Assembly (NCBI GenBank): GCA_958510875.1 | Contig: OY294067.1 | Location: 193,695,322 to 193,759,321, forward strand | DNA: 64,000 nt | Direction: 5' to 3' | From: Endomychus coccineus | Taxonomy: Eukaryota; Arthropoda; Insecta; Coleoptera; Endomychidae | Shown: piece after piece, positions 1 through 64,000 of the stretch | Numbering within the stretch: the stretch's first letter is position 1 | Layout: each line of letters begins with the position of its first letter | The notes under the pieces: model-generated | Database searches by the model: none | Told to the model about the DNA's origin: nothing | Seen by the model: only the letters and a program-made list of their open reading frames with translations | Made by a program: the position numbers and the translations under genes

Positions 1-1041
1 TTCACATACTGCACAAGAGTTATTACGATATTCATATACACAACCACACCAGCTTATACTTCCGGAGTTGACACAGCGTGCACGAATATATTGAAGACGC
101 CCGTTTTGTTCAAACATACACACTATAAACACCGTACAATTACTTGAATCTTTCAATACACGTGTGAATTCAAAACGTGAACTTTATCGATGCGCGGTCA
201 GACCTATGACGGGATAAACTTAAATGTAACAATCTAACAAATTCACTGAACACAACAGCATATCGTATATCATGCAAACGTTACCAGTTGCAAACCACGG
301 AATTCATTAAGTCGTAATGCCGAAAAATAAATATTAAGCTATCATTTACCTTATGTAAATTCACTGAAGCACGGAATGGTGTTACAAATTCGGTACTTTT
401 AACTATCTAACTAACTAACTTCATAAAAATCTCCCTGGATCAGTTTCTCGCTGTCTTTAATATCTTTTTCGAGGTTCTGGTCAAGTCCGTACCACCAAAT
501 CCTTATTTTGTGTCGTGGCCTTTTTCGTTATGTCCCGAACAATGCTACTTTTATATCTAAAATCCTCGCGAATGATGTTCCGATAATTCCTCCGCGGCTG
601 AGAAAGGAATGTTCTCGGATATTTTTGGTTGTACGCATTTTTTACAGATAAGGTTGTTCAACCTTTGATGCGTCAATTTATTAGATCCCCGTGTTTTCAA
701 CATAAGTTATTCGCAATGAATGCAAATTTTGATGCGGGTGTGAGTGCACTATGCGCGATTCATTGATTTATTGAAATAATTACTTATTCGCAATTATGGA
801 GGTTCAGAAAATACACTACACATTCATTACTGTGTAGTACCATGAAATGTACATTAGGAGTCCACGCATTTCTGTTAAAATAATGAATTGTTTAGCCGGA
901 GCTTACGTGTAATGCTCATATTTTCTGCCTAATCCAAAATAAATGATATATCAAAATTTAAACTTGTTCAGTTTTGATTTCATTATTTATTGATACCTAT
1001 ATTTTATAAATCTAGAATTATATTATTAATTTATATTCCAG
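1..1041. other. non-coding, probable intron of the sphingosine kinase gene
   Basis: No supportable ORF. The stretch is AT-rich with a short TAAC-type run near 402-420. It ends in a clear 3' splice acceptor (T-rich tract, then AG at 1040-1041) where the coding exon starts, so at least its right part is probably intron. I see no exon of the same gene within it. Confidence 0.5.
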
Positions 1042-1517
1042 AGAGTTCCTATCAATCTACAACAGATAGCGGTTGTGAGGATACTACGAATTTCGAAAAA
1101 CCAAGGATGTATGGCCCAGCACCTCAACTTCCATGCCTAACTGCCAATTTGGATACACCTTGGAAATGTGTTGAAGACCAATTTATAATGGTGCATGCTT
1201 CTTATCAAAGTCATTTGGGAGAAGACTGCTTGTTTGTACCTGATGGCAAATTAAATGATGGTATAATATGGTTGTTAATTATAAGGGCGGCAACATCAAG
1301 AGCCCAGTTATTACAATTCCTGCTGGGTCTTAGTTCCGGTTCTCACATTAATTTCATAACAAACGAAGGACCAATACAATTAATCGCAGTAACGGGATTC
1401 AGAATAGAGCCAGATATGAATGAATCAGGATTCATGACTGTCGATGGAGAGCATGTCGAATATGGTCCAATTCAAGGAGAAATATTTCCGGAATTAGGAA
1501 GAGTTCTAGTTCCTTGA
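1042..1517 (+). CDS. Sphk: sphingosine kinase, terminal exon (partial)
   Basis: C-terminal exon of a sphingosine kinase, the lipid kinase that phosphorylates sphingosine to sphingosine-1-phosphate. The exon starts just after an acceptor AG at 1040-1041, with a codon split by the intron, and ends at TGA 1515-1517. It gives about 157 residues. The family C-terminus is recognisable in order: a W-K-C-V-E-D-x-F strand, the HASYQSHLGED motif, a segment corresponding to the conserved G...RAG.SR helix region (here RAATSRAQLL), and the closing VDGE signature with the GPIQGEIFP tail. The ATP-binding N-terminal lobe lies in upstream exons outside the window. The frame is clean, without stops. It is the only convincing host gene here. 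The PiggyBac element begins about 400 bp after the stop, possibly in the 3'UTR. The family call is firm; paralogue 1 or 2 cannot be told. Confidence 0.87.
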
Positions 1518-1910
1518 TCAGAGGAACGTCGTATCGTCAATGCCAAAAGAAAATCAAAAGTTGTGATTTTATCTACTGTAGAACCCCTAGTGATTAAGAT
1601 TGATAATATTTGAAATATAATATTTCTTAACATGTTGAAAATCAAATCTAAATTCTTAGAAAATATGGGGAAATATATTTTAGATTCTATAGCAGGTGGA
1701 GGTCGAAAGCGTAAATTGCAGCACTAGCAACAAATGTCAGTCATGAGATGAGATGTAGTATAATCCAAACCAGACACAATTGATGAAGTTTGATACCTTT
1801 CCACTTACCCCGGCTGTTATATGGGAACTATAATTGCCATATTCTACAGGCTGTTGTAATAATTTTATAGAGTACTAGAAAGATTTACAATCAAATATAA
1901 CTTTCACTTG
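1518..1910 (+). other. 3' flank or 3'UTR of sphingosine kinase
   Basis: Non-coding AT-rich sequence between the kinase stop codon and the TTAA target site of the PiggyBac element. No unambiguous AATAAA signal was seen before the element, so the insertion may lie inside or just past the 3'UTR. Confidence 0.35.
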
Positions 1911-1914
1911 TTAA

Positions 1915-4481
1915 CCCTTTCTTTCCCGAATTAATTAAAAAAAAAATGTTTTCCTTTTTTTTTTCTAATTCGTCTATTTATGTCATATCATTAGCCAACG
2001 TAGCTGATTATTACGATTTTCTTGTTTCATTAATCTGTTACATTAAAAACAAATTGTGACTCCATATGGAGTCATTGGGAGAAATGTAACAAAAACACTG
2101 TATAGATGTTATAAAATATATGTTGGGAAATAATTATAATTTCATTTTATTTTTATTTTTTGTGAAATGTAACAAAACAGTTGCGGTCCTTCGTAACACA
2201 CAAAGACATTTTACACTTTTCACAGGCCATCCTGGTGTAAGATTTACATTGACGACATCTCATTTTTGGCTCAATATGAACAGGCCAATGTTCTATTCCA
2301 TTATATCTAATGTCATCTATTGGCTTAGGAACAAATGAACGTTTTTTATATGGCTGAACTGGCGGGGTTGCCTCTCTGGACGGAGCTCGTCCACGTTTTA
2401 CTTTTACATTCAGACATTCTATCAAGGCCCTACCAATTTCGCTTCTAAAAACTATAAGCTTCTTATAAGTCGGAATATTTTTAATCTTGCAATGACGCCG
2501 ATAGAGCAACCAGGCATTTACTATGGAAATGTCCATCAAGTGAAAAAATATTCGAAAATAATATCTTTTGGTACCCATTCTGGTTCTGTATAATGAAACT
2601 AACATATCGTTGAGGTCCACTCCACCCATATTTGTATTATATGTTTTTATTACTTCAGGTCTTGTAATTTGGATATATGCTTTGTCTGTTTGTGACCATC
2701 TTCTCACCATTTCAGTTGGTTCAACGCCCTTATATGTTGAAATCATTGTTACCGATTTATTATCAAACCATGTCACTGCTACTATATTATTTAGCGTATC
2801 TGTGCGGTAGTCAAGGGATCCTCTTCCATCTTTTTTTAGAACTTTGTCATCTTTTGGTTCATAGCCTTTTAGTCTGTTTCGCCTTACTGTCCCAATTGAA
2901 TGTATTCCCATATTTTTCAGAGTTGTAAACAATTTATATGACGTAAAAAAGTTATCTGTGTATATCTTGAAGTTTTGGTTTTTTGGTAGATTAGTGGCAA
3001 GTTTTACTACAATATCTCCACTGAAGCCCAGTGAAGATGTTTCAGTTACTACTGTGCCTTTTCCAATATAAATATCAAACTCGTAAACAATTCCACTGAC
3101 ACCTGCTCGAGCAAACACCTTTATACCCCATTTATGGGGTTTACTTTTTATGTACTGTTTCAGCGAGCTATGGCCTTTGAAAGGGATCATAATTTCATCA
3201 ATAGAATTGTGTTCTTCAGGTTCGAGTTTCTTGAAATTTTCTTTGACAGCATCAATGAACGGGCGCACCTTGAATAGCTTATCATAGTCGGGTTGATCAC
3301 GTGATTTCATATTAGTATTATCATTTATGTGTAAATTGGATCGGATTTTTTCGAATCTATTTCTTGACATTACGTCTGCAATCGTAGAGTATCGCGTTTC
3401 TTGGGCCCAATACATTCTATAGCTGGGCATATAGACTATTCCACTCATTACATGTATTCCCAAGTAATTACACATCTCTGTGTATGTTGTATTGACCGAA
3501 ACCCCATGTTTTTGCATAGAGTATAAATTAGTCTGTTCAACAAGATTTTGAATTATATTATCATCAAAAAACATTCTAAAATATTCGAGTGGAGTCAATA
3601 TGTTATCTGGTTCTGAAAATGACACATTGCAATCTGAATTAACCTGATCAATATCACGCTTTCTCCATTTAGGTGGAGTAAAATCCTTATTCTTTTTTTT
3701 CATTTTTGGTAGAAATAATGTTGCTAATGGTATTTCATCATCACTTTCAAAGTCTGATTCTCCCTGTTCAACTTCTATGGACACATTGCCATCTAACAGT
3801 ATTAGATTGTCATTTGTTTTATCGTAATCTTGTAGATTATCTAATATTTCATCATCTAAGAGTTCGTCATCACCGGCTATATCGACATCTGAAATATCTC
3901 CTTCAAGCAAAAACAACAACTGCTTTTCCTCTTTTTCTGTGAGACCTACTCGAGTCATCTAAATCAATGAAGAAAAATCAAACTATATTGGTTTTTTACA
4001 ATTAAATAACTGTTATATATGGCGATTGATTCTAATATTTGAAAATCTCAAATAAGCAATTACGAGATTACGAGAATAAAATAATTTCAAAAATGAGTAA
4101 CAAACTCCCGTTGACGCCATATGACATCACACCTTAATCTAACCCTAATTTTTGTACATTTTGATATCTTATCTAAATGTTATGATCGTAGTATAGATTA
4201 ACGGCCCATTAGATGCAACAACTTGTTTTATGATGATATCTTATGAATTTACCTTATTTATTGTATTCAGAAGAAACAGAATATATGACAAATTTCACGT
4301 TGCACGTTTTACCGCCAAACAAGCAATCATTCAAAATTCAAGTGCTTGTGGGGTCTGTTCTGCCATCTATGAATGTAAACAAATATTACCACGTGCAATA
4401 AACATAACTTTTACAAGTAATGTTGGTTGCCAATCGTTCTCAAAAATATGACGCCATATGGAATCTGTGGGAAAGAAAGGG
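1915..4481 (-). mobile_element. complete PiggyBac DNA transposon
   Basis: Full-length 2567-bp element. It is flanked by the PiggyBac target duplication TTAA at 1911-1914 and 4482-4485. The terminal inverted repeats are perfect 13-mers: CCCTTTCTTTCCC at 1915-1927 and its complement at 4469-4481. Subterminal palindromic CCATATGG-type sites occur near both ends (about 2063 and 4115-4460). It carries one intact minus-strand transposase gene. Everything needed for autonomous mobility appears present, so insertion is probably recent. Confidence 0.95.
2153..3958 (-). CDS. PiggyBac transposase, intact (601 aa)
   Basis: Cut-and-paste transposase of the PiggyBac superfamily, cleaving at TTAA without leaving a footprint. 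It starts at ATG (complement of 3956-3958) and reads without breaks. Order: an acidic N-terminal tail (residues about 1-90), a basic KKKNKDF patch, then the DDE/DDD domain. The catalytic aspartates lie in SIDEIMIPFKG (about 252), IYTDNFF (about 333) and MGGVDLNDM (about 447). The C-terminus holds a cysteine-rich zinc domain (from about residue 564, CRQC...CEKC...C...H) that binds TIRs in known members. Length is normal for the family (about 560-620). It sits inside matching TIRs, so it can be assigned to its own element. No frameshift or stop was seen. Closest in style to PGBD-like insect copies. Confidence 0.95.
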   Translation of the reverse strand: MTRVGLTEKEEKQLLFLLEGDISDVDIAGDDELLDDEILDNLQDYDKTNDNLILLDGNVSIEVEQGESDFESDDEIPLATLFLPKMKKKNKDFTPPKWRKRDIDQVNSDCNVSFSEPDNILTPLEYFRMFFDDNIIQNLVEQTNLYSMQKHGVSVNTTYTEMCNYLGIHVMSGIVYMPSYRMYWAQETRYSTIADVMSRNRFEKIRSNLHINDNTNMKSRDQPDYDKLFKVRPFIDAVKENFKKLEPEEHNSIDEIMIPFKGHSSLKQYIKSKPHKWGIKVFARAGVSGIVYEFDIYIGKGTVVTETSSLGFSGDIVVKLATNLPKNQNFKIYTDNFFTSYKLFTTLKNMGIHSIGTVRRNRLKGYEPKDDKVLKKDGRGSLDYRTDTLNNIVAVTWFDNKSVTMISTYKGVEPTEMVRRWSQTDKAYIQITRPEVIKTYNTNMGGVDLNDMLVSLYRTRMGTKRYYFRIFFHLMDISIVNAWLLYRRHCKIKNIPTYKKLIVFRSEIGRALIECLNVKVKRGRAPSREATPPVQPYKKRSFVPKPIDDIRYNGIEHWPVHIEPKMRCRQCKSYTRMACEKCKMSLCVTKDRNCFVTFHKK

Positions 4482-4485
4482 TTAA

Positions 4486-4930
4486 AAGAAAACAAATTTC
4501 TATCATTCGTTGAAATAAACAAAAAAGTTGGCACACTACTAAATATAATTGCTTACATAGTAGATTTCAAACACTGAATTTTATCACAAATCAAGTTGAG
4601 TGGTATAAAAAAAGACCAGCTCTAATAAGAACACTGGTAACAATCTAACAAACATTTTTCTGCCCATTATCAACTCTTCGTAAAATTGAAGTCATATTGG
4701 ATTTAAATTGATAACTGCATGGTTACCTATAGAAAATTCAAAGTTACGAAAAAACTGTAATTGAACTTGTATGGCTTATTAATAATACATTAATTCGTCA
4801 TTTTATTATCTCCATCTACAATACAGGATATATGCTATATTGATATATCTTACGTCTCGGTCTCGGGAAGGTAGCCATTAATTACCTCTATCTTCTAGAA
4901 TCAATGCCTTGCTAGGAACCACAGAGGATC
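4486..4930. other. intergenic, nothing recognised
   Basis: AT-rich flank to the right of the PiggyBac. No ORF, repeat or RNA gene was recognised. Confidence 0.4.
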
Positions 4931-5161
4931 TTAGACTATATTACTCCTATATCGACGAGAGGAGTTATCATACCTCCCACCCATATAGTTGATGTATGCT
5001 CCTGGAGGCGAGCGAATTAACTGTTGATATACCGAATTCAATGTTCTAGCTGCATCGGCGGTTGTGGCTAAGGTGGTTGAGATCCACATTGTTTTTGAAT
5101 TATTAAAGTGCATGTTAACTCGGGTTAGGGGTATTGTACCTGGATATATCGCCTCGTTCAT
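4931..5161 (-). CDS. unrecognised 76-aa ORF, possible gene fragment
   Basis: A 76-residue ORF with an ATG start on the minus strand and balanced, protein-like composition. It has a Thr/Ala-rich helix-like middle and an Arg/Tyr/Gly-rich tail (GGRYDNSSRRYRS). It lies just downstream of a decayed minus-strand Gypsy integrase, so it could be an extra 3' ORF of that element or an unrelated fragment. I do not recognise a family. The upstream sequence has related open frames broken by stops, suggesting a decayed longer gene. Confidence 0.3.
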   Translation of the reverse strand: MNEAIYPGTIPLTRVNMHFNNSKTMWISTTLATTADAARTLNSVYQQLIRSPPGAYINYMGGRYDNSSRRYRSNIV

Positions 5162-5239
5162 ATCACCAAATCCAAGACCACCAAGTCATGTTTCATCAAC
5201 ATTCTAAGTGTTGGTTTGGAGTTTGCATGATGGGTACTT

Positions 5240-6420
5240 GCTTCCCTCTTTTTTCTGGTATGTACACAGTTTTGATATCACCATGAGTTAGTTCATGCGT
5301 ATCATGTACACAGGACTTTCAAAATCATATCTTATATGTTCCTTCTAATGATGTTGCCATTATAATCTTGTAACATAAATCTATAACTTGGGCATATTTC
5401 CATGTGTTAGTGTAATATGATGAAACATTGTTCAATCACTAACTATTTTCAAAGGCTATAATACTAGATTTCGATTTTAAAAAATGTATATTCTCTCCTG
5501 TTTGGCTCTTAGTTCTGATTTTACATTTACACATACTTTAGGATGTAATAACTCTATAGAGACCAGTACTTTCGTCATTCATATTTAATAGTTACGATGG
5601 AGCATATCCGAAATTCTTCAATGGGAATACCTATTATCTCACAAAGCGGATTGTAGATCTATTTTTTTCTGCTCATCCAACTTGCTTTTGTAAATTTTTA
5701 ATGTTGAAACGGCTTTTTCCGCTAAACCATTGGGTCACATGTAACTGGAACTTCGGAATACGAGATTAAAGATCCACTCTCAACAAAATATTGTAAATTT
5801 CACTATTATATGGAATATCACATACTAAATGCTTTGAGGGTCCAAATCTAGAAAATGTTGTCTTTATTTGGGATATTACTGAACTCGGGCTTATATCTTC
5901 AATAGTTAAACATTCGACCTAGCTGGAATATGCGTTAATTATTACTACTTAGCTTCTTCCAGCATAAATGAATATGTCAGAAGTGACAAATTCCCTTGGT
6001 CTATTTGGCAACAAAGTTTGCTTCTACCATTTTTTCATATGATACGCGATTCACTGTAATTTTTAACCCTGGCTAATAAAATATTGTCCGAGCCCGTGCC
6101 ATGGTTTTTTCTATTCCTGAATGTCCCTCGTGCAATAAATCTTTATATTGTTTTTTCTCTCTTCTGTCATACGCAAATAATTTTCGATGCAATGAACAGC
6201 AAAATCAATTTCACTTCCAGAAGTCGAATCCTTTTGCTTTATAAATGTTCTGGGCAGATTGTATGCCATGTACATGTATTTTCCCGGATTATATTTAACT
6301 GATAAATTATAATTTGAAAATTTCAATCTCATTCTTGACATTCTTCAAGACATAGAATGGAGATTTTTTTCGAAAATAGATTCTTGCGGTTTGTAGTCAC
6401 TATAGATTTTTAGAGAATAA
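5240..6420 (-). pseudogene. Gypsy retrotransposon remnant (RNase H and integrase)
   Basis: Decayed pol of a Ty3/Gypsy element read on the minus strand. At about 6341-6111 is an RNase H C-terminus (NLSVKYNPGKYMYMA, normally followed by D-T-L-S-R; here altered). At about 5880-5500 come integrase pieces, including a G-P-S-K-H-L-V-C-D strand and a GLAEKAVSTLK helix carrying the third catalytic Glu. A short C-terminal piece follows around 5400. Frameshifts and stops throughout show an old, inactive copy. No LTRs were identified. Confidence 0.7.
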
Positions 6421-6739
6421 TTAATTTTTCACAGCAAAGAAGATAGCAAGCGTTTATTTTTCAATCTGTGCATATTGCTGCTCAGTTACACGGTTGAATT
6501 AGTTAATAGATATTTGATTGATGATCGGCTGTCCATTTCCAATCAACATCAAGTCTCGTTAAATTCTTTATTGCAGTTATTTTCAATAAACTTGCCTGCA
6601 AACTTTACTATTGCTAAAAATAGCAACACTTTTGAATTAGGTGTTAGTATTGGCATATAATGTGCGTTTATCTAATTTTTATTTGTTTTCTCTGAAGTCT
6701 TCGGAATGTATGGTAATGTTATAAAATTACCTTTATTAC
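6421..6739. other. spacer, nothing recognised
   Basis: AT-rich sequence between the Gypsy and Penelope-like remnants, with no supported feature. Confidence 0.3.
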
Positions 6740-7630
6740 TGTTTTTATTAATTATGTACTATTATAGATATTCTTTCTTTAATGATGGGTTTAACAATTT
6801 TTTTTGGATAGCCATTCATTTCCAATGTATTACGAACTTTTCTCTCAAATTTTTCGGACGGTTTTCTGGGAGAGACAATTTCAGAGCGCAATCTGTAAGA
6901 CTGTTTATAATACTTTTTTATAACTTGTTGGTACAGCTGAATTATAGTGAAGATATCGTTGAGAATAACTTCTTTTGTAAACCACGATGTTTTTATTTTT
7001 CCGTCTGAATCATGTCTAATGCTCATATCTAAATTGAATTTTACAGTGGAAATTGTTACATTTATTCATTACATACTGAATTTCATCCGTAGGAACACAC
7101 ATTTGGCATTCATCTATATATCGTTAAAAGAATACGGGTTGACAATTTATTACAGATTCTGCTAGGTATTCCATAACAAGGTTAGCGATAGAAGCTGAAA
7201 TAGGAGATCTCATTGCTGTCCCGAATATTTGTCCAAATTATTGAAAATAAGTGCATTCTAAACAAAACTTAGTGCATTTATAGATTCAGATTAATCTAGG
7301 AGGGTTGTGGTCTTCAATCTCTGCCCAACGTTTTTTGATAATACTCGATGATAATTCGATTGGTAGTGTTTTAATAAAAAACCAACATCTAAGGAAATTA
7401 ATTGAAGATCCATACGGATTGATTTGTTTATAAACTCATTAAAATGCCATGAATCCTTTGCACAAAATTCATTTTTTCCTATTATGTTATTAATAGAATT
7501 GGATGAAAAACAAAAATTATAGGTAGGTTCACAAGTATTACTTACAATGGGCCTTAAAGGTATCTTATGCAGTTTTTGGATATATAGTGCTTGCCCATTA
7601 TTGTAAATTTACTTATTTTTTAATGTCACT
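6740..7630 (-). pseudogene. Penelope-like retroelement reverse transcriptase remnant
   Basis: Minus-strand fragments in Penelope order. An RPIVS strand lies at about 7550; then an S-L-D-V-G-F-L-like motif A at about 7400-7320; a QIFGTAMRSPIS motif (Penelope GT-x-MGSP) at about 7230; and a Y-I-D-E variant of the Y-x-D-D active site at about 7120. A helical thumb segment ending NGYPKKIVK at about 6780 follows. Multiple frameshifts; the active-site variant and missing endonuclease show it is dead. The family call rests on motif order and wording, not on a search. Confidence 0.7.
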
Positions 7631-7714
7631 ATTAACTTATTTTTGTACCATTTATTTATTAATTTGTTCATATCATTTTGTAAAGATAATGTAGGAACGG
7701 ATTTTCATTTTTTA

Positions 7715-8240
7715 TAAATCTCAGTTTTTATTTTTTCAAAGAATGCTATCTCGTTTGTGCCGTATTGTGTACACTATCAACTTGGAGCTAACATCAAGAG
7801 GAATATACACTGAAAGGCTGATCATTGCACAGAGAGGTTGAATGGGTCATTACGCAAAAAGAAATTGAAATAAAATTAAAAATCGATGAGAAAACTCATT
7901 TTTTATATTTTCTCAGTATGCTATCTCGTTTGTGTCGTATTGTGTATAGTATCAAATTGATGCCAACATCATCAGGAATATACTCTAGATGTTTCATCAT
8001 TGCACAAAGAGGATGAATGGGTCCTTACGTAAAAAGAAATTAAAAAAAATTAAAAATTCATGAGAAGTCTCAGTTTTTATTTTTTCTAAGTGTGCTATCT
8101 CGTAGGTGCCCTATTGTGTATAATATCAAATGAAAGCTCACATCTTCAGGAATGCACACTGAAAGTTTCATCGTTGTACAGAGAGGCTGAATTCTTCTCA
8201 CGCAATAATGTAAAATAACGATATAGAGTAAAAACCTATT
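7715..8240. repeat. tandem repeat, about 174 bp x 3
   Basis: Three head-to-tail copies. The anchor TGCTATCTCGT recurs at 7744, 7919 and 8093, giving periods of 175 and 174 bp. Copies diverge by many substitutions (roughly 75-85 percent identical by eye). Each contains a CATTGCACAGAGAGG-like block. No convincing coding. It may be an old satellite fragment or the tandem core of a decayed transposon. Confidence 0.8.
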
Positions 8241-8467
8241 AGTATTGTCAGTTCTTATTATTTCCAATTGACTAAATTAGAGAATGATATGTCCTATGAT
8301 GAAGTCAGTATTACATTTCCTATTCATGTAAAATATGTGAGAAGCTTTAAGTTAGAAGCGCGCAGTGTTGCCAAGTCGAAGTGAGGCTGGGTTTTACACA
8401 GGCTCACTTCACACACATACTCTTTTCGTCTCTATTTGGCACTAGTGACAAACATCACTATAATTAA
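8241..8467. other. intergenic, nothing firm
   Basis: Short non-coding spacer. A GC-rich patch at 8355-8410 includes a local hairpin (GTGAGGCTG...CAGGCTCAC) but no recognised element. Confidence 0.3.
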
Positions 8468-8933
8468 GAAATAATCACCCTTATCTTTTGCAAACTCTCA
8501 AACAAATAGACATACTGCGGCGGATTCTATTGTGAGTCATGTTTAAAATACTATGCCGGTCAAAATAGAAGGAACATTTTAACACGGTTTCGAGAACATT
8601 TTGCTCATATAAAGAAAAATAATGGTGAAAAATTGGTATTAACCGAACATATTTTAAATTCAGGTCACACCATTTCTCAAGAAAGTTTATCATTTGAAAA
8701 CAAAGTACGGACAATGTAGGTAATTTATAAGGGATGGAAATGTATAAACGGAAAAAATTTATAAAATTCCGATCCGATCTCCAGCTGAGGGTAACCTCTT
8801 GTTTGCATTATTATTATAGTATTTCAACATGCCCATTTCGATTTCTAATTTAGTTTACTCTAATGATGGCGACTAGGTAGCCGAAAGGTCCTCAGTACTT
8901 TAACAGTATTTTTAGTGGATAAGGGTGATTTAT
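8468..8933. repeat. MITE-like repeat, long copy
   Basis: Bounded by inverted matches AATAATCACCCTTATC (8468) and GATAAGGGTGATTTATT (about 8917-8933). The right part (8840-9000, running past the inverted match) is repeated at 9625-9750 with roughly three-quarters identity. No coding capacity is supported. No clean target duplication was found, so the class is open. Confidence 0.5.
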
Positions 8934-8999
8934 TATTATTCAGTGTTATAGTGTATCCACAGTGTGGACTCTTTTATAGTTTACTGGCGACAACATATT

Positions 9000-9582
9000 T
9001 CAAACCACGGCAGCCTTCCTTATTAGACAAGTTAGTTAAGGAACAGTATACCGCACATCGCTCAACTTTCTCTCCATTAGCGAGGTTCCGAGAAAAATAA
9101 CTAGCCGAGAACTTTAGGTCATATGAGTTTATTGGGTAAATCCAGTTCGTCATTAAGTATTTACAATTTTTTACAATGAATTAACTTTTAAATCACTATC
9201 TTCCACACTACTAAACTAAAAACTGAAAACCAACTGAACGGTTAACGAATCCTGATTGAAAAAACTCTTCCAAAAACAAGAAAAAATTTTTTAAGTTATC
9301 ATTTTTATGCGGTTTTCGGCCTACTTTAAGCTATATATTTTGCTTACTTCCTTTGTTTTTTATACTCGCCTCTAAGCGGCCTTTTATTACCCGCGTCCCG
9401 CAGGAGTTGTGTAGCCATTTTGCCGCCCTTTGATTTGACTGCCCGTATTATTTGCACAGATTTCTACATAGTTAGCCGGAACAATTAAACAATTCGCACT
9501 AAAGTACCAAGTATGCACAACTAACTGGTGAATTATCTTTTAACGAAACTCAAAAAATTCAACTTAGCTCTACAAATAAGAA
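9000..9582. other. intergenic, nothing recognised
   Basis: Non-coding sequence between the two copies of the small repeat. A 61-aa open frame over 8915-9100 has no family likeness and straddles the repeat edge, so it is not called. Confidence 0.35.
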
Positions 9583-9750
9583 ACAATCACCCTTATTCAC
9601 TAAAAGTACTGTTACAGTACTGAGTTTACTCTGATGATGGCTATTTGGTAGATGAAAGTTCCTCAGTAGTTTAACAATTTTTAGTGGATAAGGGTGATTG
9701 TTTGTTATTTAAAGTGTATCCACAGTGTGAACTCTTTTATAGTTCTTTAG
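9583..9750. repeat. MITE-like repeat, short copy
   Basis: Second copy of the dispersed repeat. A strong inverted pair, CAATCACCCTTATTCACTAAAA (interrupted relative to its mate) at about 9586 and TTTTAGTGGATAAGGGTGATTG at about 9677, encloses about 70 bp that match 8850-8910. The tail to 9750 matches the tail of the long copy. Confidence 0.55.
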
Positions 9751-10322
9751 TAACATAGCTCTACTTATTACAGAATAGAGTAAAAACCTCCTGAAAGAAT
9801 GAATTTTATTGTATAAACAACAAAATAGTCGATAATTATTATTGTGCGAAGTGTATTACTGAATGATCCTAAATATCGGAATAATTCTTATATACAATTT
9901 ATCATGGAAATAACGAAATTCTAAGAAATAATTGTGAATGTAAATAATTTCAAGCTAATATGACATAATTTTGTCCAACAATTATAACATTATAACCGCT
10001 GTTGAGTACAATGGCGTAACTCAATACATTACATATTTGGTTAACTGCGACTGCCGAGTGATATGCGAGTATCAGCCGATTGCAGTAGATACTTTCACCT
10101 TTCATTGCAATTACAACATCAACTTCTCATTTCACCCATCAAATCTAAAAATGTCAATTTGCAACAAAAATTTACAGAGGTGGTTATTATTATAATATTT
10201 TTAAGATGCCAATATGAAGTTAAACATTTCATTCTTGTTTTGTTAACAGTATTTATTATTTACAATCTATGTATCTTATGAAACAAGGTACAGCTCTATA
10301 ATATAACAATACCGAACCATTA
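9751..10322. other. intergenic, nothing recognised
   Basis: AT-rich flank of the mariner remnant. Small overlapping ORFs (9971-10281) look random in composition and are not supported. Confidence 0.35.
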
Positions 10323-10324
10323 TA

Positions 10325-11560
10325 CAGGCTGTTCGGAAATTCATATCCCAAACTTCAGGAGGTAATTATACACGAAAAAATAAGAAACTTGTCCGGAAAT
10401 CCCTTAATAAAGACCTACAGCCCTTTAAACATGGGCGCTAAAAGATGGTTTTCGTTTTATATCTCAGGAACCATATTAAGCCAATGTTTCAATTTTAATA
10501 ATTCAAGTATTATCGATGGAAAAAAAATGTATACGGTACTCATAGACGAAATTCCTATCAGGGGCTGCGCTTCGGGGCACGGGAATATATTTCCTGCTTT
10601 ATTTTTATTCGCATCATTTTTTTTATTTCAACAATATTTATAGTTCTTAGGTCAATTTTGCTTCAAAAAGATATTCTTGAATAATTATGTCAGATTAACA
10701 TTTTCGAGAAAAACCGATTTGAAAATGGTCGTGCAATCTCGTATTCAAAAGAATAAATTAATTAACTCGACAGAATAAAATAGTCAGAAGAAGCTCTGAA
10801 ACTATAGGGTGACAATTAAATTTTGCTGCCATTAGCTATCACGTTGACTTAATTTTACTTTAGCAGTTTTGCTATAGCCTTATTTGCAAAATTGCGAGAG
10901 AAAGCCTACCAATACGAATATAGATGCAGAAGAACGTGTTGGAAATAGTGTGTCACTCACCTAGGAATTAGTACCAGGAGACTGGCTTTGATGGAAAAGA
11001 TACCTAACAGAAGTGTATTGGAAATTTTGCATGAGCAATTGCTGGAGCCGTATCATTTACAACGTCTTCAAGCTATTAAGCCGAAAGATCTTCAACTCCG
11101 GTTAAATTTTTGTCAATGGATGTCAGTTTCTTCGGAAAATTTTGTTCTCTGATGAAGTCAGCTTCATGCGGGAAGAAATTTTCACAAAAGACACGTTTAG
11201 ATATACGAAAATCCCCATGCATATTTTGAAGCAAGATTTCGGAACAAATTTTCGATAAATGTAGGGGCAGGGATAATCAAAAATCATTCAATTGGATCTT
11301 CACTTAAATGGTGAAACATATTTTAATGTTTTTGAAAACGACCTTACAGATCTTTTAGATACTGTGTGTGCCATTCTCAATTAGATTAGCAAGTTGCTTT
11401 ATGTATGATGGAGCACTTCCCTATGTTAGTGTTCGAGCTCGAAATCATTTAGATTTAGTTTACCTTCAGAAATCGTTCACCTGACTCATGACATATGAAC
11501 TTTATTATTATTTTTTCGTGTACAATCACCTCCTGCAGTTATGAATTTTCGGACACCCTG
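10325..11560 (+). mobile_element. decayed Tc1/mariner element
   Basis: The ends match as imperfect inverted repeats: left CAGGCTGTTCGGAAATTCAT and right the complement of ATGAATTTTCGGACACCCTG. Each is followed inward by a CAGGAGGT...ACACGAAAAAATAA block. TA dinucleotides flank both ends (10323-10324 and 11561-11562), the mariner target duplication. The interior holds a broken transposase. The element is about 1.24 kb and cannot be autonomous. Confidence 0.8.
10960..11480 (+). pseudogene. mariner-type transposase remnant
   Basis: Plus-strand fragments in several frames. A helix-turn-helix region with NRSVLEILHEQLLEPYHLQR at about 11000-11060 is followed by an F-S-D-E-V-S-F strand with the first catalytic Asp (about 11150). 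Then come a F-S-I-N-V-G-A-G strand and a Y-D-G-A-P segment matching the second Asp region (about 11410). Frameshifts and missing third-acid region mark it as dead. Confidence 0.7.
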
Positions 11561-11562
11561 TA

Positions 11563-12287
11563 TAATGATATATTGACCCAAAATGATTCTAACAAAATAA
11601 AGCTTATTCTTGCCATATCAATCAGCATGTTCTTAACAAATCTTATACAAGTTGAAATCATGAATTAACCAAATCGGTATATTTGTGAACACTTATTTAC
11701 TGACTAAATTTAAACCTTATAGTTTGTGATATATGCATATAATTCACCATTCCATCTATCTATTGTATATGTACTGCCTAGTTGCTAGTGTTGTCACATA
11801 TTGTTAATTTAGCCCGTCGTGATTCAATTATTACACCCAGAAAAATGTTGGTTCCAAGAAACAACTGCGATTGATTCTGGTTAGTAATAATTACTCAATG
11901 TTGAACTTTTCTAGGGAAAATAAACCGATGGTTCTACTCATCCTAACAGTAGTGATATTTGTGATAATTATTATTGTATTAAGAAATTAATGTGCAATAA
12001 ATATGATGTTGTGCGAACCATTAAAGTGTTATATATTTTCTAATTTTAATTTAAACAATTCCCACATCCGTAAAGCGGATCCACTAAGAGTGGATACTCA
12101 AGCAAATCGATGGTAACATTATTTTTGTCTATACCTTGTGCTAAGTTCCCAAACTTCACTTTTGTGTCCGATTATTCGCAATATATGGTCTAAAATTTAA
12201 GCTATGAAGATGGTGATCCAAAATTTTAGGAGGTGGTAAGTAATAGAACACGCATCATTCACAAGTCAGACCCCACTTCCCCCATTC
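11563..12287. other. intergenic, possible 5' flank of truncated BEL/Pao
   Basis: No ORF or recognised repeat. Neither a BEL/Pao 5' LTR nor gag was found here, so the element to the right appears 5'-truncated inside its reverse transcriptase. Confidence 0.35.
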
Positions 12288-14375
12288 ATGTGTTATTTTT
12301 TTGGTTTTTTAGAATTTAGAACCTTTCAATATGCGTTAAACGCAGACATCACTAAGATGTACAGTCAAATTCGTATGCATGATGAGGATGCTAATTATCA
12401 GTTAATACTATGGCGCGACAACCCTAATTCATCATTACAAACTAATCAGCTGCTGACTCTAACTTACGGCACCAAACCGGCTAGTTTTATCGCTACTCGA
12501 TGTTTAGAAGAACTCGCGATTCTCAACGCTGAGAAATATCCAAAGGCAAGTCACATCTTAATAAACAATTTTTATATGGACGACCTGTTGGGGTGCCAAT
12601 TTTATTTCTGATTTAATTCAAATTAGGGACGACCTAATTGGTATTTTAAAGCAATGCCAATTTGATCTAAGAAAGTTCAATTCTAATAATATCGCGATCA
12701 TACCTGAAAATTCGAACTCCAATGAATATTCAGATGTAGATTTGAATAAAGGCGAAAATAGAAAAATTGTAGGTTTGTCCTAGAATTCTATAAGCGATAC
12801 TCTAAAATATGATTTAAATTCAAATACCATTCCGATAAAGGTTACCAAACGAATAATATTATCTGTTACCTCGAGAATTTTTGACCCGTTAGGTCTAATA
12901 GGTCCGATTATAATGAAAGCAAAAATTATTTTACAACATCTCTGGTTCTTGAAGTTAGGCTGGGATGAATCAGCTCCTACGTCGGTACATAGCGCATTCA
13001 CCAATTTTATATCAGCTTTGAAACACATGAAAATTCCTCGCAAACTCATATCACACTCGGTCAATATTTCCGCAGAGCTTCATGGCTTTTGCGACGCCTC
13101 CCAGCAAGCGTACGGGGCGGCCGTATACTTAAGATCAGCGGATGATGTAGGGAATTATAATATTAGTCTTATTTGCTCAAAATCGCGAGTTGCACCACTG
13201 AAACAGATTACTCTACCGCTGCTCGAATTATGCGGGTCTCTACTACTCGCGCGGTTAATTTCAAAGGTGCGCAAAAACATATCAATTGTACGTGAAATTC
13301 TGTGGACCGACTCATGTATCGTTTTGGACCGGATTAAGACACCTGCACAGTCTTTAAACATTTTTGTTGGAAATCGGATTTCAGAAATTACATCCTTAAC
13401 GGCACCTACAGATTGACACACCCCTCCTATATTATTGATAGTTCAATATGGTTTAGTGGACCGGGATTTCTAAAATACCCGGAAAATCAATGGCCTAGAT
13501 ACCTACCTGAGAAAAGGAAACCCATAATTCTGTGTAATACAAACACGTGGTCAACAACTCTTTTAAATAAACATTCGAATTTCAGTAAGTTACAAAGAGT
13601 CGTAGCTTGGCTAAACAGATTCGTGACCAATTGTAGGAATCTCCATAAAACACAAACTCCTATTCTAAGTACAAATGATCTCAATAATGCAATTGTCACA
13701 ATATGTCGCATTGTACAACAAACTGATTTTGGTACTGATTGGGCATATTTGAATAACGACAAACCACTTCCGAACAATTCAAAATTACTTTCTTTAAATC
13801 CGTTCATGGACGAATACAGACTTATACGCGTCGGGGGCAGATTGAAAAACACCGATATTGATAATGACGTAAAATACCCAATTTTACTACCCAAAAATAA
13901 TGCAGTTTCCAAATTATTAGTAAAACATGTACATGAGAGTCAACTACATGCGGGCCCCAGGCCACTTTGGCCGCTCTTCGCCAAATGTTTTGGATCATTT
14001 CTGCTAGAAGTGTCATACGTCATACCTTACACTATTGCCAACCATGTTTCAAAGTTAATCCGACAAAGACGGAATTCAAAATGGGTAATCTCCCCGCACC
14101 CAGAGTGCAAGCGGCGCCTCCGTTCATAACTACCGGAGTAGATTACGCAGGACCTATTCAAGTAAAGGAATCACGTAGACGAGGAAAGCGTCTTATAAAG
14201 GCCTATATTGTACTATTCTTCTGCTTTGCGACGAAAGCCATCCATATTGAAATAGTGACTGACTTATCAACTGAAGAATTTCTCGTGGCTTTCCTTCGAT
14301 TTATGAGTAGACGCGGTTATCCTCGCGATATTTATAACGACAATGGCACTAACTTTATCGGGGCAAAAATGAATT
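12288..14375 (+). pseudogene. BEL/Pao retrotransposon pol, 5' part
   Basis: Three frames in BEL/Pao order. Reverse transcriptase starts within the domain (NADITKMYSQI) and reaches the YMDD active site at about 12575. A connection and Pao-type RNase H region with FCDASQQAYGAAVY follows at about 13085-13140. Then come the integrase zinc region and the start of the integrase core (GVDYAGPIQVK at about 14130; IYNDNGTNF at about 14335). An in-frame stop occurs at about 12781, with shifts near 12600, 13415 and 13960. The frame stops at 14375 because the young Gypsy element inserted there; the rest of the integrase resumes at 21064. Confidence 0.85.
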
Positions 14376-14705
14376 TGTAGGGAAAATATAGCGTAATATT
14401 TAAGTTATTATATTCATGCTGAATATGTATATATTATTTAGAACAATTATTATTGATACACTAAGCAGTACGTCACCCGTGACAAGAGGGGCGAACGTTA
14501 CCTTTCAGGTAACACTTACATTGATAGATAGAGATGTCTCGATATTCTACCGAGAACGACATGGTACAATCCTGTCACGGGTACTAATGACTTAGTGATG
14601 TTTCTTATTGTGTATCAGTGAATAAACCACCTTACCACAACGTCATCTTTTATTCTGCGGTGTCCACGCAGATATCCCAACCTCATATAATCAAAAACCA
14701 CCAAA
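14376..14705 (+). repeat. 5' LTR of Gypsy element
   Basis: Starts TGTAGGGAAAATATAGCG and ends CCACCAAA just before the primer site. It is the same length as the 3' LTR with about two substitutions. A TA-rich stretch near 14425-14460 may be the promoter. Confidence 0.93.
14475..14582 (+). other. predicted multi-helix RNA fold inside the LTR
   Basis: A perfect 10-bp outer stem, ACCCGTGACA (14475-14484) with TGTCACGGGT (14573-14582), encloses two hairpins: GTTACC/GGTAAC (about 14497-14513) and TCTCG/CGAGA (about 14536-14555). The same arrangement is present in the 3' LTR. It could be a packaging, dimerisation or translation-control structure in the transcript. Function is inference. Confidence 0.5.
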
Positions 14706-14723
14706 TGGCGATCCTGCAAACTG
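14706..14723 (+). promoter_or_regulatory. primer binding site (tRNA)
   Basis: TGGCGATCCTGCAAACTG follows the 5' LTR directly. TGG is the complement of tRNA CCA ends, and TGGCGA resembles the Arg-tRNA-type sites of several insect Gypsy elements. The tRNA assignment is tentative. Confidence 0.6.
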
Positions 14724-14817
14724 CTTCGTGATGCGAAATTAGGCCGGAAACTAGAGGCAAGTTCTGTGAAACTAGGAGAATCTTCGAGTAAGGAAATGTA
14801 CTAATATACTTAACAAA

Positions 14818-15021
14818 ATGGGTGGTTCTCAATCCAAAACGACGGAAGTTGTTATCAATTCAGCGGACTATCCCGGAATTATAGCCTTTGTTGGAGTAAT
14901 TCTCATACTTGCAATATTGGGATATGAAAGGTGCAAGAAAAAGATACAGGCTAAACACTCAAGAAAGATTCATAGAAGTATGGCACTTCTTGATGCAACA
15001 GGCACATCGGAACGTGTTTAA
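14818..15021 (+). CDS. small myristoylation-motif membrane protein in Gypsy leader
   Basis: A 67-aa ORF between the primer site and gag, with a good start context (AAAATGG). It begins MGGSQSK, matching the N-myristoylation pattern (Gly2, Ser near position 6 after Met removal). A hydrophobic helix (about residues 20-38, IIAFVGVILILAILGY) follows, then a basic cytoplasmic-type segment (ERCKKKIQAKHSRKIHR). This predicts a single-pass, doubly anchored membrane protein. It is intact in a young element. I do not recognise a family. It might be a membrane-targeting accessory factor; standard Gypsy elements encode no gene here. A possible splice donor (GTATGT at about 15115) lies between it and gag. 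Confidence 0.6.
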   Translation: MGGSQSKTTEVVINSADYPGIIAFVGVILILAILGYERCKKKIQAKHSRKIHRSMALLDATGTSERV

Positions 15022-15455
15022 GAATCAGTGACGGTCCAGCTGAGATTGGGAAGGACGAAAGGAGCATTCTCGGACGAGGTCTAGGACGTCAGAAATTATC
15101 AACCGGTATGTTCACCATTTAATGAATAATGTTTAATTGTTTCATAATTTTGATGACATTGATATTCGTAATTAGAATAGTAATTGTTGCAATGTTTCGC
15201 AAATTTGTGCTATGAAAAACAATTTAAGTTCAATGAATTAACAAAATGTTGTATTTAATAGGTCACTTTATATAATAATTTATATATATTTATTATCTAA
15301 CCTTTGCTCATAGGCACTAGGAAAAATTATTCATGTAATTACCTAATATTTTATTTCATTGGGACCTATATTTCATTAGCTATCGGTTTATGTATTAATT
15401 TTTTGGGTTTGGTATTTGGTTTATTTATTCACATATGTTTATCAAATTGAGGTAA

Positions 15456-16712
15456 ATGCCGCTATTGCCGGAAGTTGCTCAAATAAGGGAACAACTAGGC
15501 GAGATCAGAGCCGTAATTGGTAAATGTAACAAAGAAAAGCGAGTAGATCATAATAAGGCAGTTGAAGCTAAATTATATTATCAAACTATAAAGGAATTTG
15601 AGGATAATGTACGAAAAGGTGAGATTATTGTTAAAAAGGAAGATATTCCGATTTTCCAAGAGTCTTTGGAGGCAATTGATAAATTGTATTTGGAAATTGT
15701 TAATTTAACGAAGAAAGGGAAAGTGGAAACTGATACCGAAATTACAGATCAGTTTTTAATTAAGATGTCGCGGTTCGATTATAGAACAGCTGTAGAGTTA
15801 TTACCAAAATTTGATGGTAAAGATGAGACGACAGAGCAACTCATCAACGCAATTGAGTTTTACGAACAAGATTTGACTGAAGCTGTGGACAAACAACGGC
15901 TGATCGATTTTGTCTTAAAAACAAGATTGACCACCAGCGCGTTGGCACAGATTAACAGACAATATAATGTTGTGGCGGTTTTGGTGCGTGATATGCGTAT
16001 GCATTTAATACCTAAAAAATCACACGCGGCTTTGGAAGAGAAGTTGTCAAGAACAAAACAAGGATCCAGGACAGTTGAAGAATTTGGAAAAGACGTATAG
16101 GAACTCTTCCGCAACTTGACAATCTCCCAGGCCAATGACGACGACAATGCATATGCGATCTTGCAGCCACTCAATGAGAAAACTGCAATAAGGAAATTTA
16201 CTTCGGGCTTGAATAACCAGTCCTTAAGTATAATTCTAGCTGCAAGAAATCCAACATCCCTCAAAGAAGCGATAAAAGTAGCGCAAGATAATGAAAGTCT
16301 AACGAAAACGCCTGAAATAAATGACATGGGAAAAAGCCGTAATGACAATGATTAAGGATATCATAAATATAGAGGCGAAATTTCGAATAGGAGAGAATTC
16401 AGAAATAATTATAGAGGCCGTTCTAACAGAGGAATATATCAAAATCAAAATTACCGAAATAACTACAACCACAACTACGGGAATAATTATACAAAACAAG
16501 CTAATAATTACAACCAAGGGAGTAAGAACTGTAGTAATTATAAACGTGGACAGTATAGGGGTTACAATAACCACGGTCGAGGACAGTTTAAGAATTTAGC
16601 TCGAAATACGCAAAATAGACGGTATCAAGGCAATGTATATTGTGCGCAAGGAGATGAAAGTAAGAATGTTGAGGATGAAAGTTCACTGCAGCAGTTTTTT
16701 CGAGAGAACTGA
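15456..16712 (+). pseudogene. Gypsy gag, with two in-frame stops
   Basis: Gag polyprotein that forms the element's particle. The first 214 residues are open from ATG 15456; the frame then meets TAG (16098-16100) and TAA (16353-16355) but otherwise stays open to TGA 16710-16712, about 418 codons. The N-terminal half is charged and helical. The middle has the capsid-like segment LQPLNEKTAIRKFTSGL, which resembles the same region of the minus-strand Gypsy at 31 kb. The last 110 codons are rich in Asn, Tyr, Arg and Gly (RG/NY nucleocapsid-like, with no CCHC knuckle seen). The two stops are isolated, with no frameshift, so they are either recent nonsense changes or readthrough sites. Confidence 0.75.
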
Positions 16713-16866
16713 GCGTGATTGTATATATGAATGTATTGGTATGAATCGAGTGTATTTCAATGTAAATGGAAAGAATGTAACATTTTTAGTGGATACAGGT
16801 GCATCCTTGTGTGCTTTAAAGTATGAAAGATTACCAAGAGACGTGTGTATGACAGAGGTATGTTAG
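16633..16866 (+). CDS. Gypsy protease, N-terminal segment
   Basis: Aspartic protease of the element. It carries the active-site strand VTFLVDTGASLCALK at about 16782-16826, in a frame shifted relative to both gag and pol. It overlaps the end of gag (16633-16712), so expression would need a frame change. The frame closes with TAG at 16864-16866, while the protease C-terminal strand (ADGIIGQNFL) is in the pol frame. The short overlap suggests either a programmed slip or a small indel. Confidence 0.7.
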   Translation: MYIVRKEMKVRMLRMKVHCSSFFERTERDCIYECIGMNRVYFNVNGKNVTFLVDTGASLCALKYERLPRDVCMTEVC

Positions 16867-19800
16867 TAGCAGAAGGATGTGTTGATTTAAATTTGGAAGC
16901 GAATGCACAAATGTTTAATGAACGATTTTATGTGTTTAAAAATTTAGCATGCGATGCTGACGGAATAATCGGTCAGAATTTTTTAATTAAGTATTGTGGA
17001 TTAATAAATTTTGAACTTAGTACACTCAGTTTGAAAAATGAAGTTGGATCAACAAAATTAAGTTTATATACATCTGGTAACAGCCAGTTGATGATTATTC
17101 CGCCTAGGTGTGAAAGAATTCAATATGTAGAGACAAAGTTAAGGGGTGACTGTGTAATAATAGCGAGAGAGTTATGTGAGGGAGTTTTTATGGCAGGATT
17201 GATTGTGAAGCCAAAAAACGGAATGATTCCAGTGAGAATTTTAAATACAAGAGATGAGTCAGTAAGTTTAGAAAGTTGTATTCCAGAAATACACAGTACA
17301 AATGAATATGATTGTTTCGAATTTGAGAAAGTGGACAAAAATGTAGAACGAGTGAAAAGAATGTTTGCGGAAATTGATTGGAAGGATATGACATTAGAAG
17401 AGAAGATCCCTATTGAGAACATCTGCGCCAAATACGCAGATATCTTTCACATACCAGGAGATAAGCTGACAACTACAAATCTAGGTCAACAAGAGATTAA
17501 AATCAAACCTGAAGCCAAGCCAGTTTATAAAAAACCATATCGTATACCGCACGCTCAAAAAGCAGAGATAGAGAAACAAATAGGAGAAATGCTGGAAAAT
17601 GACATCATTGAGGAAGCCGAAAGTGCTTGGTCATCACCGTTGTTGATTGTTCCCAAGAAAATAGGTCAAGACGGAAAGAAACGATGGCGTGTCGTAATTG
17701 ATTATCGTCACCTGAACCTTAATATTGTCGATGATAAATTCCCATTACCAAATATAACTGAAATTCTAGAATCAGTGTCAGGCTCAATGTATTTCACACA
17801 TTTGGACCTTGCTCAAGGGTACTATCAGGTCGAACTAGAACCAGGAAGTAGGCCTTGTACCGCTTTTACATCAGGTCGCGGAATGTTTCAAATGAAGAGG
17901 CTACCAATGGGCCTAAAGATTAGCCCTCCAAGTTTTTCTCGAATAATGACAATAGCCATGGCAGGTCTCAATTATGAAAGATGTTTTGTATATTTAGACG
18001 ATCTGATTGTGTTTGGAAGAAATCTGAGAGATCACAATGCTAATCTGATCAAAGTGTTTGAGAGGTTAAGGAAAGTCAACTTGAAACTGAATCCTTCAAA
18101 GTGCGAATTTTTAAAAAAGGATATCTTATATTTGGGGCATGTTATAACATCAGAGGGCATCCTACTTGATTCGAGCAAAATAGCAGCCTTGCATAATTAT
18201 CCGGAGCCAAAGTCGGCGGATGAGGTTAAGAGGTTTGTTGCGTTCGCTAACTATTATAAAAAATTTATCCCAAATTTCGCGAAGCGAACTTGGTGTTTAA
18301 CGCAACTGACCCGGAAAAACGCAGCATTTATTTGGACGAAGGATTACCAAATGTCATTTGAAACAATAAAAAAGTCTTTGATGTCCCCACCAGTACTAGA
18401 TTTTCCAGATTTTTCTGCTGAGAACCAGTTCATAGTACACACTGATGCGTCAGGAAAAGCTTTGGGTGCAGTACTATCTAATGGAAATGGAAAACCGATT
18501 GCGTACGCCAGTAGAACACTTAACAAGGCAGAAAGTAACTATGCCACAATAGAAAAAGAGTTACTAGCGATAGTATGGGCAACACGACATTTTCGGCCGT
18601 ATTTATTTGGTAAGCGATTCAAGATCATGACAGATCACAGACCGTTGATTTTTCTTTTCACACACAACAATCCCTCAAGCCGTCTGACAAAGTTTAGGTT
18701 ATGTTTAGAGGAATACGATTTCGACATTGAATACATTAAAGGTTCTGACAACGTAATAGCTGATGCCTTGTCACGAATTTCGATTGAAGAGCTTAAGAGC
18801 ATAAATCAACACAGCATAGCAGTTATCACAAGGGCACAAACAAGAACTAAAGAGAAAGAGGAAATAGAAACTAAAGTGAGGGATAATAATCAGGTTATCG
18901 AACGAAATTCGGGTGCGCAACCGAAAATTGTTGAGATCCTTAAAAAACCCAAACAATGTACGCAACTAACAATAATGAATAAGAAATTGAAGAATAAACT
19001 AATGAAAAACGATGATAGAGTAGCTACTGAAGATGAAAAATTAATATACATGCCCTCTATGAAAACGATCTTTATCGATCCAGATGATCTGGCAGCAAAA
19101 CCGCTACGCCGTTTGTTGGGACATTTGGAAACATTGTGTGATGAAATCGACATAGAAGAGGTAGTAATAATGAAAGAAGATAGCAATATTGCATTTTTGA
19201 AATCGTTGGCCAACGAACTTAATAAAAATGAATATAAAAATTATGATATACCTAGGATATGCATCGTTAATAAAAGAAAATGTATTGTGGATAAAGAAAT
19301 GCGTACAGTTTTTCTAAATGATTTCCATCTATTGCCGTCGAGTGGACATGCAGGTATTAGGAGAATGACAAAAAAAATACAGAAATATTATTTTTGGCCA
19401 GGTATGACTAACGACATTTACAAATATGTAGCGAGGTGTGACCAATGTCAGCGGAATAAACACGATAGACATACAAGACAACCTCTAGTAGTCACAACAA
19501 CTGCGGATCGAGCATTTAGAAAAGTATTTCTAGACATTGTTGGACCACTAGACAAAGACAATGATGATTTTACATACATACTGACGTTACAGTGTGATTT
19601 AACTAAATTCATAGAGGTTTATCCACTTAAATCAAAGGAGGCCAATGTTGTAGCTAGAACATTTGTGGAGGATTTCATCCTAAGATATGGGACGCCTACG
19701 GAAATTTGTACTGATCGTGGGACAGAGTTCATGTCAACAGTTATGTGTGATGCAGCGAGGCTCCTGAATATCAACAAATTAAACAGTACAGCATATCACC

Positions 19801-20330
19801 ATGAAACAATTGGGGCGCTGGAAAACACCCATAAACATTTGAAAGCTTTCTTACGTATAATGACGGAGAATCAACCTGAAAATTGGAGCTCGTGGCTTCG
19901 ATATTGGTGTTTCGTGTTTAATACTACAGTTCATACTGAGACTGGTTACACCCCGTTTGAGCTAGTTTTTGGTTTTCTGGCGACATTGCCATCTAATTTG
20001 ATAAACATTGAAAAAACTGATCCCATTTATAATCATGATAATTATCTAAGCGAATTGAAATATAGGTTGCAACGAGCATGGTTGGATGCTCATCAGAATT
20101 TGGTGTCGAGCAAGGTAAAACGTAAGGAACACTACGATAAGAATTGTTATCCTAGGTCTTACAACAAAGATGATTTGATATTAGTTAAGAGTGAAACGGG
20201 AAATAAACTTACCGAAGTGTACGAAGGTCCTCATGTTGTGATCGCGGAACGCGAACCGAATGTTCTGTTTCTAAAAGGAGGAAAAACTATTGATGTGCAC
20301 AAAAATAGAACAAAGACCTATCGGATTTAA
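16845..20330 (+). CDS. Gypsy pol: protease end, RT, RNase H, integrase
   Basis: 1161 open codons. The frame opens at GTG, so it is not an independent start; it continues from the protease. Order: protease C-terminal loop GIIGQNFLIKYCG; RT from about residue 225 (PYRIPHAQKAEIE, WRVVIDYRHLN, LDLAQGYYQVE) with YLDD at about 383-386; RNase H (HTDASGKALGAVL about 530, DALSR about 640). Integrase follows with the HHCC zinc finger (GHAGIRRM...CDQCQRNK, about 825-870), and D, D and E in LDIVGPL, CTDRGTEFM and GALENTH (about 896-990). The C-terminus is a short basic GPHVVIAERE-type domain without a chromodomain. All catalytic residues are present. No env follows. Confidence 0.93.
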   Translation: MYDRGMLVAEGCVDLNLEANAQMFNERFYVFKNLACDADGIIGQNFLIKYCGLINFELSTLSLKNEVGSTKLSLYTSGNSQLMIIPPRCERIQYVETKLRGDCVIIARELCEGVFMAGLIVKPKNGMIPVRILNTRDESVSLESCIPEIHSTNEYDCFEFEKVDKNVERVKRMFAEIDWKDMTLEEKIPIENICAKYADIFHIPGDKLTTTNLGQQEIKIKPEAKPVYKKPYRIPHAQKAEIEKQIGEMLENDIIEEAESAWSSPLLIVPKKIGQDGKKRWRVVIDYRHLNLNIVDDKFPLPNITEILESVSGSMYFTHLDLAQGYYQVELEPGSRPCTAFTSGRGMFQMKRLPMGLKISPPSFSRIMTIAMAGLNYERCFVYLDDLIVFGRNLRDHNANLIKVFERLRKVNLKLNPSKCEFLKKDILYLGHVITSEGILLDSSKIAALHNYPEPKSADEVKRFVAFANYYKKFIPNFAKRTWCLTQLTRKNAAFIWTKDYQMSFETIKKSLMSPPVLDFPDFSAENQFIVHTDASGKALGAVLSNGNGKPIAYASRTLNKAESNYATIEKELLAIVWATRHFRPYLFGKRFKIMTDHRPLIFLFTHNNPSSRLTKFRLCLEEYDFDIEYIKGSDNVIADALSRISIEELKSINQHSIAVITRAQTRTKEKEEIETKVRDNNQVIERNSGAQPKIVEILKKPKQCTQLTIMNKKLKNKLMKNDDRVATEDEKLIYMPSMKTIFIDPDDLAAKPLRRLLGHLETLCDEIDIEEVVIMKEDSNIAFLKSLANELNKNEYKNYDIPRICIVNKRKCIVDKEMRTVFLNDFHLLPSSGHAGIRRMTKKIQKYYFWPGMTNDIYKYVARCDQCQRNKHDRHTRQPLVVTTTADRAFRKVFLDIVGPLDKDNDDFTYILTLQCDLTKFIEVYPLKSKEANVVARTFVEDFILRYGTPTEICTDRGTEFMSTVMCDAARLLNINKLNSTAYHHETIGALENTHKHLKAFLRIMTENQPENWSSWLRYWCFVFNTTVHTETGYTPFELVFGFLATLPSNLINIEKTDPIYNHDNYLSELKYRLQRAWLDAHQNLVSSKVKRKEHYDKNCYPRSYNKDDLILVKSETGNKLTEVYEGPHVVIAEREPNVLFLKGGKTIDVHKNRTKTYRI

Positions 20331-20729
20331 GTGCGCGACGATTTAATTCAAAAATGCTGAACTATGCACAAAACGGGAAGTGTTCGAGAATGCATCGCAA
20401 CAACCTTGTATTACATAATTTTAGTAGAGCATTGATGTTTTTATAAGTAGCTGTGAACTTGACACTTATTTTATGTTTACTATATTATAGAGCTTACCTT
20501 GAAAAAAAAAAAAACAATCGACATCAAATATTTCATTTTATTATAAGAATTTGTAAATTATTATATTTATTTGTATTATGTATCGTATTACACTTACTCA
20601 TATTAACACCGATGCTGGAGAGAAAAGAAAGATTTTAGAATCCAAATTTATGATAGGAGTGTTATTGTTGTTTTGACGAATTTATTCACTTTAGACATAG
20701 CAAATAAATTCTTTTCTCTGCAGGGAAGG
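20331..20729 (+). other. Gypsy 3' untranslated region with polypurine tract
   Basis: Non-coding sequence between the pol stop and the 3' LTR. A purine run (CAGGGAAGG) directly abuts the LTR start and is the probable polypurine tract. A 61-aa ORF here (20453-20638) is low-complexity and unsupported. Confidence 0.6.
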
Positions 20730-21059
20730 TGTAGGGAAAATATAGCGTAATATTTAAGTTATTATATTCATGCTGAATATGTATATATTATTTAGAACAA
20801 TTATTATTGATACACTAAGCAGTACGTCACCCGTGACAAGAGGGGCGAACGTTACCTTTCAGGTAACACTTACATTGATAGATAGAGATGTCTCGATATT
20901 CTACCGAGAACGACATGGTACAATCCTGTCACGGGTACTATTGACTTAGTGATGTTTCTTATTGTGTATCAGTGAATAAACCACCTTACCACAATGTCAT
21001 CTTTTATTCTGCGGTGTCCACGCAGATATCCCAACCTCATATAATCAAAAACCACCAAA
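20730..21059 (+). repeat. 3' LTR of Gypsy element
   Basis: 330 bp, near-identical to the 5' LTR (differences seen at the GTACTA[A/T]TGACT site and at CACAA[C/T]GTC). It is followed by the AATT duplication and resumed BEL/Pao coding sequence. Confidence 0.93.
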
Positions 21060-21063
21060 AATT

Positions 21064-21720
21064 AAAGGAAGTGTCAATATTTCTAAAAAATCATCAGCAT
21101 CATGTCGCAAATAGTGTATTAAATCATAATACTAATTGGCATCTAATACCACCAAAGGCAGCTCATATGGGAGGCGTCTGGGGAGTCGAATATAAAGTGC
21201 ATGAAAAAACATTTAAAGAAGGTTTTAGGCAATTCTCATTTATCTTTAACTGAAATGTATACTTTGTTAGTGCGAATCGAAGCCTGTTTGAATTCCAGAC
21301 CATTAATACCTTCAACTTCTGATCCTAACGACCTCCAAAGTCCTTACCCCGGGTCACTTCCTTATTGGAGAGCCACTAACAGCACTTCCAGAGTACGATC
21401 TCCAAGAAATTACACTAAACCACCTGTCCCGGTGGAAATTGGTCGAGAGACTTCGTAAACATTATTGATCACGATGGACCGGAGAATATTTAACAAATCT
21501 ACAAACTCGCACCAAATGGTATCGCAACAAGCCAAGTCAAAACCTCATGAGATTCATGGTGGTTCTTGTTGTAGACAACCTGCCACCTCTGTCATGGAAA
21601 ATGGGAAGGATCTGCGATGTGCACCCAAGAAATGATGGCCATGTACGAGTAGTCAGCGTAAAAACTGCTCAAGTGGTAGTATGTCTATTGTACATCTGTA
21701 TTATTCTTTAAACAGTTTAC
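21064..21720 (+). pseudogene. BEL/Pao pol, 3' part (integrase end and DUF5641)
   Basis: Continuation of the BEL/Pao gene across the Gypsy insertion. It contains the integrase segment NWHLIPPKAAHMGGVW with the catalytic Glu region altered, a helical LGNSHLSLTEMYTLLVRIEACLNSRPL stretch and the DUF5641 C-terminal domain (WSRWTGEYL...WYRNKP...GRICDVHP, about 21470-21700). At least three frameshifts. Together with 12288-14375 it shows one element split by another. Confidence 0.85.
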
Positions 21721-21881
21721 TGACATTTTTTAACATTGATGCATTATAATGTAATGCTCTTCTTATAATTGTAGTATGCGTATGTTGTTGTCAGGTAACT
21801 ATTGGTATACCGCAAGGAGAATTTGCTCTACAAATGTATATTTGAAATTGTTGAAAACATATTAGCTTCAAGGGGGCAGTA

Positions 21882-22079
21882 TGTATGATCTACATGATCT
21901 TAGGACAGCGTGTGAAGGGTGCTGCCTCCCTCATGCCGTCTCTACCTGCTAGGGTAGCTTGTTTCTAGTTTGTAAGTAAATTGAATAAGACATTATATTC
22001 CTGAACGCTATAGAGTTATGAAGTAAGTTAGTTGAAATAAAGTGAAAATAAGCAAGTCTTCGAGTTTTAATCAACAACA
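21882..22079 (+). repeat. putative BEL/Pao 3' LTR
   Basis: Begins TGTATGATC right after a purine tract (AAGGGGGCAG at 21869-21879) and ends near AACAACA. It contains AATAAGACA and AATAAAG-type signals. The 5' mate is missing, so the limits are approximate. Confidence 0.5.
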
Positions 22080-22239
22080 TTCGACCTAGGTCAATTCATA
22101 GGCTTTCAAGTGAATCATTCTTATTTCCAGCAATAATTGAATTTGATTGTTGAGTACAACAAATATGTATTTTAATTCCAGCCACACTACCAAAGCTCAA
22201 TAGTGGACACATCAGAAATAGAAATGTCAACCTGAGGGG

Positions 22240-23560
22240 AGGAATTGTCTACAGAAGTAAGTATTCTAAGTCATGCATAGACAATATATTTATAAATTAC
22301 GACATATAATACGCTAGTCAATACTCTTATTTCTGACCATACTGCGCAAAAATTAACAATACATATTGAGGCATCACAGAATAATACATTGGTTTGTAAA
22401 AGAGTTTTCAATGAAAATAATTTTAATGTTTTTAAGAATAAGTTATGTACCATTGACTGGGGTGAATTGTATTAGTGCAATGATGTTTTTAAACATATTC
22501 CTCATATATTTTAATGATTGTTTTCCGGTAAACAGAATTACTGTAAGACAAAATAAGAAAAGGTACTAGTTCCAGAAATAAGAGAATGCAAGAGTATACT
22601 AGAGTTTTTGTTTGTAGTAAAAATGCATAATAACAAATATAAGGAACATTAGGTATAGTAATGTCAAAAGATTGTATGACGAACTATTAGCGAAACAGAA
22701 ATCCAAAGACATACAAAATAGCATTTCTCAGCAAAAGTACTATTGAAGAAATAACAGGTGAAAGTGAGAAAAGTAAAATTTTAGATATGGAAGGTGATCG
22801 ATTTCAAATAAAGTAGCTCAAAACGCGGTAACCAATTTACATAATTCAAATTTACCACCTACTGACCTTTTAGTTCGAAATAACATCTCAATGTTTATAA
22901 AACCATCTACAACTACAGAAATAATTCAGTTAGTAAATTAAAAATAAATATAGCAGTGGAAATGACGATGTTCCAAAGTCTATTGTAAAACACTGTATTG
23001 ATTGTATAGTTGAGCCTTTGTGTAATTCATCCTTTGGAGACTGAAATTTTCCCAGACTATGAAAATAGTTTTTATTAAACCCATACCCAGAAAAGGGAAT
23101 TCCTACGAAATGCAAATTAGACCAAATAGCATGCTATCTGTTTTTGCTAAAATTATTGTAACATTAATGTGATCGACTGATCGATTTTTTATTAAAATGT
23201 AATATATTTAATAGCTTTCAACATGGGAGGTAAATCAACCCAAACAGCAATTTTCGAGTTTATACAAAGAATATGTGATGTAATTGGAAACAAAGAGGTG
23301 GCGTTAGGCCTATTTCAAGTCCTTTTGAAAGCGTTTACAGCCTTAATCAAGAAATTTCAGTCCAAAAATTAAAATATGGAATCGAGGGAATTGTTCTAAG
23401 GTTGTTCTAAACTTGCCTCTCAGAGCCTAAACTAAGAACATCTATAGTTAAAAATAATGTAGAAGTTTACTAGGGCCAATACTCTTCATAGTGTACATCA
23501 ATGACATTAACTCTATTATAGTCAATGAAAATCACTTTCTTACGAACTATGCTGATGATT
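22240..23560 (+). pseudogene. non-LTR (LINE) ORF2 remnant: endonuclease end and RT
   Basis: Fragments in multiple frames on the plus strand. The endonuclease C-terminus has a S-C-I-D-N-I-F strand and a S-D-H-T-A-Q motif (about 22270-22360). A linker (KRVFNENNFNVFK, IYFNDCFP) follows. RT pieces include DDVPKSIVKHCIDCIVEPL (about 22960), a R-P-N-S-M-L-S-V-F-A-K-I strand (about 23125), the F-Q-H-G-R region, and NYADDS active site (about 23545). Jockey/R1-type in layout. Heavily decayed. Confidence 0.75.
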
Positions 23561-23574
23561 CCAGATCTGATGGT

Positions 23575-24100
23575 AGTCACCAAACCACAGCCAAAGACGA
23601 GACGTGGCGGGGTCGCTGTAAAAGCAGGAACCGTCCACAGGTCCTTCAAGGAAGCGGGAGTCGGGATCAAAATGGACATTACCGTAGCCAATGAATGACC
23701 TTCTGCTTCAAGAGATTGACAAACTGCAAAAGAGAGAAACCGCCCCTAAGTTTGCAAAATGCCGATACCAGGGAGGAGCTCTGCTTATCACCTGTCTGGA
23801 CAATCCCCCCAAGGATTGGCTTGCGGGTGTGGTGGCTGTGGAAACCCTGGGAGGGGGTTGAGCCTACATGTTGGAGGCGAGCCAACTCGCCACCACGACG
23901 TGCAATCGTCTTCATTCCGGAGTTTACAACCCCGGAGAACACACTACACAGACTAAGTGTCCAAAACCACCTTGATACATCAACCTGGAAGGTCACCAGC
24001 ACTGGAAATGAGCAACCAAATGAGAGGCGACTCGTCGTGCTGATGAACGAACGGTCATGGGAGAGATTGAAGGGGATCGATTACAGATCATAGTACGATT
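23575..24100 (+). pseudogene. LINE ORF1 remnant with DUF4780-like region
   Basis: Plus-strand sequence with high GC relative to its flanks. Frames read CRYQGGALLITCLDNPPKDW and ETLGGG-type segments, which resemble the DUF4780 domain of insect LINE ORF1 proteins and the minus-strand copy at 34.4-35.1 kb in arrangement. It is broken by shifts, and belongs to a different LINE copy from ORF2 at its left, because the usual order is ORF1 then ORF2. Confidence 0.55.
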
Positions 24101-24934
24101 TTGTGCACCAATTGATTTTTGAAGTGAAAACTTCTTTGGACGCGTTGAGCTATTTCAGATGAGGGGTAAACCATGAGTCAGTCACGCTGTAGCTATATAT
24201 ATTAGGTATTATGTATACTGCTGCGTGCGCAACTGCGGGACTCGGGTCAGGCGTCAGGCAGTCTCTATACGCTTACACACGTGTGCATATCTGAGTCGGT
24301 GTTGGTGAGCCTGCCTGTGTGAGCCAGTGCTCTCGATTACGTATACACTGCGTGTACACACTATACACTGTATACAGCTACAACAGCACGCGTATACTCG
24401 ACGTTATTCATTTACTCAATCCTCCGTCCTCGTGCAGACGAAAGCTATATACTGTTATGATTTCATTTCCTAAACAATAAAATGATAAAATTAGAACTTA
24501 CCGAACATTGAAAATCAGAAAAGATTAATAAAAAGATATCATATGGAATTAAATACAATGTTAAAAGTTGAATAATAGTTAGTATAATATAATGAACAAT
24601 GTAAAACATAATAAACAACAATGTAATTAGAATAAAAGTGTAAAACAAGAACTTCAATGAAAGTGAATAAACGTACAGTGTTACGAAGACAGAAATCATA
24701 ATTAAAATGATTACAAAAACTATCATGAGATAGCACAAACTATTGAAAAATGTTATAGATATAAGTAGGATTAGTAAATTTGAGTTATATAATGTTAAAG
24801 GAATGGTATTGATATGTTATATTATGTATTAGTTTTTTAATAATGATAACTGTCAAATTTATAATAATTATAGGAATAATCATATTAATAATAACCTAAT
24901 CATAGGTTATCTTATACCAAAGTGTGTGGAAAAA
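24101..24934. other. AT-rich non-coding sequence
   Basis: No coding support. A mixed GTATACAC/ACACGTG-rich patch at 24190-24400 is followed by a strongly AT-rich zone. The ORFs here are low-complexity. Confidence 0.4.
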
Positions 24935-25652
24935 TGTAGGCAATATGAATTTGAAAAGAAGGAATCATTATCATTTAAAATAAGATGAAAATCTCCAATA
25001 ATTATAAATTTAAAGAATACTAAATTCTGATTGGTCGATGCAATTTTATAGACGTCAGATTAGTAACAATGTAAAAGTTCTGTCAGTTTGCAACAATCAA
25101 CAAAGCATTCTTGATAGGTAAACTAAGCACCTCATTGGTTATTTTTGAAAATACTTGGCGTCCTTTTTGAAGGCCTATAAAAGGATTCTGAAGATCAAGC
25201 CAAGTCAGTTAGCCATCAACATCTGAAGAGTCAAGATACTCAAGCTACTCAAAAGATTTCCATAACCTTAGATTATTGGATAAACATCGGTGAACCCAAG
25301 TGTTCCAGTAGCTTCGTAAGGTTGAAAGTAACCGAAGCAAATAAGTAATTTATACAAGTCAAGTAGTGTTCCCAGTCTTCGAACAAAGTTTTTTTTAAAG
25401 TTATTATAACCATAATCCACAAGTAGCATCGTATAATAATTAGTCTTCGACAACGTTCCAATACATCATTTAAGGTTTTATATCTTTTGAAAAAGAATAA
25501 GACAAGTTAACAATTATCAACAGTTCCTGATTTCTAAAGAAGTAACCACATTGTTTACCTGTGATTTGTTTATAGCAGAGAAATTGTGTATCTACGGGTA
25601 AAGTGAATTATCGAATTAATAAGAAAATCAAGCCAAGTGAACATTGCCTACA
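24935..25652 (+). repeat. LTR-like element with internal promoter
   Basis: 718 bp starting TGTAGGCAAT and ending ATTGCCTACA. The inverted termini extend to 15 bp with the flanking A and T runs. TG...CA ends and an internal core promoter fit a solo LTR, but there is no direct target duplication (A5 left, T5 right). A DNA-type palindromic end is therefore also possible. No second copy is in the window. Confidence 0.5.
25176..25238 (+). promoter_or_regulatory. arthropod core promoter: TATA, Inr and DPE
   Basis: TATAAAAG at 25176-25183. The initiator TCAGTT has its A at 25207, 31 bp from the TATA start. AGATA at +28 to +32 matches the DPE consensus RGWYV. All three elements are correctly spaced. 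A strong donor-like GTAAGT lies downstream at about 25689. No ORF follows within 1 kb. Confidence 0.6.
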
Positions 25653-26559
25653 TTTTTAAAAAACATATTCTTGGATATAAACTAAACGTAAGTTTATTTG
25701 TTATTTCTCCATTGTATTATTATCTGTCTGTTAATCTGAAAGAAAGATTGTAAATTATAACTTTGTAAACAAAGATAAATCAAAATAATCATTTTGAGGT
25801 TAGATCATAGATCTATTTGAACACAACATTGTAGAAGTTAATACCCGAGATAAATTAGAGTCCTAGAAATTTAAATATTAAAAGTTAGCATTCAATGAAC
25901 CTTGTGTTTAATTCCATAGATATAAAATAAAAAGGTAAAAGTTCATTATTCAAATCAAAACAAACATAAGATTTAAAATACAAATAAAAGCTAGCCGGAA
26001 GAATTAATAATAATTCATAATTAAATAATAAACTCATAAAAGAGATTAGTTAATAATACTTTAATTATTACAGAGTAAAAAGTAATAATTAAATTATGTG
26101 TGATCGGTAATAGTAGCCTGTTTTAATATATGAGCACACCTGATTCCACAGTATGTTTCATTCTTGGATCTAATCTAATAATTTAAGTATCGTCGAAGTT
26201 ACCGATAATGACGCAAATGAAGAAAATGCTGTTTAACATTACTTTCATTTACTTCGATGTAAATATCAATAAATAATATGTTTTAAAAATAAAATGTGTA
26301 TTTATTATAATGGCTCTTTACAGGGATTGTACCGTCCATTATACGTTTTTTATTATTAAATATAAAAATGTATATAATTGTTGATTGAAATGCTGACAGT
26401 TGTGAAAACTAAAGAAAAACTAATTATATTAATTTTCATTTAAAAATAATAAAATTGTAATTTCGGATGCTACAATGATTTAAAGATAACATAAAATAAA
26501 TTGGTTACTTCATGTCAGTTTTTACTTCGGTCAGCAGTGCCCGTTTTTTTTCTTTTCCT
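25653..26559. other. AT-rich non-coding sequence
   Basis: Very AT-rich, with a splice-donor-like AAACGTAAGT near 25685. No coding region or known repeat was recognised. Confidence 0.35.
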
Positions 26560-27397
26560 ACAACGAATTACATATTCTTAACTGCTATTGTATAATTTCA
26601 CCCTATCTTCATGGACTTCCGGACTTCGACTAACTTATTTTCTATCCGCGCTAACACGTATGAGGCCTTATCACTATTACTACTGAGTCATTACATTAAT
26701 TTTCACTCCTTCACCCATTCTCCTAAACATTTCTTTCAAGTCATCCGACTTTACCTCAATCAACTACAATGCGTCAGCTACAACGTTTTCTGTTACTGTT
26801 GAATAAATAACTGTGAAATCAAATTCCTCCAAAAGTAATCTAAATTTTATTAACCTACTCGACGGCTGATTCATGCCAAACAAATACATAATTGGCTTGT
26901 GATCTGAATAAATAACGAATTTTGGTCTATACAAATATGGTCTAAGTTTTTTCACAGCTCACACAATTGCTAAAAGTTTTTTCTCAATAGTGCACTAATT
27001 TTTCTCTGCATTGTTCAACGTTCTGCTAGCAAAAGCAACTGGTTTATCATTACTATTACATGAAACAGATCCAACTGCATACCCATCAGAAGCGTCTGTC
27101 TTTAAAATAAATCTATTAGATTCAGAAAAGTTCGGATATTGCAAAATTGGCGGTTTCAGAAGTTTTTCTCGCAAAACCTCAAATGCAATTTCACATTCAT
27201 TTTTCCATTCAAATTCAATACCTTTCTTCGACAACCTATTTAATGGCGCAGCAATTTCAGCAAAACCAGGAATACATTTTCTATAATAATTTGCAAAAGC
27301 TACAAAACGTTTTGTGTCACTGGAATTTTTGGGTACCGGATAATTTTGAATAATTCTTGTTTTTTCTGGATCAGACGATATTCCATTAGACGATATA
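26560..27397 (-). pseudogene. Gypsy pol remnant, 3' part (RNase H)
   Basis: Minus strand. It holds RT-connection sequence (PVPKNSSDTKRF at about 27340-27300), RNase H (ILKTDASDGYAVGS at about 27110; FASRTLNNAEKN at about 27010), the YSDHKPIMYLFG motif (about 26890) and VVADAL (about 26765). A charged tail runs to about 26590. Stops and shifts interrupt it. It joins 29546-31480 across the mariner insertion and resembles the 14-21 kb Gypsy, though clearly diverged. Confidence 0.8.
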
Positions 27398-27888
27398 CAG
27401 GATATTCCATCTCAGACGAGCCACCCCGTATATTTCCTATCCCATAGTGAGTGGAAAAATCTCCCGAAACACGTCGAATGATTTTGTTTGGGGGACATCT
27501 CTTGACGTATATTTGAGGCTTGAACGAGCAACCCCCTAATATGCGGCGCTTCAACCCCTCAACATTGAATAGGGTAGAGGAGTTGAGTGATACGTCATTT
27601 GAAAGGTCTTGGAAGCCTCTTTACAACGGTGTATGAAAAACGCAAATTTGATGAACCGTTTTCGCCAAAAATTAATTTTGTTGCTCGAATGCGCCACCTT
27701 GAATATTTTGGTTATTTGTACAATGTACAAGCTCATTTTTATTAAGCCTTTTTTACAAACTTAAACAATCTTCAAAAAATCACATTCGTGAAAAAATTGA
27801 ATTGTGTTGTCATGCTTACAATGAAAAAAATTAAATCTGCGTGTTTAAATCAAATGTTCAAATTGTCCTCCATTGACTTCCATACAAT
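27398..27888. repeat. left terminal inverted repeat of mariner
   Basis: About 490 bp, pairing with 29056-29543. Its inner end contains the last codons and stop of the transposase, so part of the coding sequence is duplicated in the other arm. Confidence 0.8.
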
Positions 27889-28949
27889 AATACAATCTTG
27901 ACTGAAAACCGTCTCTAACATGGTTCAGCATAATTGGAGTTATTTGACGATACTCATTTACAATTCGTTGGCGTAGTTCGTCCAAATTTTCAGGCTGAGT
28001 CACAAAAATCTTGGACTTAAGATGTCCCCACAAGAAGAAGTCCAGAGGGTTCAGGTCAGGAGATCGGGCAGGCCACTCCATAGGACCTCTTCTTCCAATC
28101 CAACGACCGGGGTATTGCAAATTGAGGTATTGGCGAACTGGTGCGGCGTAGTGAGGAGGAGCTCCGTCTTGTTGGAAATGCAATCGTTGTTCAAGTAGTA
28201 GAGGATCGTTTTCTAATTGTTCAGCTATTAACGGATCAATCGCATTTTCCAACCTTTCAAGATAAATTTCGCCATTTAAATTACCAGTAATAAACAGGTC
28301 CAATTAGGTAGTCTCCCAAAATTCCTACCCAAACGTTCAGCTTTTCCCGATGTTGAGTGTGAGCTTCTCGAAATACATGAGGATTTGTATCGCTCCAAAT
28401 TCTACAGTTATGCCGGTTAACCTCTCTATTAAGTAAAAAAGTGCATTCGTCAAAAAAGCAAACGTACAAGAAATTTGGGTTATTGTTGATACGCTCGATC
28501 ATAATTTCGCAAAGCTCTTGCCTTCGATTCCAATCATCATCATTTAATTCCTGAATTAATTTAGTTTTGTACGGATGGAACTTGTGTTTATGTAAAATTC
28601 TGAAAACGTTAGATTGGCTAATACCGGAAGCTGCAGAAAGTTGTCGTACAGATTGCGTGTTTGGCATAAGTAGGACATGTCCCAATACCGCCACAGCTGC
28701 TCCTCCATCATTAACAATCCCAATGGGTGCCCTTTTTTTATACATTACTGAACCCGTCTCCACAAATTTTGAAATCAATTCCATTTCGTACTTATGGCGA
28801 ACGCTACGTTCAGGATGGTTTTCGTTAAAATTTTGATTTTGGTAATAAAGGCTAACCAGCTCAACACGTTCTTGCAATGTGTACACCATATTTTTTGAAA
28901 TTTTAAACAAATCAGCAAAGTAGTAACTCAACAGATTGATTAAAATCAT
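27845..28949 (-). pseudogene. mariner transposase with one frameshift
   Basis: IS630-Tc1-mariner transposase. The first part (28949-28281; the likely start is the ATG near 28889) has two helix-turn-helix units (QSVRQLSAASGISQSNVFRILHK) and the first catalytic Asp in VCFFDECTF. The second part (28303-27845) has the second Asp in QQDGAPPHY and the third in ARSPDLNPLD, with 36 residues between them; this spacing differs from the D34D of classical mariner. The frame changes by one base at about 28290-28303. Otherwise the sequence is complete, so inactivation looks recent. The WG-H-L-K segment after the third Asp is typical of insect copies. Confidence 0.88.
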
Positions 28950-29055
28950 GAAATGATCGAAGAAACGTTAAAACCAGATAAACACCTTCTAAGAACAAAA
29001 AATGAAGGCAACATAAGGAAATGTTTTGCTGTTTTTTTATTCATTAGTTTGAGAG

Positions 29056-29543
29056 AATGTTTTATTGTATGGAAGTCAATGGAGGACAATTTGAACATTT
29101 GATTTAAACACGCAGATTACGTTTTTTTCATTGTAAGCATGACAACAATTCAATTTTTTTACGAATGTGATTTTTTGAAGATTGTTTAAGTTTGTAAAAA
29201 AGGCTTAATAAAATTGAGCTTGTACATTGTACAAATAACCAAAATATTCAAGGTGGCGCATTCGAGCAACAAAATTAATCTTTGGCGAAAACGGTTTTAC
29301 GTTTTTCATACACCGTTGTAAAGAGGCTTCCAAGACCTTCCAAATGACGTATCACTCAACCCTTCTCCCCTATTTAATTTTGAGGGGTTGAAGCGCCCCC
29401 TATTAGGGGGTTGCTCGTTCAAGCCTCAAATATACGTCAAAAGATGTCCCCCAAACAAAATCATTCGACGTGTTTCGGGAGATTTTTCCACTCACTATGG
29501 GATAAAAATATACGGGGTGGCTCGTCTCAGATGGAACACCCTG
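29056..29543. repeat. right terminal inverted repeat of mariner
   Basis: Mate of 27398-27888. Small differences between the arms (for example near the CACCCTGTA end) show some divergence. Confidence 0.8.
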
Positions 29544-29545
29544 TA

Positions 29546-31480
29546 ATATGTCCTAAATACAAAACTTCTTTTTTTTTAGAAAATCACATTCGAGGATCCA
29601 AAACTTTTATAAGATTTCTATTGTGGACGGTCAAATTGTTTCCAAATTCTATCAAGTCGTCTAAATAAATTAGACAGCTGTCATGATTCAATTCCGACAT
29701 TGCTATACTCATTACTCTTGAGAATGAGTTTGGACCAATTTTTAGACCCATAGGTAGCCGTGACATTTGAAGTGGTTCTTTATCGGTGGGGAACGCTCTA
29801 TAGGTCCTGGATTCCTTGTCCGATTCCACTTGATTATACCCTTGGTAAAGGTCCAAGTGAGAGAAATAAACAGTCCCTATTAAGGCACACATCCACATAT
29901 TTAGCACATATTCTATGTATTGTTGTGTTTTCCTCAGCTAATAATGATTCAACATTTATGTTATCTAACACTTTATCAACATGGTATTCTGAACATTTCC
30001 AAAATAAATTGTTTCAAATTTTGATACATTTTCTACCTTCGAACTAAATTTCGAAATGTGAATACACCCTGAGTATTTCTTCAGAATACACTACACATTC
30101 ATATTCACTTTCAACAGAAACAAACTCAATTATCTCAGATCTAGGTGAAATTGTAGTACAAACTTTTTGATTTGACTCAAGCTCAACAAAAATTTTCTGA
30201 TCGTTATTCCAAAATGTAACTAATAATTGTTCATAGTCAATCACCGCTGTATACTTAGTTTAAAGGTCTGCTCCTAGTATCTCATGTACATCGTTTTCAA
30301 AATCTTCCATAACAGAAAATTCATGGTTTATTGTTTTATCTCTTAGTTCAAGCGATAATTTTGTAGTACCTTCTGTCGTACATGTTCCCGCTATACCATC
30401 CATAATTATTTCATTTTTAGTATTCACATACTATTTCGCATCTGATTTTGATCTGAATATAACATTAATCGAAGCACCAGTGTCTAAAAGTAATTTCAAT
30501 AACCCCATTTCATATCTAAATTTGACAAAATTCAAACCATTCATGCTAAAACGCCTTCCTCACACTCTTCCATTGACACGAAAAAACCGCTCATCTCTGC
30601 CATCCATTCTTCTCATATTAGGTTCACTTTGATTTAAATGATAACACTGTCTCGAACGACTTCCGGAACTTGAGTTGAATGTGTTAGTATTAGTATTACC
30701 CCCTAGGAAATTCGGTTCGGTAATAATATCTACCTTTAGATTGTCCACGTGCCTTATCATTACCCCAGAATCTAGTGAAATTTTGTCGACTTCTATTATT
30801 TCGGTTGCTGTAAACCGCTCTGTAATTGTTACGTTGTTCATTTGGAAACTGATTTTGTCTAAAATTCCCCCTTGTGTATGTCCTACCTCGCTTTTGGTCA
30901 TTCCTATGCAAGAGGAATATTTTATTGTCTCGATAAGACAATTCCTCATCTTTAGCACCTGCTATAGCTTCGGACAATTCGTCATAGTTCCGTGCTTCAA
31001 TTATCTTGCGCAAATCCTTACTATGCAGCCCATTTGCGAATGAATTTATAACAATTTTTTCATTCATGGGTTGTAGTGTAGCTGCAACTTCACTACTACC
31101 GTGGGCTAATGTTAAATCTAAAAACATTTGCTCGATACATTAACCAAATTTTTCCACGGATTCGGAATCTTGCTTAGCATCACTGAGTTGTACTGATAAA
31201 ACTGCTGCAGATTTGGCAGTGATAAATTGTTTTCGTAGATAATTAATTCATTAAATGTGCGTCAGTATTATAAGGTCCAGTTAATCTCAATTTGGCTTTG
31301 CCGGAAAGGCACCTGTTTAATACATATGTGGTCAACAGCAATCTTGCTGGCGCATTCAACAGTTCATCATATAATTCAATAGCATCAATCAAGGACTTAG
31401 TGACTGTTTCATCACCATTCATTATTGGCAGCAAGACTGTTGCCGTTTTCGTGTCAAATTTCTCAGCCATTTTGCTGGTA
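29546..31480 (-). pseudogene. Gypsy remnant, 5' part (gag, protease, RT)
   Basis: Minus strand, 5' to 3'. Gag starts at about 31470 (MAEKFDTKTATVLLPIMNG) and continues through 30960 (ATLQPMNEKIVINSFANGL, akin to the gag at 16.1 kb). An Arg/Asn-rich nucleocapsid tail follows at about 30900-30560. The protease LLLDTGASINVIF lies at about 30470. RT has FSHLDLYQGYNQV (about 29870) and YLDDLIEFG (about 29650). About 14 codons are deleted after the RT palm, just before the mariner insertion in the VLYLGH segment. Many stops; no LTR was identified at either end. Confidence 0.82.
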
Positions 31481-31625
31481 CTTGAGTTTTAACCCTTGCT
31501 CTATATTCTGAAACCTATCATTTAAAATTTCCCTAATGAGAACATTAATATAAATATTCCTGACCCAGTATGAATTATATATAAAAATTCTTGGGAAATA
31601 GGTCACATTAACACTCTGTTTTAAA
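31481..31625. other. spacer between Gypsy and LINE remnants
   Basis: AT-rich. Might include remains of a Gypsy leader. Nothing firm. Confidence 0.3.
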
Positions 31626-31630
31626 TTTTC

Positions 31631-31672
31631 GTCTTTACGTACGTTTCGGTCTCACGACCATCATCAGAAGAC
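31631..31672 (-). ncRNA. hammerhead-ribozyme-like motif (type I, near-consensus)
   Basis: Read on the minus strand: stem I GUCUU pairs with AAGAC at the other end. The core CUGAUGA is followed by one extra U, stem II GGUC-GUGA-GACC, the core GAAA and a tiny ACG/CGU stem III closed by UA, then the cleavage position A. All helices pair perfectly. Such small type I hammerheads are known from Penelope-like elements and some LTR retrozymes. The extra U after CUGAUGA departs from the strict consensus and may weaken cleavage. No attached Penelope ORF was found here. Confidence 0.55.
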
Positions 31673-31679
31673 TTATTAT

Positions 31680-34431
31680 GTCAAAAAGGGTTTATTAAAA
31701 CTAATTATAGCAAAAGCGTCCATATCGCACAATTATCAATCGAAAAGCCCACGCCGTCGAAACGAACAGAACCACGAATAATCGAAATTGTATCATCAAT
31801 AAAAGTATAAAATTTGTTGTAACAAGAATCCACTGTTCAGTAATATCCTCATAATATACAAGCGCTTGTTGCCACAGTCTCATAACAACTGCGAAGCATA
31901 GACGCACCGACCCACTGGCCCAGACTAGCCAACCCATACGCCGTATCCGCGGTCACTGTTTTGATATGGAGTTGAAGAGGAACGATCCCCACCAGAACCT
32001 CCAGAGCCCTGGTGAGGGACGGTCCTCATAGCCCCCGTTATCCCCACGCAGACAAGTCGTTGAGCCTTGTCCAGCGCCAGACGGGACAAAGCCGTTTCTG
32101 TCACCGGCCACCACACAACGGCTGCGTAGGTTATGATTGGGCGGATCATGGCCATGTAGATCCAGTGCAGAACCAGAGGTCGTAGACCCTATGTTTTCGC
32201 GAAGACTCTCCTGCATGCCCATAAGGAAGCAACGGCCTTCTTTACTCGGGTTTCCAGGTGCATTTTCCAGCTCAGTTTCGCATCAAGGATAACTCCAAGG
32301 TACTGCACTGAGCCTTTCATGAGCAGGAACTTTCCAAAAAGATGAATGTCTGGTAGAATTCCCAGTTTCCGTTTTCTGGTGGACCTGGCACCAGCGAGCA
32401 ACGATGGCAAGTGCGGTGTGTTGCAGCTCGCAAAAAGTGGCCGGGTGTCTTCCGAGGGTCACAGCTGCCAAGTCATCTCCGTACGCTTGGGCGTGAAACC
32501 CAGCTTCATTCAGCTCGATCAACAAACTGTCCACCACCAGGCACCACAGGAGCGGGGACAGTAGATTTTCCTGAGGGCGCCCACAGGTGACGTGTGTACA
32601 TGCGACGCTGCCATTATGTTGCGCCGTTATCAGTCTCTACGAGAGCATGGATCCACCTGACCAAGGTGTGATCGATTCCATGTCTCTCCGCAGCATGACA
32701 CATGTACTCGAAGGAGGTATTGTCAAACGCCCCTTTGATATTCAGGAAAACGCCTTTGGCGCACTGTCTGAGACTAATAGCTCCTTCGATCTGGGTAACC
32801 AGGTGATAAAGGGCCGTCTCGGTTGATTTTCCCGCCTGATAGGCGTACTGTCGACGGTGAAGCGGACAAACCGATAAAGCGCCGTCTTTGATATACCTAT
32901 CGATCAGCCTCTCCAGCGCTTTCAAGAGAAAGGATGTGAGGCTGATAGAGCGGAAAGATTTGGCTTGAGTGAAGTCAGTTTTTGACTTTGACCGATCTCC
33001 AAAGCCTTGTTCCTTCACTTGGGAAGTCCACCAGGGGGTGTTATTGCCGTCCCTCCTTCTTTTAAGGGGGCAGCATCTCATGCCACAGCGAAATCTGTAA
33101 TTCAAAAATGGCATGAGATAGAGCACCGTGCCTACTGGAGAGAATCTTGTTGCATTCCTGACCAGACACACTTCTTGCAACAAACACCTCTACACGATGG
33201 GACTGGTAGATCACCCCACTTGCAGGGGTTGCGGCATGGAAGATGAGACACCTATACATGTGCTGTGTCAGTGCACGACATAAGCGGTTGGTCGTCGGAC
33301 ATACCTCGGAGACGATAAAACTACACCCGAGGAAATCAGAAGTATCCCCTATATCAGGCTGAACTGAACTTCATAGAATACACCGGACTGATGAAAAGAT
33401 AGAAACATGTGAGGGCACAATAGGACTATAATGACCGCAGTCCAGTGGGGCTCCCCTTAGGATGGAGAACCAACCTCACGGAGGAGGGGTTTTAGTCGGT
33501 AGGAATCCGGCACACCCGGGGGCACGGGCACCCGAGGCGTCTATGCAAGATTTCCCCTCCTCTACGCAAAAAATAATAATAAGGGGGCAGCATACTTCAT
33601 AAGCAGAGGTCAGGGCCGTGCTGATTCCACACACAGCGGCATCAGCCTCTTCCGGATCTCCTTGAAATGCAGGACGATGGAAGAGCCTAGCGCTTAGTTC
33701 CTCTCTGAAAAGGTCCCAGCTGGTGGTTCTAGGATTCCTGTAATACTTGTCTGGGTTGGAATCAGATTCCAACTCGAACAGAATGTGTCTGTCGTCCGAA
33801 AGTGAGACTTTCGTTGACACATTCCATCTTCGGACCCAACCCTTGATTGCTCTAGAGCTAAGGGTTAAGTCAATTACTTCCTGCCTGCGTGGGGTGAAGT
33901 AGGTAGGCGTTGATCCTCTATTGAGGACCTCTAGCTGAGTGGAAATGAGGAATTCAAATAGTGCCGTCCCTCTCGAATTGACGTCCGAACTTCCCCACAC
34001 CATGTGGTGTCGCATCCCAGAAAGAGTGGTAGTCCCTGCCACTCACAACGTCTTAATAATTCGACCACTTCCGCAGGTGGAGGGTTGTTGGAGCCGTAGG
34101 GAAAGTATGCAGAGCAAACTACCACCTTCGCTCGGACTCCAGCCACGAGGTGCCATATCCTAACCGCTACCAGATCCATGTGACAGAATTCCGGCATGGG
34201 GAAGGCATCGACACCTTTTGTGAAGATGCACGCTCTCGGCACCTCCTCAGAGGTACAGTAATGTAGCGTGCCTCCTCTTTGACGTAGGCCTTTTACACGG
34301 CCGTGGTAGACCCACGGCTCTTGTATCAAGCATACGGTTATTTTGAGCTCAGAGAGCCTTTTCATCAGCACTGCTGTCGAAGACTTGCCGTGCTGAAGGT
34401 TAGCCTGCAAAAATTTCGTTTTGCCCGCCAT
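31680..34431 (-). pseudogene. R1/Jockey-type LINE ORF2 (endonuclease, RT, C-terminus)
   Basis: Minus strand. The APE-type endonuclease starts at ATG 34431 (LQANLQHGKSSTAVLMKRL, LIQEPWVY, GCDTTWCG with a decayed N-A-H). The linker is split by a LINE insertion (33064-33593) but reads on across it when one target copy is ignored. RT runs at 33060-32200: SFRSISLTSFLLKALERLIDR, the QYAYQAGKSTETALY motif, A-Y-G-D-D-L (variant of A-Y-A-D-D) and Y-L-G-V-I-L-D. The C-terminal RNase H-like part follows, to about 31690. Several shifts. It is the partner of ORF1 at 34440-35382. Confidence 0.83.
33077..33580 (+). mobile_element. 5'-truncated LINE inserted in the opposite LINE
   Basis: 504 bp flanked by a perfect 13-bp target duplication, AAGGGGGCAGCAT, at 33064-33076 and 33581-33593. 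The plus-strand content is the end of an R1/Jockey-like ORF2, with a cysteine-rich finger of the type HLYTMGLVDHPTCRGCG...C, then 3' UTR and a TAA-repeat tail (AATAATAAT) at 33571-33580. Only the 3' end was copied, as in typical truncated LINE integration. Confidence 0.85.
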
Positions 34432-34439
34432 TTTGTGTA

Positions 34440-35382
34440 ATCCCGGCTGAAGAAAAATGCCCTCAGCCTAAGCCCGCTCTATTGCAGAGGGCACTAGTAA
34501 TGTTACCTGGGCCCTCGTTGCTCTGACGAAAGGCTGGAAGTCCATCGTCCCCAAGCGGTCAATGGACTCCTGAACTAGCCAGACGATCAGTCTTAGCCCG
34601 GTGGGCTCTTCCTTCCTCTCGAGTAGGCCCCAAGAGGTGGCTCTGAGCCTCGGGTTTTGTTTTTCCGAGGCACCTAAGGTATCCTGGTCTGTCGGATGCC
34701 TTTTCCCAGGCAGCCACAACATCCCCTGTCTCCTTCTAGGAAGAGCTTTTGGCTCTACCGCCAGGTGGTAGACGTTTTCTCAAGGCTTTATGGTGGCTAT
34801 CACTTGTGATAGCCACTCCTTGGAAGCGGAGTCCGCCGCTGTGATAAGCAGACAACGCTTCCACAGCCTTGTTGGATGGAAGCGGGCGGGCAGGGCCTCC
34901 TCCGTCAGCGCGGAGACCGCGTCTCTCACTGCGTTTATGAACAGTTCATCGGGATTGAAGCCTGCATGCTGCCTGTCCTCCCGAAAGACGGCAAGCCGCA
35001 AGATTTTTCCTCGGTGAGAGCCCGCCGCAGGCCCTTGAGGTCTGCGGCGTTTGAAAACGTGGGTGCTCTCGGGGGATGTACGCCGGAGTTCGGGGGCCTT
35101 TGATGACCCCCAAGCTTGGTGTCTTACTTCCTGAAAGTGCCGAAGGCGGCATGGCTACAGGGGGACTCGATTTAACGGAGTCCCTGGCCTCCCGGATTCT
35201 CCGGCGACACTTCCTCTCGGCTCCAGAAATATTGGTCCGTTTCACTTTGACCTTGCCCAGCGCCCTGGACAAGGTATTAATCTCCTCGGAATCCTCTTGC
35301 GAGATCCCCAAAGGATGTTCGGTAGGTTGTGAGTCGCCGGTAGGCACCGAGGAAGAGCCTACCTGCGGAAAGGAGGAAGACA
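34440..35382 (-). pseudogene. LINE ORF1 with DUF4780 domain, 3' part
   Basis: Minus strand, upstream of ORF2. Three frames: a Ser/Pro-rich, basic N-terminal region (35383-34946), a FNPDELFINAVRDAVSALTEEALP segment, and a domain with A-S-W-G-L-L-E-R and VWLVQESIDRLGTM that fits DUF4780 ORF1s of insect LINEs. Nucleic-acid chaperone function is expected for ORF1. The left part is cut at 35383-35386 by the LARD-like array; S/P-rich sequence resembling its missing N-terminus is found at 59900-60120. Confidence 0.72.
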
Positions 35383-35386
35383 CCAG

Positions 35387-37249
35387 TGTAACATTCAGCC
35401 GAGCGTGTTTTTGTAATAATAAATCTGAACTTACTCCAGATTGCTCTAGATTTAATATTTCCCAAATAAGTGAATAGGTTCGAAATCCTATCTCACTGCT
35501 TGTAACACTTGAACTTGTAACAGTCGGCTGGGTAATATTTCAGGTAGCGTTAATACCTCATCGACGTGTTATGTGAATTACGATTTGTTTGTTGGAACCT
35601 GCTCGGGTATCGAAGATCTTACTTGATCCGTGTACCCTTAAGGTTCTTTTAAAGCTGCCACCACTAGGCGTATATTTCAGCCCACCTAGAAGCTGTTTTT
35701 GACTATGAGGCCGCGATCCCTTCCAAGGGACCGGCTCCTACAATTACCTATACTTGTATCTTTATATCTATTCAAGCGCAAATTCTGAAGGTCGTATTCG
35801 CGGGGATGTGATTAGGGATTTCCAGTTAAACTCGTAAATCAAATTAAATAATAAATGTATATTGAATAAAACAAAATTAACAAAAACAAAAAAAAATGAT
35901 TTTTCATTAACCAACAACGAAAGTTTATAAAATTAATCCAAAATGTAATTATAGGAATGATAGCATAGATTTAAAAAGATGTCAAGTTCAGGTTGACCCC
36001 AAGTGGGAACCTGAGAAATTATCAATGTCGCTAGTACTACCCCCTTCGCCAGCGAGCGAGTTCTTGTCCATGTTCTCTTTAGAGAGTTAAAATAAATGAA
36101 GGACTAATTAGCACAACCTCGAACAGTAATCGGTTTCGCGCTCGATCACGCCGATGATTGATAAATAATGTTCAAAATCAAAGGATTCCTCCCTTTCTGG
36201 TAATCTGGGATAAGCCTAACGACATGATACTCTATTATCTCCCCTAAGTAATCTCCGATAAGCAGAATTACAATTGATCACTACTTAGCCTGAATGGCAG
36301 GACAAAAACATATTAACAAATAAAACAGTGGCGGGCGGAACATGATCTGAATGGTAAATAACCACATTATATTATATTGCCGATTCCGAGGTTGAAGTCA
36401 ATATAACATTTGTTCTTTGGCAATCAAAATGCACTTACCCTGTTGGTCTAATAACACCATTTCATCTCGAACCCCTTGTAGAAATAACGTACAAAGGATT
36501 TAAACACTCGATTTCTACATGGGATTAAATTTAGTATGATGGAAAATTGTCACAAAATGATTTTAAATAAGGGAACAAACACTTTACGCCTGACGCGGAA
36601 GACGCGTACAAGTCCAGCGCTGCTGTTAGCCCCAGGGATGCATAACCCTTGTTGCAATGAACACAAATTGATGAATTAATTTAATCTCTATAAATTTCTG
36701 CAGTTTAGTTTGTCTAAATCTTGGCAACATGGTATTAATTGATTAGATTCAATGCATCCCTGTGGACATAAAGCAAGCTGACTTACCGAACAAGTAGGTA
36801 GTTAAGAACTATCAGAAGGTGGTTGAGAACTACTTTTTCCCTCAAAGTAATTAGTTTTTATGAAATCATTGAAGCGGGGGGCCAACCCACGTTCAATCTT
36901 AGAAAATATGTTCCATTTCGAATTCCGGGATCAAAACACGCCCATTAAATATAACAACAGCCAATAGGAATCTAACTAGGCGAGTGAATTGCTTTGTTCA
37001 ACTCCACGTAAACTTTTCCTGAGTCAGGGAAAAAAGTACCATTGACCTCGTGCCGTGCTTACGTTTGTAAGACATGGTTCATGGCTGACCGGCCAATGAT
37101 ACAGGAAAGAGGACTCAGATTACCGTCGCTAGGTCTGTCTGGTATATCGTGTTCAAGATATAATAATTTATAAAATTTTCAATTTGAATTTAAATCAATA
37201 TTATTCAAAGGCCCCAAAACAAAAAGTAATAATCCGTCGGATTATCACA
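35387..37249 (-). repeat. LTR copy 1 (3' LTR in element orientation)
   Basis: 1863 bp, TG...CA. Full-length and aligned end to end with 58040-59895. On the minus strand it contains several consensus splice donors (GTAAGT at about 36790, 36440 and 35432). No ORF beyond small ones. Confidence 0.82.
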
Positions 37250-37266
37250 TCACCCCCTTCTTCTAA
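37250..37266 (-). promoter_or_regulatory. polypurine tract of the LARD-like element
   Basis: On the minus strand AGAAGAAGGGGGTGA directly precedes the LTR start TGTGATAATCC. This is the normal plus-strand primer position and fixes the element's direction. Repeated at 53131-53147, with one change. Confidence 0.7.
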
Positions 37267-39770
37267 GAGAGAGTGCGGTTCTGAAAGAACCCACTCCTTT
37301 CTCCGCTTCTGGTTTATTGTTTTTAAAACCCTTCAGATCATATCCGCCTACCTAGATACGCGCAGGCCTCTCTACCGGAGCGCGCTTCAGCAGCTCCGCT
37401 TATGTAAACTTCATGATTTGCATTGTACAGCGATTAACGCTGTTCCCACAGAACAACCAGAAAAAAAAAATAAACCCTTTATAACTACATAATATAACTT
37501 CGCAATACGTACAATGGATACAATTAACAATCTCAGTCATCACTTGTGTGCTATGATTAAGTCCGAAACAGTTCCGCTACCTACGCCACTGATCGAACGG
37601 AGAGCGAATGACTAACCCGCACTTACACTAGGTGTTCGAATTCAGGATGTCGCTGGATTCGGGGGTTCGTTGCTTCCTACCAAACGGTCAAATGTGTATG
37701 ACTCGCCAGCAGTAGTCAAGTGTAACTAGCATTCTCGGTCATTTTCCATACGAGGGGAAGCATGAGGTTCTCTATCGGTATACGCGGTGGCTTCAACCAT
37801 ATGGGCGGCAGGTAGTCGACTGGAGCTGGTCCAAGGGTGTTCCATTGCAGGCGGCCAAATAAACCATAACACATATCAACATTCCATTCAACACACGGGT
37901 CCAATCCATCCTCCGTAGTTACTGGCCTGCATTCCATTCCTCTTGGAATCCTCCTCTCCATTTCCATACCATAACATAAGTATCCCAGGTTGGTACTCCT
38001 CCTACGGAAATCTTAAGCCTTGCATCGCCTAAATTATAATGCCCTCACTAAGTTCTGACTACTACCGATGTCCACACTTAACCATCTTTGGGTGAAACTA
38101 GTACCCGCAATTTACCTGGATCTGGGCTCGTTCGTGGTGATCCTTCGTTATCTGTGTCGATCAATTCCAGTACAAAGAAACAATTACTGGAGACCGGGTG
38201 TTCCGTAACATGCTGATGGGCCCCGGCGTTAACTTCCATGAACCCATAATATCGCACAACCAAAAAGATAATTGTTCCAGTTTGTAACCCTAAGCGATGA
38301 CATGTCTATGTACGTAGAAGGAAAGCTACTACCAGCCAGCACATTGTTGCGGCCGTAATACTCCCGAACACAAGGAGCTAAGTTTTCTAGTCACAAAAAA
38401 GTTTTTGAAACAACGGTTCCCTTCATTATGGGACGATCACATGAAAACAAATTGAATTCGACTTCTTCCATCGTACATAGGAGCGAGGTTACTCTAAAGT
38501 TACTTATTACTTAACATGTTACACTAACGCCTATTTCGTAAATGAAAATCAATAACAATAAATCCATGCAGGTAGTACAAGCTGCCACACTAGAAATACT
38601 TATGCGACATTACACAAAAAAAACATTAGGTATAATCAGGCTGCTGTTCTCTGCATGAATGAATTTTCTTGAAAGATTCTAAAATGTCGTACTCGGACAT
38701 AACAACACTGAAAAAAAAAACTCTACCAGAGACTACCACTTGAACATGTTTATCCAGATCACCTCCCCTTCTCTTTGCGCTAACTATATTCGTTATCGAT
38801 GGCATAGGTTACCATAAAAAGACAGGGGGGTGTCGAACATAATCAAACAAAAACATCTCCGGACCACGTGCTCGAGGGCACCGTTCTATCTCATAAGCGC
38901 CTCTACTATCTCGCCTCCTGGGGGTGAAACGTCTCTCTCGTTCTGGACTGCCATCCGCGTGTCCTTACATACTTACTTCAGCATCTTTCTACATTCGTGA
39001 CTCGAGAGGTCAGGACTCTTGTTCACTGAATTTACTTAACCTGAGCTCGAGGGCTCTTCTTTGCAACAAAATAAAAATAATTTAAACGGAATGCGGTGAC
39101 TTGAAGAGTCAGAGGTCCCGAATTTACTGACTCTACTTTGTTCATAGGGAACCAAGGCCAAGACTCACAAAAGAGAACTAACTTGACACTGCATAAAAGC
39201 TACTTGGTTCCGCTATGACGTCACTCGATCTATCGACTCATTCATTCTCTGGGCGGTTTTCTCCACCCGCCCCGCGCACTTCCTCCCACCAATTTCCAGG
39301 CCTTACTGACGACTACGCGTCTTGCTGCTCATGCAGGATGCCTATCTGCCCAGATCACTCATGGGTCTTACCAAACAATCAAACCCTGTACCTGCGCTTG
39401 GTACGTCACATCAAGGTATCGACCCCAAAATCCTGGTCGACTACCCCTACTGGCGAATTCTACCTGCCAGATTCACAATTGGCCTACCTGACCTTCCTGT
39501 CCATACTGGACCCAAAACTCACTTCCCAAACTCCGGACTTATTTCCCGTCCTTCTCCAGTGGCACAACTGGTCCATCAGTCCAACCTGGACTTTCTCCCA
39601 AAAACAGAAACTTTTCGGGCCTCCCTGGCCTATCCACTTCCAGTTTGCCCTCCTCATGCCAGACCCCTAACTAACCAATCTGGCCTCTTTGTCCCTACTG
39701 GACACTCTTGTGCTGACAGCCCTCTTGGGTATGACCTTTACTGACCTTGTGGACCTTTCTCCACAGCATC

Positions 39771-40050
39771 GGACGCATATTACGATTCAGCCCAATACCT
39801 CCTTGAAGATTCATGCTCTACAACCAGTTTTGAGATGCTGGGTAGAGATCTTCCACAACGACCGGCTGTCGCCAGGATTCGCGTTGTTCGAAGTATGGGA
39901 CATCTCCGACGGACGCATATTACGATTCAACCTAATACATCCTTGAAGATTTATGCTCTACAACCAGTTTTGAGATGCTGGGTAGAGATCTTCCACAACG
40001 ACCGGCTGTCGCCAGGATTCGCGTTGTTCGAAGTATGGGACATCTCGATA
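39771..40050. repeat. 140-bp tandem duplication in internal copy 1
   Basis: The block beginning GGACGCATATTACGATTCA occurs at 39771 and 39911 but only once in copy 2 (about 55650). It accounts for the whole length difference between the two internal regions (139 bp). Confidence 0.9.
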
Positions 40051-42297
40051 TCGATATGCTTAGGCCAGTCGGAGCCGATCCTTGCTTCTTCATTACCAGA
40101 TAAGGTCTACACATTGCCCCGCGTCATACCCAATATCCTTAGCACTCGATGCTTCTCCTGGCATATCGATGAAGTGCGCGAATACCTCTAACACTCACAT
40201 TCGCACACCATCCACACACTGGAATGAGGAATCATTGTACTGGACCATTCCGGAACAGAAATATAAATCTCCCTAAGTTACCTTTCCATCAGGATTTGAG
40301 ACAGTCCAATACAGTGACCTCATTCCCACTACGGGGTACAACTACCCTTCCAACCTGGACAATAGGGATATCAGGTCACTATTTTAACTAGAGACAGCAT
40401 ACACCCATTGGCCCAGTCGCTCCTTTCTGGGGGAATCCTACCCCTCAGCCATGGATTCGGCTATCATCCAATTCTACTATCAGTTGCCCGGGAATGGTAC
40501 GGGGGTGTGTTCTACGATCTTACATACCACTTTCTCTATTCGGTTAGTTATTTGCTAATATTTTGCGTAGACTATTAATGTCTTGAAGACTAGATAAGCT
40601 TGAACATTTACTGATTTGCCGACATAAACAAAGCTATACTTATATAGATTGAACATTTAAAATTCAGGGACTGGTTATCCACTGTATAGGCGTGTAAAGG
40701 TTTGCTAATATCTCAATATTATTCGACATCCCATGAGTCCATTCCAATTTATCTCTAGTAGGTGAACACAATGCCAATCCCTTGATTGCAATACACAAAA
40801 AACAAAAGTCCGTTCAAATACCTTGGACCTCACCTACTGGCGCTAACCTTTCCAACATTGAATCATGAATTACTGCTTTATTTTAAATTCTAATCAAATA
40901 AAAGCAAAAAAAAAATAATAGCGGCACACGCCATCTGAATCTCATCAGCCTGTTAGGTCATTGACCTCATACAATGTCATGGCGCGCTAGACCGCCAGAC
41001 CTGAATCTCCTTGAATCCTGTATTTCAATTTAAAGGACCCCACGTGACTTCATCAATTATCTAAGCAGGGGAGAGCTTCGTGCGTTATAACGGCCCTAAC
41101 CTCTGCTTCGCGCTGCTGCGGCAGATTCCCGCGAACTAGCCCCTAGATGGATAGCGTTACACAAATTTTTTCCCTCTGGGCCAACTTGCGAATACTATGC
41201 GAGGAAGAGATCAAGCCTGGACTATCGTCGGGGTGCTTGCTCTTCCTGGTCATCGGCCTTCCAAATCTGTGGGGTGTTCCATAGTGTATCCCTTCCATCC
41301 CAGGGATCATCCACTCTAAATCCGTACACCGGGATAACAATTCCATATCCCTCACTAAACACAGTGTACTCACAACTCCATGCACATACACGTCCCTCGT
41401 GTCTGCTGTGCCCATATCTCCCTTAATACCTCAGCCGAACGCTCGCTCGTCCCCACCCTGAACATGGGTTTTGAATTGAAAATAATGGGTACAGTCCGTT
41501 TAAATTAAAATCAGTTCCAGTTCAAAAGCAGTAATAAATCATGAACATATAAACATAAAATTTCGAAATCTACTATAAATGACAACCTTTTGCTAGTGTT
41601 TCCTAACATGCCCTGTTTCTTAGATATGCTTTACTTCGATTCTACCTAGGACCAACATATTTCGTATCAACTGGATACTATACGCGAATGTTTTTAACAC
41701 AAAACTCGTAATCCAGTCCTGGCTGTAACTATACCAGCAAAAACAAAAAATTACATAAACAAACTGCAATAACACAATTATTCTCCTGGTCCTAGAACAG
41801 GTGGTTCCGATGTTTTCGCCTGAATCGTTAGTTCAGTTCAATATACAACAAAAAAAATAAAAATAATTCCTGTGAAGCGAAAACATCATCAAGCAGAACT
41901 AAAGCACCTATCTTTGACTTCAACTCGGAATGGTTATTTATTTCACAATTGCAGAGTATAGATTATACCATTCAGATTTACTACGATCTATATGCTGACT
42001 GCGAAAATTCCTTTCGTGCGTAAATACTTAAGATGTTCATGTATGCAACTGATTCCGCGTATGTAACCCGACTCTAATTCACTTGGGTTCAACAATGGCA
42101 GTTGATTGTACTATATTACCTTTCAACTTAGTTCCATTACACTGTAATCATTATTTTATGCTTGAATAACACACTTATTTTAATAACTCTTATTTCTTTA
42201 AAACGGCGTGAATTCTTTTTTGTAGAATTTGATGTGTGGATCCACAAATTTCTGGATTTTTTTTATTTCAATTTACAATCCCTTAGCTGCCATCATA

Positions 42298-43437
42298 TGT
42301 AACATTCCGCCGAGCGTTGTTTTTTTGTAATAATAAATCTGAACTTACTCCAGATTGATCTAGATTTAATATTTCCCAAATAAGTGAATAGGTTCGAAAT
42401 CCTATCTCACTGCTTGTAACACTTGAACTTGTAACAGTCGGCTGGGTAATATTTCAGGTAGCGTTAATACCTCATCGACGTGTTATGTGAATTAAGATTT
42501 GTTTGTTGGAACCTGCTCGGGTATCGAAGATCTTACTTGATCCGTGTACCCTTAAGGTTCTTTTAAAGCTGCCACCACTAGGCGTATATTTCAGCCCACC
42601 TAGAAGCTGTTTTTGACTATGAGGCCGCGATCCCTTCCAAGGGACCGGCTCCTACAATTACCTATACTTGTATCTTTATATCTATTCAAGCGCAAATTCT
42701 GAAGGTCGTATTCGCGGGGATGTGATTAGGGATTTCCAGTTAAACTCGTAAATCAAATTAAATAATAAATGTATATTGAATAAAACAAAATTAACAAAAA
42801 CAAAAAAAATGATTTTTCATTAACCAACAACGAAAGTTTATAAAATTAATCCAAAATGTAATTATAGGAATGATAGCATAGATTTAAAAAGATGTCAAGT
42901 TCAGGTTGACCCCAAGTGGGAACCTGAGAAATTATCAATGTCGCTAGTACTACCCCCTTCGCCAGCGAGCGAGTTCTTGTCCATGTTCTCTTTAGAGAGT
43001 TAAAATAAATGAAGGACTAATTAGCACAACCTCGAACAGTAATCGGTTTCGCGCTCGATCACGCCGATGATTGATAAATAATGTTCAAAATCAAAGGATT
43101 CCTCCCTTTCTGGTAAGCTGGGATAAGCCTAACGACATGATACTCTATTATCTCCCCTAAGTAATCTCCGATAAGCAGAATTACAATTGATCACTACTTA
43201 GCCTGAATGGCAGGACAAAAACATATTAACAAATAAAACAGTGGCTGGCGGAACATGATCTGAATGGTAAATAACCACATTAAATTATATTGCCGATTCC
43301 GAAGTTGAAGTCAATATAACGTTTGTTCTTTGGCAATCAAAATGCACTTACCCTGTTGGTCTAATAACACCATTTCATCTCGAACCCCTTGTAGAAATAA
43401 CGCACAAAGGATTTAAACACTCGATTTCTACATCGGA
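42298..43437 (-). repeat. LTR copy 2, left part (interrupted)
   Basis: Matches LTR copy 1 35387-36523. It stops at CTACATCGGA, where Polinton-like DNA begins. The matching right part is 52955-53130; 550 bp equivalent to 36524-37073 are absent. Confidence 0.85.
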
Positions 43438-43455
43438 ACAAATGCTTATTAACAT

Positions 43456-44334
43456 ATGTTTCAGTATGATTTCGATGCTCCTCTAGACAACATGAAGATT
43501 ATTAAGCAGAAAGACTTGTTGAATATTATGAATTTAGGACCATGTATCGAAAATATTGAACAATCACAACGTCACAGCTCTTTGCTGCCAAATACTTTAC
43601 GAACAATAATCTGTGGTCCAAGTAATTGTGGGAAAACAAATGTGATGTTATCTCTATTGTTAGATGCAAACGGTCTGAAATTTGAAAACGTATACCTATA
43701 TTCAAAGTCTTTACACCAACCAAAATACCAGTTACTAAAGGAGACATTGAAGAAAATTGAGGGGCTTGGATATTTTCCTTGTACCGAAAGTGATGAGGTC
43801 ATAGACCCCACAGAAGCGAGGCCTAATTCAATCATAATATTCGATGACGTGATGTTTGAGAAACAGGAGAAAATTCGTGCTTATTTTACAAGAGGGAGAC
43901 ACAACTCAATTGATAGTTTCTATCTCTGCCAGTCTTTTGCTAAATGTCCAAAACATGGATTGCGCGACAATGCCAATTGCTTGATTATTCTCAAACAGGA
44001 TGAACTCAATTTGAAACATGTATTCACCGATCATGTAAGTACCGACATGTCACTCGAGAAATTCAAAGAGATATGTAGCGTATGTTGGAAAGATAAATAT
44101 GGATTCCTTATGATAAACAAAGACTGTGATATGAACAAAGGACGTTATCGCAAAGGTTTTGATAGTTATATATACATCAAACATGTATATATACTTTCAT
44201 TTGAAAAAGACAAACCGCTCAGCATGGACGTGGGTGTGAGTAACATGCTTGAAGAAAAACAACAATTGAAGAAGAAAATTTGGGAGTTAGCAAAACGTTG
44301 TGAGGAAAAAATATATGGCTGTGAAATTGGGTAA
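43456..44334 (+). CDS. Polinton packaging ATPase (FtsK/HerA type, A32-like)
   Basis: Genome-packaging ATPase of 292 aa with ATG start, intact. Walker A GPSNCGKT lies at residues about 53-60. Walker B, a hydrophobic strand ending in FDDV, is at about 127-132. A sensor-like RHNSIDSFYLCQSF motif follows at about 150-165, typical of the viral A32/HerA branch. It would pump DNA into capsids made from the protein at 49.3 kb. Length and motif spacing are normal for Polintons. The end overlaps the next gene's ATG by 20 nt, indicating compact viral-type arrangement. Confidence 0.92.
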   Translation: MFQYDFDAPLDNMKIIKQKDLLNIMNLGPCIENIEQSQRHSSLLPNTLRTIICGPSNCGKTNVMLSLLLDANGLKFENVYLYSKSLHQPKYQLLKETLKKIEGLGYFPCTESDEVIDPTEARPNSIIIFDDVMFEKQEKIRAYFTRGRHNSIDSFYLCQSFAKCPKHGLRDNANCLIILKQDELNLKHVFTDHVSTDMSLEKFKEICSVCWKDKYGFLMINKDCDMNKGRYRKGFDSYIYIKHVYILSFEKDKPLSMDVGVSNMLEEKQQLKKKIWELAKRCEEKIYGCEIG

Positions 44335-45247
44335 AGCTGAAAATGATGAGATTCTAGATAATATGTTCAAGAATGTATCTAAACCTGTGGAGGAAATTGC
44401 GGAAAATGCTGAAATAGTCAAACAAAATTCGTTGGTTAAACCTAAAAGTATTGTTTCTACAGCAACACAAATGGAGAACATACCAATCCCAAATATTGTA
44501 ACTGAAGGGGAAGAGTTCGTATATAACCCCCAAAATACTGAGGAGGATGTGTTCACCCTCGAACCTACTATCGATCAGATTCGTGAAGAATTCAGAAAAC
44601 ATGAGAAAGATAATGCAGAGGCTACAGAGGAGTTTCTGCAACAATACACCACATTAGCTCGTTATTACTTGGAAGGATTCCTCTTGGATGATGATGTCAA
44701 GAAATACGATGATAGAATGGGATTGCAATATAATTCAACTTTAGACAAATGGTTCATGGGTAATCAACCTATAGAAATTGATAGTGAGAGTAATATAATT
44801 ATCAAGGGTACTCCGTTCAAGGGTACCACAGGACTGTATAATTTGATATTTTACAGAGATGTTCTACCTGGTACTTACACTGTGGAAGATGGAAAAAATT
44901 ACAGTCAAATGATGGAAATGACTAGTGCCCATAGACGTAATAACGATCCAGCTGATCGAATAAGAAACATTGTAAAATACGAAAATGTACTGAAACCTTT
45001 GATTAATTTCATGAAAAGACCCAGAGCCAAAACATACACTGGAAGTGCATATATCAAAAATGATATGCTTGAATATAACGAGAAACCTATCGAATATGTT
45101 TATTGGGATGACGTTAACGAAATGGTGGATAGACTGAGACTTCTTGTTGCATCCTCGCATGCAGGTAACAATAATCATCACAACGAGATAATCTCCATAA
45201 TAGAAGAATTGGTAGAGGCAGGGGTAATTGAAAAAAACCAGGTGTAA
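44315..45247 (+). CDS. DUF8207-type Polinton protein
   Basis: Intact ORF. The first ATG is at 44315, inside the end of the ATPase gene; about 310 aa. The N-terminal part is acidic and probably disordered, with a helical EEFRKHEKDNAEATEEF stretch near residue 100. The second half has the pattern YDDRMGL...K-W-F-M-G, I-I-I-K-G-T-P-F-K-G-T-T-G-L-Y and H-R-R-N-N-D-P, as I recall for DUF8207, a domain common in Polinton-derived insect ORFs. Exact function unknown; its constant place beside ATPase and capsid genes suggests a virion role. Confidence 0.7.
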   Translation: MAVKLGKAENDEILDNMFKNVSKPVEEIAENAEIVKQNSLVKPKSIVSTATQMENIPIPNIVTEGEEFVYNPQNTEEDVFTLEPTIDQIREEFRKHEKDNAEATEEFLQQYTTLARYYLEGFLLDDDVKKYDDRMGLQYNSTLDKWFMGNQPIEIDSESNIIIKGTPFKGTTGLYNLIFYRDVLPGTYTVEDGKNYSQMMEMTSAHRRNNDPADRIRNIVKYENVLKPLINFMKRPRAKTYTGSAYIKNDMLEYNEKPIEYVYWDDVNEMVDRLRLLVASSHAGNNNHHNEIISIIEELVEAGVIEKNQV

Positions 45248-45271
45248 GACAAATTCATCACAGTTATAAAT

Positions 45272-45920
45272 ATGGTTTCAATGGATAAGTTTGGCAGAGC
45301 CTCCTCTCTCATGTGGATATATGATACGAATGTATTTAATAATAATTTCAAACAAGTTCACGGAGTTATTCCTAACGAGCGATGGAAGTTATGATATGGA
45401 AAATCGTAGATTGTGCAACGTAAAATCACCGAATGATGATGGAGATGTTGCAAATAAAGTATATGTTGATAAAATGACACACAAACTGAATCTGAAAACG
45501 GAAACCAGTCTTAAAGATACCTTCAATGTTAGGGTTGATAATTTGATCAAAGATATCAACAAGGATCTGGATGAACATAAATTAACGAATGAGAAGGTTA
45601 TTCTCAACATTGATAAACATCTGATGGACATTCAGAATAAATATAATGGAACGGGGATCTAAAAAAAATCAGAGTATAAAACAATCAGTGATAGTGTGAG
45701 GGAAAACAGAAATGAATTGAAAGAGATCAATAACACATTTAACAGTGTGAACATGCGTCTAAATGACATTACTAGTAAAGTGGAGGCGTTAGAACGACGG
45801 ATGACATCTGTGGAACCTTCTGAGAAGAGACCCTCATCATCCACAACAACAAAGCAGGGCTCTGTGAAACGTATATCTCCAAATCCTGTGAATATACCCA
45901 AAAAATTAATTCTACACTAG
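45272..45920 (+). pseudogene. fibre-like coiled-coil protein, broken
   Basis: Probable receptor-fibre or spike-like Polinton protein. It starts at ATG 45272 with MVSMDKFGR, then changes frame within 45320-45375. The next part has the DMENRRLCNVKSP...KVYVD signature shared with phage and Polinton tail-fibre proteins, followed by long heptad-like coiled coils. An in-frame TAA sits at 45660-45662; the same frame stays open after it to 45920, ending in a Ser/Thr/Pro basic tail. One shift and one stop therefore separate three pieces. The role (attachment) is inferred from the family. Confidence 0.7.
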
Positions 45921-45937
45921 ATTTCCACATTGATAAG

Positions 45938-46861
45938 ATGAGTAGAGAACAAGTTGTGCATGAGCTTCATAAGCCGAGTAGGAAGAATTTCAAACGACGC
46001 AGAACAATCATAAAAGGTTTGGATGATTTGTGGCAAATGGATCTGGCTGAAATGGGTAATTACGCTCGTGAAAATAGAGGATTCAAATACATTTTGGTTA
46101 TGATCGATTGTTTCTCGAAATTTCTATGGACACGCCCGCTGAAAACGAAATCAGCCGAAGAGGTTCGGAAAGCGGTCAGTTCTATATTGCTAGAAGGACA
46201 TCGTAAGCCTAGGAATCTGCAAAGCGATCAGGGAAAAGAATTCTTCAATAAACACTTTAACGATCTAATGAAGAAACATAATATCAATCATTATAATACG
46301 TATAGTGTGAAAAAAGCAGCCATTGCTGAACGTGTCATTCGAACGTTAAAGGAATCGCTTTACAAACATTTCAGTCTTAGCGGGAAATACAAATGGCTTG
46401 ATATACTTGAAGAAACCACAGAAAAATATAATAAACGTTAACATAGTACTATAAATATGGCTCCAATAAAAGTGACGAAACAGATTGAGTGCGAGATATT
46501 GAAGCGATCCTACTCACACATCAAGTTAGCTCTGCCTCACAAATACAACGTTGGAGATGTGGTACGAATAAGTAAGGCTAAACATATTTTTGAGAAGGGA
46601 TTTACGCCCAATTGGAGTACGGAATTATTTAAAATCATCAAAGTAAAAATTACCAACCCGGTCACATATCTACTAGAAGATATGACCAACGCACTAATCA
46701 GCGGCTGTTTCTACGAGGAAGAATTACAGAAAACAAAACAACCCGATGTGTATTCAGTCGAAAAAATATTACGAAAGAGGAGGGGTCAACAGTATGTGAA
46801 ATGGTTGGGTCTAGATAATAATCACAACAGTTGGATCGATAATTCGGATCTCGTTCAATGA
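45938..46861 (+). pseudogene. Polinton integrase with chromodomain, one stop
   Basis: Retroviral-type (rve) integrase used by Polintons. The core starts near residue 28 (D in WQMDLAEM at about 32). The second Asp is in QSDQGKE at about 97, and Glu in AIAERVI at about 131. An in-frame TAA at 46439-46441 splits the gene after the core (168 codons). The same frame continues to 46861 with an SH3-like region (YNVGDVVRISK) and a C-terminal chromodomain (YSVEKILRKRRG...VKWLG...SWI). All catalytic residues are kept. Only the single stop breaks an otherwise full-length gene (about 307 codons). Confidence 0.85.
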
Positions 46862-47139
46862 ACCCATAATTAACCATTTGGAGATTATTAGGAACAAACA
46901 AATAGCTGGAATATTATTGACTCGAGGGTATGGATATTATAATAGAACAAAATTCCGTGAATATGAGGGTGAATCAAGAGTGAAGATTATAATATTTGAA
47001 ACATATATTGTTAAGATTATACTTAAGTCTTTTGTATTGAGAAAATTTGAAATTAATAAAAAATATTATTTCGAGATCTTTGGTCTTTCTCCCTCCCCTC
47101 GTTAAATAACGGTGCAATCTTGAATTCTCATCAGTCTGT
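46862..47139 (+). other. intergenic spacer in the Polinton module
   Basis: AT-rich, with no ORF supported. It may hold the promoter of the PLA2 gene. Confidence 0.4.
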
Positions 47140-47922
47140 ATGGAAGCGTACGTAGGAGAAGGTGTTCTCAATACGCTTATAAACAAGCTCCCGTTTGAAC
47201 TTCATATTCCTGGTTATCAATTCTGTGGTCCCGGTACAAAATTAGAAGAACGGTTGAGAAGAGGAGATTCAGGTATCAATCCACTCGATAAAGCTTGCCG
47301 CCAACACGATATTTCATATCTGCGAAACGCTAGTTTGGAAGGACGTCTTGAGGCGGATAAAATATTAGAGAACGCTGCTTGGCAACGTGTCAAATCTGAA
47401 GACACAAAATTTGGAAAGAGGATTGCCGCTTTCGGTGTGAATAAAATTATGAAGGCTAAGAGGAAATTGGGGATGGGTATGAGAAAGAAGGTTGGGTTCG
47501 GAAGTGCAATTGTTGATGGGGTGAGAAAAGTTATGAAGAATAAGTTTGACTCATCCAATCTGAAGAAAACATCCCAAACAGCGTTGAAAGTTGCACGAAA
47601 ACAATTCAAAAAAGCAGGTGGTCAAAAAAATGTTCGGTTACCAAGAGTAATTCCTATTCCAAAGACTGGAGGATTTCTACCATTTTTGATACCTCTGTTT
47701 GCCGGCTTATCGGTTGCTGGAGCATTGGCGGGAGGTGGTGCAGGCATCGCTAAGGCCGTCAACGACAGCAAAGCAGCTCGAAAAACCTTGGAGGAAACGG
47801 AAAGACATAATAAAACCATGGAAGCTATAGCTTTGGGGAAACAAGGATCTGGTCTATATTTGAAAAAGTATCGCAAAGGTCTTGGTCTATATTTAAATAA
47901 ACATCCAAAAAACTGTCAGTAA
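47140..47922 (+). CDS. PLA2-domain virion protein with pX-like repeats
   Basis: Intact 260-aa ORF. Residues about 22-65 form a parvovirus-VP1-type phospholipase A2 domain. It has the calcium loop Y-x-F-C-G-P-G-T and the catalytic pair H-D in DKACRQHDISY. A basic middle (KAKRKLGMGMRKK) and a glycine/alanine-rich hydrophobic segment (FLPFLIPLFAGLSVAGALAGGG, about 185-207) follow. The C-terminus has a short repeat, G-x-Y-L-K/N-K. In related viruses such PLA2 activity breaches endosomal membranes, and similar repeats occur in minor capsid or core proteins. Position next to the protease fits a virion component processed during maturation (inference). Confidence 0.78.
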   Translation: MEAYVGEGVLNTLINKLPFELHIPGYQFCGPGTKLEERLRRGDSGINPLDKACRQHDISYLRNASLEGRLEADKILENAAWQRVKSEDTKFGKRIAAFGVNKIMKAKRKLGMGMRKKVGFGSAIVDGVRKVMKNKFDSSNLKKTSQTALKVARKQFKKAGGQKNVRLPRVIPIPKTGGFLPFLIPLFAGLSVAGALAGGGAGIAKAVNDSKAARKTLEETERHNKTMEAIALGKQGSGLYLKKYRKGLGLYLNKHPKNCQ

Positions 47923-48293
47923 ACCTACCCAGAAGACCTCTGACCGATCTCGATCTACGAAAACTAGCAAAAGCTCTGAAAATTACCCATTTTAGAGGAG
48001 TATTTATGCGTGATGAACTGCCATCCAACGGACCATGGGAAAACGAGCGTGGAATAGTTAATTTAGATAGCTCGGACAATGGAGGCACTCACTAGGTTGG
48101 GTTTAATAAAGTCGGTGATACAGTTTTATATTATGATAGTTTTGGCAATTTACGCCCCCCTCGCGAACTAGTGGATTATTTCAAAAAGGGTAAGATATTA
48201 TTCAATCACGATAATTTTCAACAATATAACACTTATAATTGTGGTCAGTTATGTTCAGAATTCCTCTCTAACTCTTCAGTTGTGCTCGACTAA
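47901..48293 (+). pseudogene. adenain-like cysteine protease, one stop
   Basis: C5/adenain-type maturation protease. The frame is open from 47901, overlapping the PLA2 gene end. It carries a PRRPLTDLDLRKLAK start region, a GPWENERGIVN strand, then GGTH (catalytic His) directly followed by TAG 48093-48095. After it come Y-Y-D-S-F-G (acidic residue) and N-T-Y-N-C-G-Q-L-C-S (catalytic Cys), ending at TAA 48291-48293. The stop stands where family members have an aromatic residue. No ATG lies near the open start; the first in-frame ATG is at about 48006, so the N-terminus is uncertain. Confidence 0.75.
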
Positions 48294-48353
48294 CCCTGCA
48301 TTTATTAGTATATAAATAGATTGTTGGTAAAGTTTTCATCAATCATATTTCAG

Positions 48354-49088
48354 ACGTTCACTATCACGGGTAAGAGCTCCCGCTTATCTGTAGATTTTCA
48401 CCCACCTATAGAACTAGATCCTCATTCATATTATTCTATCGCACATGTTGGCTTGCATACGTACAATAGCATTCCGAACATTGAAGAAGGTTTCAATAAA
48501 TTTTATTATAAAAATGTGAAGGGTTAGGAAGAAGTAGTAACTATACCTACGGGGTCCTACGAGTTGACAGACATCGAGGATTTCATACAAAGTGCAGTTT
48601 GTGGGATAGGAGTGAAGCAAGAAGAACGTGACCGGAAATTATCAATAGAATCTAACAACAACACTCTACACACAGAGCTGAAGAGTGATTTTGAAGTGAA
48701 TTTTATTCCTAAAGATAGTATAAGCGAACTGTTGGGATTCAACAAAAATAAATGGACATCTCGTGAACTACACATATCTGATCGACCTATAAACATAATC
48801 AAAGTTCAAACTATTAGAGTGGAGTGTAACTCAACCGCAGGAGCATATTATAACAATAAGATAGCTCATACGATATATGAGTTCTCACCTCTTGTACCAC
48901 CTGGGTTTTCCATTGATATAGAGCCGAAGAATCTTATTTATCTACCGGTCATCAGCAAGACGTCCTTCGATAACATCACACTGAATATTTTAGATCAGAA
49001 TTGGAAACGGGTTAATTTTCGTGGAGAAGAAATTATTATACGGTTGGAGTTGAAAAAGACCGCTAGGGATTATGGCTTCCAACAATAA
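48354..49088 (+). pseudogene. penton-like minor capsid protein, one stop
   Basis: Single-jelly-roll penton (vertex) protein of Polintons. N-terminal piece: G-K-S-S-R-L-S-V, F-x-P-P-I-E-L-D-P, TYNSIPNI. Then TAG at 48525-48527, with the same frame continuing through IPTGSYELTDIEDFI to PPGFSIDIEPKNLIYLPV and an R-L-E-L-K end at 49088. The usual initiator position appears to be ACG (48354) rather than ATG. A TATA-like TATATAAATAG at about 48306-48316 lies upstream. Two lesions (start and one stop) in an otherwise full-length frame. Confidence 0.78.
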
Positions 49089-49174
49089 ATAATAATCCAA
49101 TACTCACCACCACTCATTATATGGAAAGAATTCATCTGAGAAGGTTGTTGTTGCAGTAGCCATCACTTGAGAAC

Positions 49175-49354
49175 ATGGGTTTGGATTTCAGCAATGAAAG
49201 ACATACCCATAGTGGTCATCAGTCATTATCTACAACGAGTTCAAGGGAGAAGGTTGCTTCTGCATCACTATCTTTGGAAAATATCAATTTTTTGAAGTCC
49301 TTTGGTTACAATGTCGGGAAAACTTCAAATATTCAACGAGCCAAACTTCAATGA
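49175..49354 (+). CDS. small Polinton ORF overlapping the capsid start
   Basis: 59-aa ORF (ATG 49175, TGA 49352-49354) between penton and major capsid genes. It overlaps the capsid reading frame by about 44 nt. It begins MGLDFSNERHTHSGH and ends in a basic helix with N-F-L-K-S-F-G. The H-x-H-S-G-H block and F-L-K-S-L/F-G end resemble what I recall of a tiny conserved protein at this place in animal Polintons. A second Gly and Ser give a weak myristoylation pattern. Function unknown. Confidence 0.55.
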   Translation: MGLDFSNERHTHSGHQSLSTTSSREKVASASLSLENINFLKSFGYNVGKTSNIQRAKLQ

Positions 49355-50507
49355 AGACATCATCCGAGAAGAAACTCATACCTACTATCCCCACACAACA
49401 TCTTTTGGCAACAGCGATGAAATTGAGATATTAATCAATCAACAAGATGTATTGGTAGATTTGGCCTCGTCTGCTTTATTCATCGAGGCAGAATTCCAGC
49501 CAGAAGCAAGTGGTGAATGTAAACTAACGAATAATTTCGGAGCGTTTCTCTTCGAATATATCAGTTATGAATTGAATGGAAAAGAGATAGACAAAGTACG
49601 TGATCCTGGTATTGTCAGCACCATCAGAGCTTATCTAACATATGTCAAACATGAATCTATACCTCTAGCTATTTCTGGATGGTCATATAAGGATGCACTG
49701 AGTTCAGTCTACAATAATAAAATCAATTTATGGATACCGTTGAATTTTCTACTAGGCCTATTCATTGACTATAACAAAGTTTTGAGTGGTAAATATAAGC
49801 TGCGCTTGATAAGGTCTCGAACCGATAACGATTGCTATACTAATAGCACAGGCACGAAAACGGCTAAAATAAATGTGAAGACGATAGCATTAAAAGTGCG
49901 ACATGTGTTTCCAAGTGATCAAGTTAAATTTCAAATGTTGGGGAATTTGAGTGCTGAGAAGCCTATTTTGATTCCATTCCGTTGTTGGGATCTGCATGAA
50001 AATCCGTTGATGAAGGAGAGCACTCGCGACATTTGGGCTGTTAAAACATCAATGAATTTGGAACGTCCTAGAAATGTGATTCTAGCTTTCCAAACTGATC
50101 GAAAAAATAATCCTGTTAAGCACAGTGCATATTTCGATAATATAAACTTGCTAAATGTAAAATTATACTTGAATTCAGAGTGTTATCCATATGAAGCAAT
50201 GAAATTGAATTTCACCGACCAGCAATATGTGGAAGCATACCAGATGTACTATGATTTCCAGAAATCATTTCCAAATAAAATAACAAGTGAGCCCATGTTA
50301 GATTATATAGCATTCAAGAATAGAGCAATTTTTGTGATTGACTGTTCAAAACAAAACGATGCTATAAAGTCATCAACAGTTGACGTCAAACTAGAGGTGA
50401 AAAGTTTCCTGAATTTCCCCAAGAACACCAGGGCTTATTGCATCATCATTAACGATCGTATAATGGAGTATTCTCCGATTACAGGATCAGTTCGGAATTT
50501 GGTGTGA
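49311..50507 (+). CDS. Polinton major capsid protein (double jelly roll)
   Basis: Hexon-like capsid protein of about 398 aa, intact. The likely start is ATG 49311 (MSGKLQIFNEP); the frame is open a little further upstream, without ATG. The order of beta-rich segments, the EYISYELNGKEIDKVRDPG stretch (about 85), the long insertion between the two jelly rolls, and the SAYFDNINLLNVKLYLN-YPYE region in the second roll fit the Polinton/adintovirus hexon. Trimers would build the icosahedral shell. AATAAA at 50579-50584 lies about 70 bp after the stop. Confidence 0.88.
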   Translation: MSGKLQIFNEPNFNEDIIREETHTYYPHTTSFGNSDEIEILINQQDVLVDLASSALFIEAEFQPEASGECKLTNNFGAFLFEYISYELNGKEIDKVRDPGIVSTIRAYLTYVKHESIPLAISGWSYKDALSSVYNNKINLWIPLNFLLGLFIDYNKVLSGKYKLRLIRSRTDNDCYTNSTGTKTAKINVKTIALKVRHVFPSDQVKFQMLGNLSAEKPILIPFRCWDLHENPLMKESTRDIWAVKTSMNLERPRNVILAFQTDRKNNPVKHSAYFDNINLLNVKLYLNSECYPYEAMKLNFTDQQYVEAYQMYYDFQKSFPNKITSEPMLDYIAFKNRAIFVIDCSKQNDAIKSSTVDVKLEVKSFLNFPKNTRAYCIIINDRIMEYSPITGSVRNLV

Positions 50508-50578
50508 AGAACCAGGTGATGAATCATAATGTTATAATTTTAGTTCTAAATGATGTACTATCAAAATGTATTTTTCCC

Positions 50579-50584
50579 AATAAA
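50579..50584 (+). terminator. polyadenylation signal after the capsid gene
   Basis: AATAAA followed by a TATTATTATTATT tract. Correct distance (72 bp) from the capsid stop. Confidence 0.6.
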
Positions 50585-50654
50585 TGTTATTATTATTATT
50601 ATATTTGATATTTTATTTCTCAAACGGTACGTGGTGATGTAAACATGCGACGAT

Positions 50655-50672
50655 CATAGTTTGTAAACTATG
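50655..50672. promoter_or_regulatory. palindrome with the AACTATGG motif
   Basis: CATAGTTTGTAAACTATG has 8-bp perfect arms. Its right arm is one of four copies of a 14-bp motif (TTYRYRAACTATGG) in the Polinton module; see 51971, 52922 and 52945. Confidence 0.5.
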
Positions 50673-50843
50673 GTAGTCGGTTGCTGGAAATGAAACAAAT
50701 TGAAACAACTAGTGACGTTATCAGTCAGTTATCAACGTTTGCAATGACATCGAAACGGAGAGTTACCCCCCACCCTCACTATTCACGTTCACGTTCTCAC
50801 GTATGTAAGAGAAAATCATTTCAGAAAATGTTCAGTTATAAAA

Positions 50844-51849
50844 ATGAACTTAGCAGCGTGCGTTCGTGATTCAAATGTGGCTACATGGTCCACCAACAAT
50901 TTTATTAAGTTAACAGTTAATGAAGTGTGTCTAAAATTTGGGATCGATATAAGAAACGATAAAAGAAACTATTCATTTTGGAATATTCAACTAAACCAAC
51001 GCGTTCTGATGAATGAAGATCTATTGGATTGGTTAGGTTATCACGGCAAAAAATATCATGCTAAAAAGGGTGTTATAACAAGATTGTTGAGGAAAAACTT
51101 GCATATACACCATTTAGAAATTTGTGATAAGACTGATGCACGAAAGAAATATTATGTTCTAGATTCTATTGATTTCGAATCATTATTGATGCAAATGCGA
51201 ACTCCTAAAGTCATCGAGTTACGTGAACTCTTTTCGTTAATGAAATTTATTATGATGAAATATTGTGAGTACGAGAAATTCTATGAACAACAAGAACGTC
51301 AAAGAGCTGAGGAACGTGAATGTCTTGCGAAAGAACGATCTCAACGCTTATCTCAACAAATTCAAATGAATGTTATCACCTTACGGAATAACATTGCACC
51401 AAATATTGTTCCACCTCCTATAAATTTCGGAAAGAGACGAAATTTAGGTAATTACTTTGTTTTACATAATAAAATTTATATAATATATATATATATATTT
51501 TTTAGGATTATATCGAACATCGAATGATATGAGACCAGAATGGTACCTAATGCGTCGACAGGAGGATGGTTGGCGTGATGCCGACAGAAAATTACAGAAT
51601 CGAGGAATGCGATTAATACGTAAATGGTCTAACATATCTCATGCTATCGATATTGGTAACGAAGTGAAACAGAATTTCCGCCGCGATTTGAAATGGTATG
51701 CAAGAGGAAATATTATTCATGCCGCAGAAGAAGAGGGGGGTGAACAATTGATTGGTGATATCAACATCGAGTCATTGATAGAATGTGTTATCAATTACAA
51801 AAATAAAGCTTATGAACTAGCAAATGATAATGTCAATATATTGATGTAA
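50844..51849 (+). CDS. MSV199-like viral protein, two exons
   Basis: Exon 1 50844-51447 and exon 2 51506-51849, joined by a 58-nt GT-AG intron; about 315 aa in total. The N-terminal half (WSTNNFIKLTVNEVCLKFGIDI...LDWLGYHGKKYHAKKG) resembles the MSV199 domain of entomopox-, irido- and ascoviruses. It is followed by a long charged helix (QQERQRAEERECLAKERSQRL). Exon 2 (MRPEWYLMRRQEDGWRDADRKL...RLIRKWSN) resembles the C-terminal domain often paired with it. DNA-binding or regulatory function is usual for this family but unproven. It is the only gene here with a coding-region intron. Confidence 0.68.
51448..51505 (+). other. 58-nt spliceosomal intron in the MSV199-like gene
   Basis: Donor AG|GTAATT at 51447/51448 and acceptor TTTTTTAG|G at 51505/51506, with a TA-rich body. 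Removal keeps the frame exactly. Without splicing the ORF ends at 51527. Size matches small insect introns. Confidence 0.8.
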
Positions 51850-52099
51850 ACATATTAAGTTCTTCTATTATTTCAAAAAAAAAATATAAATAAATAAGAC
51901 CGAGGTAACTATGAAATGCGCTTGCGTTAATGTTTATATGTATGTTTCATCATTCAAGTGTTCATCATCGTTCGTAAACTATGGCCCCTGAATTGAATTA
52001 CTTACCATCACCGGTTTGAAGCAACGAAGTTATCACCATATATCGGAATTATTGTTATCATTCCTTTTGTTTCATTAAAACACTTATATCTTCATACAA
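51850..52099. other. Polinton intergenic spacer
   Basis: Contains one TTCGTAAACTATGG motif at 51971-51984 and a poly(A)-like run near 51874. The genes on both sides converge here. Confidence 0.45.
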
Positions 52100-52612
52100 T
52101 CATTTATTTACATGATAAATAGCCTTCTTTACATATTTAACAAACATTTTCAACATTAGTACTGATAAAGAAGATAAAATTGCATACAAAATTGCGAAAA
52201 TTTTAGAAATTTCTTCGTCTAGTGAGGATGATGTACGTGTGGATGGTGTTGATATTGTATTTTGTATGACATGTGGTAAACATGATGATTGTTGGAGCAT
52301 TTGCCATTCAGCCATATCTCCCTCACTCCGATCAAAGAATAAAAGTTTAAGTTTATAATGTATGGTGGTACGATTGTCTTGAGGAATGTTGAATGCGAAT
52401 ACCTCTAATTGATTATCGTTGATTTTTCGAAAATTCATCGGAATCCATTCGGTTCGGTTACACCCCCCACCACCATCGGTTGCAACATCCTTCAGACAAA
52501 TATAAATGCGCTCAACGTGTTGGGGAACGTTCGCGTATAGAATACCATTCAGAATTGTGGTTAGAATCACGAAATTTGTTTTTAACATCCCCACTCCCAT
52601 ATTTATCTTCAC
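52100..52612 (-). CDS. Polinton-encoded membrane protein, unknown family
   Basis: 170-aa ORF, convergent with the rest. The N-terminal hydrophobic stretch (about residues 10-27, FVILTTILNGILYA) looks like a signal peptide. The ectodomain has a C-rich GGGGCNRTEW segment with N-glycosylation sites. A C-terminal transmembrane helix (about 136-156, IFAILYAILSSLSVLMLKMF) and a short basic tail complete a type I membrane architecture. I do not recognise a family. It may be a viral surface or immune-modulating protein, or an accessory gene; both are inference. Confidence 0.55.
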   Translation of the reverse strand: MKINMGVGMLKTNFVILTTILNGILYANVPQHVERIYICLKDVATDGGGGCNRTEWIPMNFRKINDNQLEVFAFNIPQDNRTTIHYKLKLLFFDRSEGDMAEWQMLQQSSCLPHVIQNTISTPSTRTSSSLDEEISKIFAILYAILSSLSVLMLKMFVKYVKKAIYHVNK

Positions 52613-52954
52613 TTTTTACACTTTTAAATGTATTCAACAGTCTTATAACTTTTATTTTATCTTCGTAAAAATTCAAGTCTCTTCTTAGTTCATGAACTTT
52701 CTCCACAAATTTTCAAAGTCTACGTATGTATTCTTCAAAAGATATATGCATAATAACACATTTACAAACTTACTGGATATCTTTATCATAACCTCCAACT
52801 ATTCACATTTACACATAGAGTTCTCAATATCAATGTGATCAATAATGAGTAGATATCATTATTATTACTCGCATTTCATTCCTCATCTGACCATCAGATG
52901 ATGATGATGACGTCATCATCGTTCACGAACTATGGTCGCCGTCGTTCACGAACT
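52613..52954 (+). promoter_or_regulatory. Polinton right-end control region
   Basis: Non-coding. It contains an 18-bp perfect palindrome GATGATGACGTCATCATC (52903-52920) that includes the CRE core TGACGTCA. Next to it are two TTCACGAACTATGG copies, starting at 52922 and 52945. The last copy runs across the junction with the LTR. Confidence 0.45.
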
Positions 52955-53130
52955 ATGGTTCATGGCTGACCGGCCAATGATACAGGAAAGAGGACTCAGA
53001 TTACCGTCGCTAGGTCTGTCTGGTATATCGTGTTCAAGATATAATAATTTATAAAATTTTCAATTTGAATTTAAATCAATATTATTCAAAGGCCCCAAAA
53101 CAAAAAGTAATAATCCGTCGGATTATCACA
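52955..53130 (-). repeat. LTR copy 2, right part
   Basis: 176 bp matching 37074-37249 of LTR copy 1. Together with 42298-43437 it is one LTR lacking 550 bp. Confidence 0.85.
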
Positions 53131-56100
53131 TCACCCCCTTATTCTAAGAAAGAGTGCGGTTCTGAAAGAACCCACTCCTTTCTCCGCCTCTGGTTTATTA
53201 TTTTTAAAACCCTTCAGATCATATCCGCCTACCTAGATACGCGCAGGCCTCTCTACCGGAGCGAGCTTCAGCAGCTCCGCTTATGTAAATTTCATAATTT
53301 GCATTGTACAGCAATTAACGCTGTTCCCACAGAACAACCAGAAAAAAAAATAAACCCTATATAACTACATAATATAACTTCGCAATACGTACAATGGATA
53401 CAATTAACAATCTCAGTCATCACTTGTGCGCTATGATTAAGTCCGAAACAGTTCCGCTACCTACGCCACTGATCGAACGGAGAGCGAATCACTAACCCGC
53501 ACTTACACTAGGTGTTCGAATTCAGGATGTCGCTGGATTCGGGGGTTCGTTGCTTCCTACCAAACGGTCAAATGTGTATGACTCGCCAGCAGTAGTCAAG
53601 TGTAACTAGCATTCTCGGTCAATTTGCATACGAGGGGAAGCATGAGGTTCTCTATCGGTATACGCGGTGGCTTCAACCATATGGGCGGCAGGTAGTCGAC
53701 TGGAGCTGGTCCAAGGGTGTTCCATTGCAGGCGGCCAAATAAACCATAACACATATCAACATTCCATTCAACACACGGGTCCAATCCATCCTCCGTGGTT
53801 ACTGGCCTGCATTCCATTCCTCTTGGAATCCTCTTCTCCATTTCCATACCATAACATAAGTATCCCAGGTTGGTACTCCTCCTACGGAAATCTTAAGCCT
53901 TGCATCGCCTAAATTATAATGCCCTCACTAAGTTCTGACTACTACCGATGTCCACACTTAACCATCTTTGGGTGAAACTAGTACCCGCAATTTACCTGGA
54001 TCTGGGCTCGTTCGTGGTGATCCTTCGTTATCTGTGTCGATCAATTCCAGTACAAAGAAACAATTACTGCGAACCGGGTGTTCCGTAACATGCTGATGGG
54101 CCCCGGCGTTAACTTCCATGAACCCATAATATCGCACAACCAAAAAGATAATTGTTCCAGTTTGTAACCCTAAGCGATGACATGTCTATGTACGTAGAAG
54201 GAAAGCTACTACCAGCCAGCACATTGTTGCGGCCGTAATACTCCCGAACACAAGAAGCTAAGTTTTCTAGTCACAAAAAATTTTTTTAAACAACTGTTCC
54301 CTTCATTATGGGAGGATCACATGAAAACAAATTGAATTCGACTTCTTTCATCGTACATAGGAGCGAGGTTACTCTAAAGTTACTTATTACTTAACATGTT
54401 ACACTAACGCCTATTTCGTAAATGAAAATAAATAACAATAAATCCATGCAGGTAGTACAAGCTGCCACACTAGAAATACTTATGCGACATTACACAAAAA
54501 AAACATTAGGTATAATCAGGCTGCTGCTCTCTGCATGAATGAATTTTCTTGAAAGATTCTAAAATGTCGTACTCGGACATAACGACACTGAAAAAAAACT
54601 CTACCAGAGACTACCACTTGAACATGTTTATCCAGATCACCTCCCCTTCTCTTTGCGCTAACTATATTCGTTATCGATGGCATAGGTTACCATAAAAAGA
54701 CAGGGGGGGTGTCGAACATAATCAAACAAAAGCATCTCCCGACCACGTGCTCGAGGGCACCGTTCTATCTCATAAGCGCCTCTACTACCTCTCCTCCTGG
54801 GGGTGAAACGTCTCTCTCGTTCTGGACTGCACTCCGAGTGTCCTCACATACTTACCCCAGCATCTTTCTACATTCGTGACTCGAGAGGTCAGGACTCTTG
54901 TTCACTGAATTTACTTAACCTGAGCTCGAGGGCTCTTCTTTGCAACAAAATAAAAATAATTTAAACGGAACGCGGTGACTTGAAGAGTCAGAGGTCCCGA
55001 ATTTACTGACTCTACTTTGTTCATATGGAACCAAGGCCAAGGCTCACAAAAGAGAACTAACTTGACACTGCATAAAAGCTACTTGGTTCCGCTATGACGT
55101 CACTCGATCTATCGACTCATTCATTCTCTGGGCGGTATTCTCCACCCGCCCCGCGCACTTCCTCCCACCAATTTCCAGGCCTTACTGACGACTACGCGTC
55201 TTGCTGCTCATGCAGGATGCCTATCTGCCCAGATCACTCATGGGTCTTACCAAACAATCAAACCCTGTACCTGCGCTTGGTACGTCACATTAAGGTATCG
55301 ACCCCAAAATCCTGGTCGACTACCCCTACTGGCGAATTCTACCTGCCAGATTCACAATTGGCCTACCTGGCCTTCCTGTCCATACTGGACCGAAAACTCA
55401 CTTCCCAAACTCCGGACTTATTTCCCGTCCTTCTCCAGTGGCACAACTGGTCCATCAGTCCAACCTGGACTTTCTCCCAAAAACAGAAACTTTTCTGGCC
55501 TCCCTGGCCTATACACTTCCAGTTTGCCCTCCTCATGCCAGACCCCTAACTAACCAATCTGGCCTCTTTGTCCCTACTGGACACTCTTGTGCTGACAGCC
55601 CTCTTGGGTATGACCTTTACTGACCTTGTGGACCTTTCTCCACAGCATCGGACGCATATTACGATTCAGCCCAAATACCTCCTTGAAGATTTATGCTCTA
55701 CAACCAGTTTTGAGATGCTGGGTAGAGATCTTCCACAACGACCGGCTGTCGCCAGGATTCGCGTTGTTCGAAGTATGGGACATCTCGATATCGATATGCT
55801 TAGGCCAGTCGGAGCCGATCCTTTCTTCTTCATTACCAGATAAGGTCTACACATTGCCCCGCGTCATACCCAATATCCTTAGCACTCGATGCTTCTCCTG
55901 GCATCTCGATGAAGTGCACGAATACCTCTAACACCTACATTCGCACACCATCCACACACTGGAATGAGGAATCATTGTAATGGACCATTCAGGAACAGAA
56001 ATATAAATCTCCCTAAGTTACCTTTCCATCAGGATTTGAGACACTCCAATACAGTGACCTCATTCCCACTACGGGGTACAACTACCCTTCCAACCTGGAC

Positions 56101-58039
56101 AATAGGGATATCAGGTCACTATTTTAACTAGAGACAGCATACACCCATTGGCCCAGTCGCTCCTTTTTGGGGGAATCTCACCCCTCAGCCATGGATGCGG
56201 CTACCATCCAATTCTACTATCAGTTGCCCGGGAATGGTACGGGGGTGAGTTCTACGATCTTACATACCACTTTCTCTATTCAGTTAGTTATTTGCTAATA
56301 TTTTGCGTAGACTATTAATGTCTTGAAGACTAGATAAGTTTGAACATTTACTGATTTTCCGACATAAACAAAGCTATACTTATATAGATTGAACATTTAA
56401 AATTCAGGGACTGGTTATCCACTGTATAGGCGTGTAAAGGTTTGCTAATATCTCAATATTATTCAACATCCCATGATTCCATTCCAATTTATCTCTAGTA
56501 GGTGAACACAATGCCAATCCCTTGATTGCAATACACAAAAAACAAAAGTCCGTTCAAATACCTCGGACCTCACCTACTGGCGCTAACCTTTCCAACATTG
56601 AATCATGAATTACTGCTTTATTTTAGATTCTAATCAAATAAAAGCAAAAAAAAATAATAGCGGCTCACGCCATCTGAATCTCATCAGCCTGTTAGGTCAT
56701 TGACCTCATACAATGTCATGGCGCGCTAGACCGCCAGACCTGAATCTCCTTGAATCCTGTATTTCATTTTAAAGGGACCCCACGTGACTTCATCAATTAT
56801 CTAAGCAGGGGAGAGCTTCGTGCGTTATAACGGCCCTAACCTCTGCTTCGCGCTGCTGCGGCAGATTCCCGCGAACTAGCCCCTAGATGGATAGCGTTAC
56901 ACAAATTTTTTCCCTCTGGGCCAACTTGCGAATACTATGCGAGGAAGAGATCAAGCCTGGACTATCGTCGGGGTGCTTGCTCTTTCTGGTCATCGACCTT
57001 CCAAATCTGTGGGGTGTTCCATAGTGTATCCCTTCCATCCCAGGGATTATCCACTCTAAATCCGTACATCGGGATAACAATTCCATATCCCTCACTAAAC
57101 ACAGTGTACTTACAACTCCATGCACATACACGTCCCTCGTGTCTGCTGCGCCCATATCTCCCTTAATACCTCAGCCGAACGCTCGCTCGTCCCCACCCTG
57201 AACATGGGTTTTGAATTGAAAATAATGGGTACAGTCCGTTTGAATTAAAATCAGTTCCAGTTCAAAAGCAGTAATAAAACATGAACATATAAACATAAAA
57301 TTTCAAAATCTACTATAAATGACAACCTTTTGCTATATCAGTGTTTCCTAACATGCCGTTTCTTAGATATGCTTTACTTCGATTCTACCTAGGACCAACA
57401 TAATCCGTATCAACTGGATACTATACGCGAATGTTTTTAACACAAAACTCGTAATCCAGTCCTGGCTGTAACTATACTAGCAAAAACAAAAAATTACATA
57501 AACAAACTGCAATAACACAATCATTCTCCTGGTCCTAGAACAGCTGGTTCCGATGTTTTCGCCTGAATCGTTAGTTCAGTTCAATATACAACAAAAAAAA
57601 TAAAAATAATTCCTGTAAAGCGAAAACATCATCAAGCAGAACTAAAGCACCTATCTTTGACTTCAACTCGAAATGGTTATTTATTTCACAATTGCAGAGT
57701 ATAGATTATACCATTCAGATTTACTACGATCTATATGCTGACTGCGAAAATTCCTTTCGTGCGTAAATACTTAAGATGTTCATGTATGCAACTGATTCCG
57801 CGTATGTAACCCGACTCTAATTCACTTGGGTTCAACAATGCCAGCTGATTGTACTATATCACCTTTCAACTTAGTTCCATTACACTGTAATCATTATTTT
57901 ACGCTTGAATAACACACTTATTTTAATAACTTCTATTTCTTTAAAACGGCGTGAATTCTTTTTTGTAGAATTTGATGTGTGGATCCACAAATTTCTGGAT
58001 TTTTTTACTTCAATTTACAATCTCTTAGCTGCCTTCATA
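53131..58039 (-). other. LARD-like internal region, copy 2
   Basis: 4909 bp, near-identical to 37250-42297 minus one 140-bp repeat unit. It keeps the small ORFs 55094-55549 (+) and, on the minus strand, 53596-53847, 53958-54143 and 56883-57155, with a few amino-acid changes. No known domain. Confidence 0.6.
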
Positions 58040-59895
58040 TGTAACATTCCGCCGAGCGTTGTGTTTTTGTAATAATAAATCTGAACTTACTCCAGATTGC
58101 TCTAGATTTAATATTTCCCAAATAAGTGAATAGGTTCGAAATCCTATCTCACTGCTTGTAACACTTGAACTTGTAACAGTCGGCTGGGTAATATTTCAGG
58201 TAGCGTTAATACCTCATCGACGTGTTATGTGAATTACGATTTGTTTGTTGGAACCTGCTCGGGTATCGAAGGTCTTACTTGATCCGTGTACCCTCAAGGT
58301 TCTTTTAAAGCTGCCACCACTAGGCGTATATTTCAGCCCACCTAGAAGCTGTTTTTGACTATGAGGCCGCGATCCCTTCCAAGGGACCGGCTCGTACAAT
58401 TACCTATACTTGTATCTTTATATCTATTCAAGCGCAAATTCTGAAGGTCGTATTCGCGGGGATGTGATTAGGGATTTCCAGTTAAACTCGTAAATCAAAT
58501 TAAATAATAAATGTATATTGAATAAAACAAAATTAACAAAAACAAAAAAAAAAATGATTTTTCATTAACCAACAACGAACGTTTATAAAATTAATCCAAA
58601 ATTTGGTTATAGGAATGATAGCATAGATTTAAAAAGATGTCAAGTTCAGGTTGACCCCAAGTGGGAACCTGAGAAATTATCAATGTCGCTAGTACTACCC
58701 CCTTCGCCAGCGAGCGAGTTCTTGTCCATGTTCTCTTTAGAGAGTTAAAATAAATGAAGGACTAATTAGCACAACCTCGAACAGTAATCGGTTTCGCGCT
58801 CGATCACGCCGATGATTGATGAATAATGTTCAAAATCAAAGGATTCCTCCCTTTCTGGTAAGCTGGGATAAGCCTAACGACATGATACTCTATTATCTCC
58901 CCTAAGTAATCTCCGATAAGCAGAATTACAATTGATCACTACTTAGCCTGAATGGCAGGACAAGAACATATTAACAAATAAAACAGTGGCGGGCGGAACA
59001 TGATCTGAATGGTAAATAACCACATTATATTATATTGCCGATTCCGAGGTTGAAGTCAATATAACATTTGTTCTTTGGCAATCAAAATGCACTTACCCTG
59101 TTGGTCTAGTAACACCATTTCATCTCGAACCCCTTGTAGAAATAACGCACAAAGGACTTAAACACTCGATTTCTACATCGGATTAAATTTAGTATTATAG
59201 AAAATTGTCACAAAATGATTTTAAATAAGGGAACAAACACTTTACGCGTGACGTGGAAGACGCGTACAAGTCCAGCGCTGCTGTTAGCCCCCAGGGATGC
59301 ATAACCCTTGTTGCAATGAACACAAATTGATGAATTAATTCAATCTATAAATTTCTGCAGTTTAGTTTGTCTAAATCTTGGCAACATGGTATTAATTGAT
59401 TAGATTCAATGCATCCCTGTGGACATAAAGCAAGCTGACTCACCGAACAAGTAGGTAGTTGAGAACTATCAGAAGGTGGTTGAGAACTCCTTTTTTCCTC
59501 AAAGTAATTAGGTTTTATGAAATCATTGAAGCGGGGGGCCACCCCACGCTCAATCTTAGAAAATATGTTCGAATTCGAATTTCGGGATCAAAACACGCCC
59601 ATGAAATATAACAACAGCCAATAGGAATCTAACTAGGCTCTGTTCAACTCCACGTAAACTTTTCCTGAGTCAGGGAAAAAAGTACCATTGACCTCGTGCC
59701 GTGCTTACGTTTGTAAGACATGGTTCATGGCTGACCAGCCAATGATACAGGAAAGAGGACTCAGATTACCGTCGCTAGGTCTGTCTGGTATATCGTGTTC
59801 AAGATATAATAATTTATAAAATTTTCAATTCGAATTTAAATCAATATTATTCAAAGGCCCCAAAACAAAAAGTAATAATCCGTCGGATTATCACA
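58040..59895 (-). repeat. LTR copy 3 (5' LTR in element orientation)
   Basis: 1856 bp, TG...CA, full-length match to 35387-37249 with scattered substitutions and small indels. It retains the segment that is missing from copy 2 (about 59176-59720). Confidence 0.85.
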
Positions 59896-59899
59896 CCAG

Positions 59900-60400
59900 T
59901 AAGGAGCCTTCCGAGGGTTGGAGGAGGGTAGGCACCGGAGAGGAGCCTTCCGAGGGTTGGGAGGAGGAAGGCACCCCTGAGGAGCATTCTTCCATGGATG
60001 GAAAGGGAGAAGGGAACGGTGGTACCGGTACAGAGCCACCTTGGGTTTGGTTGTTTTTTTTTTGTTTTTGTTGGTCTCATATTGGATCCCACGAGTGATG
60101 GGAAAGGGTGGTCGCCATTTGCAGAGCACCATACGGATGGAAGGTCTGCATACTACTGGTATTCGACTCGGTTTCCCAGAGGAACCGTTCGTGACACTGT
60201 ACCCCAGTGTCATTCAGCCGTCGGCACGGTAGTCTCACACCTTGGTTTGGGTTTTTGGGGCATCTGGTCCGGGACCCCTTAATCAGTATATTCGGTGTTA
60301 TCCAGGTACAGACAAGTCTGTTCCTTAACATTCGGCTATCCGCCACCTGCCGATCCGCCTGATAGCTAACACCCCGAAGCCCCAAGAATCATCATCATTT
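59900..60400 (-). pseudogene. LINE 5' UTR and ORF1 N-terminus, separated by the array
   Basis: Minus strand. A GC-rich leader (about 60400-60120) precedes a start-like ATG near 60080, followed by Ser/Pro/Glu-rich repeats (SSSQPSEGSSPVPT-type). Their style matches the start of the ORF1 fragment that resumes at 35382. The CCAG duplication borders it. The reading frame is poorly kept. Confidence 0.55.
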
Positions 60401-60827
60401 CACTATATCGTGTTGAAAATTACATACATTAATTCATCCAACTCCAAAAGCCGTGTCGGAAGGCGATGATAATGGCGAGGGTGGTAGTACCTCTAAACAG
60501 CTGTTGGTAAAACATTAAATAAATTATTAGTAATAATAACTGAAACTGAAATATTTCAAAACGATATACGTCAAATCAATCTGTGAATCTACATCATTTG
60601 GTAGATCCTCGAGACCTTCTTCTCCGCAGATCACCTGCCACAAAATATTTACATCCGAACATTGAACGGGAGGTTGGAGAAATTTTAAATACGCAATCTT
60701 CCGCTCAATGACTTCCTCTGAATAATAATTACCTCTGAAAAATAATATATATTCATACTGTACTTATGAATGAAAGAAATAAAAAACTTACCTTGCCCCT
60801 ATCCAAGCTCGCATCTGATTCATGGTG
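60401..60827. other. intergenic, nothing recognised
   Basis: AT-rich flank between the LINE start and the Ginger-like element. A possible donor-like CCAACAGCTG context only. Confidence 0.3.
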
Positions 60828-61134
60828 TATATGTTACTGTGAATGTCCGAAGCGGAGTGTATCTTAAGTGTATGTTAACAACCACCAAGCTAGCTGGTGA
60901 TTGTTTGTTATTTATTCTGTTCTTTATGTTTTCGGTCATTCACCAGTGAATGTTATCATACACCACTACGACTTGGTCAATCTTCATTCTCTTCATGATG
61001 AGTAAAATTATGATAATTTGGGAATGATATCTGCAAAACAGAAGTTCGGGTCTGATTCGAAATGAACTCACAAATTGTTACAATAAATAAAATCATAGAA
61101 CGATAATAAATAAAACAAATAGAATCAAACTCTC

Positions 61135-61265
61135 AAATCAGTAATAGAAATAGCATTACCTGCCACGTAAGGTAAACAATAACGTAGAACTTGTTTATTA
61201 ATCAAAATCTTAAATCAGTAATACAAATAGCATTACCTGCCAAGTAAGGTTAATAATAACGTACA
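61135..61265. repeat. 77-bp tandem duplication in Ginger-like element
   Basis: The block with AAATCAGTAATA[G/C]AAATAGCATTACCTGCC is found at 61135 and 61212. Non-coding. Confidence 0.7.
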
Positions 61266-61448
61266 CTTATTATTAATGCTATTGCCCTATTGGCTATAGA
61301 ATTAAAGAAATACTCATTCGTTACAACGTACCTACTCATAGGTAATTAGGAATTACAACATTTTTCGCTATAAGAATAAAAAAAAAACTTATTTATTAGT
61401 ACATGGCAAACTGTTATGGCACTTAGAATTACAAATAACTCCACGAGC

Positions 61449-62123
61449 TTAACAGTAACATTTCTTGGTGTTGCATTTTTGTGCACAATTGCAACGCTTA
61501 TATCCTTGTCCTCCAAATCTCGATTCCAAAGCAACAATTTCACGCATTGATATTTTTGTAGGAGTAGTTTCACATATTTTGATGAAATTTTCCTTTCTGA
61601 TGGAAAACTGATTTCTAGTATACATCTGTGATAACGTCTCATGTTTTGTAGCAAATTGATAATAGTCACCATCCACATTTGTAACACGTGTAAGGATATT
61701 TCTGAAATCTGTACGACCTCTGTCGACATCAGGAACACGCAAACTTACAGTATCTCCACATTTTGCAGGAGAAAAATTTGCCTGCCATACTTTAATCATT
61801 TTTTTTCCTTGATCTTGACGTCCAAGTTTCGCTAATTCTATATTTCTTTTAGATGCCCCTTTTCTGTTGCACAGTAAACATATTTCGGATTCTGATACAT
61901 TTACACAACACGATGAATGAACTGGCATACTACATGTTGAACACAACCTTGAACCTTGATATATTGTTTCACATACGAAACATTTTCGAACTTCTTCGCC
62001 CTCATTTTCTTTTCGAATGTGAGCTGGGCTAAGCGAAGCAGCCGGTGCCCTATTAGCGGTGCGGCGACGGGTGGTCGGCGTGGAAAAAATAGAGAACAAT
62101 AGCACTCTAACTTTCTCCTTCAT
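61449..62123 (-). CDS. Ginger/KRBA2-like C-terminal zinc protein
   Basis: 224 aa from ATG (complement of 62121-62123) to TAA. Residues about 45-90 form a cysteine/histidine cluster (KCFVC...LCSTC...VHSSCC...CLLC). Then comes a VSLRVPDVDRGRTDFRNIL strand pair, the YTRNQF box, and a C-terminal cysteine array (RCNCAQKCNTKKCYC) that ends abruptly at the stop. This matches the part that follows the integrase core in KRBA2/SCAND3-like proteins derived from Ginger transposons. The DDE integrase itself is absent, replaced by a short Arg/Ser N-terminus, so it is an internally deleted or repurposed form. Open and undamaged. Confidence 0.65.
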   Translation of the reverse strand: MKEKVRVLLFSIFSTPTTRRRTANRAPAASLSPAHIRKENEGEEVRKCFVCETIYQGSRLCSTCSMPVHSSCCVNVSESEICLLCNRKGASKRNIELAKLGRQDQGKKMIKVWQANFSPAKCGDTVSLRVPDVDRGRTDFRNILTRVTNVDGDYYQFATKHETLSQMYTRNQFSIRKENFIKICETTPTKISMREIVALESRFGGQGYKRCNCAQKCNTKKCYC

Positions 62124-62346
62124 TTCGAACAAACACTGGCGTGTGTTAACATTCACGTAATTAGTAAATTGCAGTATCTAAGACACACAAAATCGCCTTG
62201 GAGTATGTTAACATTCACCGGTGTATGTCCAAAACAATATTGAATATTGAAATAATTTCGGACTTACACCATTAATATTGGTGATTGTCGATATACACTG
62301 GTGTATCTTAACATTCACTAATATCGGACATTCACAGTAACATATA

Positions 62347-62780
62347 TATCGCTCCGGTTTGTGAACTCTGCGATATACACTATCACTATTCATCGTTATT
62401 TATTTCTTTCACCCCACAGAGAATATAATGTGTGGATCCAACTTTTAAACTTATATAAGAAGTGTTTTCCTGGGGAGGTGATTAACATTTCCATCAGAAA
62501 TTAAATCAAACCAATTAAAATTGGTTGCTAATCAATAATAAACCGGTGGCGGGAACAACATTTTCCTGTACACAGAAATGTTATTAACCACTTTCGGAAA
62601 CAACGTTTCCTCAACTTAGACATTTTATTGACCACATTGGTTCCACAAAAGTAAAATAAAACTGATAATAAGGAAAAATTGAATACAATAACCACAATGT
62701 GAAGAAAGTACGAGGATGTGATTAGCAAAATATATATCATGCGATGATTCTAAAGCATGGTATGTGCAGAAGCCGATAAT
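62347..62780. other. intergenic, nothing firm
   Basis: AT-rich. It includes short direct repeats (ACAACATTTTCC and ACAACGTTTCC at about 62556 and 62600), possibly upstream control of the next genes. Confidence 0.35.
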
Positions 62781-62787
62781 GAATCGC

Positions 62788-62838
62788 TATAAAAGGGGAA
62801 ATGCGCTCATTTGGAAATATAATTATAATTCAATCAGT
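62788..62838 (+). promoter_or_regulatory. TATA promoter of Polinton-like small gene
   Basis: TATAAAAG at 62788-62795, with an arthropod initiator-like TCAGT at 62834-62838. The spacing is longer than usual (about 48 bp), so initiation may use a nearer site at about 62818. Followed by a 5' UTR exon and donor at 62889. Confidence 0.6.
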
Positions 62839-62888
62839 AATTCATTCTTGAACTAACAAGACGTGTTTTGTGTGGTGTTAACAAAAAG

Positions 62889-63009
62889 GTGAGTGTATTT
62901 AATTTATTATTTCTTTTTATTTTGATGATCCGCATCTTAACTTCTATATTTAATAGATTATAACTATTCTATTGATATAGTTATACAATTATTTTTCGCA
63001 TTGTTTCAG
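62889..63009 (+). other. 121-nt 5'UTR intron
   Basis: Donor AAG|GTGAGT at 62888/62889 and acceptor TTGTTTCAG at 63009. The next exon begins 3 nt before ATG 63013. Both sites are strong. Confidence 0.7.
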
Positions 63010-63012
63010 AAA

Positions 63013-63316
63013 ATGTATTTCTCAAAAATTAATACTGTTGCATTATTACAGAGTTTGGAACATAATGTACCATTTAAAATTGAAAATTTGAGATTGGTTG
63101 ATAGTAAATTTCTAGAAGTTATATCAGCCGATTTGGGGGACTTTTCAATATACCTACCAAAAAGGTTGACGAACCATTATAACTGATATAAAGAAAAGTG
63201 ATAATATGCACGTCATTTATCGAGTTGATGAAGAATTTGGGGGGAAAATTTGTGCGAAATTAGAGTTTTTTGATTCCCCAGCACCCACAACATCAAAACC
63301 ATCATCAACAGCGTAG
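63013..63316 (+). pseudogene. small Polinton ORF with one-base frameshift
   Basis: Begins MYFSKINTVALLQSLEH at ATG 63013. The pattern of a short beta strand, ISADLGDFSIYLPKR, recalls small Polinton-associated proteins whose core is F-x-V-x-L-P-K-R. The first frame ends at 63186. The continuation (VIYRVDEEFGGKICAKLEFFDS) is one base out of phase and ends with TAG 63314-63316. Together about 100 codons. Function unknown; possibly nucleic-acid binding (inference). Confidence 0.6.
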
Positions 63317-63374
63317 GGTGTCCAACATTAAAATCAACCAATCTTAAGGTAGGGTGTTTGTTCTATTGTTAAAG

Positions 63375-63659
63375 ATGGTATCAATTGGCAAAATTAGTAG
63401 TGAGGTTGTTGAAATTGTTAAAGAGGTTCAGAACGATTTATTAGGGTTACAATTCTCTCCTCAAGAGATAACTGAGTGGATTGGGTTTTGTACAAAATAT
63501 ATTCGTACTTTTTCTAGACATATAACAAAGGATACATTAAATTTAGCATGTACAAATCAACTTCAGTGTAATATTGGACATTTGAGACGCTTTAAAATTT
63601 TATTTCTAATCAGAAATAAACTCACACTCTCCGCAACTAATAAGAACCAGGTTCAATAA
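63375..63659 (+). CDS. unknown 94-aa helical ORF
   Basis: Intact ORF beginning MVSIGKISSEVVEIVKEVQ. Mainly amphipathic helices with Cys at three positions and a basic C-terminal half (HLRRFKILFLIRNKL). It stands between the small strand-rich gene and PolB. Not recognised. AATAAA occurs at the stop (about 63657-63663). Confidence 0.5.
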   Translation: MVSIGKISSEVVEIVKEVQNDLLGLQFSPQEITEWIGFCTKYIRTFSRHITKDTLNLACTNQLQCNIGHLRRFKILFLIRNKLTLSATNKNQVQ

Positions 63660-63751
63660 TAAATATTTTTAACATTTTTTATATGATGCTTTTCACCTAT
63701 TTAGTTCTAGAATAAGCAAAATTTTACACACATATAATTTTATTTTAAAGT

Positions 63752-64000
63752 CACCACAACATTTTGTGGTGAATATATCAAACAGAACGTGAACGATGAG
63801 CTTATTCAAATTGATTTTAAATATTTCTATACTAAATCTGCTTCAATAGATAATTTCACAAATTTATCGAAATGGTTCAAGGAACATGTAATTGATAAAC
63901 TTCAAGTGAAACTTGATAGCATCCTCGAACGTGACAGTGGGTAGTGCCTCAGGAATGTTATTAGTTTAGAAATTAATATCAATAAGCACGAGACTATGAA
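63752..64000 (+). pseudogene. Polinton PolB, N-terminal part with a stop (partial)
   Basis: N-terminal portion of protein-primed DNA polymerase B. The frame opens after an acceptor-like TTTTAAAG at 63750. It contains the stretch IQIDFKYFYTKS, a NLSKWFKEHV helix and the L-E-R-D-S-G motif conserved before the polymerase's exonuclease part. TAG follows at 63942-63944, at the place of a conserved Trp. The frame goes on with LRNVISLEININK to the window end. The polymerase and exonuclease domains lie outside. Confidence 0.72.

What the first reader, a model, noticed from the sequence alone, without database searches (positions are those of the whole stretch)
43438..52954. Polinton/adintovirus structural module lodged inside an LTR, replacing 550 bp
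Copy 2 of the LTR loses the equivalent of 36524-37073 and instead carries 9.5 kb with a full virion gene set but no PolB, TIRs or 6-bp duplication. The right junction shares ATGG. This looks like micro-homology replacement or capture, not normal Polinton integration. If the array can move or be transcribed, it would carry virion genes with it.
Basis: partly seen in the sequence, partly recalled or inferred. Interest (0 to 1): 0.88.

Follow-up and report, generated by a model that had tools for sequence, protein, structure and literature searches.

The report
Virus-like transposon without its polymerase
The 9.5 kb of capsid genes stuck in a retrotransposon repeat is a broken, truncated copy of a virus-like transposon family that is spread through this beetle-like genome with its shell genes but no DNA polymerase found, while polymerase genes were found on separate elements.

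Summary
The observation largely holds. LTR copy 2 is interrupted at 43443/52955; 543 bp of LTR are replaced by 9,511 bp of polinton (Maverick) genes, without PolB, a TIR pair or a target duplication. The "full virion set" is broken: fibre-like, integrase, protease and penton frames each carry an in-frame stop; MCP and PLA2 are open.

The interpretation changes. Missing PolB is not a product of the capture. Of 24 other copies whose ends I examined, 15 are bounded elements of 9.9-14.5 kb with perfect 6-bp target duplications; 9 are unresolved. No PolB was found in 57 fetched pieces. TIR pairs reach 100% over 1.5 kb, so the family moved recently. PolB of about 1,270 aa lies on separate TIR elements (2 of 2 examined have 6-bp duplications) where I found no V-type integrase or capsid gene.

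The window copy is thus a doubly truncated, decaying copy, most likely end-joined into an LTR; its right junction is unique in the genome. Whether the two element types mobilise each other is untested, and their TIRs are dissimilar.

The parts
35387..37249 (-). LTR copy 1 of a tandem LTR-internal-LTR-internal-LTR array; strand inferred from purine tract and primer-site-like sequence
36531..37073 (.). LTR stretch (543 bp) present in copies 1 and 3, missing from copy 2
37250..42297 (-). internal region 1 of the array; no frame over 157 codons, no Pfam match for the longest
42298..43443 (-). LTR copy 2, left part, up to the left junction
43444..52954 (+). insert: truncated copy of the PolB-less polinton family (V1 type)
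43456..44334 (+). A32-type packaging ATPase (open here; frame runs on past the end seen in other copies)
   Evidence: PF04665 7.3e-6
44315..45247 (+). ORF2-like protein, 310 codons here, 355-368 codons in 7 of 7 other copies; unknown function
45321..45920 (+). fibre-like coiled-coil gene in two pieces, one in-frame stop between
   Evidence: weak phage-tail-fibre matches; one frame in 6 of 7 other copies
45938..46861 (+). retrovirus-like integrase with chromodomain, in two pieces, one in-frame stop between
   Evidence: PF00665 4.1e-16, PF00385 5.8e-5; one frame in 6 of 7 other copies
47140..47922 (+). PLA2-domain protein (CAP of insect Mavericks)
   Evidence: PF08398 6.9e-10; PMC5803895
47901..48293 (+). 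protease-like gene in two pieces, one in-frame stop; identity by gene order and recalled motif only
   Evidence: no database match
48345..49088 (+). penton-like minor capsid gene in two pieces, one in-frame stop; relatives are about 240 aa
   Evidence: the name penton is recalled
49311..50507 (+). double jelly-roll major capsid protein, 398 codons, open
   Evidence: PF21738 1.7e-85; 467 relatives
50844..51527 (+). MSV199-domain protein
   Evidence: PF10553 1.7e-5
51529..51849 (+). unknown ORF, 106 codons
52100..52600 (-). unknown ORF, 166 codons, hydrophobic at both ends (read by eye)
52855..52941 (.). inner edge of the parent's right TIR, similar in inverted orientation to sequence upstream of the ATPase in other copies
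52955..53130 (-). LTR copy 2, right part
53131..58039 (-). internal region 2 of the array
58040..59895 (-). LTR copy 3; the array is flanked by CCAG on both sides

Best explanation
The insert is a broken copy of a polinton-derived family (called V here) that lacks PolB by nature. V elements are 9.9-14.5 kb, begin AGTAGATGAAC, have about 1-2 kb terminal inverted repeats built of tandem subunits, code for ATPase, ORF2, fibre-like protein, integrase, PLA2 protein, protease-like, penton-like and DJR capsid protein, and insert with 6-bp target duplications [shown]. They must therefore be copied by a polymerase supplied by something else in the cell [inferred]; PolB genes in this genome lie on other elements [shown for those examined]. 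The copy in the window was not placed by its integrase: about 2 kb at its left (whole left TIR) and the right TIR beyond its inner edge are missing, 543 bp of LTR are gone, and the right join shares ATGG. The likeliest route is repair of a break in LTR copy 2 by end-joining with a V fragment [inferred]. It has since decayed without constraint [consistent with counts].
For: Own-genome search: 40 scored places for 43438-45400, the window included, 93-98% for the 39 others. Three copies: perfect 6-bp duplications CTGATC, AGTAAT, GCTACC, 12.6-12.8 kb. Twenty more: 11 perfect duplications, 10,986-14,482 bp. One short type: 9,851 bp, CTTCCT. Spacing from ATPase start to 50431-50433 is 7.0 kb in two copies as in the window, so nothing PolB-sized lies between. 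PolB tblastn: no hit in the window and 57 V-copy pieces, hits in 5 of 5 controls. TIR pairs up to 100% over 1,506 bp. Junction facts. Decay: four stops fit d of about 0.012 per site (4/345), near the 1.1-1.9% divergence of LTR copies and interiors.
Against: 9 of 24 examined copies gave no right end in the fetched stretch; 2 of these were followed and showed TIR sequence but no terminus. 15 of the 39 other scored copies were not examined, and only 40 of 2,181 first-look candidates were scored, so a PolB-bearing relative in this genome is not excluded. Interiors of most copies were judged by length and ends, not read. Left-junction uniqueness did not complete. No reads: an assembly join at either boundary cannot be excluded. 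The stop-count dating ignores indels and has wide error.
Confidence: 0.8

Rival explanations
1. A complete V element first integrated normally into LTR copy 2 and later lost both ends and flanking LTR in two separate deletions.
For: V elements do integrate with TIRs and 6-bp duplications. Deletions are common in old insertions.
Against: Needs two deletions, each running from inside the element into the LTR, against one repair event. LTR halves are otherwise 98-100% like the other copies. Not excluded.
Confidence: 0.2
2. V and PolB-only elements are the two halves of one split, two-component polinton: V supplies integrase and virion proteins, the PolB element supplies the replicase, each in trans.
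For: Complementary content: no PolB in V pieces; ATPase, integrase core, capsid, penton and PLA2 of V find nothing in 14 pieces around type-B PolB genes. Both types have TIRs starting AGTAG and perfect 6-bp duplications (V 15 of 24 examined; PolB element 2 of 2: TACAAG, GATAGA). Both recent: TIRs up to 100% and 99.6-99.9%.
Against: TIRs share only AGTAG; shared words are no more frequent than in control pieces of another family. Another PolB family (A) with its own integrase and ATPase exists and could be the helper. No functional data.
Confidence: 0.25
3. V copies are ordinary deletion derivatives spread by an autonomous, PolB-bearing close relative still present in this genome but not found here.
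For: Only 40 of 2,181 V candidates and 76 of 1,489 PolB candidates were scored. In two Spodoptera Mavericks eight small genes are followed by a large POLB (PMC5803895, section read in part).
Against: Only 1 of 40 ATPase places has a listed PolB within 60 kb, at 40.9 kb. Fifteen bounded copies are PolB-sized too short or collinear without it.
Confidence: 0.45
4. Assembly join of a V fragment into the LTR array.
For: LTR arrays are hard to assemble; no reads were available.
Against: Chromosome-scale assembly; joins are inside unique positions of LTR and element; array keeps its own CCAG duplication.
Confidence: 0.07
5. The virion genes were kept for a host function (domesticated).
For: Capsid and PLA2 frames are open.
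Against: Four genes stopped and one frame changed at about the neutral rate.
Confidence: 0.02

Closest known systems
Insect Mavericks/polintons, e.g. Sf Maverick 1 and 2 (PMC5803895; passages and section 11 part 1 of 2 seen)
   Same: Eight small tandem genes incl. A32 ATPase, ORF2 of about 305 aa, integrase with chromodomain, PLA2-bearing CAP, adenain-like PRO, a 404-aa ORF7 of capsid size; the order ATP-ORF2-INT-CAP-PRO-ORF6-ORF7 is my inference from their Table 2
   Different: Theirs end in a POLB gene of about 1,160 codons; V elements have none, and V1 has MSV199 and other small genes there, V2 ends soon after the capsid gene
Vertebrate Mavericks (PMC8097293; passages and section 8 seen)
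   Same: 6-bp duplications, AGT-type end motifs, low average but sometimes high copy numbers
   Different: Intact ones were defined with PolB; copy-rich genomes there had PolB fragmented, not absent
Capsid-less polintons (PMC4028283; passages and section 4 seen)
   Same: Nine of 72 elements lacked MCP, PRO and ATPase together: like the PolB-only elements here
   Different: The reverse loss (virion genes kept, PolB gone) is not described in the parts I saw; whether those nine keep integrase was not seen
Adintoviruses / Eupolintoviridae (PMC8363768, PMC12567637; passages seen; Starrett paper not held)
   Same: Capsid, protease, FtsK-type ATPase and integrase set
   Different: Reported genomes encode PolB
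Tandem LTR arrays (LTR-internal-LTR-internal-LTR; PMC4668562 listing only)
   Same: Array structure with one outer duplication
   Different: One LTR here carries a foreign insert

Membership tests
Polinton/Maverick (Eupolintoviridae), parent V family | Terminal inverted repeats with AG...CT ends | tested here: met
   AGTAGATGAAC/GTTCATCTACT ends, 0-1 mismatch, in 15 of 24 copies examined; TIR identity 90.5-100%
Polinton/Maverick (Eupolintoviridae), parent V family | 6-bp target duplication | tested here: met
   perfect in 15 of 24 examined; 9 unresolved
Polinton/Maverick (Eupolintoviridae), parent V family | Protein-primed PolB | tested here: not met
   no tblastn hit in window and 57 V pieces, 5 of 5 controls hit; element lengths and spacing. 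So V is polinton-derived, not filed as an autonomous polinton
Polinton/Maverick (Eupolintoviridae), parent V family | Retrovirus-like integrase | tested here: met
   PF00665 in the window copy; one frame in 6 of 7 other copies
Polinton/Maverick (Eupolintoviridae), parent V family | DJR capsid protein, penton, A32 ATPase | tested here: met
   on the window copy
Polinton/Maverick (Eupolintoviridae), parent V family | Adenain-like protease | tested here: inconclusive
   position and recalled motif; no Pfam or PDB match for the pieces
Intact polinton integration (window copy) | TIR pair and 6-bp duplication at 43443/52955 | tested here: not met
LTR retrotransposon array (host of the insert) | TG...CA repeats with a short outer duplication | tested here: met
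   TG/CA ends and CCAG on both sides
LTR retrotransposon array (host of the insert) | gag-pol coding | tested here: not met
   no frame over 157 codons in the interiors; so a non-coding LTR element at most
Two-component (split) polinton | Shared terminal sequences recognised by one replicase | tested here: inconclusive
   only AGTAG shared
Two-component (split) polinton | Mobilisation in trans | not testable with these tools
   needs molecular evidence

The most novel reading that the evidence does not exclude
This genome holds a split polinton: a virion-plus-integrase element without polymerase (V) and a polymerase element without virion genes or integrase, each with its own TIRs and 6-bp duplications, both recently moved and needing each other: a two-segment, virus-like transposon of an insect, with LTR capture as one way old V copies end up elsewhere.
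Probability: 0.25. Interest if true: 0.8.

Novelty: new variant of a known kind. Interest (0 to 1): 0.5.

Why it matters
Polintons are defined as self-synthesising because they carry PolB. A recently moving family that keeps integrase and virion genes but lacks PolB would show that replication and packaging can be uncoupled in this group, as in helper-dependent viruses, and makes a testable case of polymerase supply in trans. It also warns that capsid genes found alone in insect genomes need not be debris cut from PolB-bearing parents.

Tried and rejected
Rejected: retro-capture of a polinton transcript (the insert holds genes on both strands and spacers); normal integration at these joins; spread of the module with the LTR element (right junction once in the genome); intact virion set; Rfam features (0 matches).

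Led nowhere: viral-contig scans with capsid, capsid alignment and integrase gave no relatives (31, 37 and 3 pattern matches, none confirmed). PDB searches with capsid and penton alignments and a protease piece gave no useful match. NCBIfam gave only IS-type transposases for the integrase. Own-genome searches for the capsid family, the left junction and the right part of the insert did not complete (see below). TIRs of V and PolB elements compared: no similarity beyond AGTAG. Literature: nine searches in the held library; no PolB-less virion-bearing animal polinton seen in their listings or in the passages read; the founding adintovirus paper is not held.
Full report
What is in the window. Self-comparison shows one tandem LTR array: LTR 35387-37249, internal 37250-42297, LTR 42298-53130 (interrupted), internal 53131-58039, LTR 58040-59895. 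The repeats run TG...CA, the array is flanked by CCAG on both sides, and a purine tract and primer-site-like sequence put the element on the minus strand (inference). The flank is repeat-rich, so the 4-bp duplication is suggestive only. The internals have no frame over 157 codons. LTR divergences are 13/1143, 15/1144 and 20/1146 in the left part, internals 95/4901.

The insert. Between 43443 and 52955 copy 2 has 9,511 bp of other DNA in place of 543 bp. Genes in order: A32 ATPase, ORF2-like, fibre-like, integrase with chromodomain, PLA2 protein, protease-like, penton-like, DJR capsid protein, MSV199 protein, a small ORF, and a minus-strand ORF. The capsid protein has 467 database relatives (2,400 candidates scored), best 55% identical, named ones mostly from beetles such as Sitophilus, Molorchus and Aromia; the penton-like piece has 91 relatives (133 candidates), best 59%, about 240 aa long, and its upstream piece matches their start. 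Fibre-like, integrase, protease-like and penton-like genes each carry one in-frame stop; the ATPase/ORF2 boundary differs in frame from 7 of 7 other copies. If all substitutions were neutral, four stops correspond to about 0.012 changes per site (4/345; four or fewer has probability 0.73 at 0.01 and 0.02 at 0.03), similar to the age of the LTR array. Indels were not modelled.

The parent family. The window is G000:C1:193695322-193759321 of a 906-Mb assembly in 129 contigs. A query of 43438-45400 gave 40 scored places, one of them the window, the others 93-98% identical; the first look held 2,181 candidates, of which 40 were scored. In other copies the sequence left of the ATPase runs on for about 2 kb into a repeat-built block that recurs inverted at the right end: a TIR, 99.7% identical over 1,535 bp in one copy. 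The ends are AGTAGATGAAC and GTTCATCTACT. Three copies have the perfect duplications CTGATC, AGTAAT and GCTACC (12,842, 12,610 and 12,818 bp by coordinates). Of 20 further copies, 11 have perfect duplications and lengths of 10,986-14,482 bp; in 9 no right end lay in the fetched stretch, and those stretches show no V sequence. One more copy is a short type: its right TIR follows soon after the capsid gene; 9,851 bp, CTTCCT. Two of the nine were followed: short-type TIR sequence lies near the expected place, the terminus was not reached. So 15 of 24 examined copies are bounded; 15 of the 39 other scored copies were not examined.

No PolB. In two copies the distance from the ATPase start to window position 50431-50433 is 7.0 kb as in the window, and the remainder up to 52941 is alignable apart from about 205 bp. 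tblastn with three PolB pieces found nothing in the window and 57 V pieces but hit 5 of 5 control loci. Interiors of most copies were not read; their lengths limit what they can hold. TIR identity within copies ranges from 90.5% to 100%, so some insertions are very recent.

Where PolB is. A PF03175 search gave 201 matches; 76 of 1,489 candidates were scored; 14 control genomes gave none. Only 1 of 40 V places lies within 60 kb of a listed PolB, at 40.9 kb; both lists are capped. Type B PolB (about 1,270 codons): element C1:302428549-302445653, 17.1 kb, with 6.6-kb TIRs (99.6-99.9%), ends AGTAGGCATGG, duplication TACAAG; a second, C1:134339887-134356397, 16.5 kb, duplication GATAGA. Its TIRs hold a GNAT-like ORF (PF00583 4.3e-6). 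V ATPase, integrase piece, capsid, penton and PLA2 proteins find nothing in 14 pieces around three type B loci; a divergent integrase could be missed. Type B PolB is common in beetles and other insects (2,174 relatives of 7,577 candidates). Type A PolB (ORF up to 1,764 codons) has an integrase (1.7e-9) and an A32 ATPase (1.8e-9) beside it and looks like a separate, autonomous lineage; its ends were not examined.

How the window copy arose. Its left join is 12 bp before the ATPase start, where other copies read on, and its right join is just inside the right TIR. The right join shares ATGG; on the left only one base is clearly shared. The right junction occurs once in the genome at up to 3 mismatches, reversed control 0. 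One end-joining event at a break in the LTR explains all of this; integration followed by two deletions is the main rival. An assembly join cannot be excluded without reads.

Against known kinds. Two Spodoptera Mavericks have eight small genes followed by POLB (PMC5803895; passages, and section 11 part 1 of 2). Vertebrate intact Mavericks carry PolB, have 6-bp duplications and mostly low copy numbers (PMC8097293; passages and section 8). Among 72 polintons, nine lacked capsid, protease and ATPase together (PMC4028283; passages and section 4), so capsid-less polintons are known; the reverse, virion genes without PolB in a TIR-bounded family, was not seen in nine literature searches of the held library, which miss most subscription papers. 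I therefore call it a new variant of a known kind. The boldest reading, a split two-component polinton, is open: content is complementary, but TIRs share only AGTAG and another PolB lineage is present.

Noticed in passing
L042:766-2337 (C5) and L030:2879-4450 (C3): A 524-codon matrix metalloproteinase-like frame (PF00413 4.4e-31 for L042; L030 similar by its start only) lies within about 5-8 kb of type B PolB at two places: possible captured cargo of a PolB element.
   Followed up: partly
L037:2459-2884 and L038 (C1:302.43 Mb): GNAT-like acetyltransferase frame inside both long TIRs of the PolB element.
   Followed up: partly
L031, L032 (C2:195.07-195.08 Mb): Second PolB lineage with own integrase and A32 ATPase; eight loci 99% identical.
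   Followed up: partly
V copies, e.g. L010, L011: V TIRs are built of tandem subunits (25, 50, 59 and 20 bp) and vary in length between copies.
   Followed up: partly
39770-40046: A 140-bp tandem duplication in internal region 1 that is single in internal region 2.
   Followed up: no
2153-3958: Open 601-codon piggyBac-like transposase frame (PF13843 2.7e-81).
   Followed up: no
14376-21059: Gypsy-like element with 330-bp LTRs 99.4% identical and a 1,161-codon pol frame, next to Pao-type remains at 12240-14380.
   Followed up: no
27396-29545: DNA transposon-like unit with 0.5-kb inverted repeats (93%) between Gypsy-type pol fragments; mariner-like by recall.
   Followed up: no
31953-35386 and 59896-60400: Non-LTR retroelement remains (RVT_1 2.5e-10); the LTR array seems to be nested in them.
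   Followed up: no
P0131: A penton relative is filed under a Rickettsia endosymbiont of a weevil (Ceutorhynchus): probably host DNA in a bacterial assembly.
   Followed up: no
50659, 51970, 52921, 52944: Repeated motif GTTyrtrAACTATGG in the insert, also in V TIR edges; function unknown.
   Followed up: no
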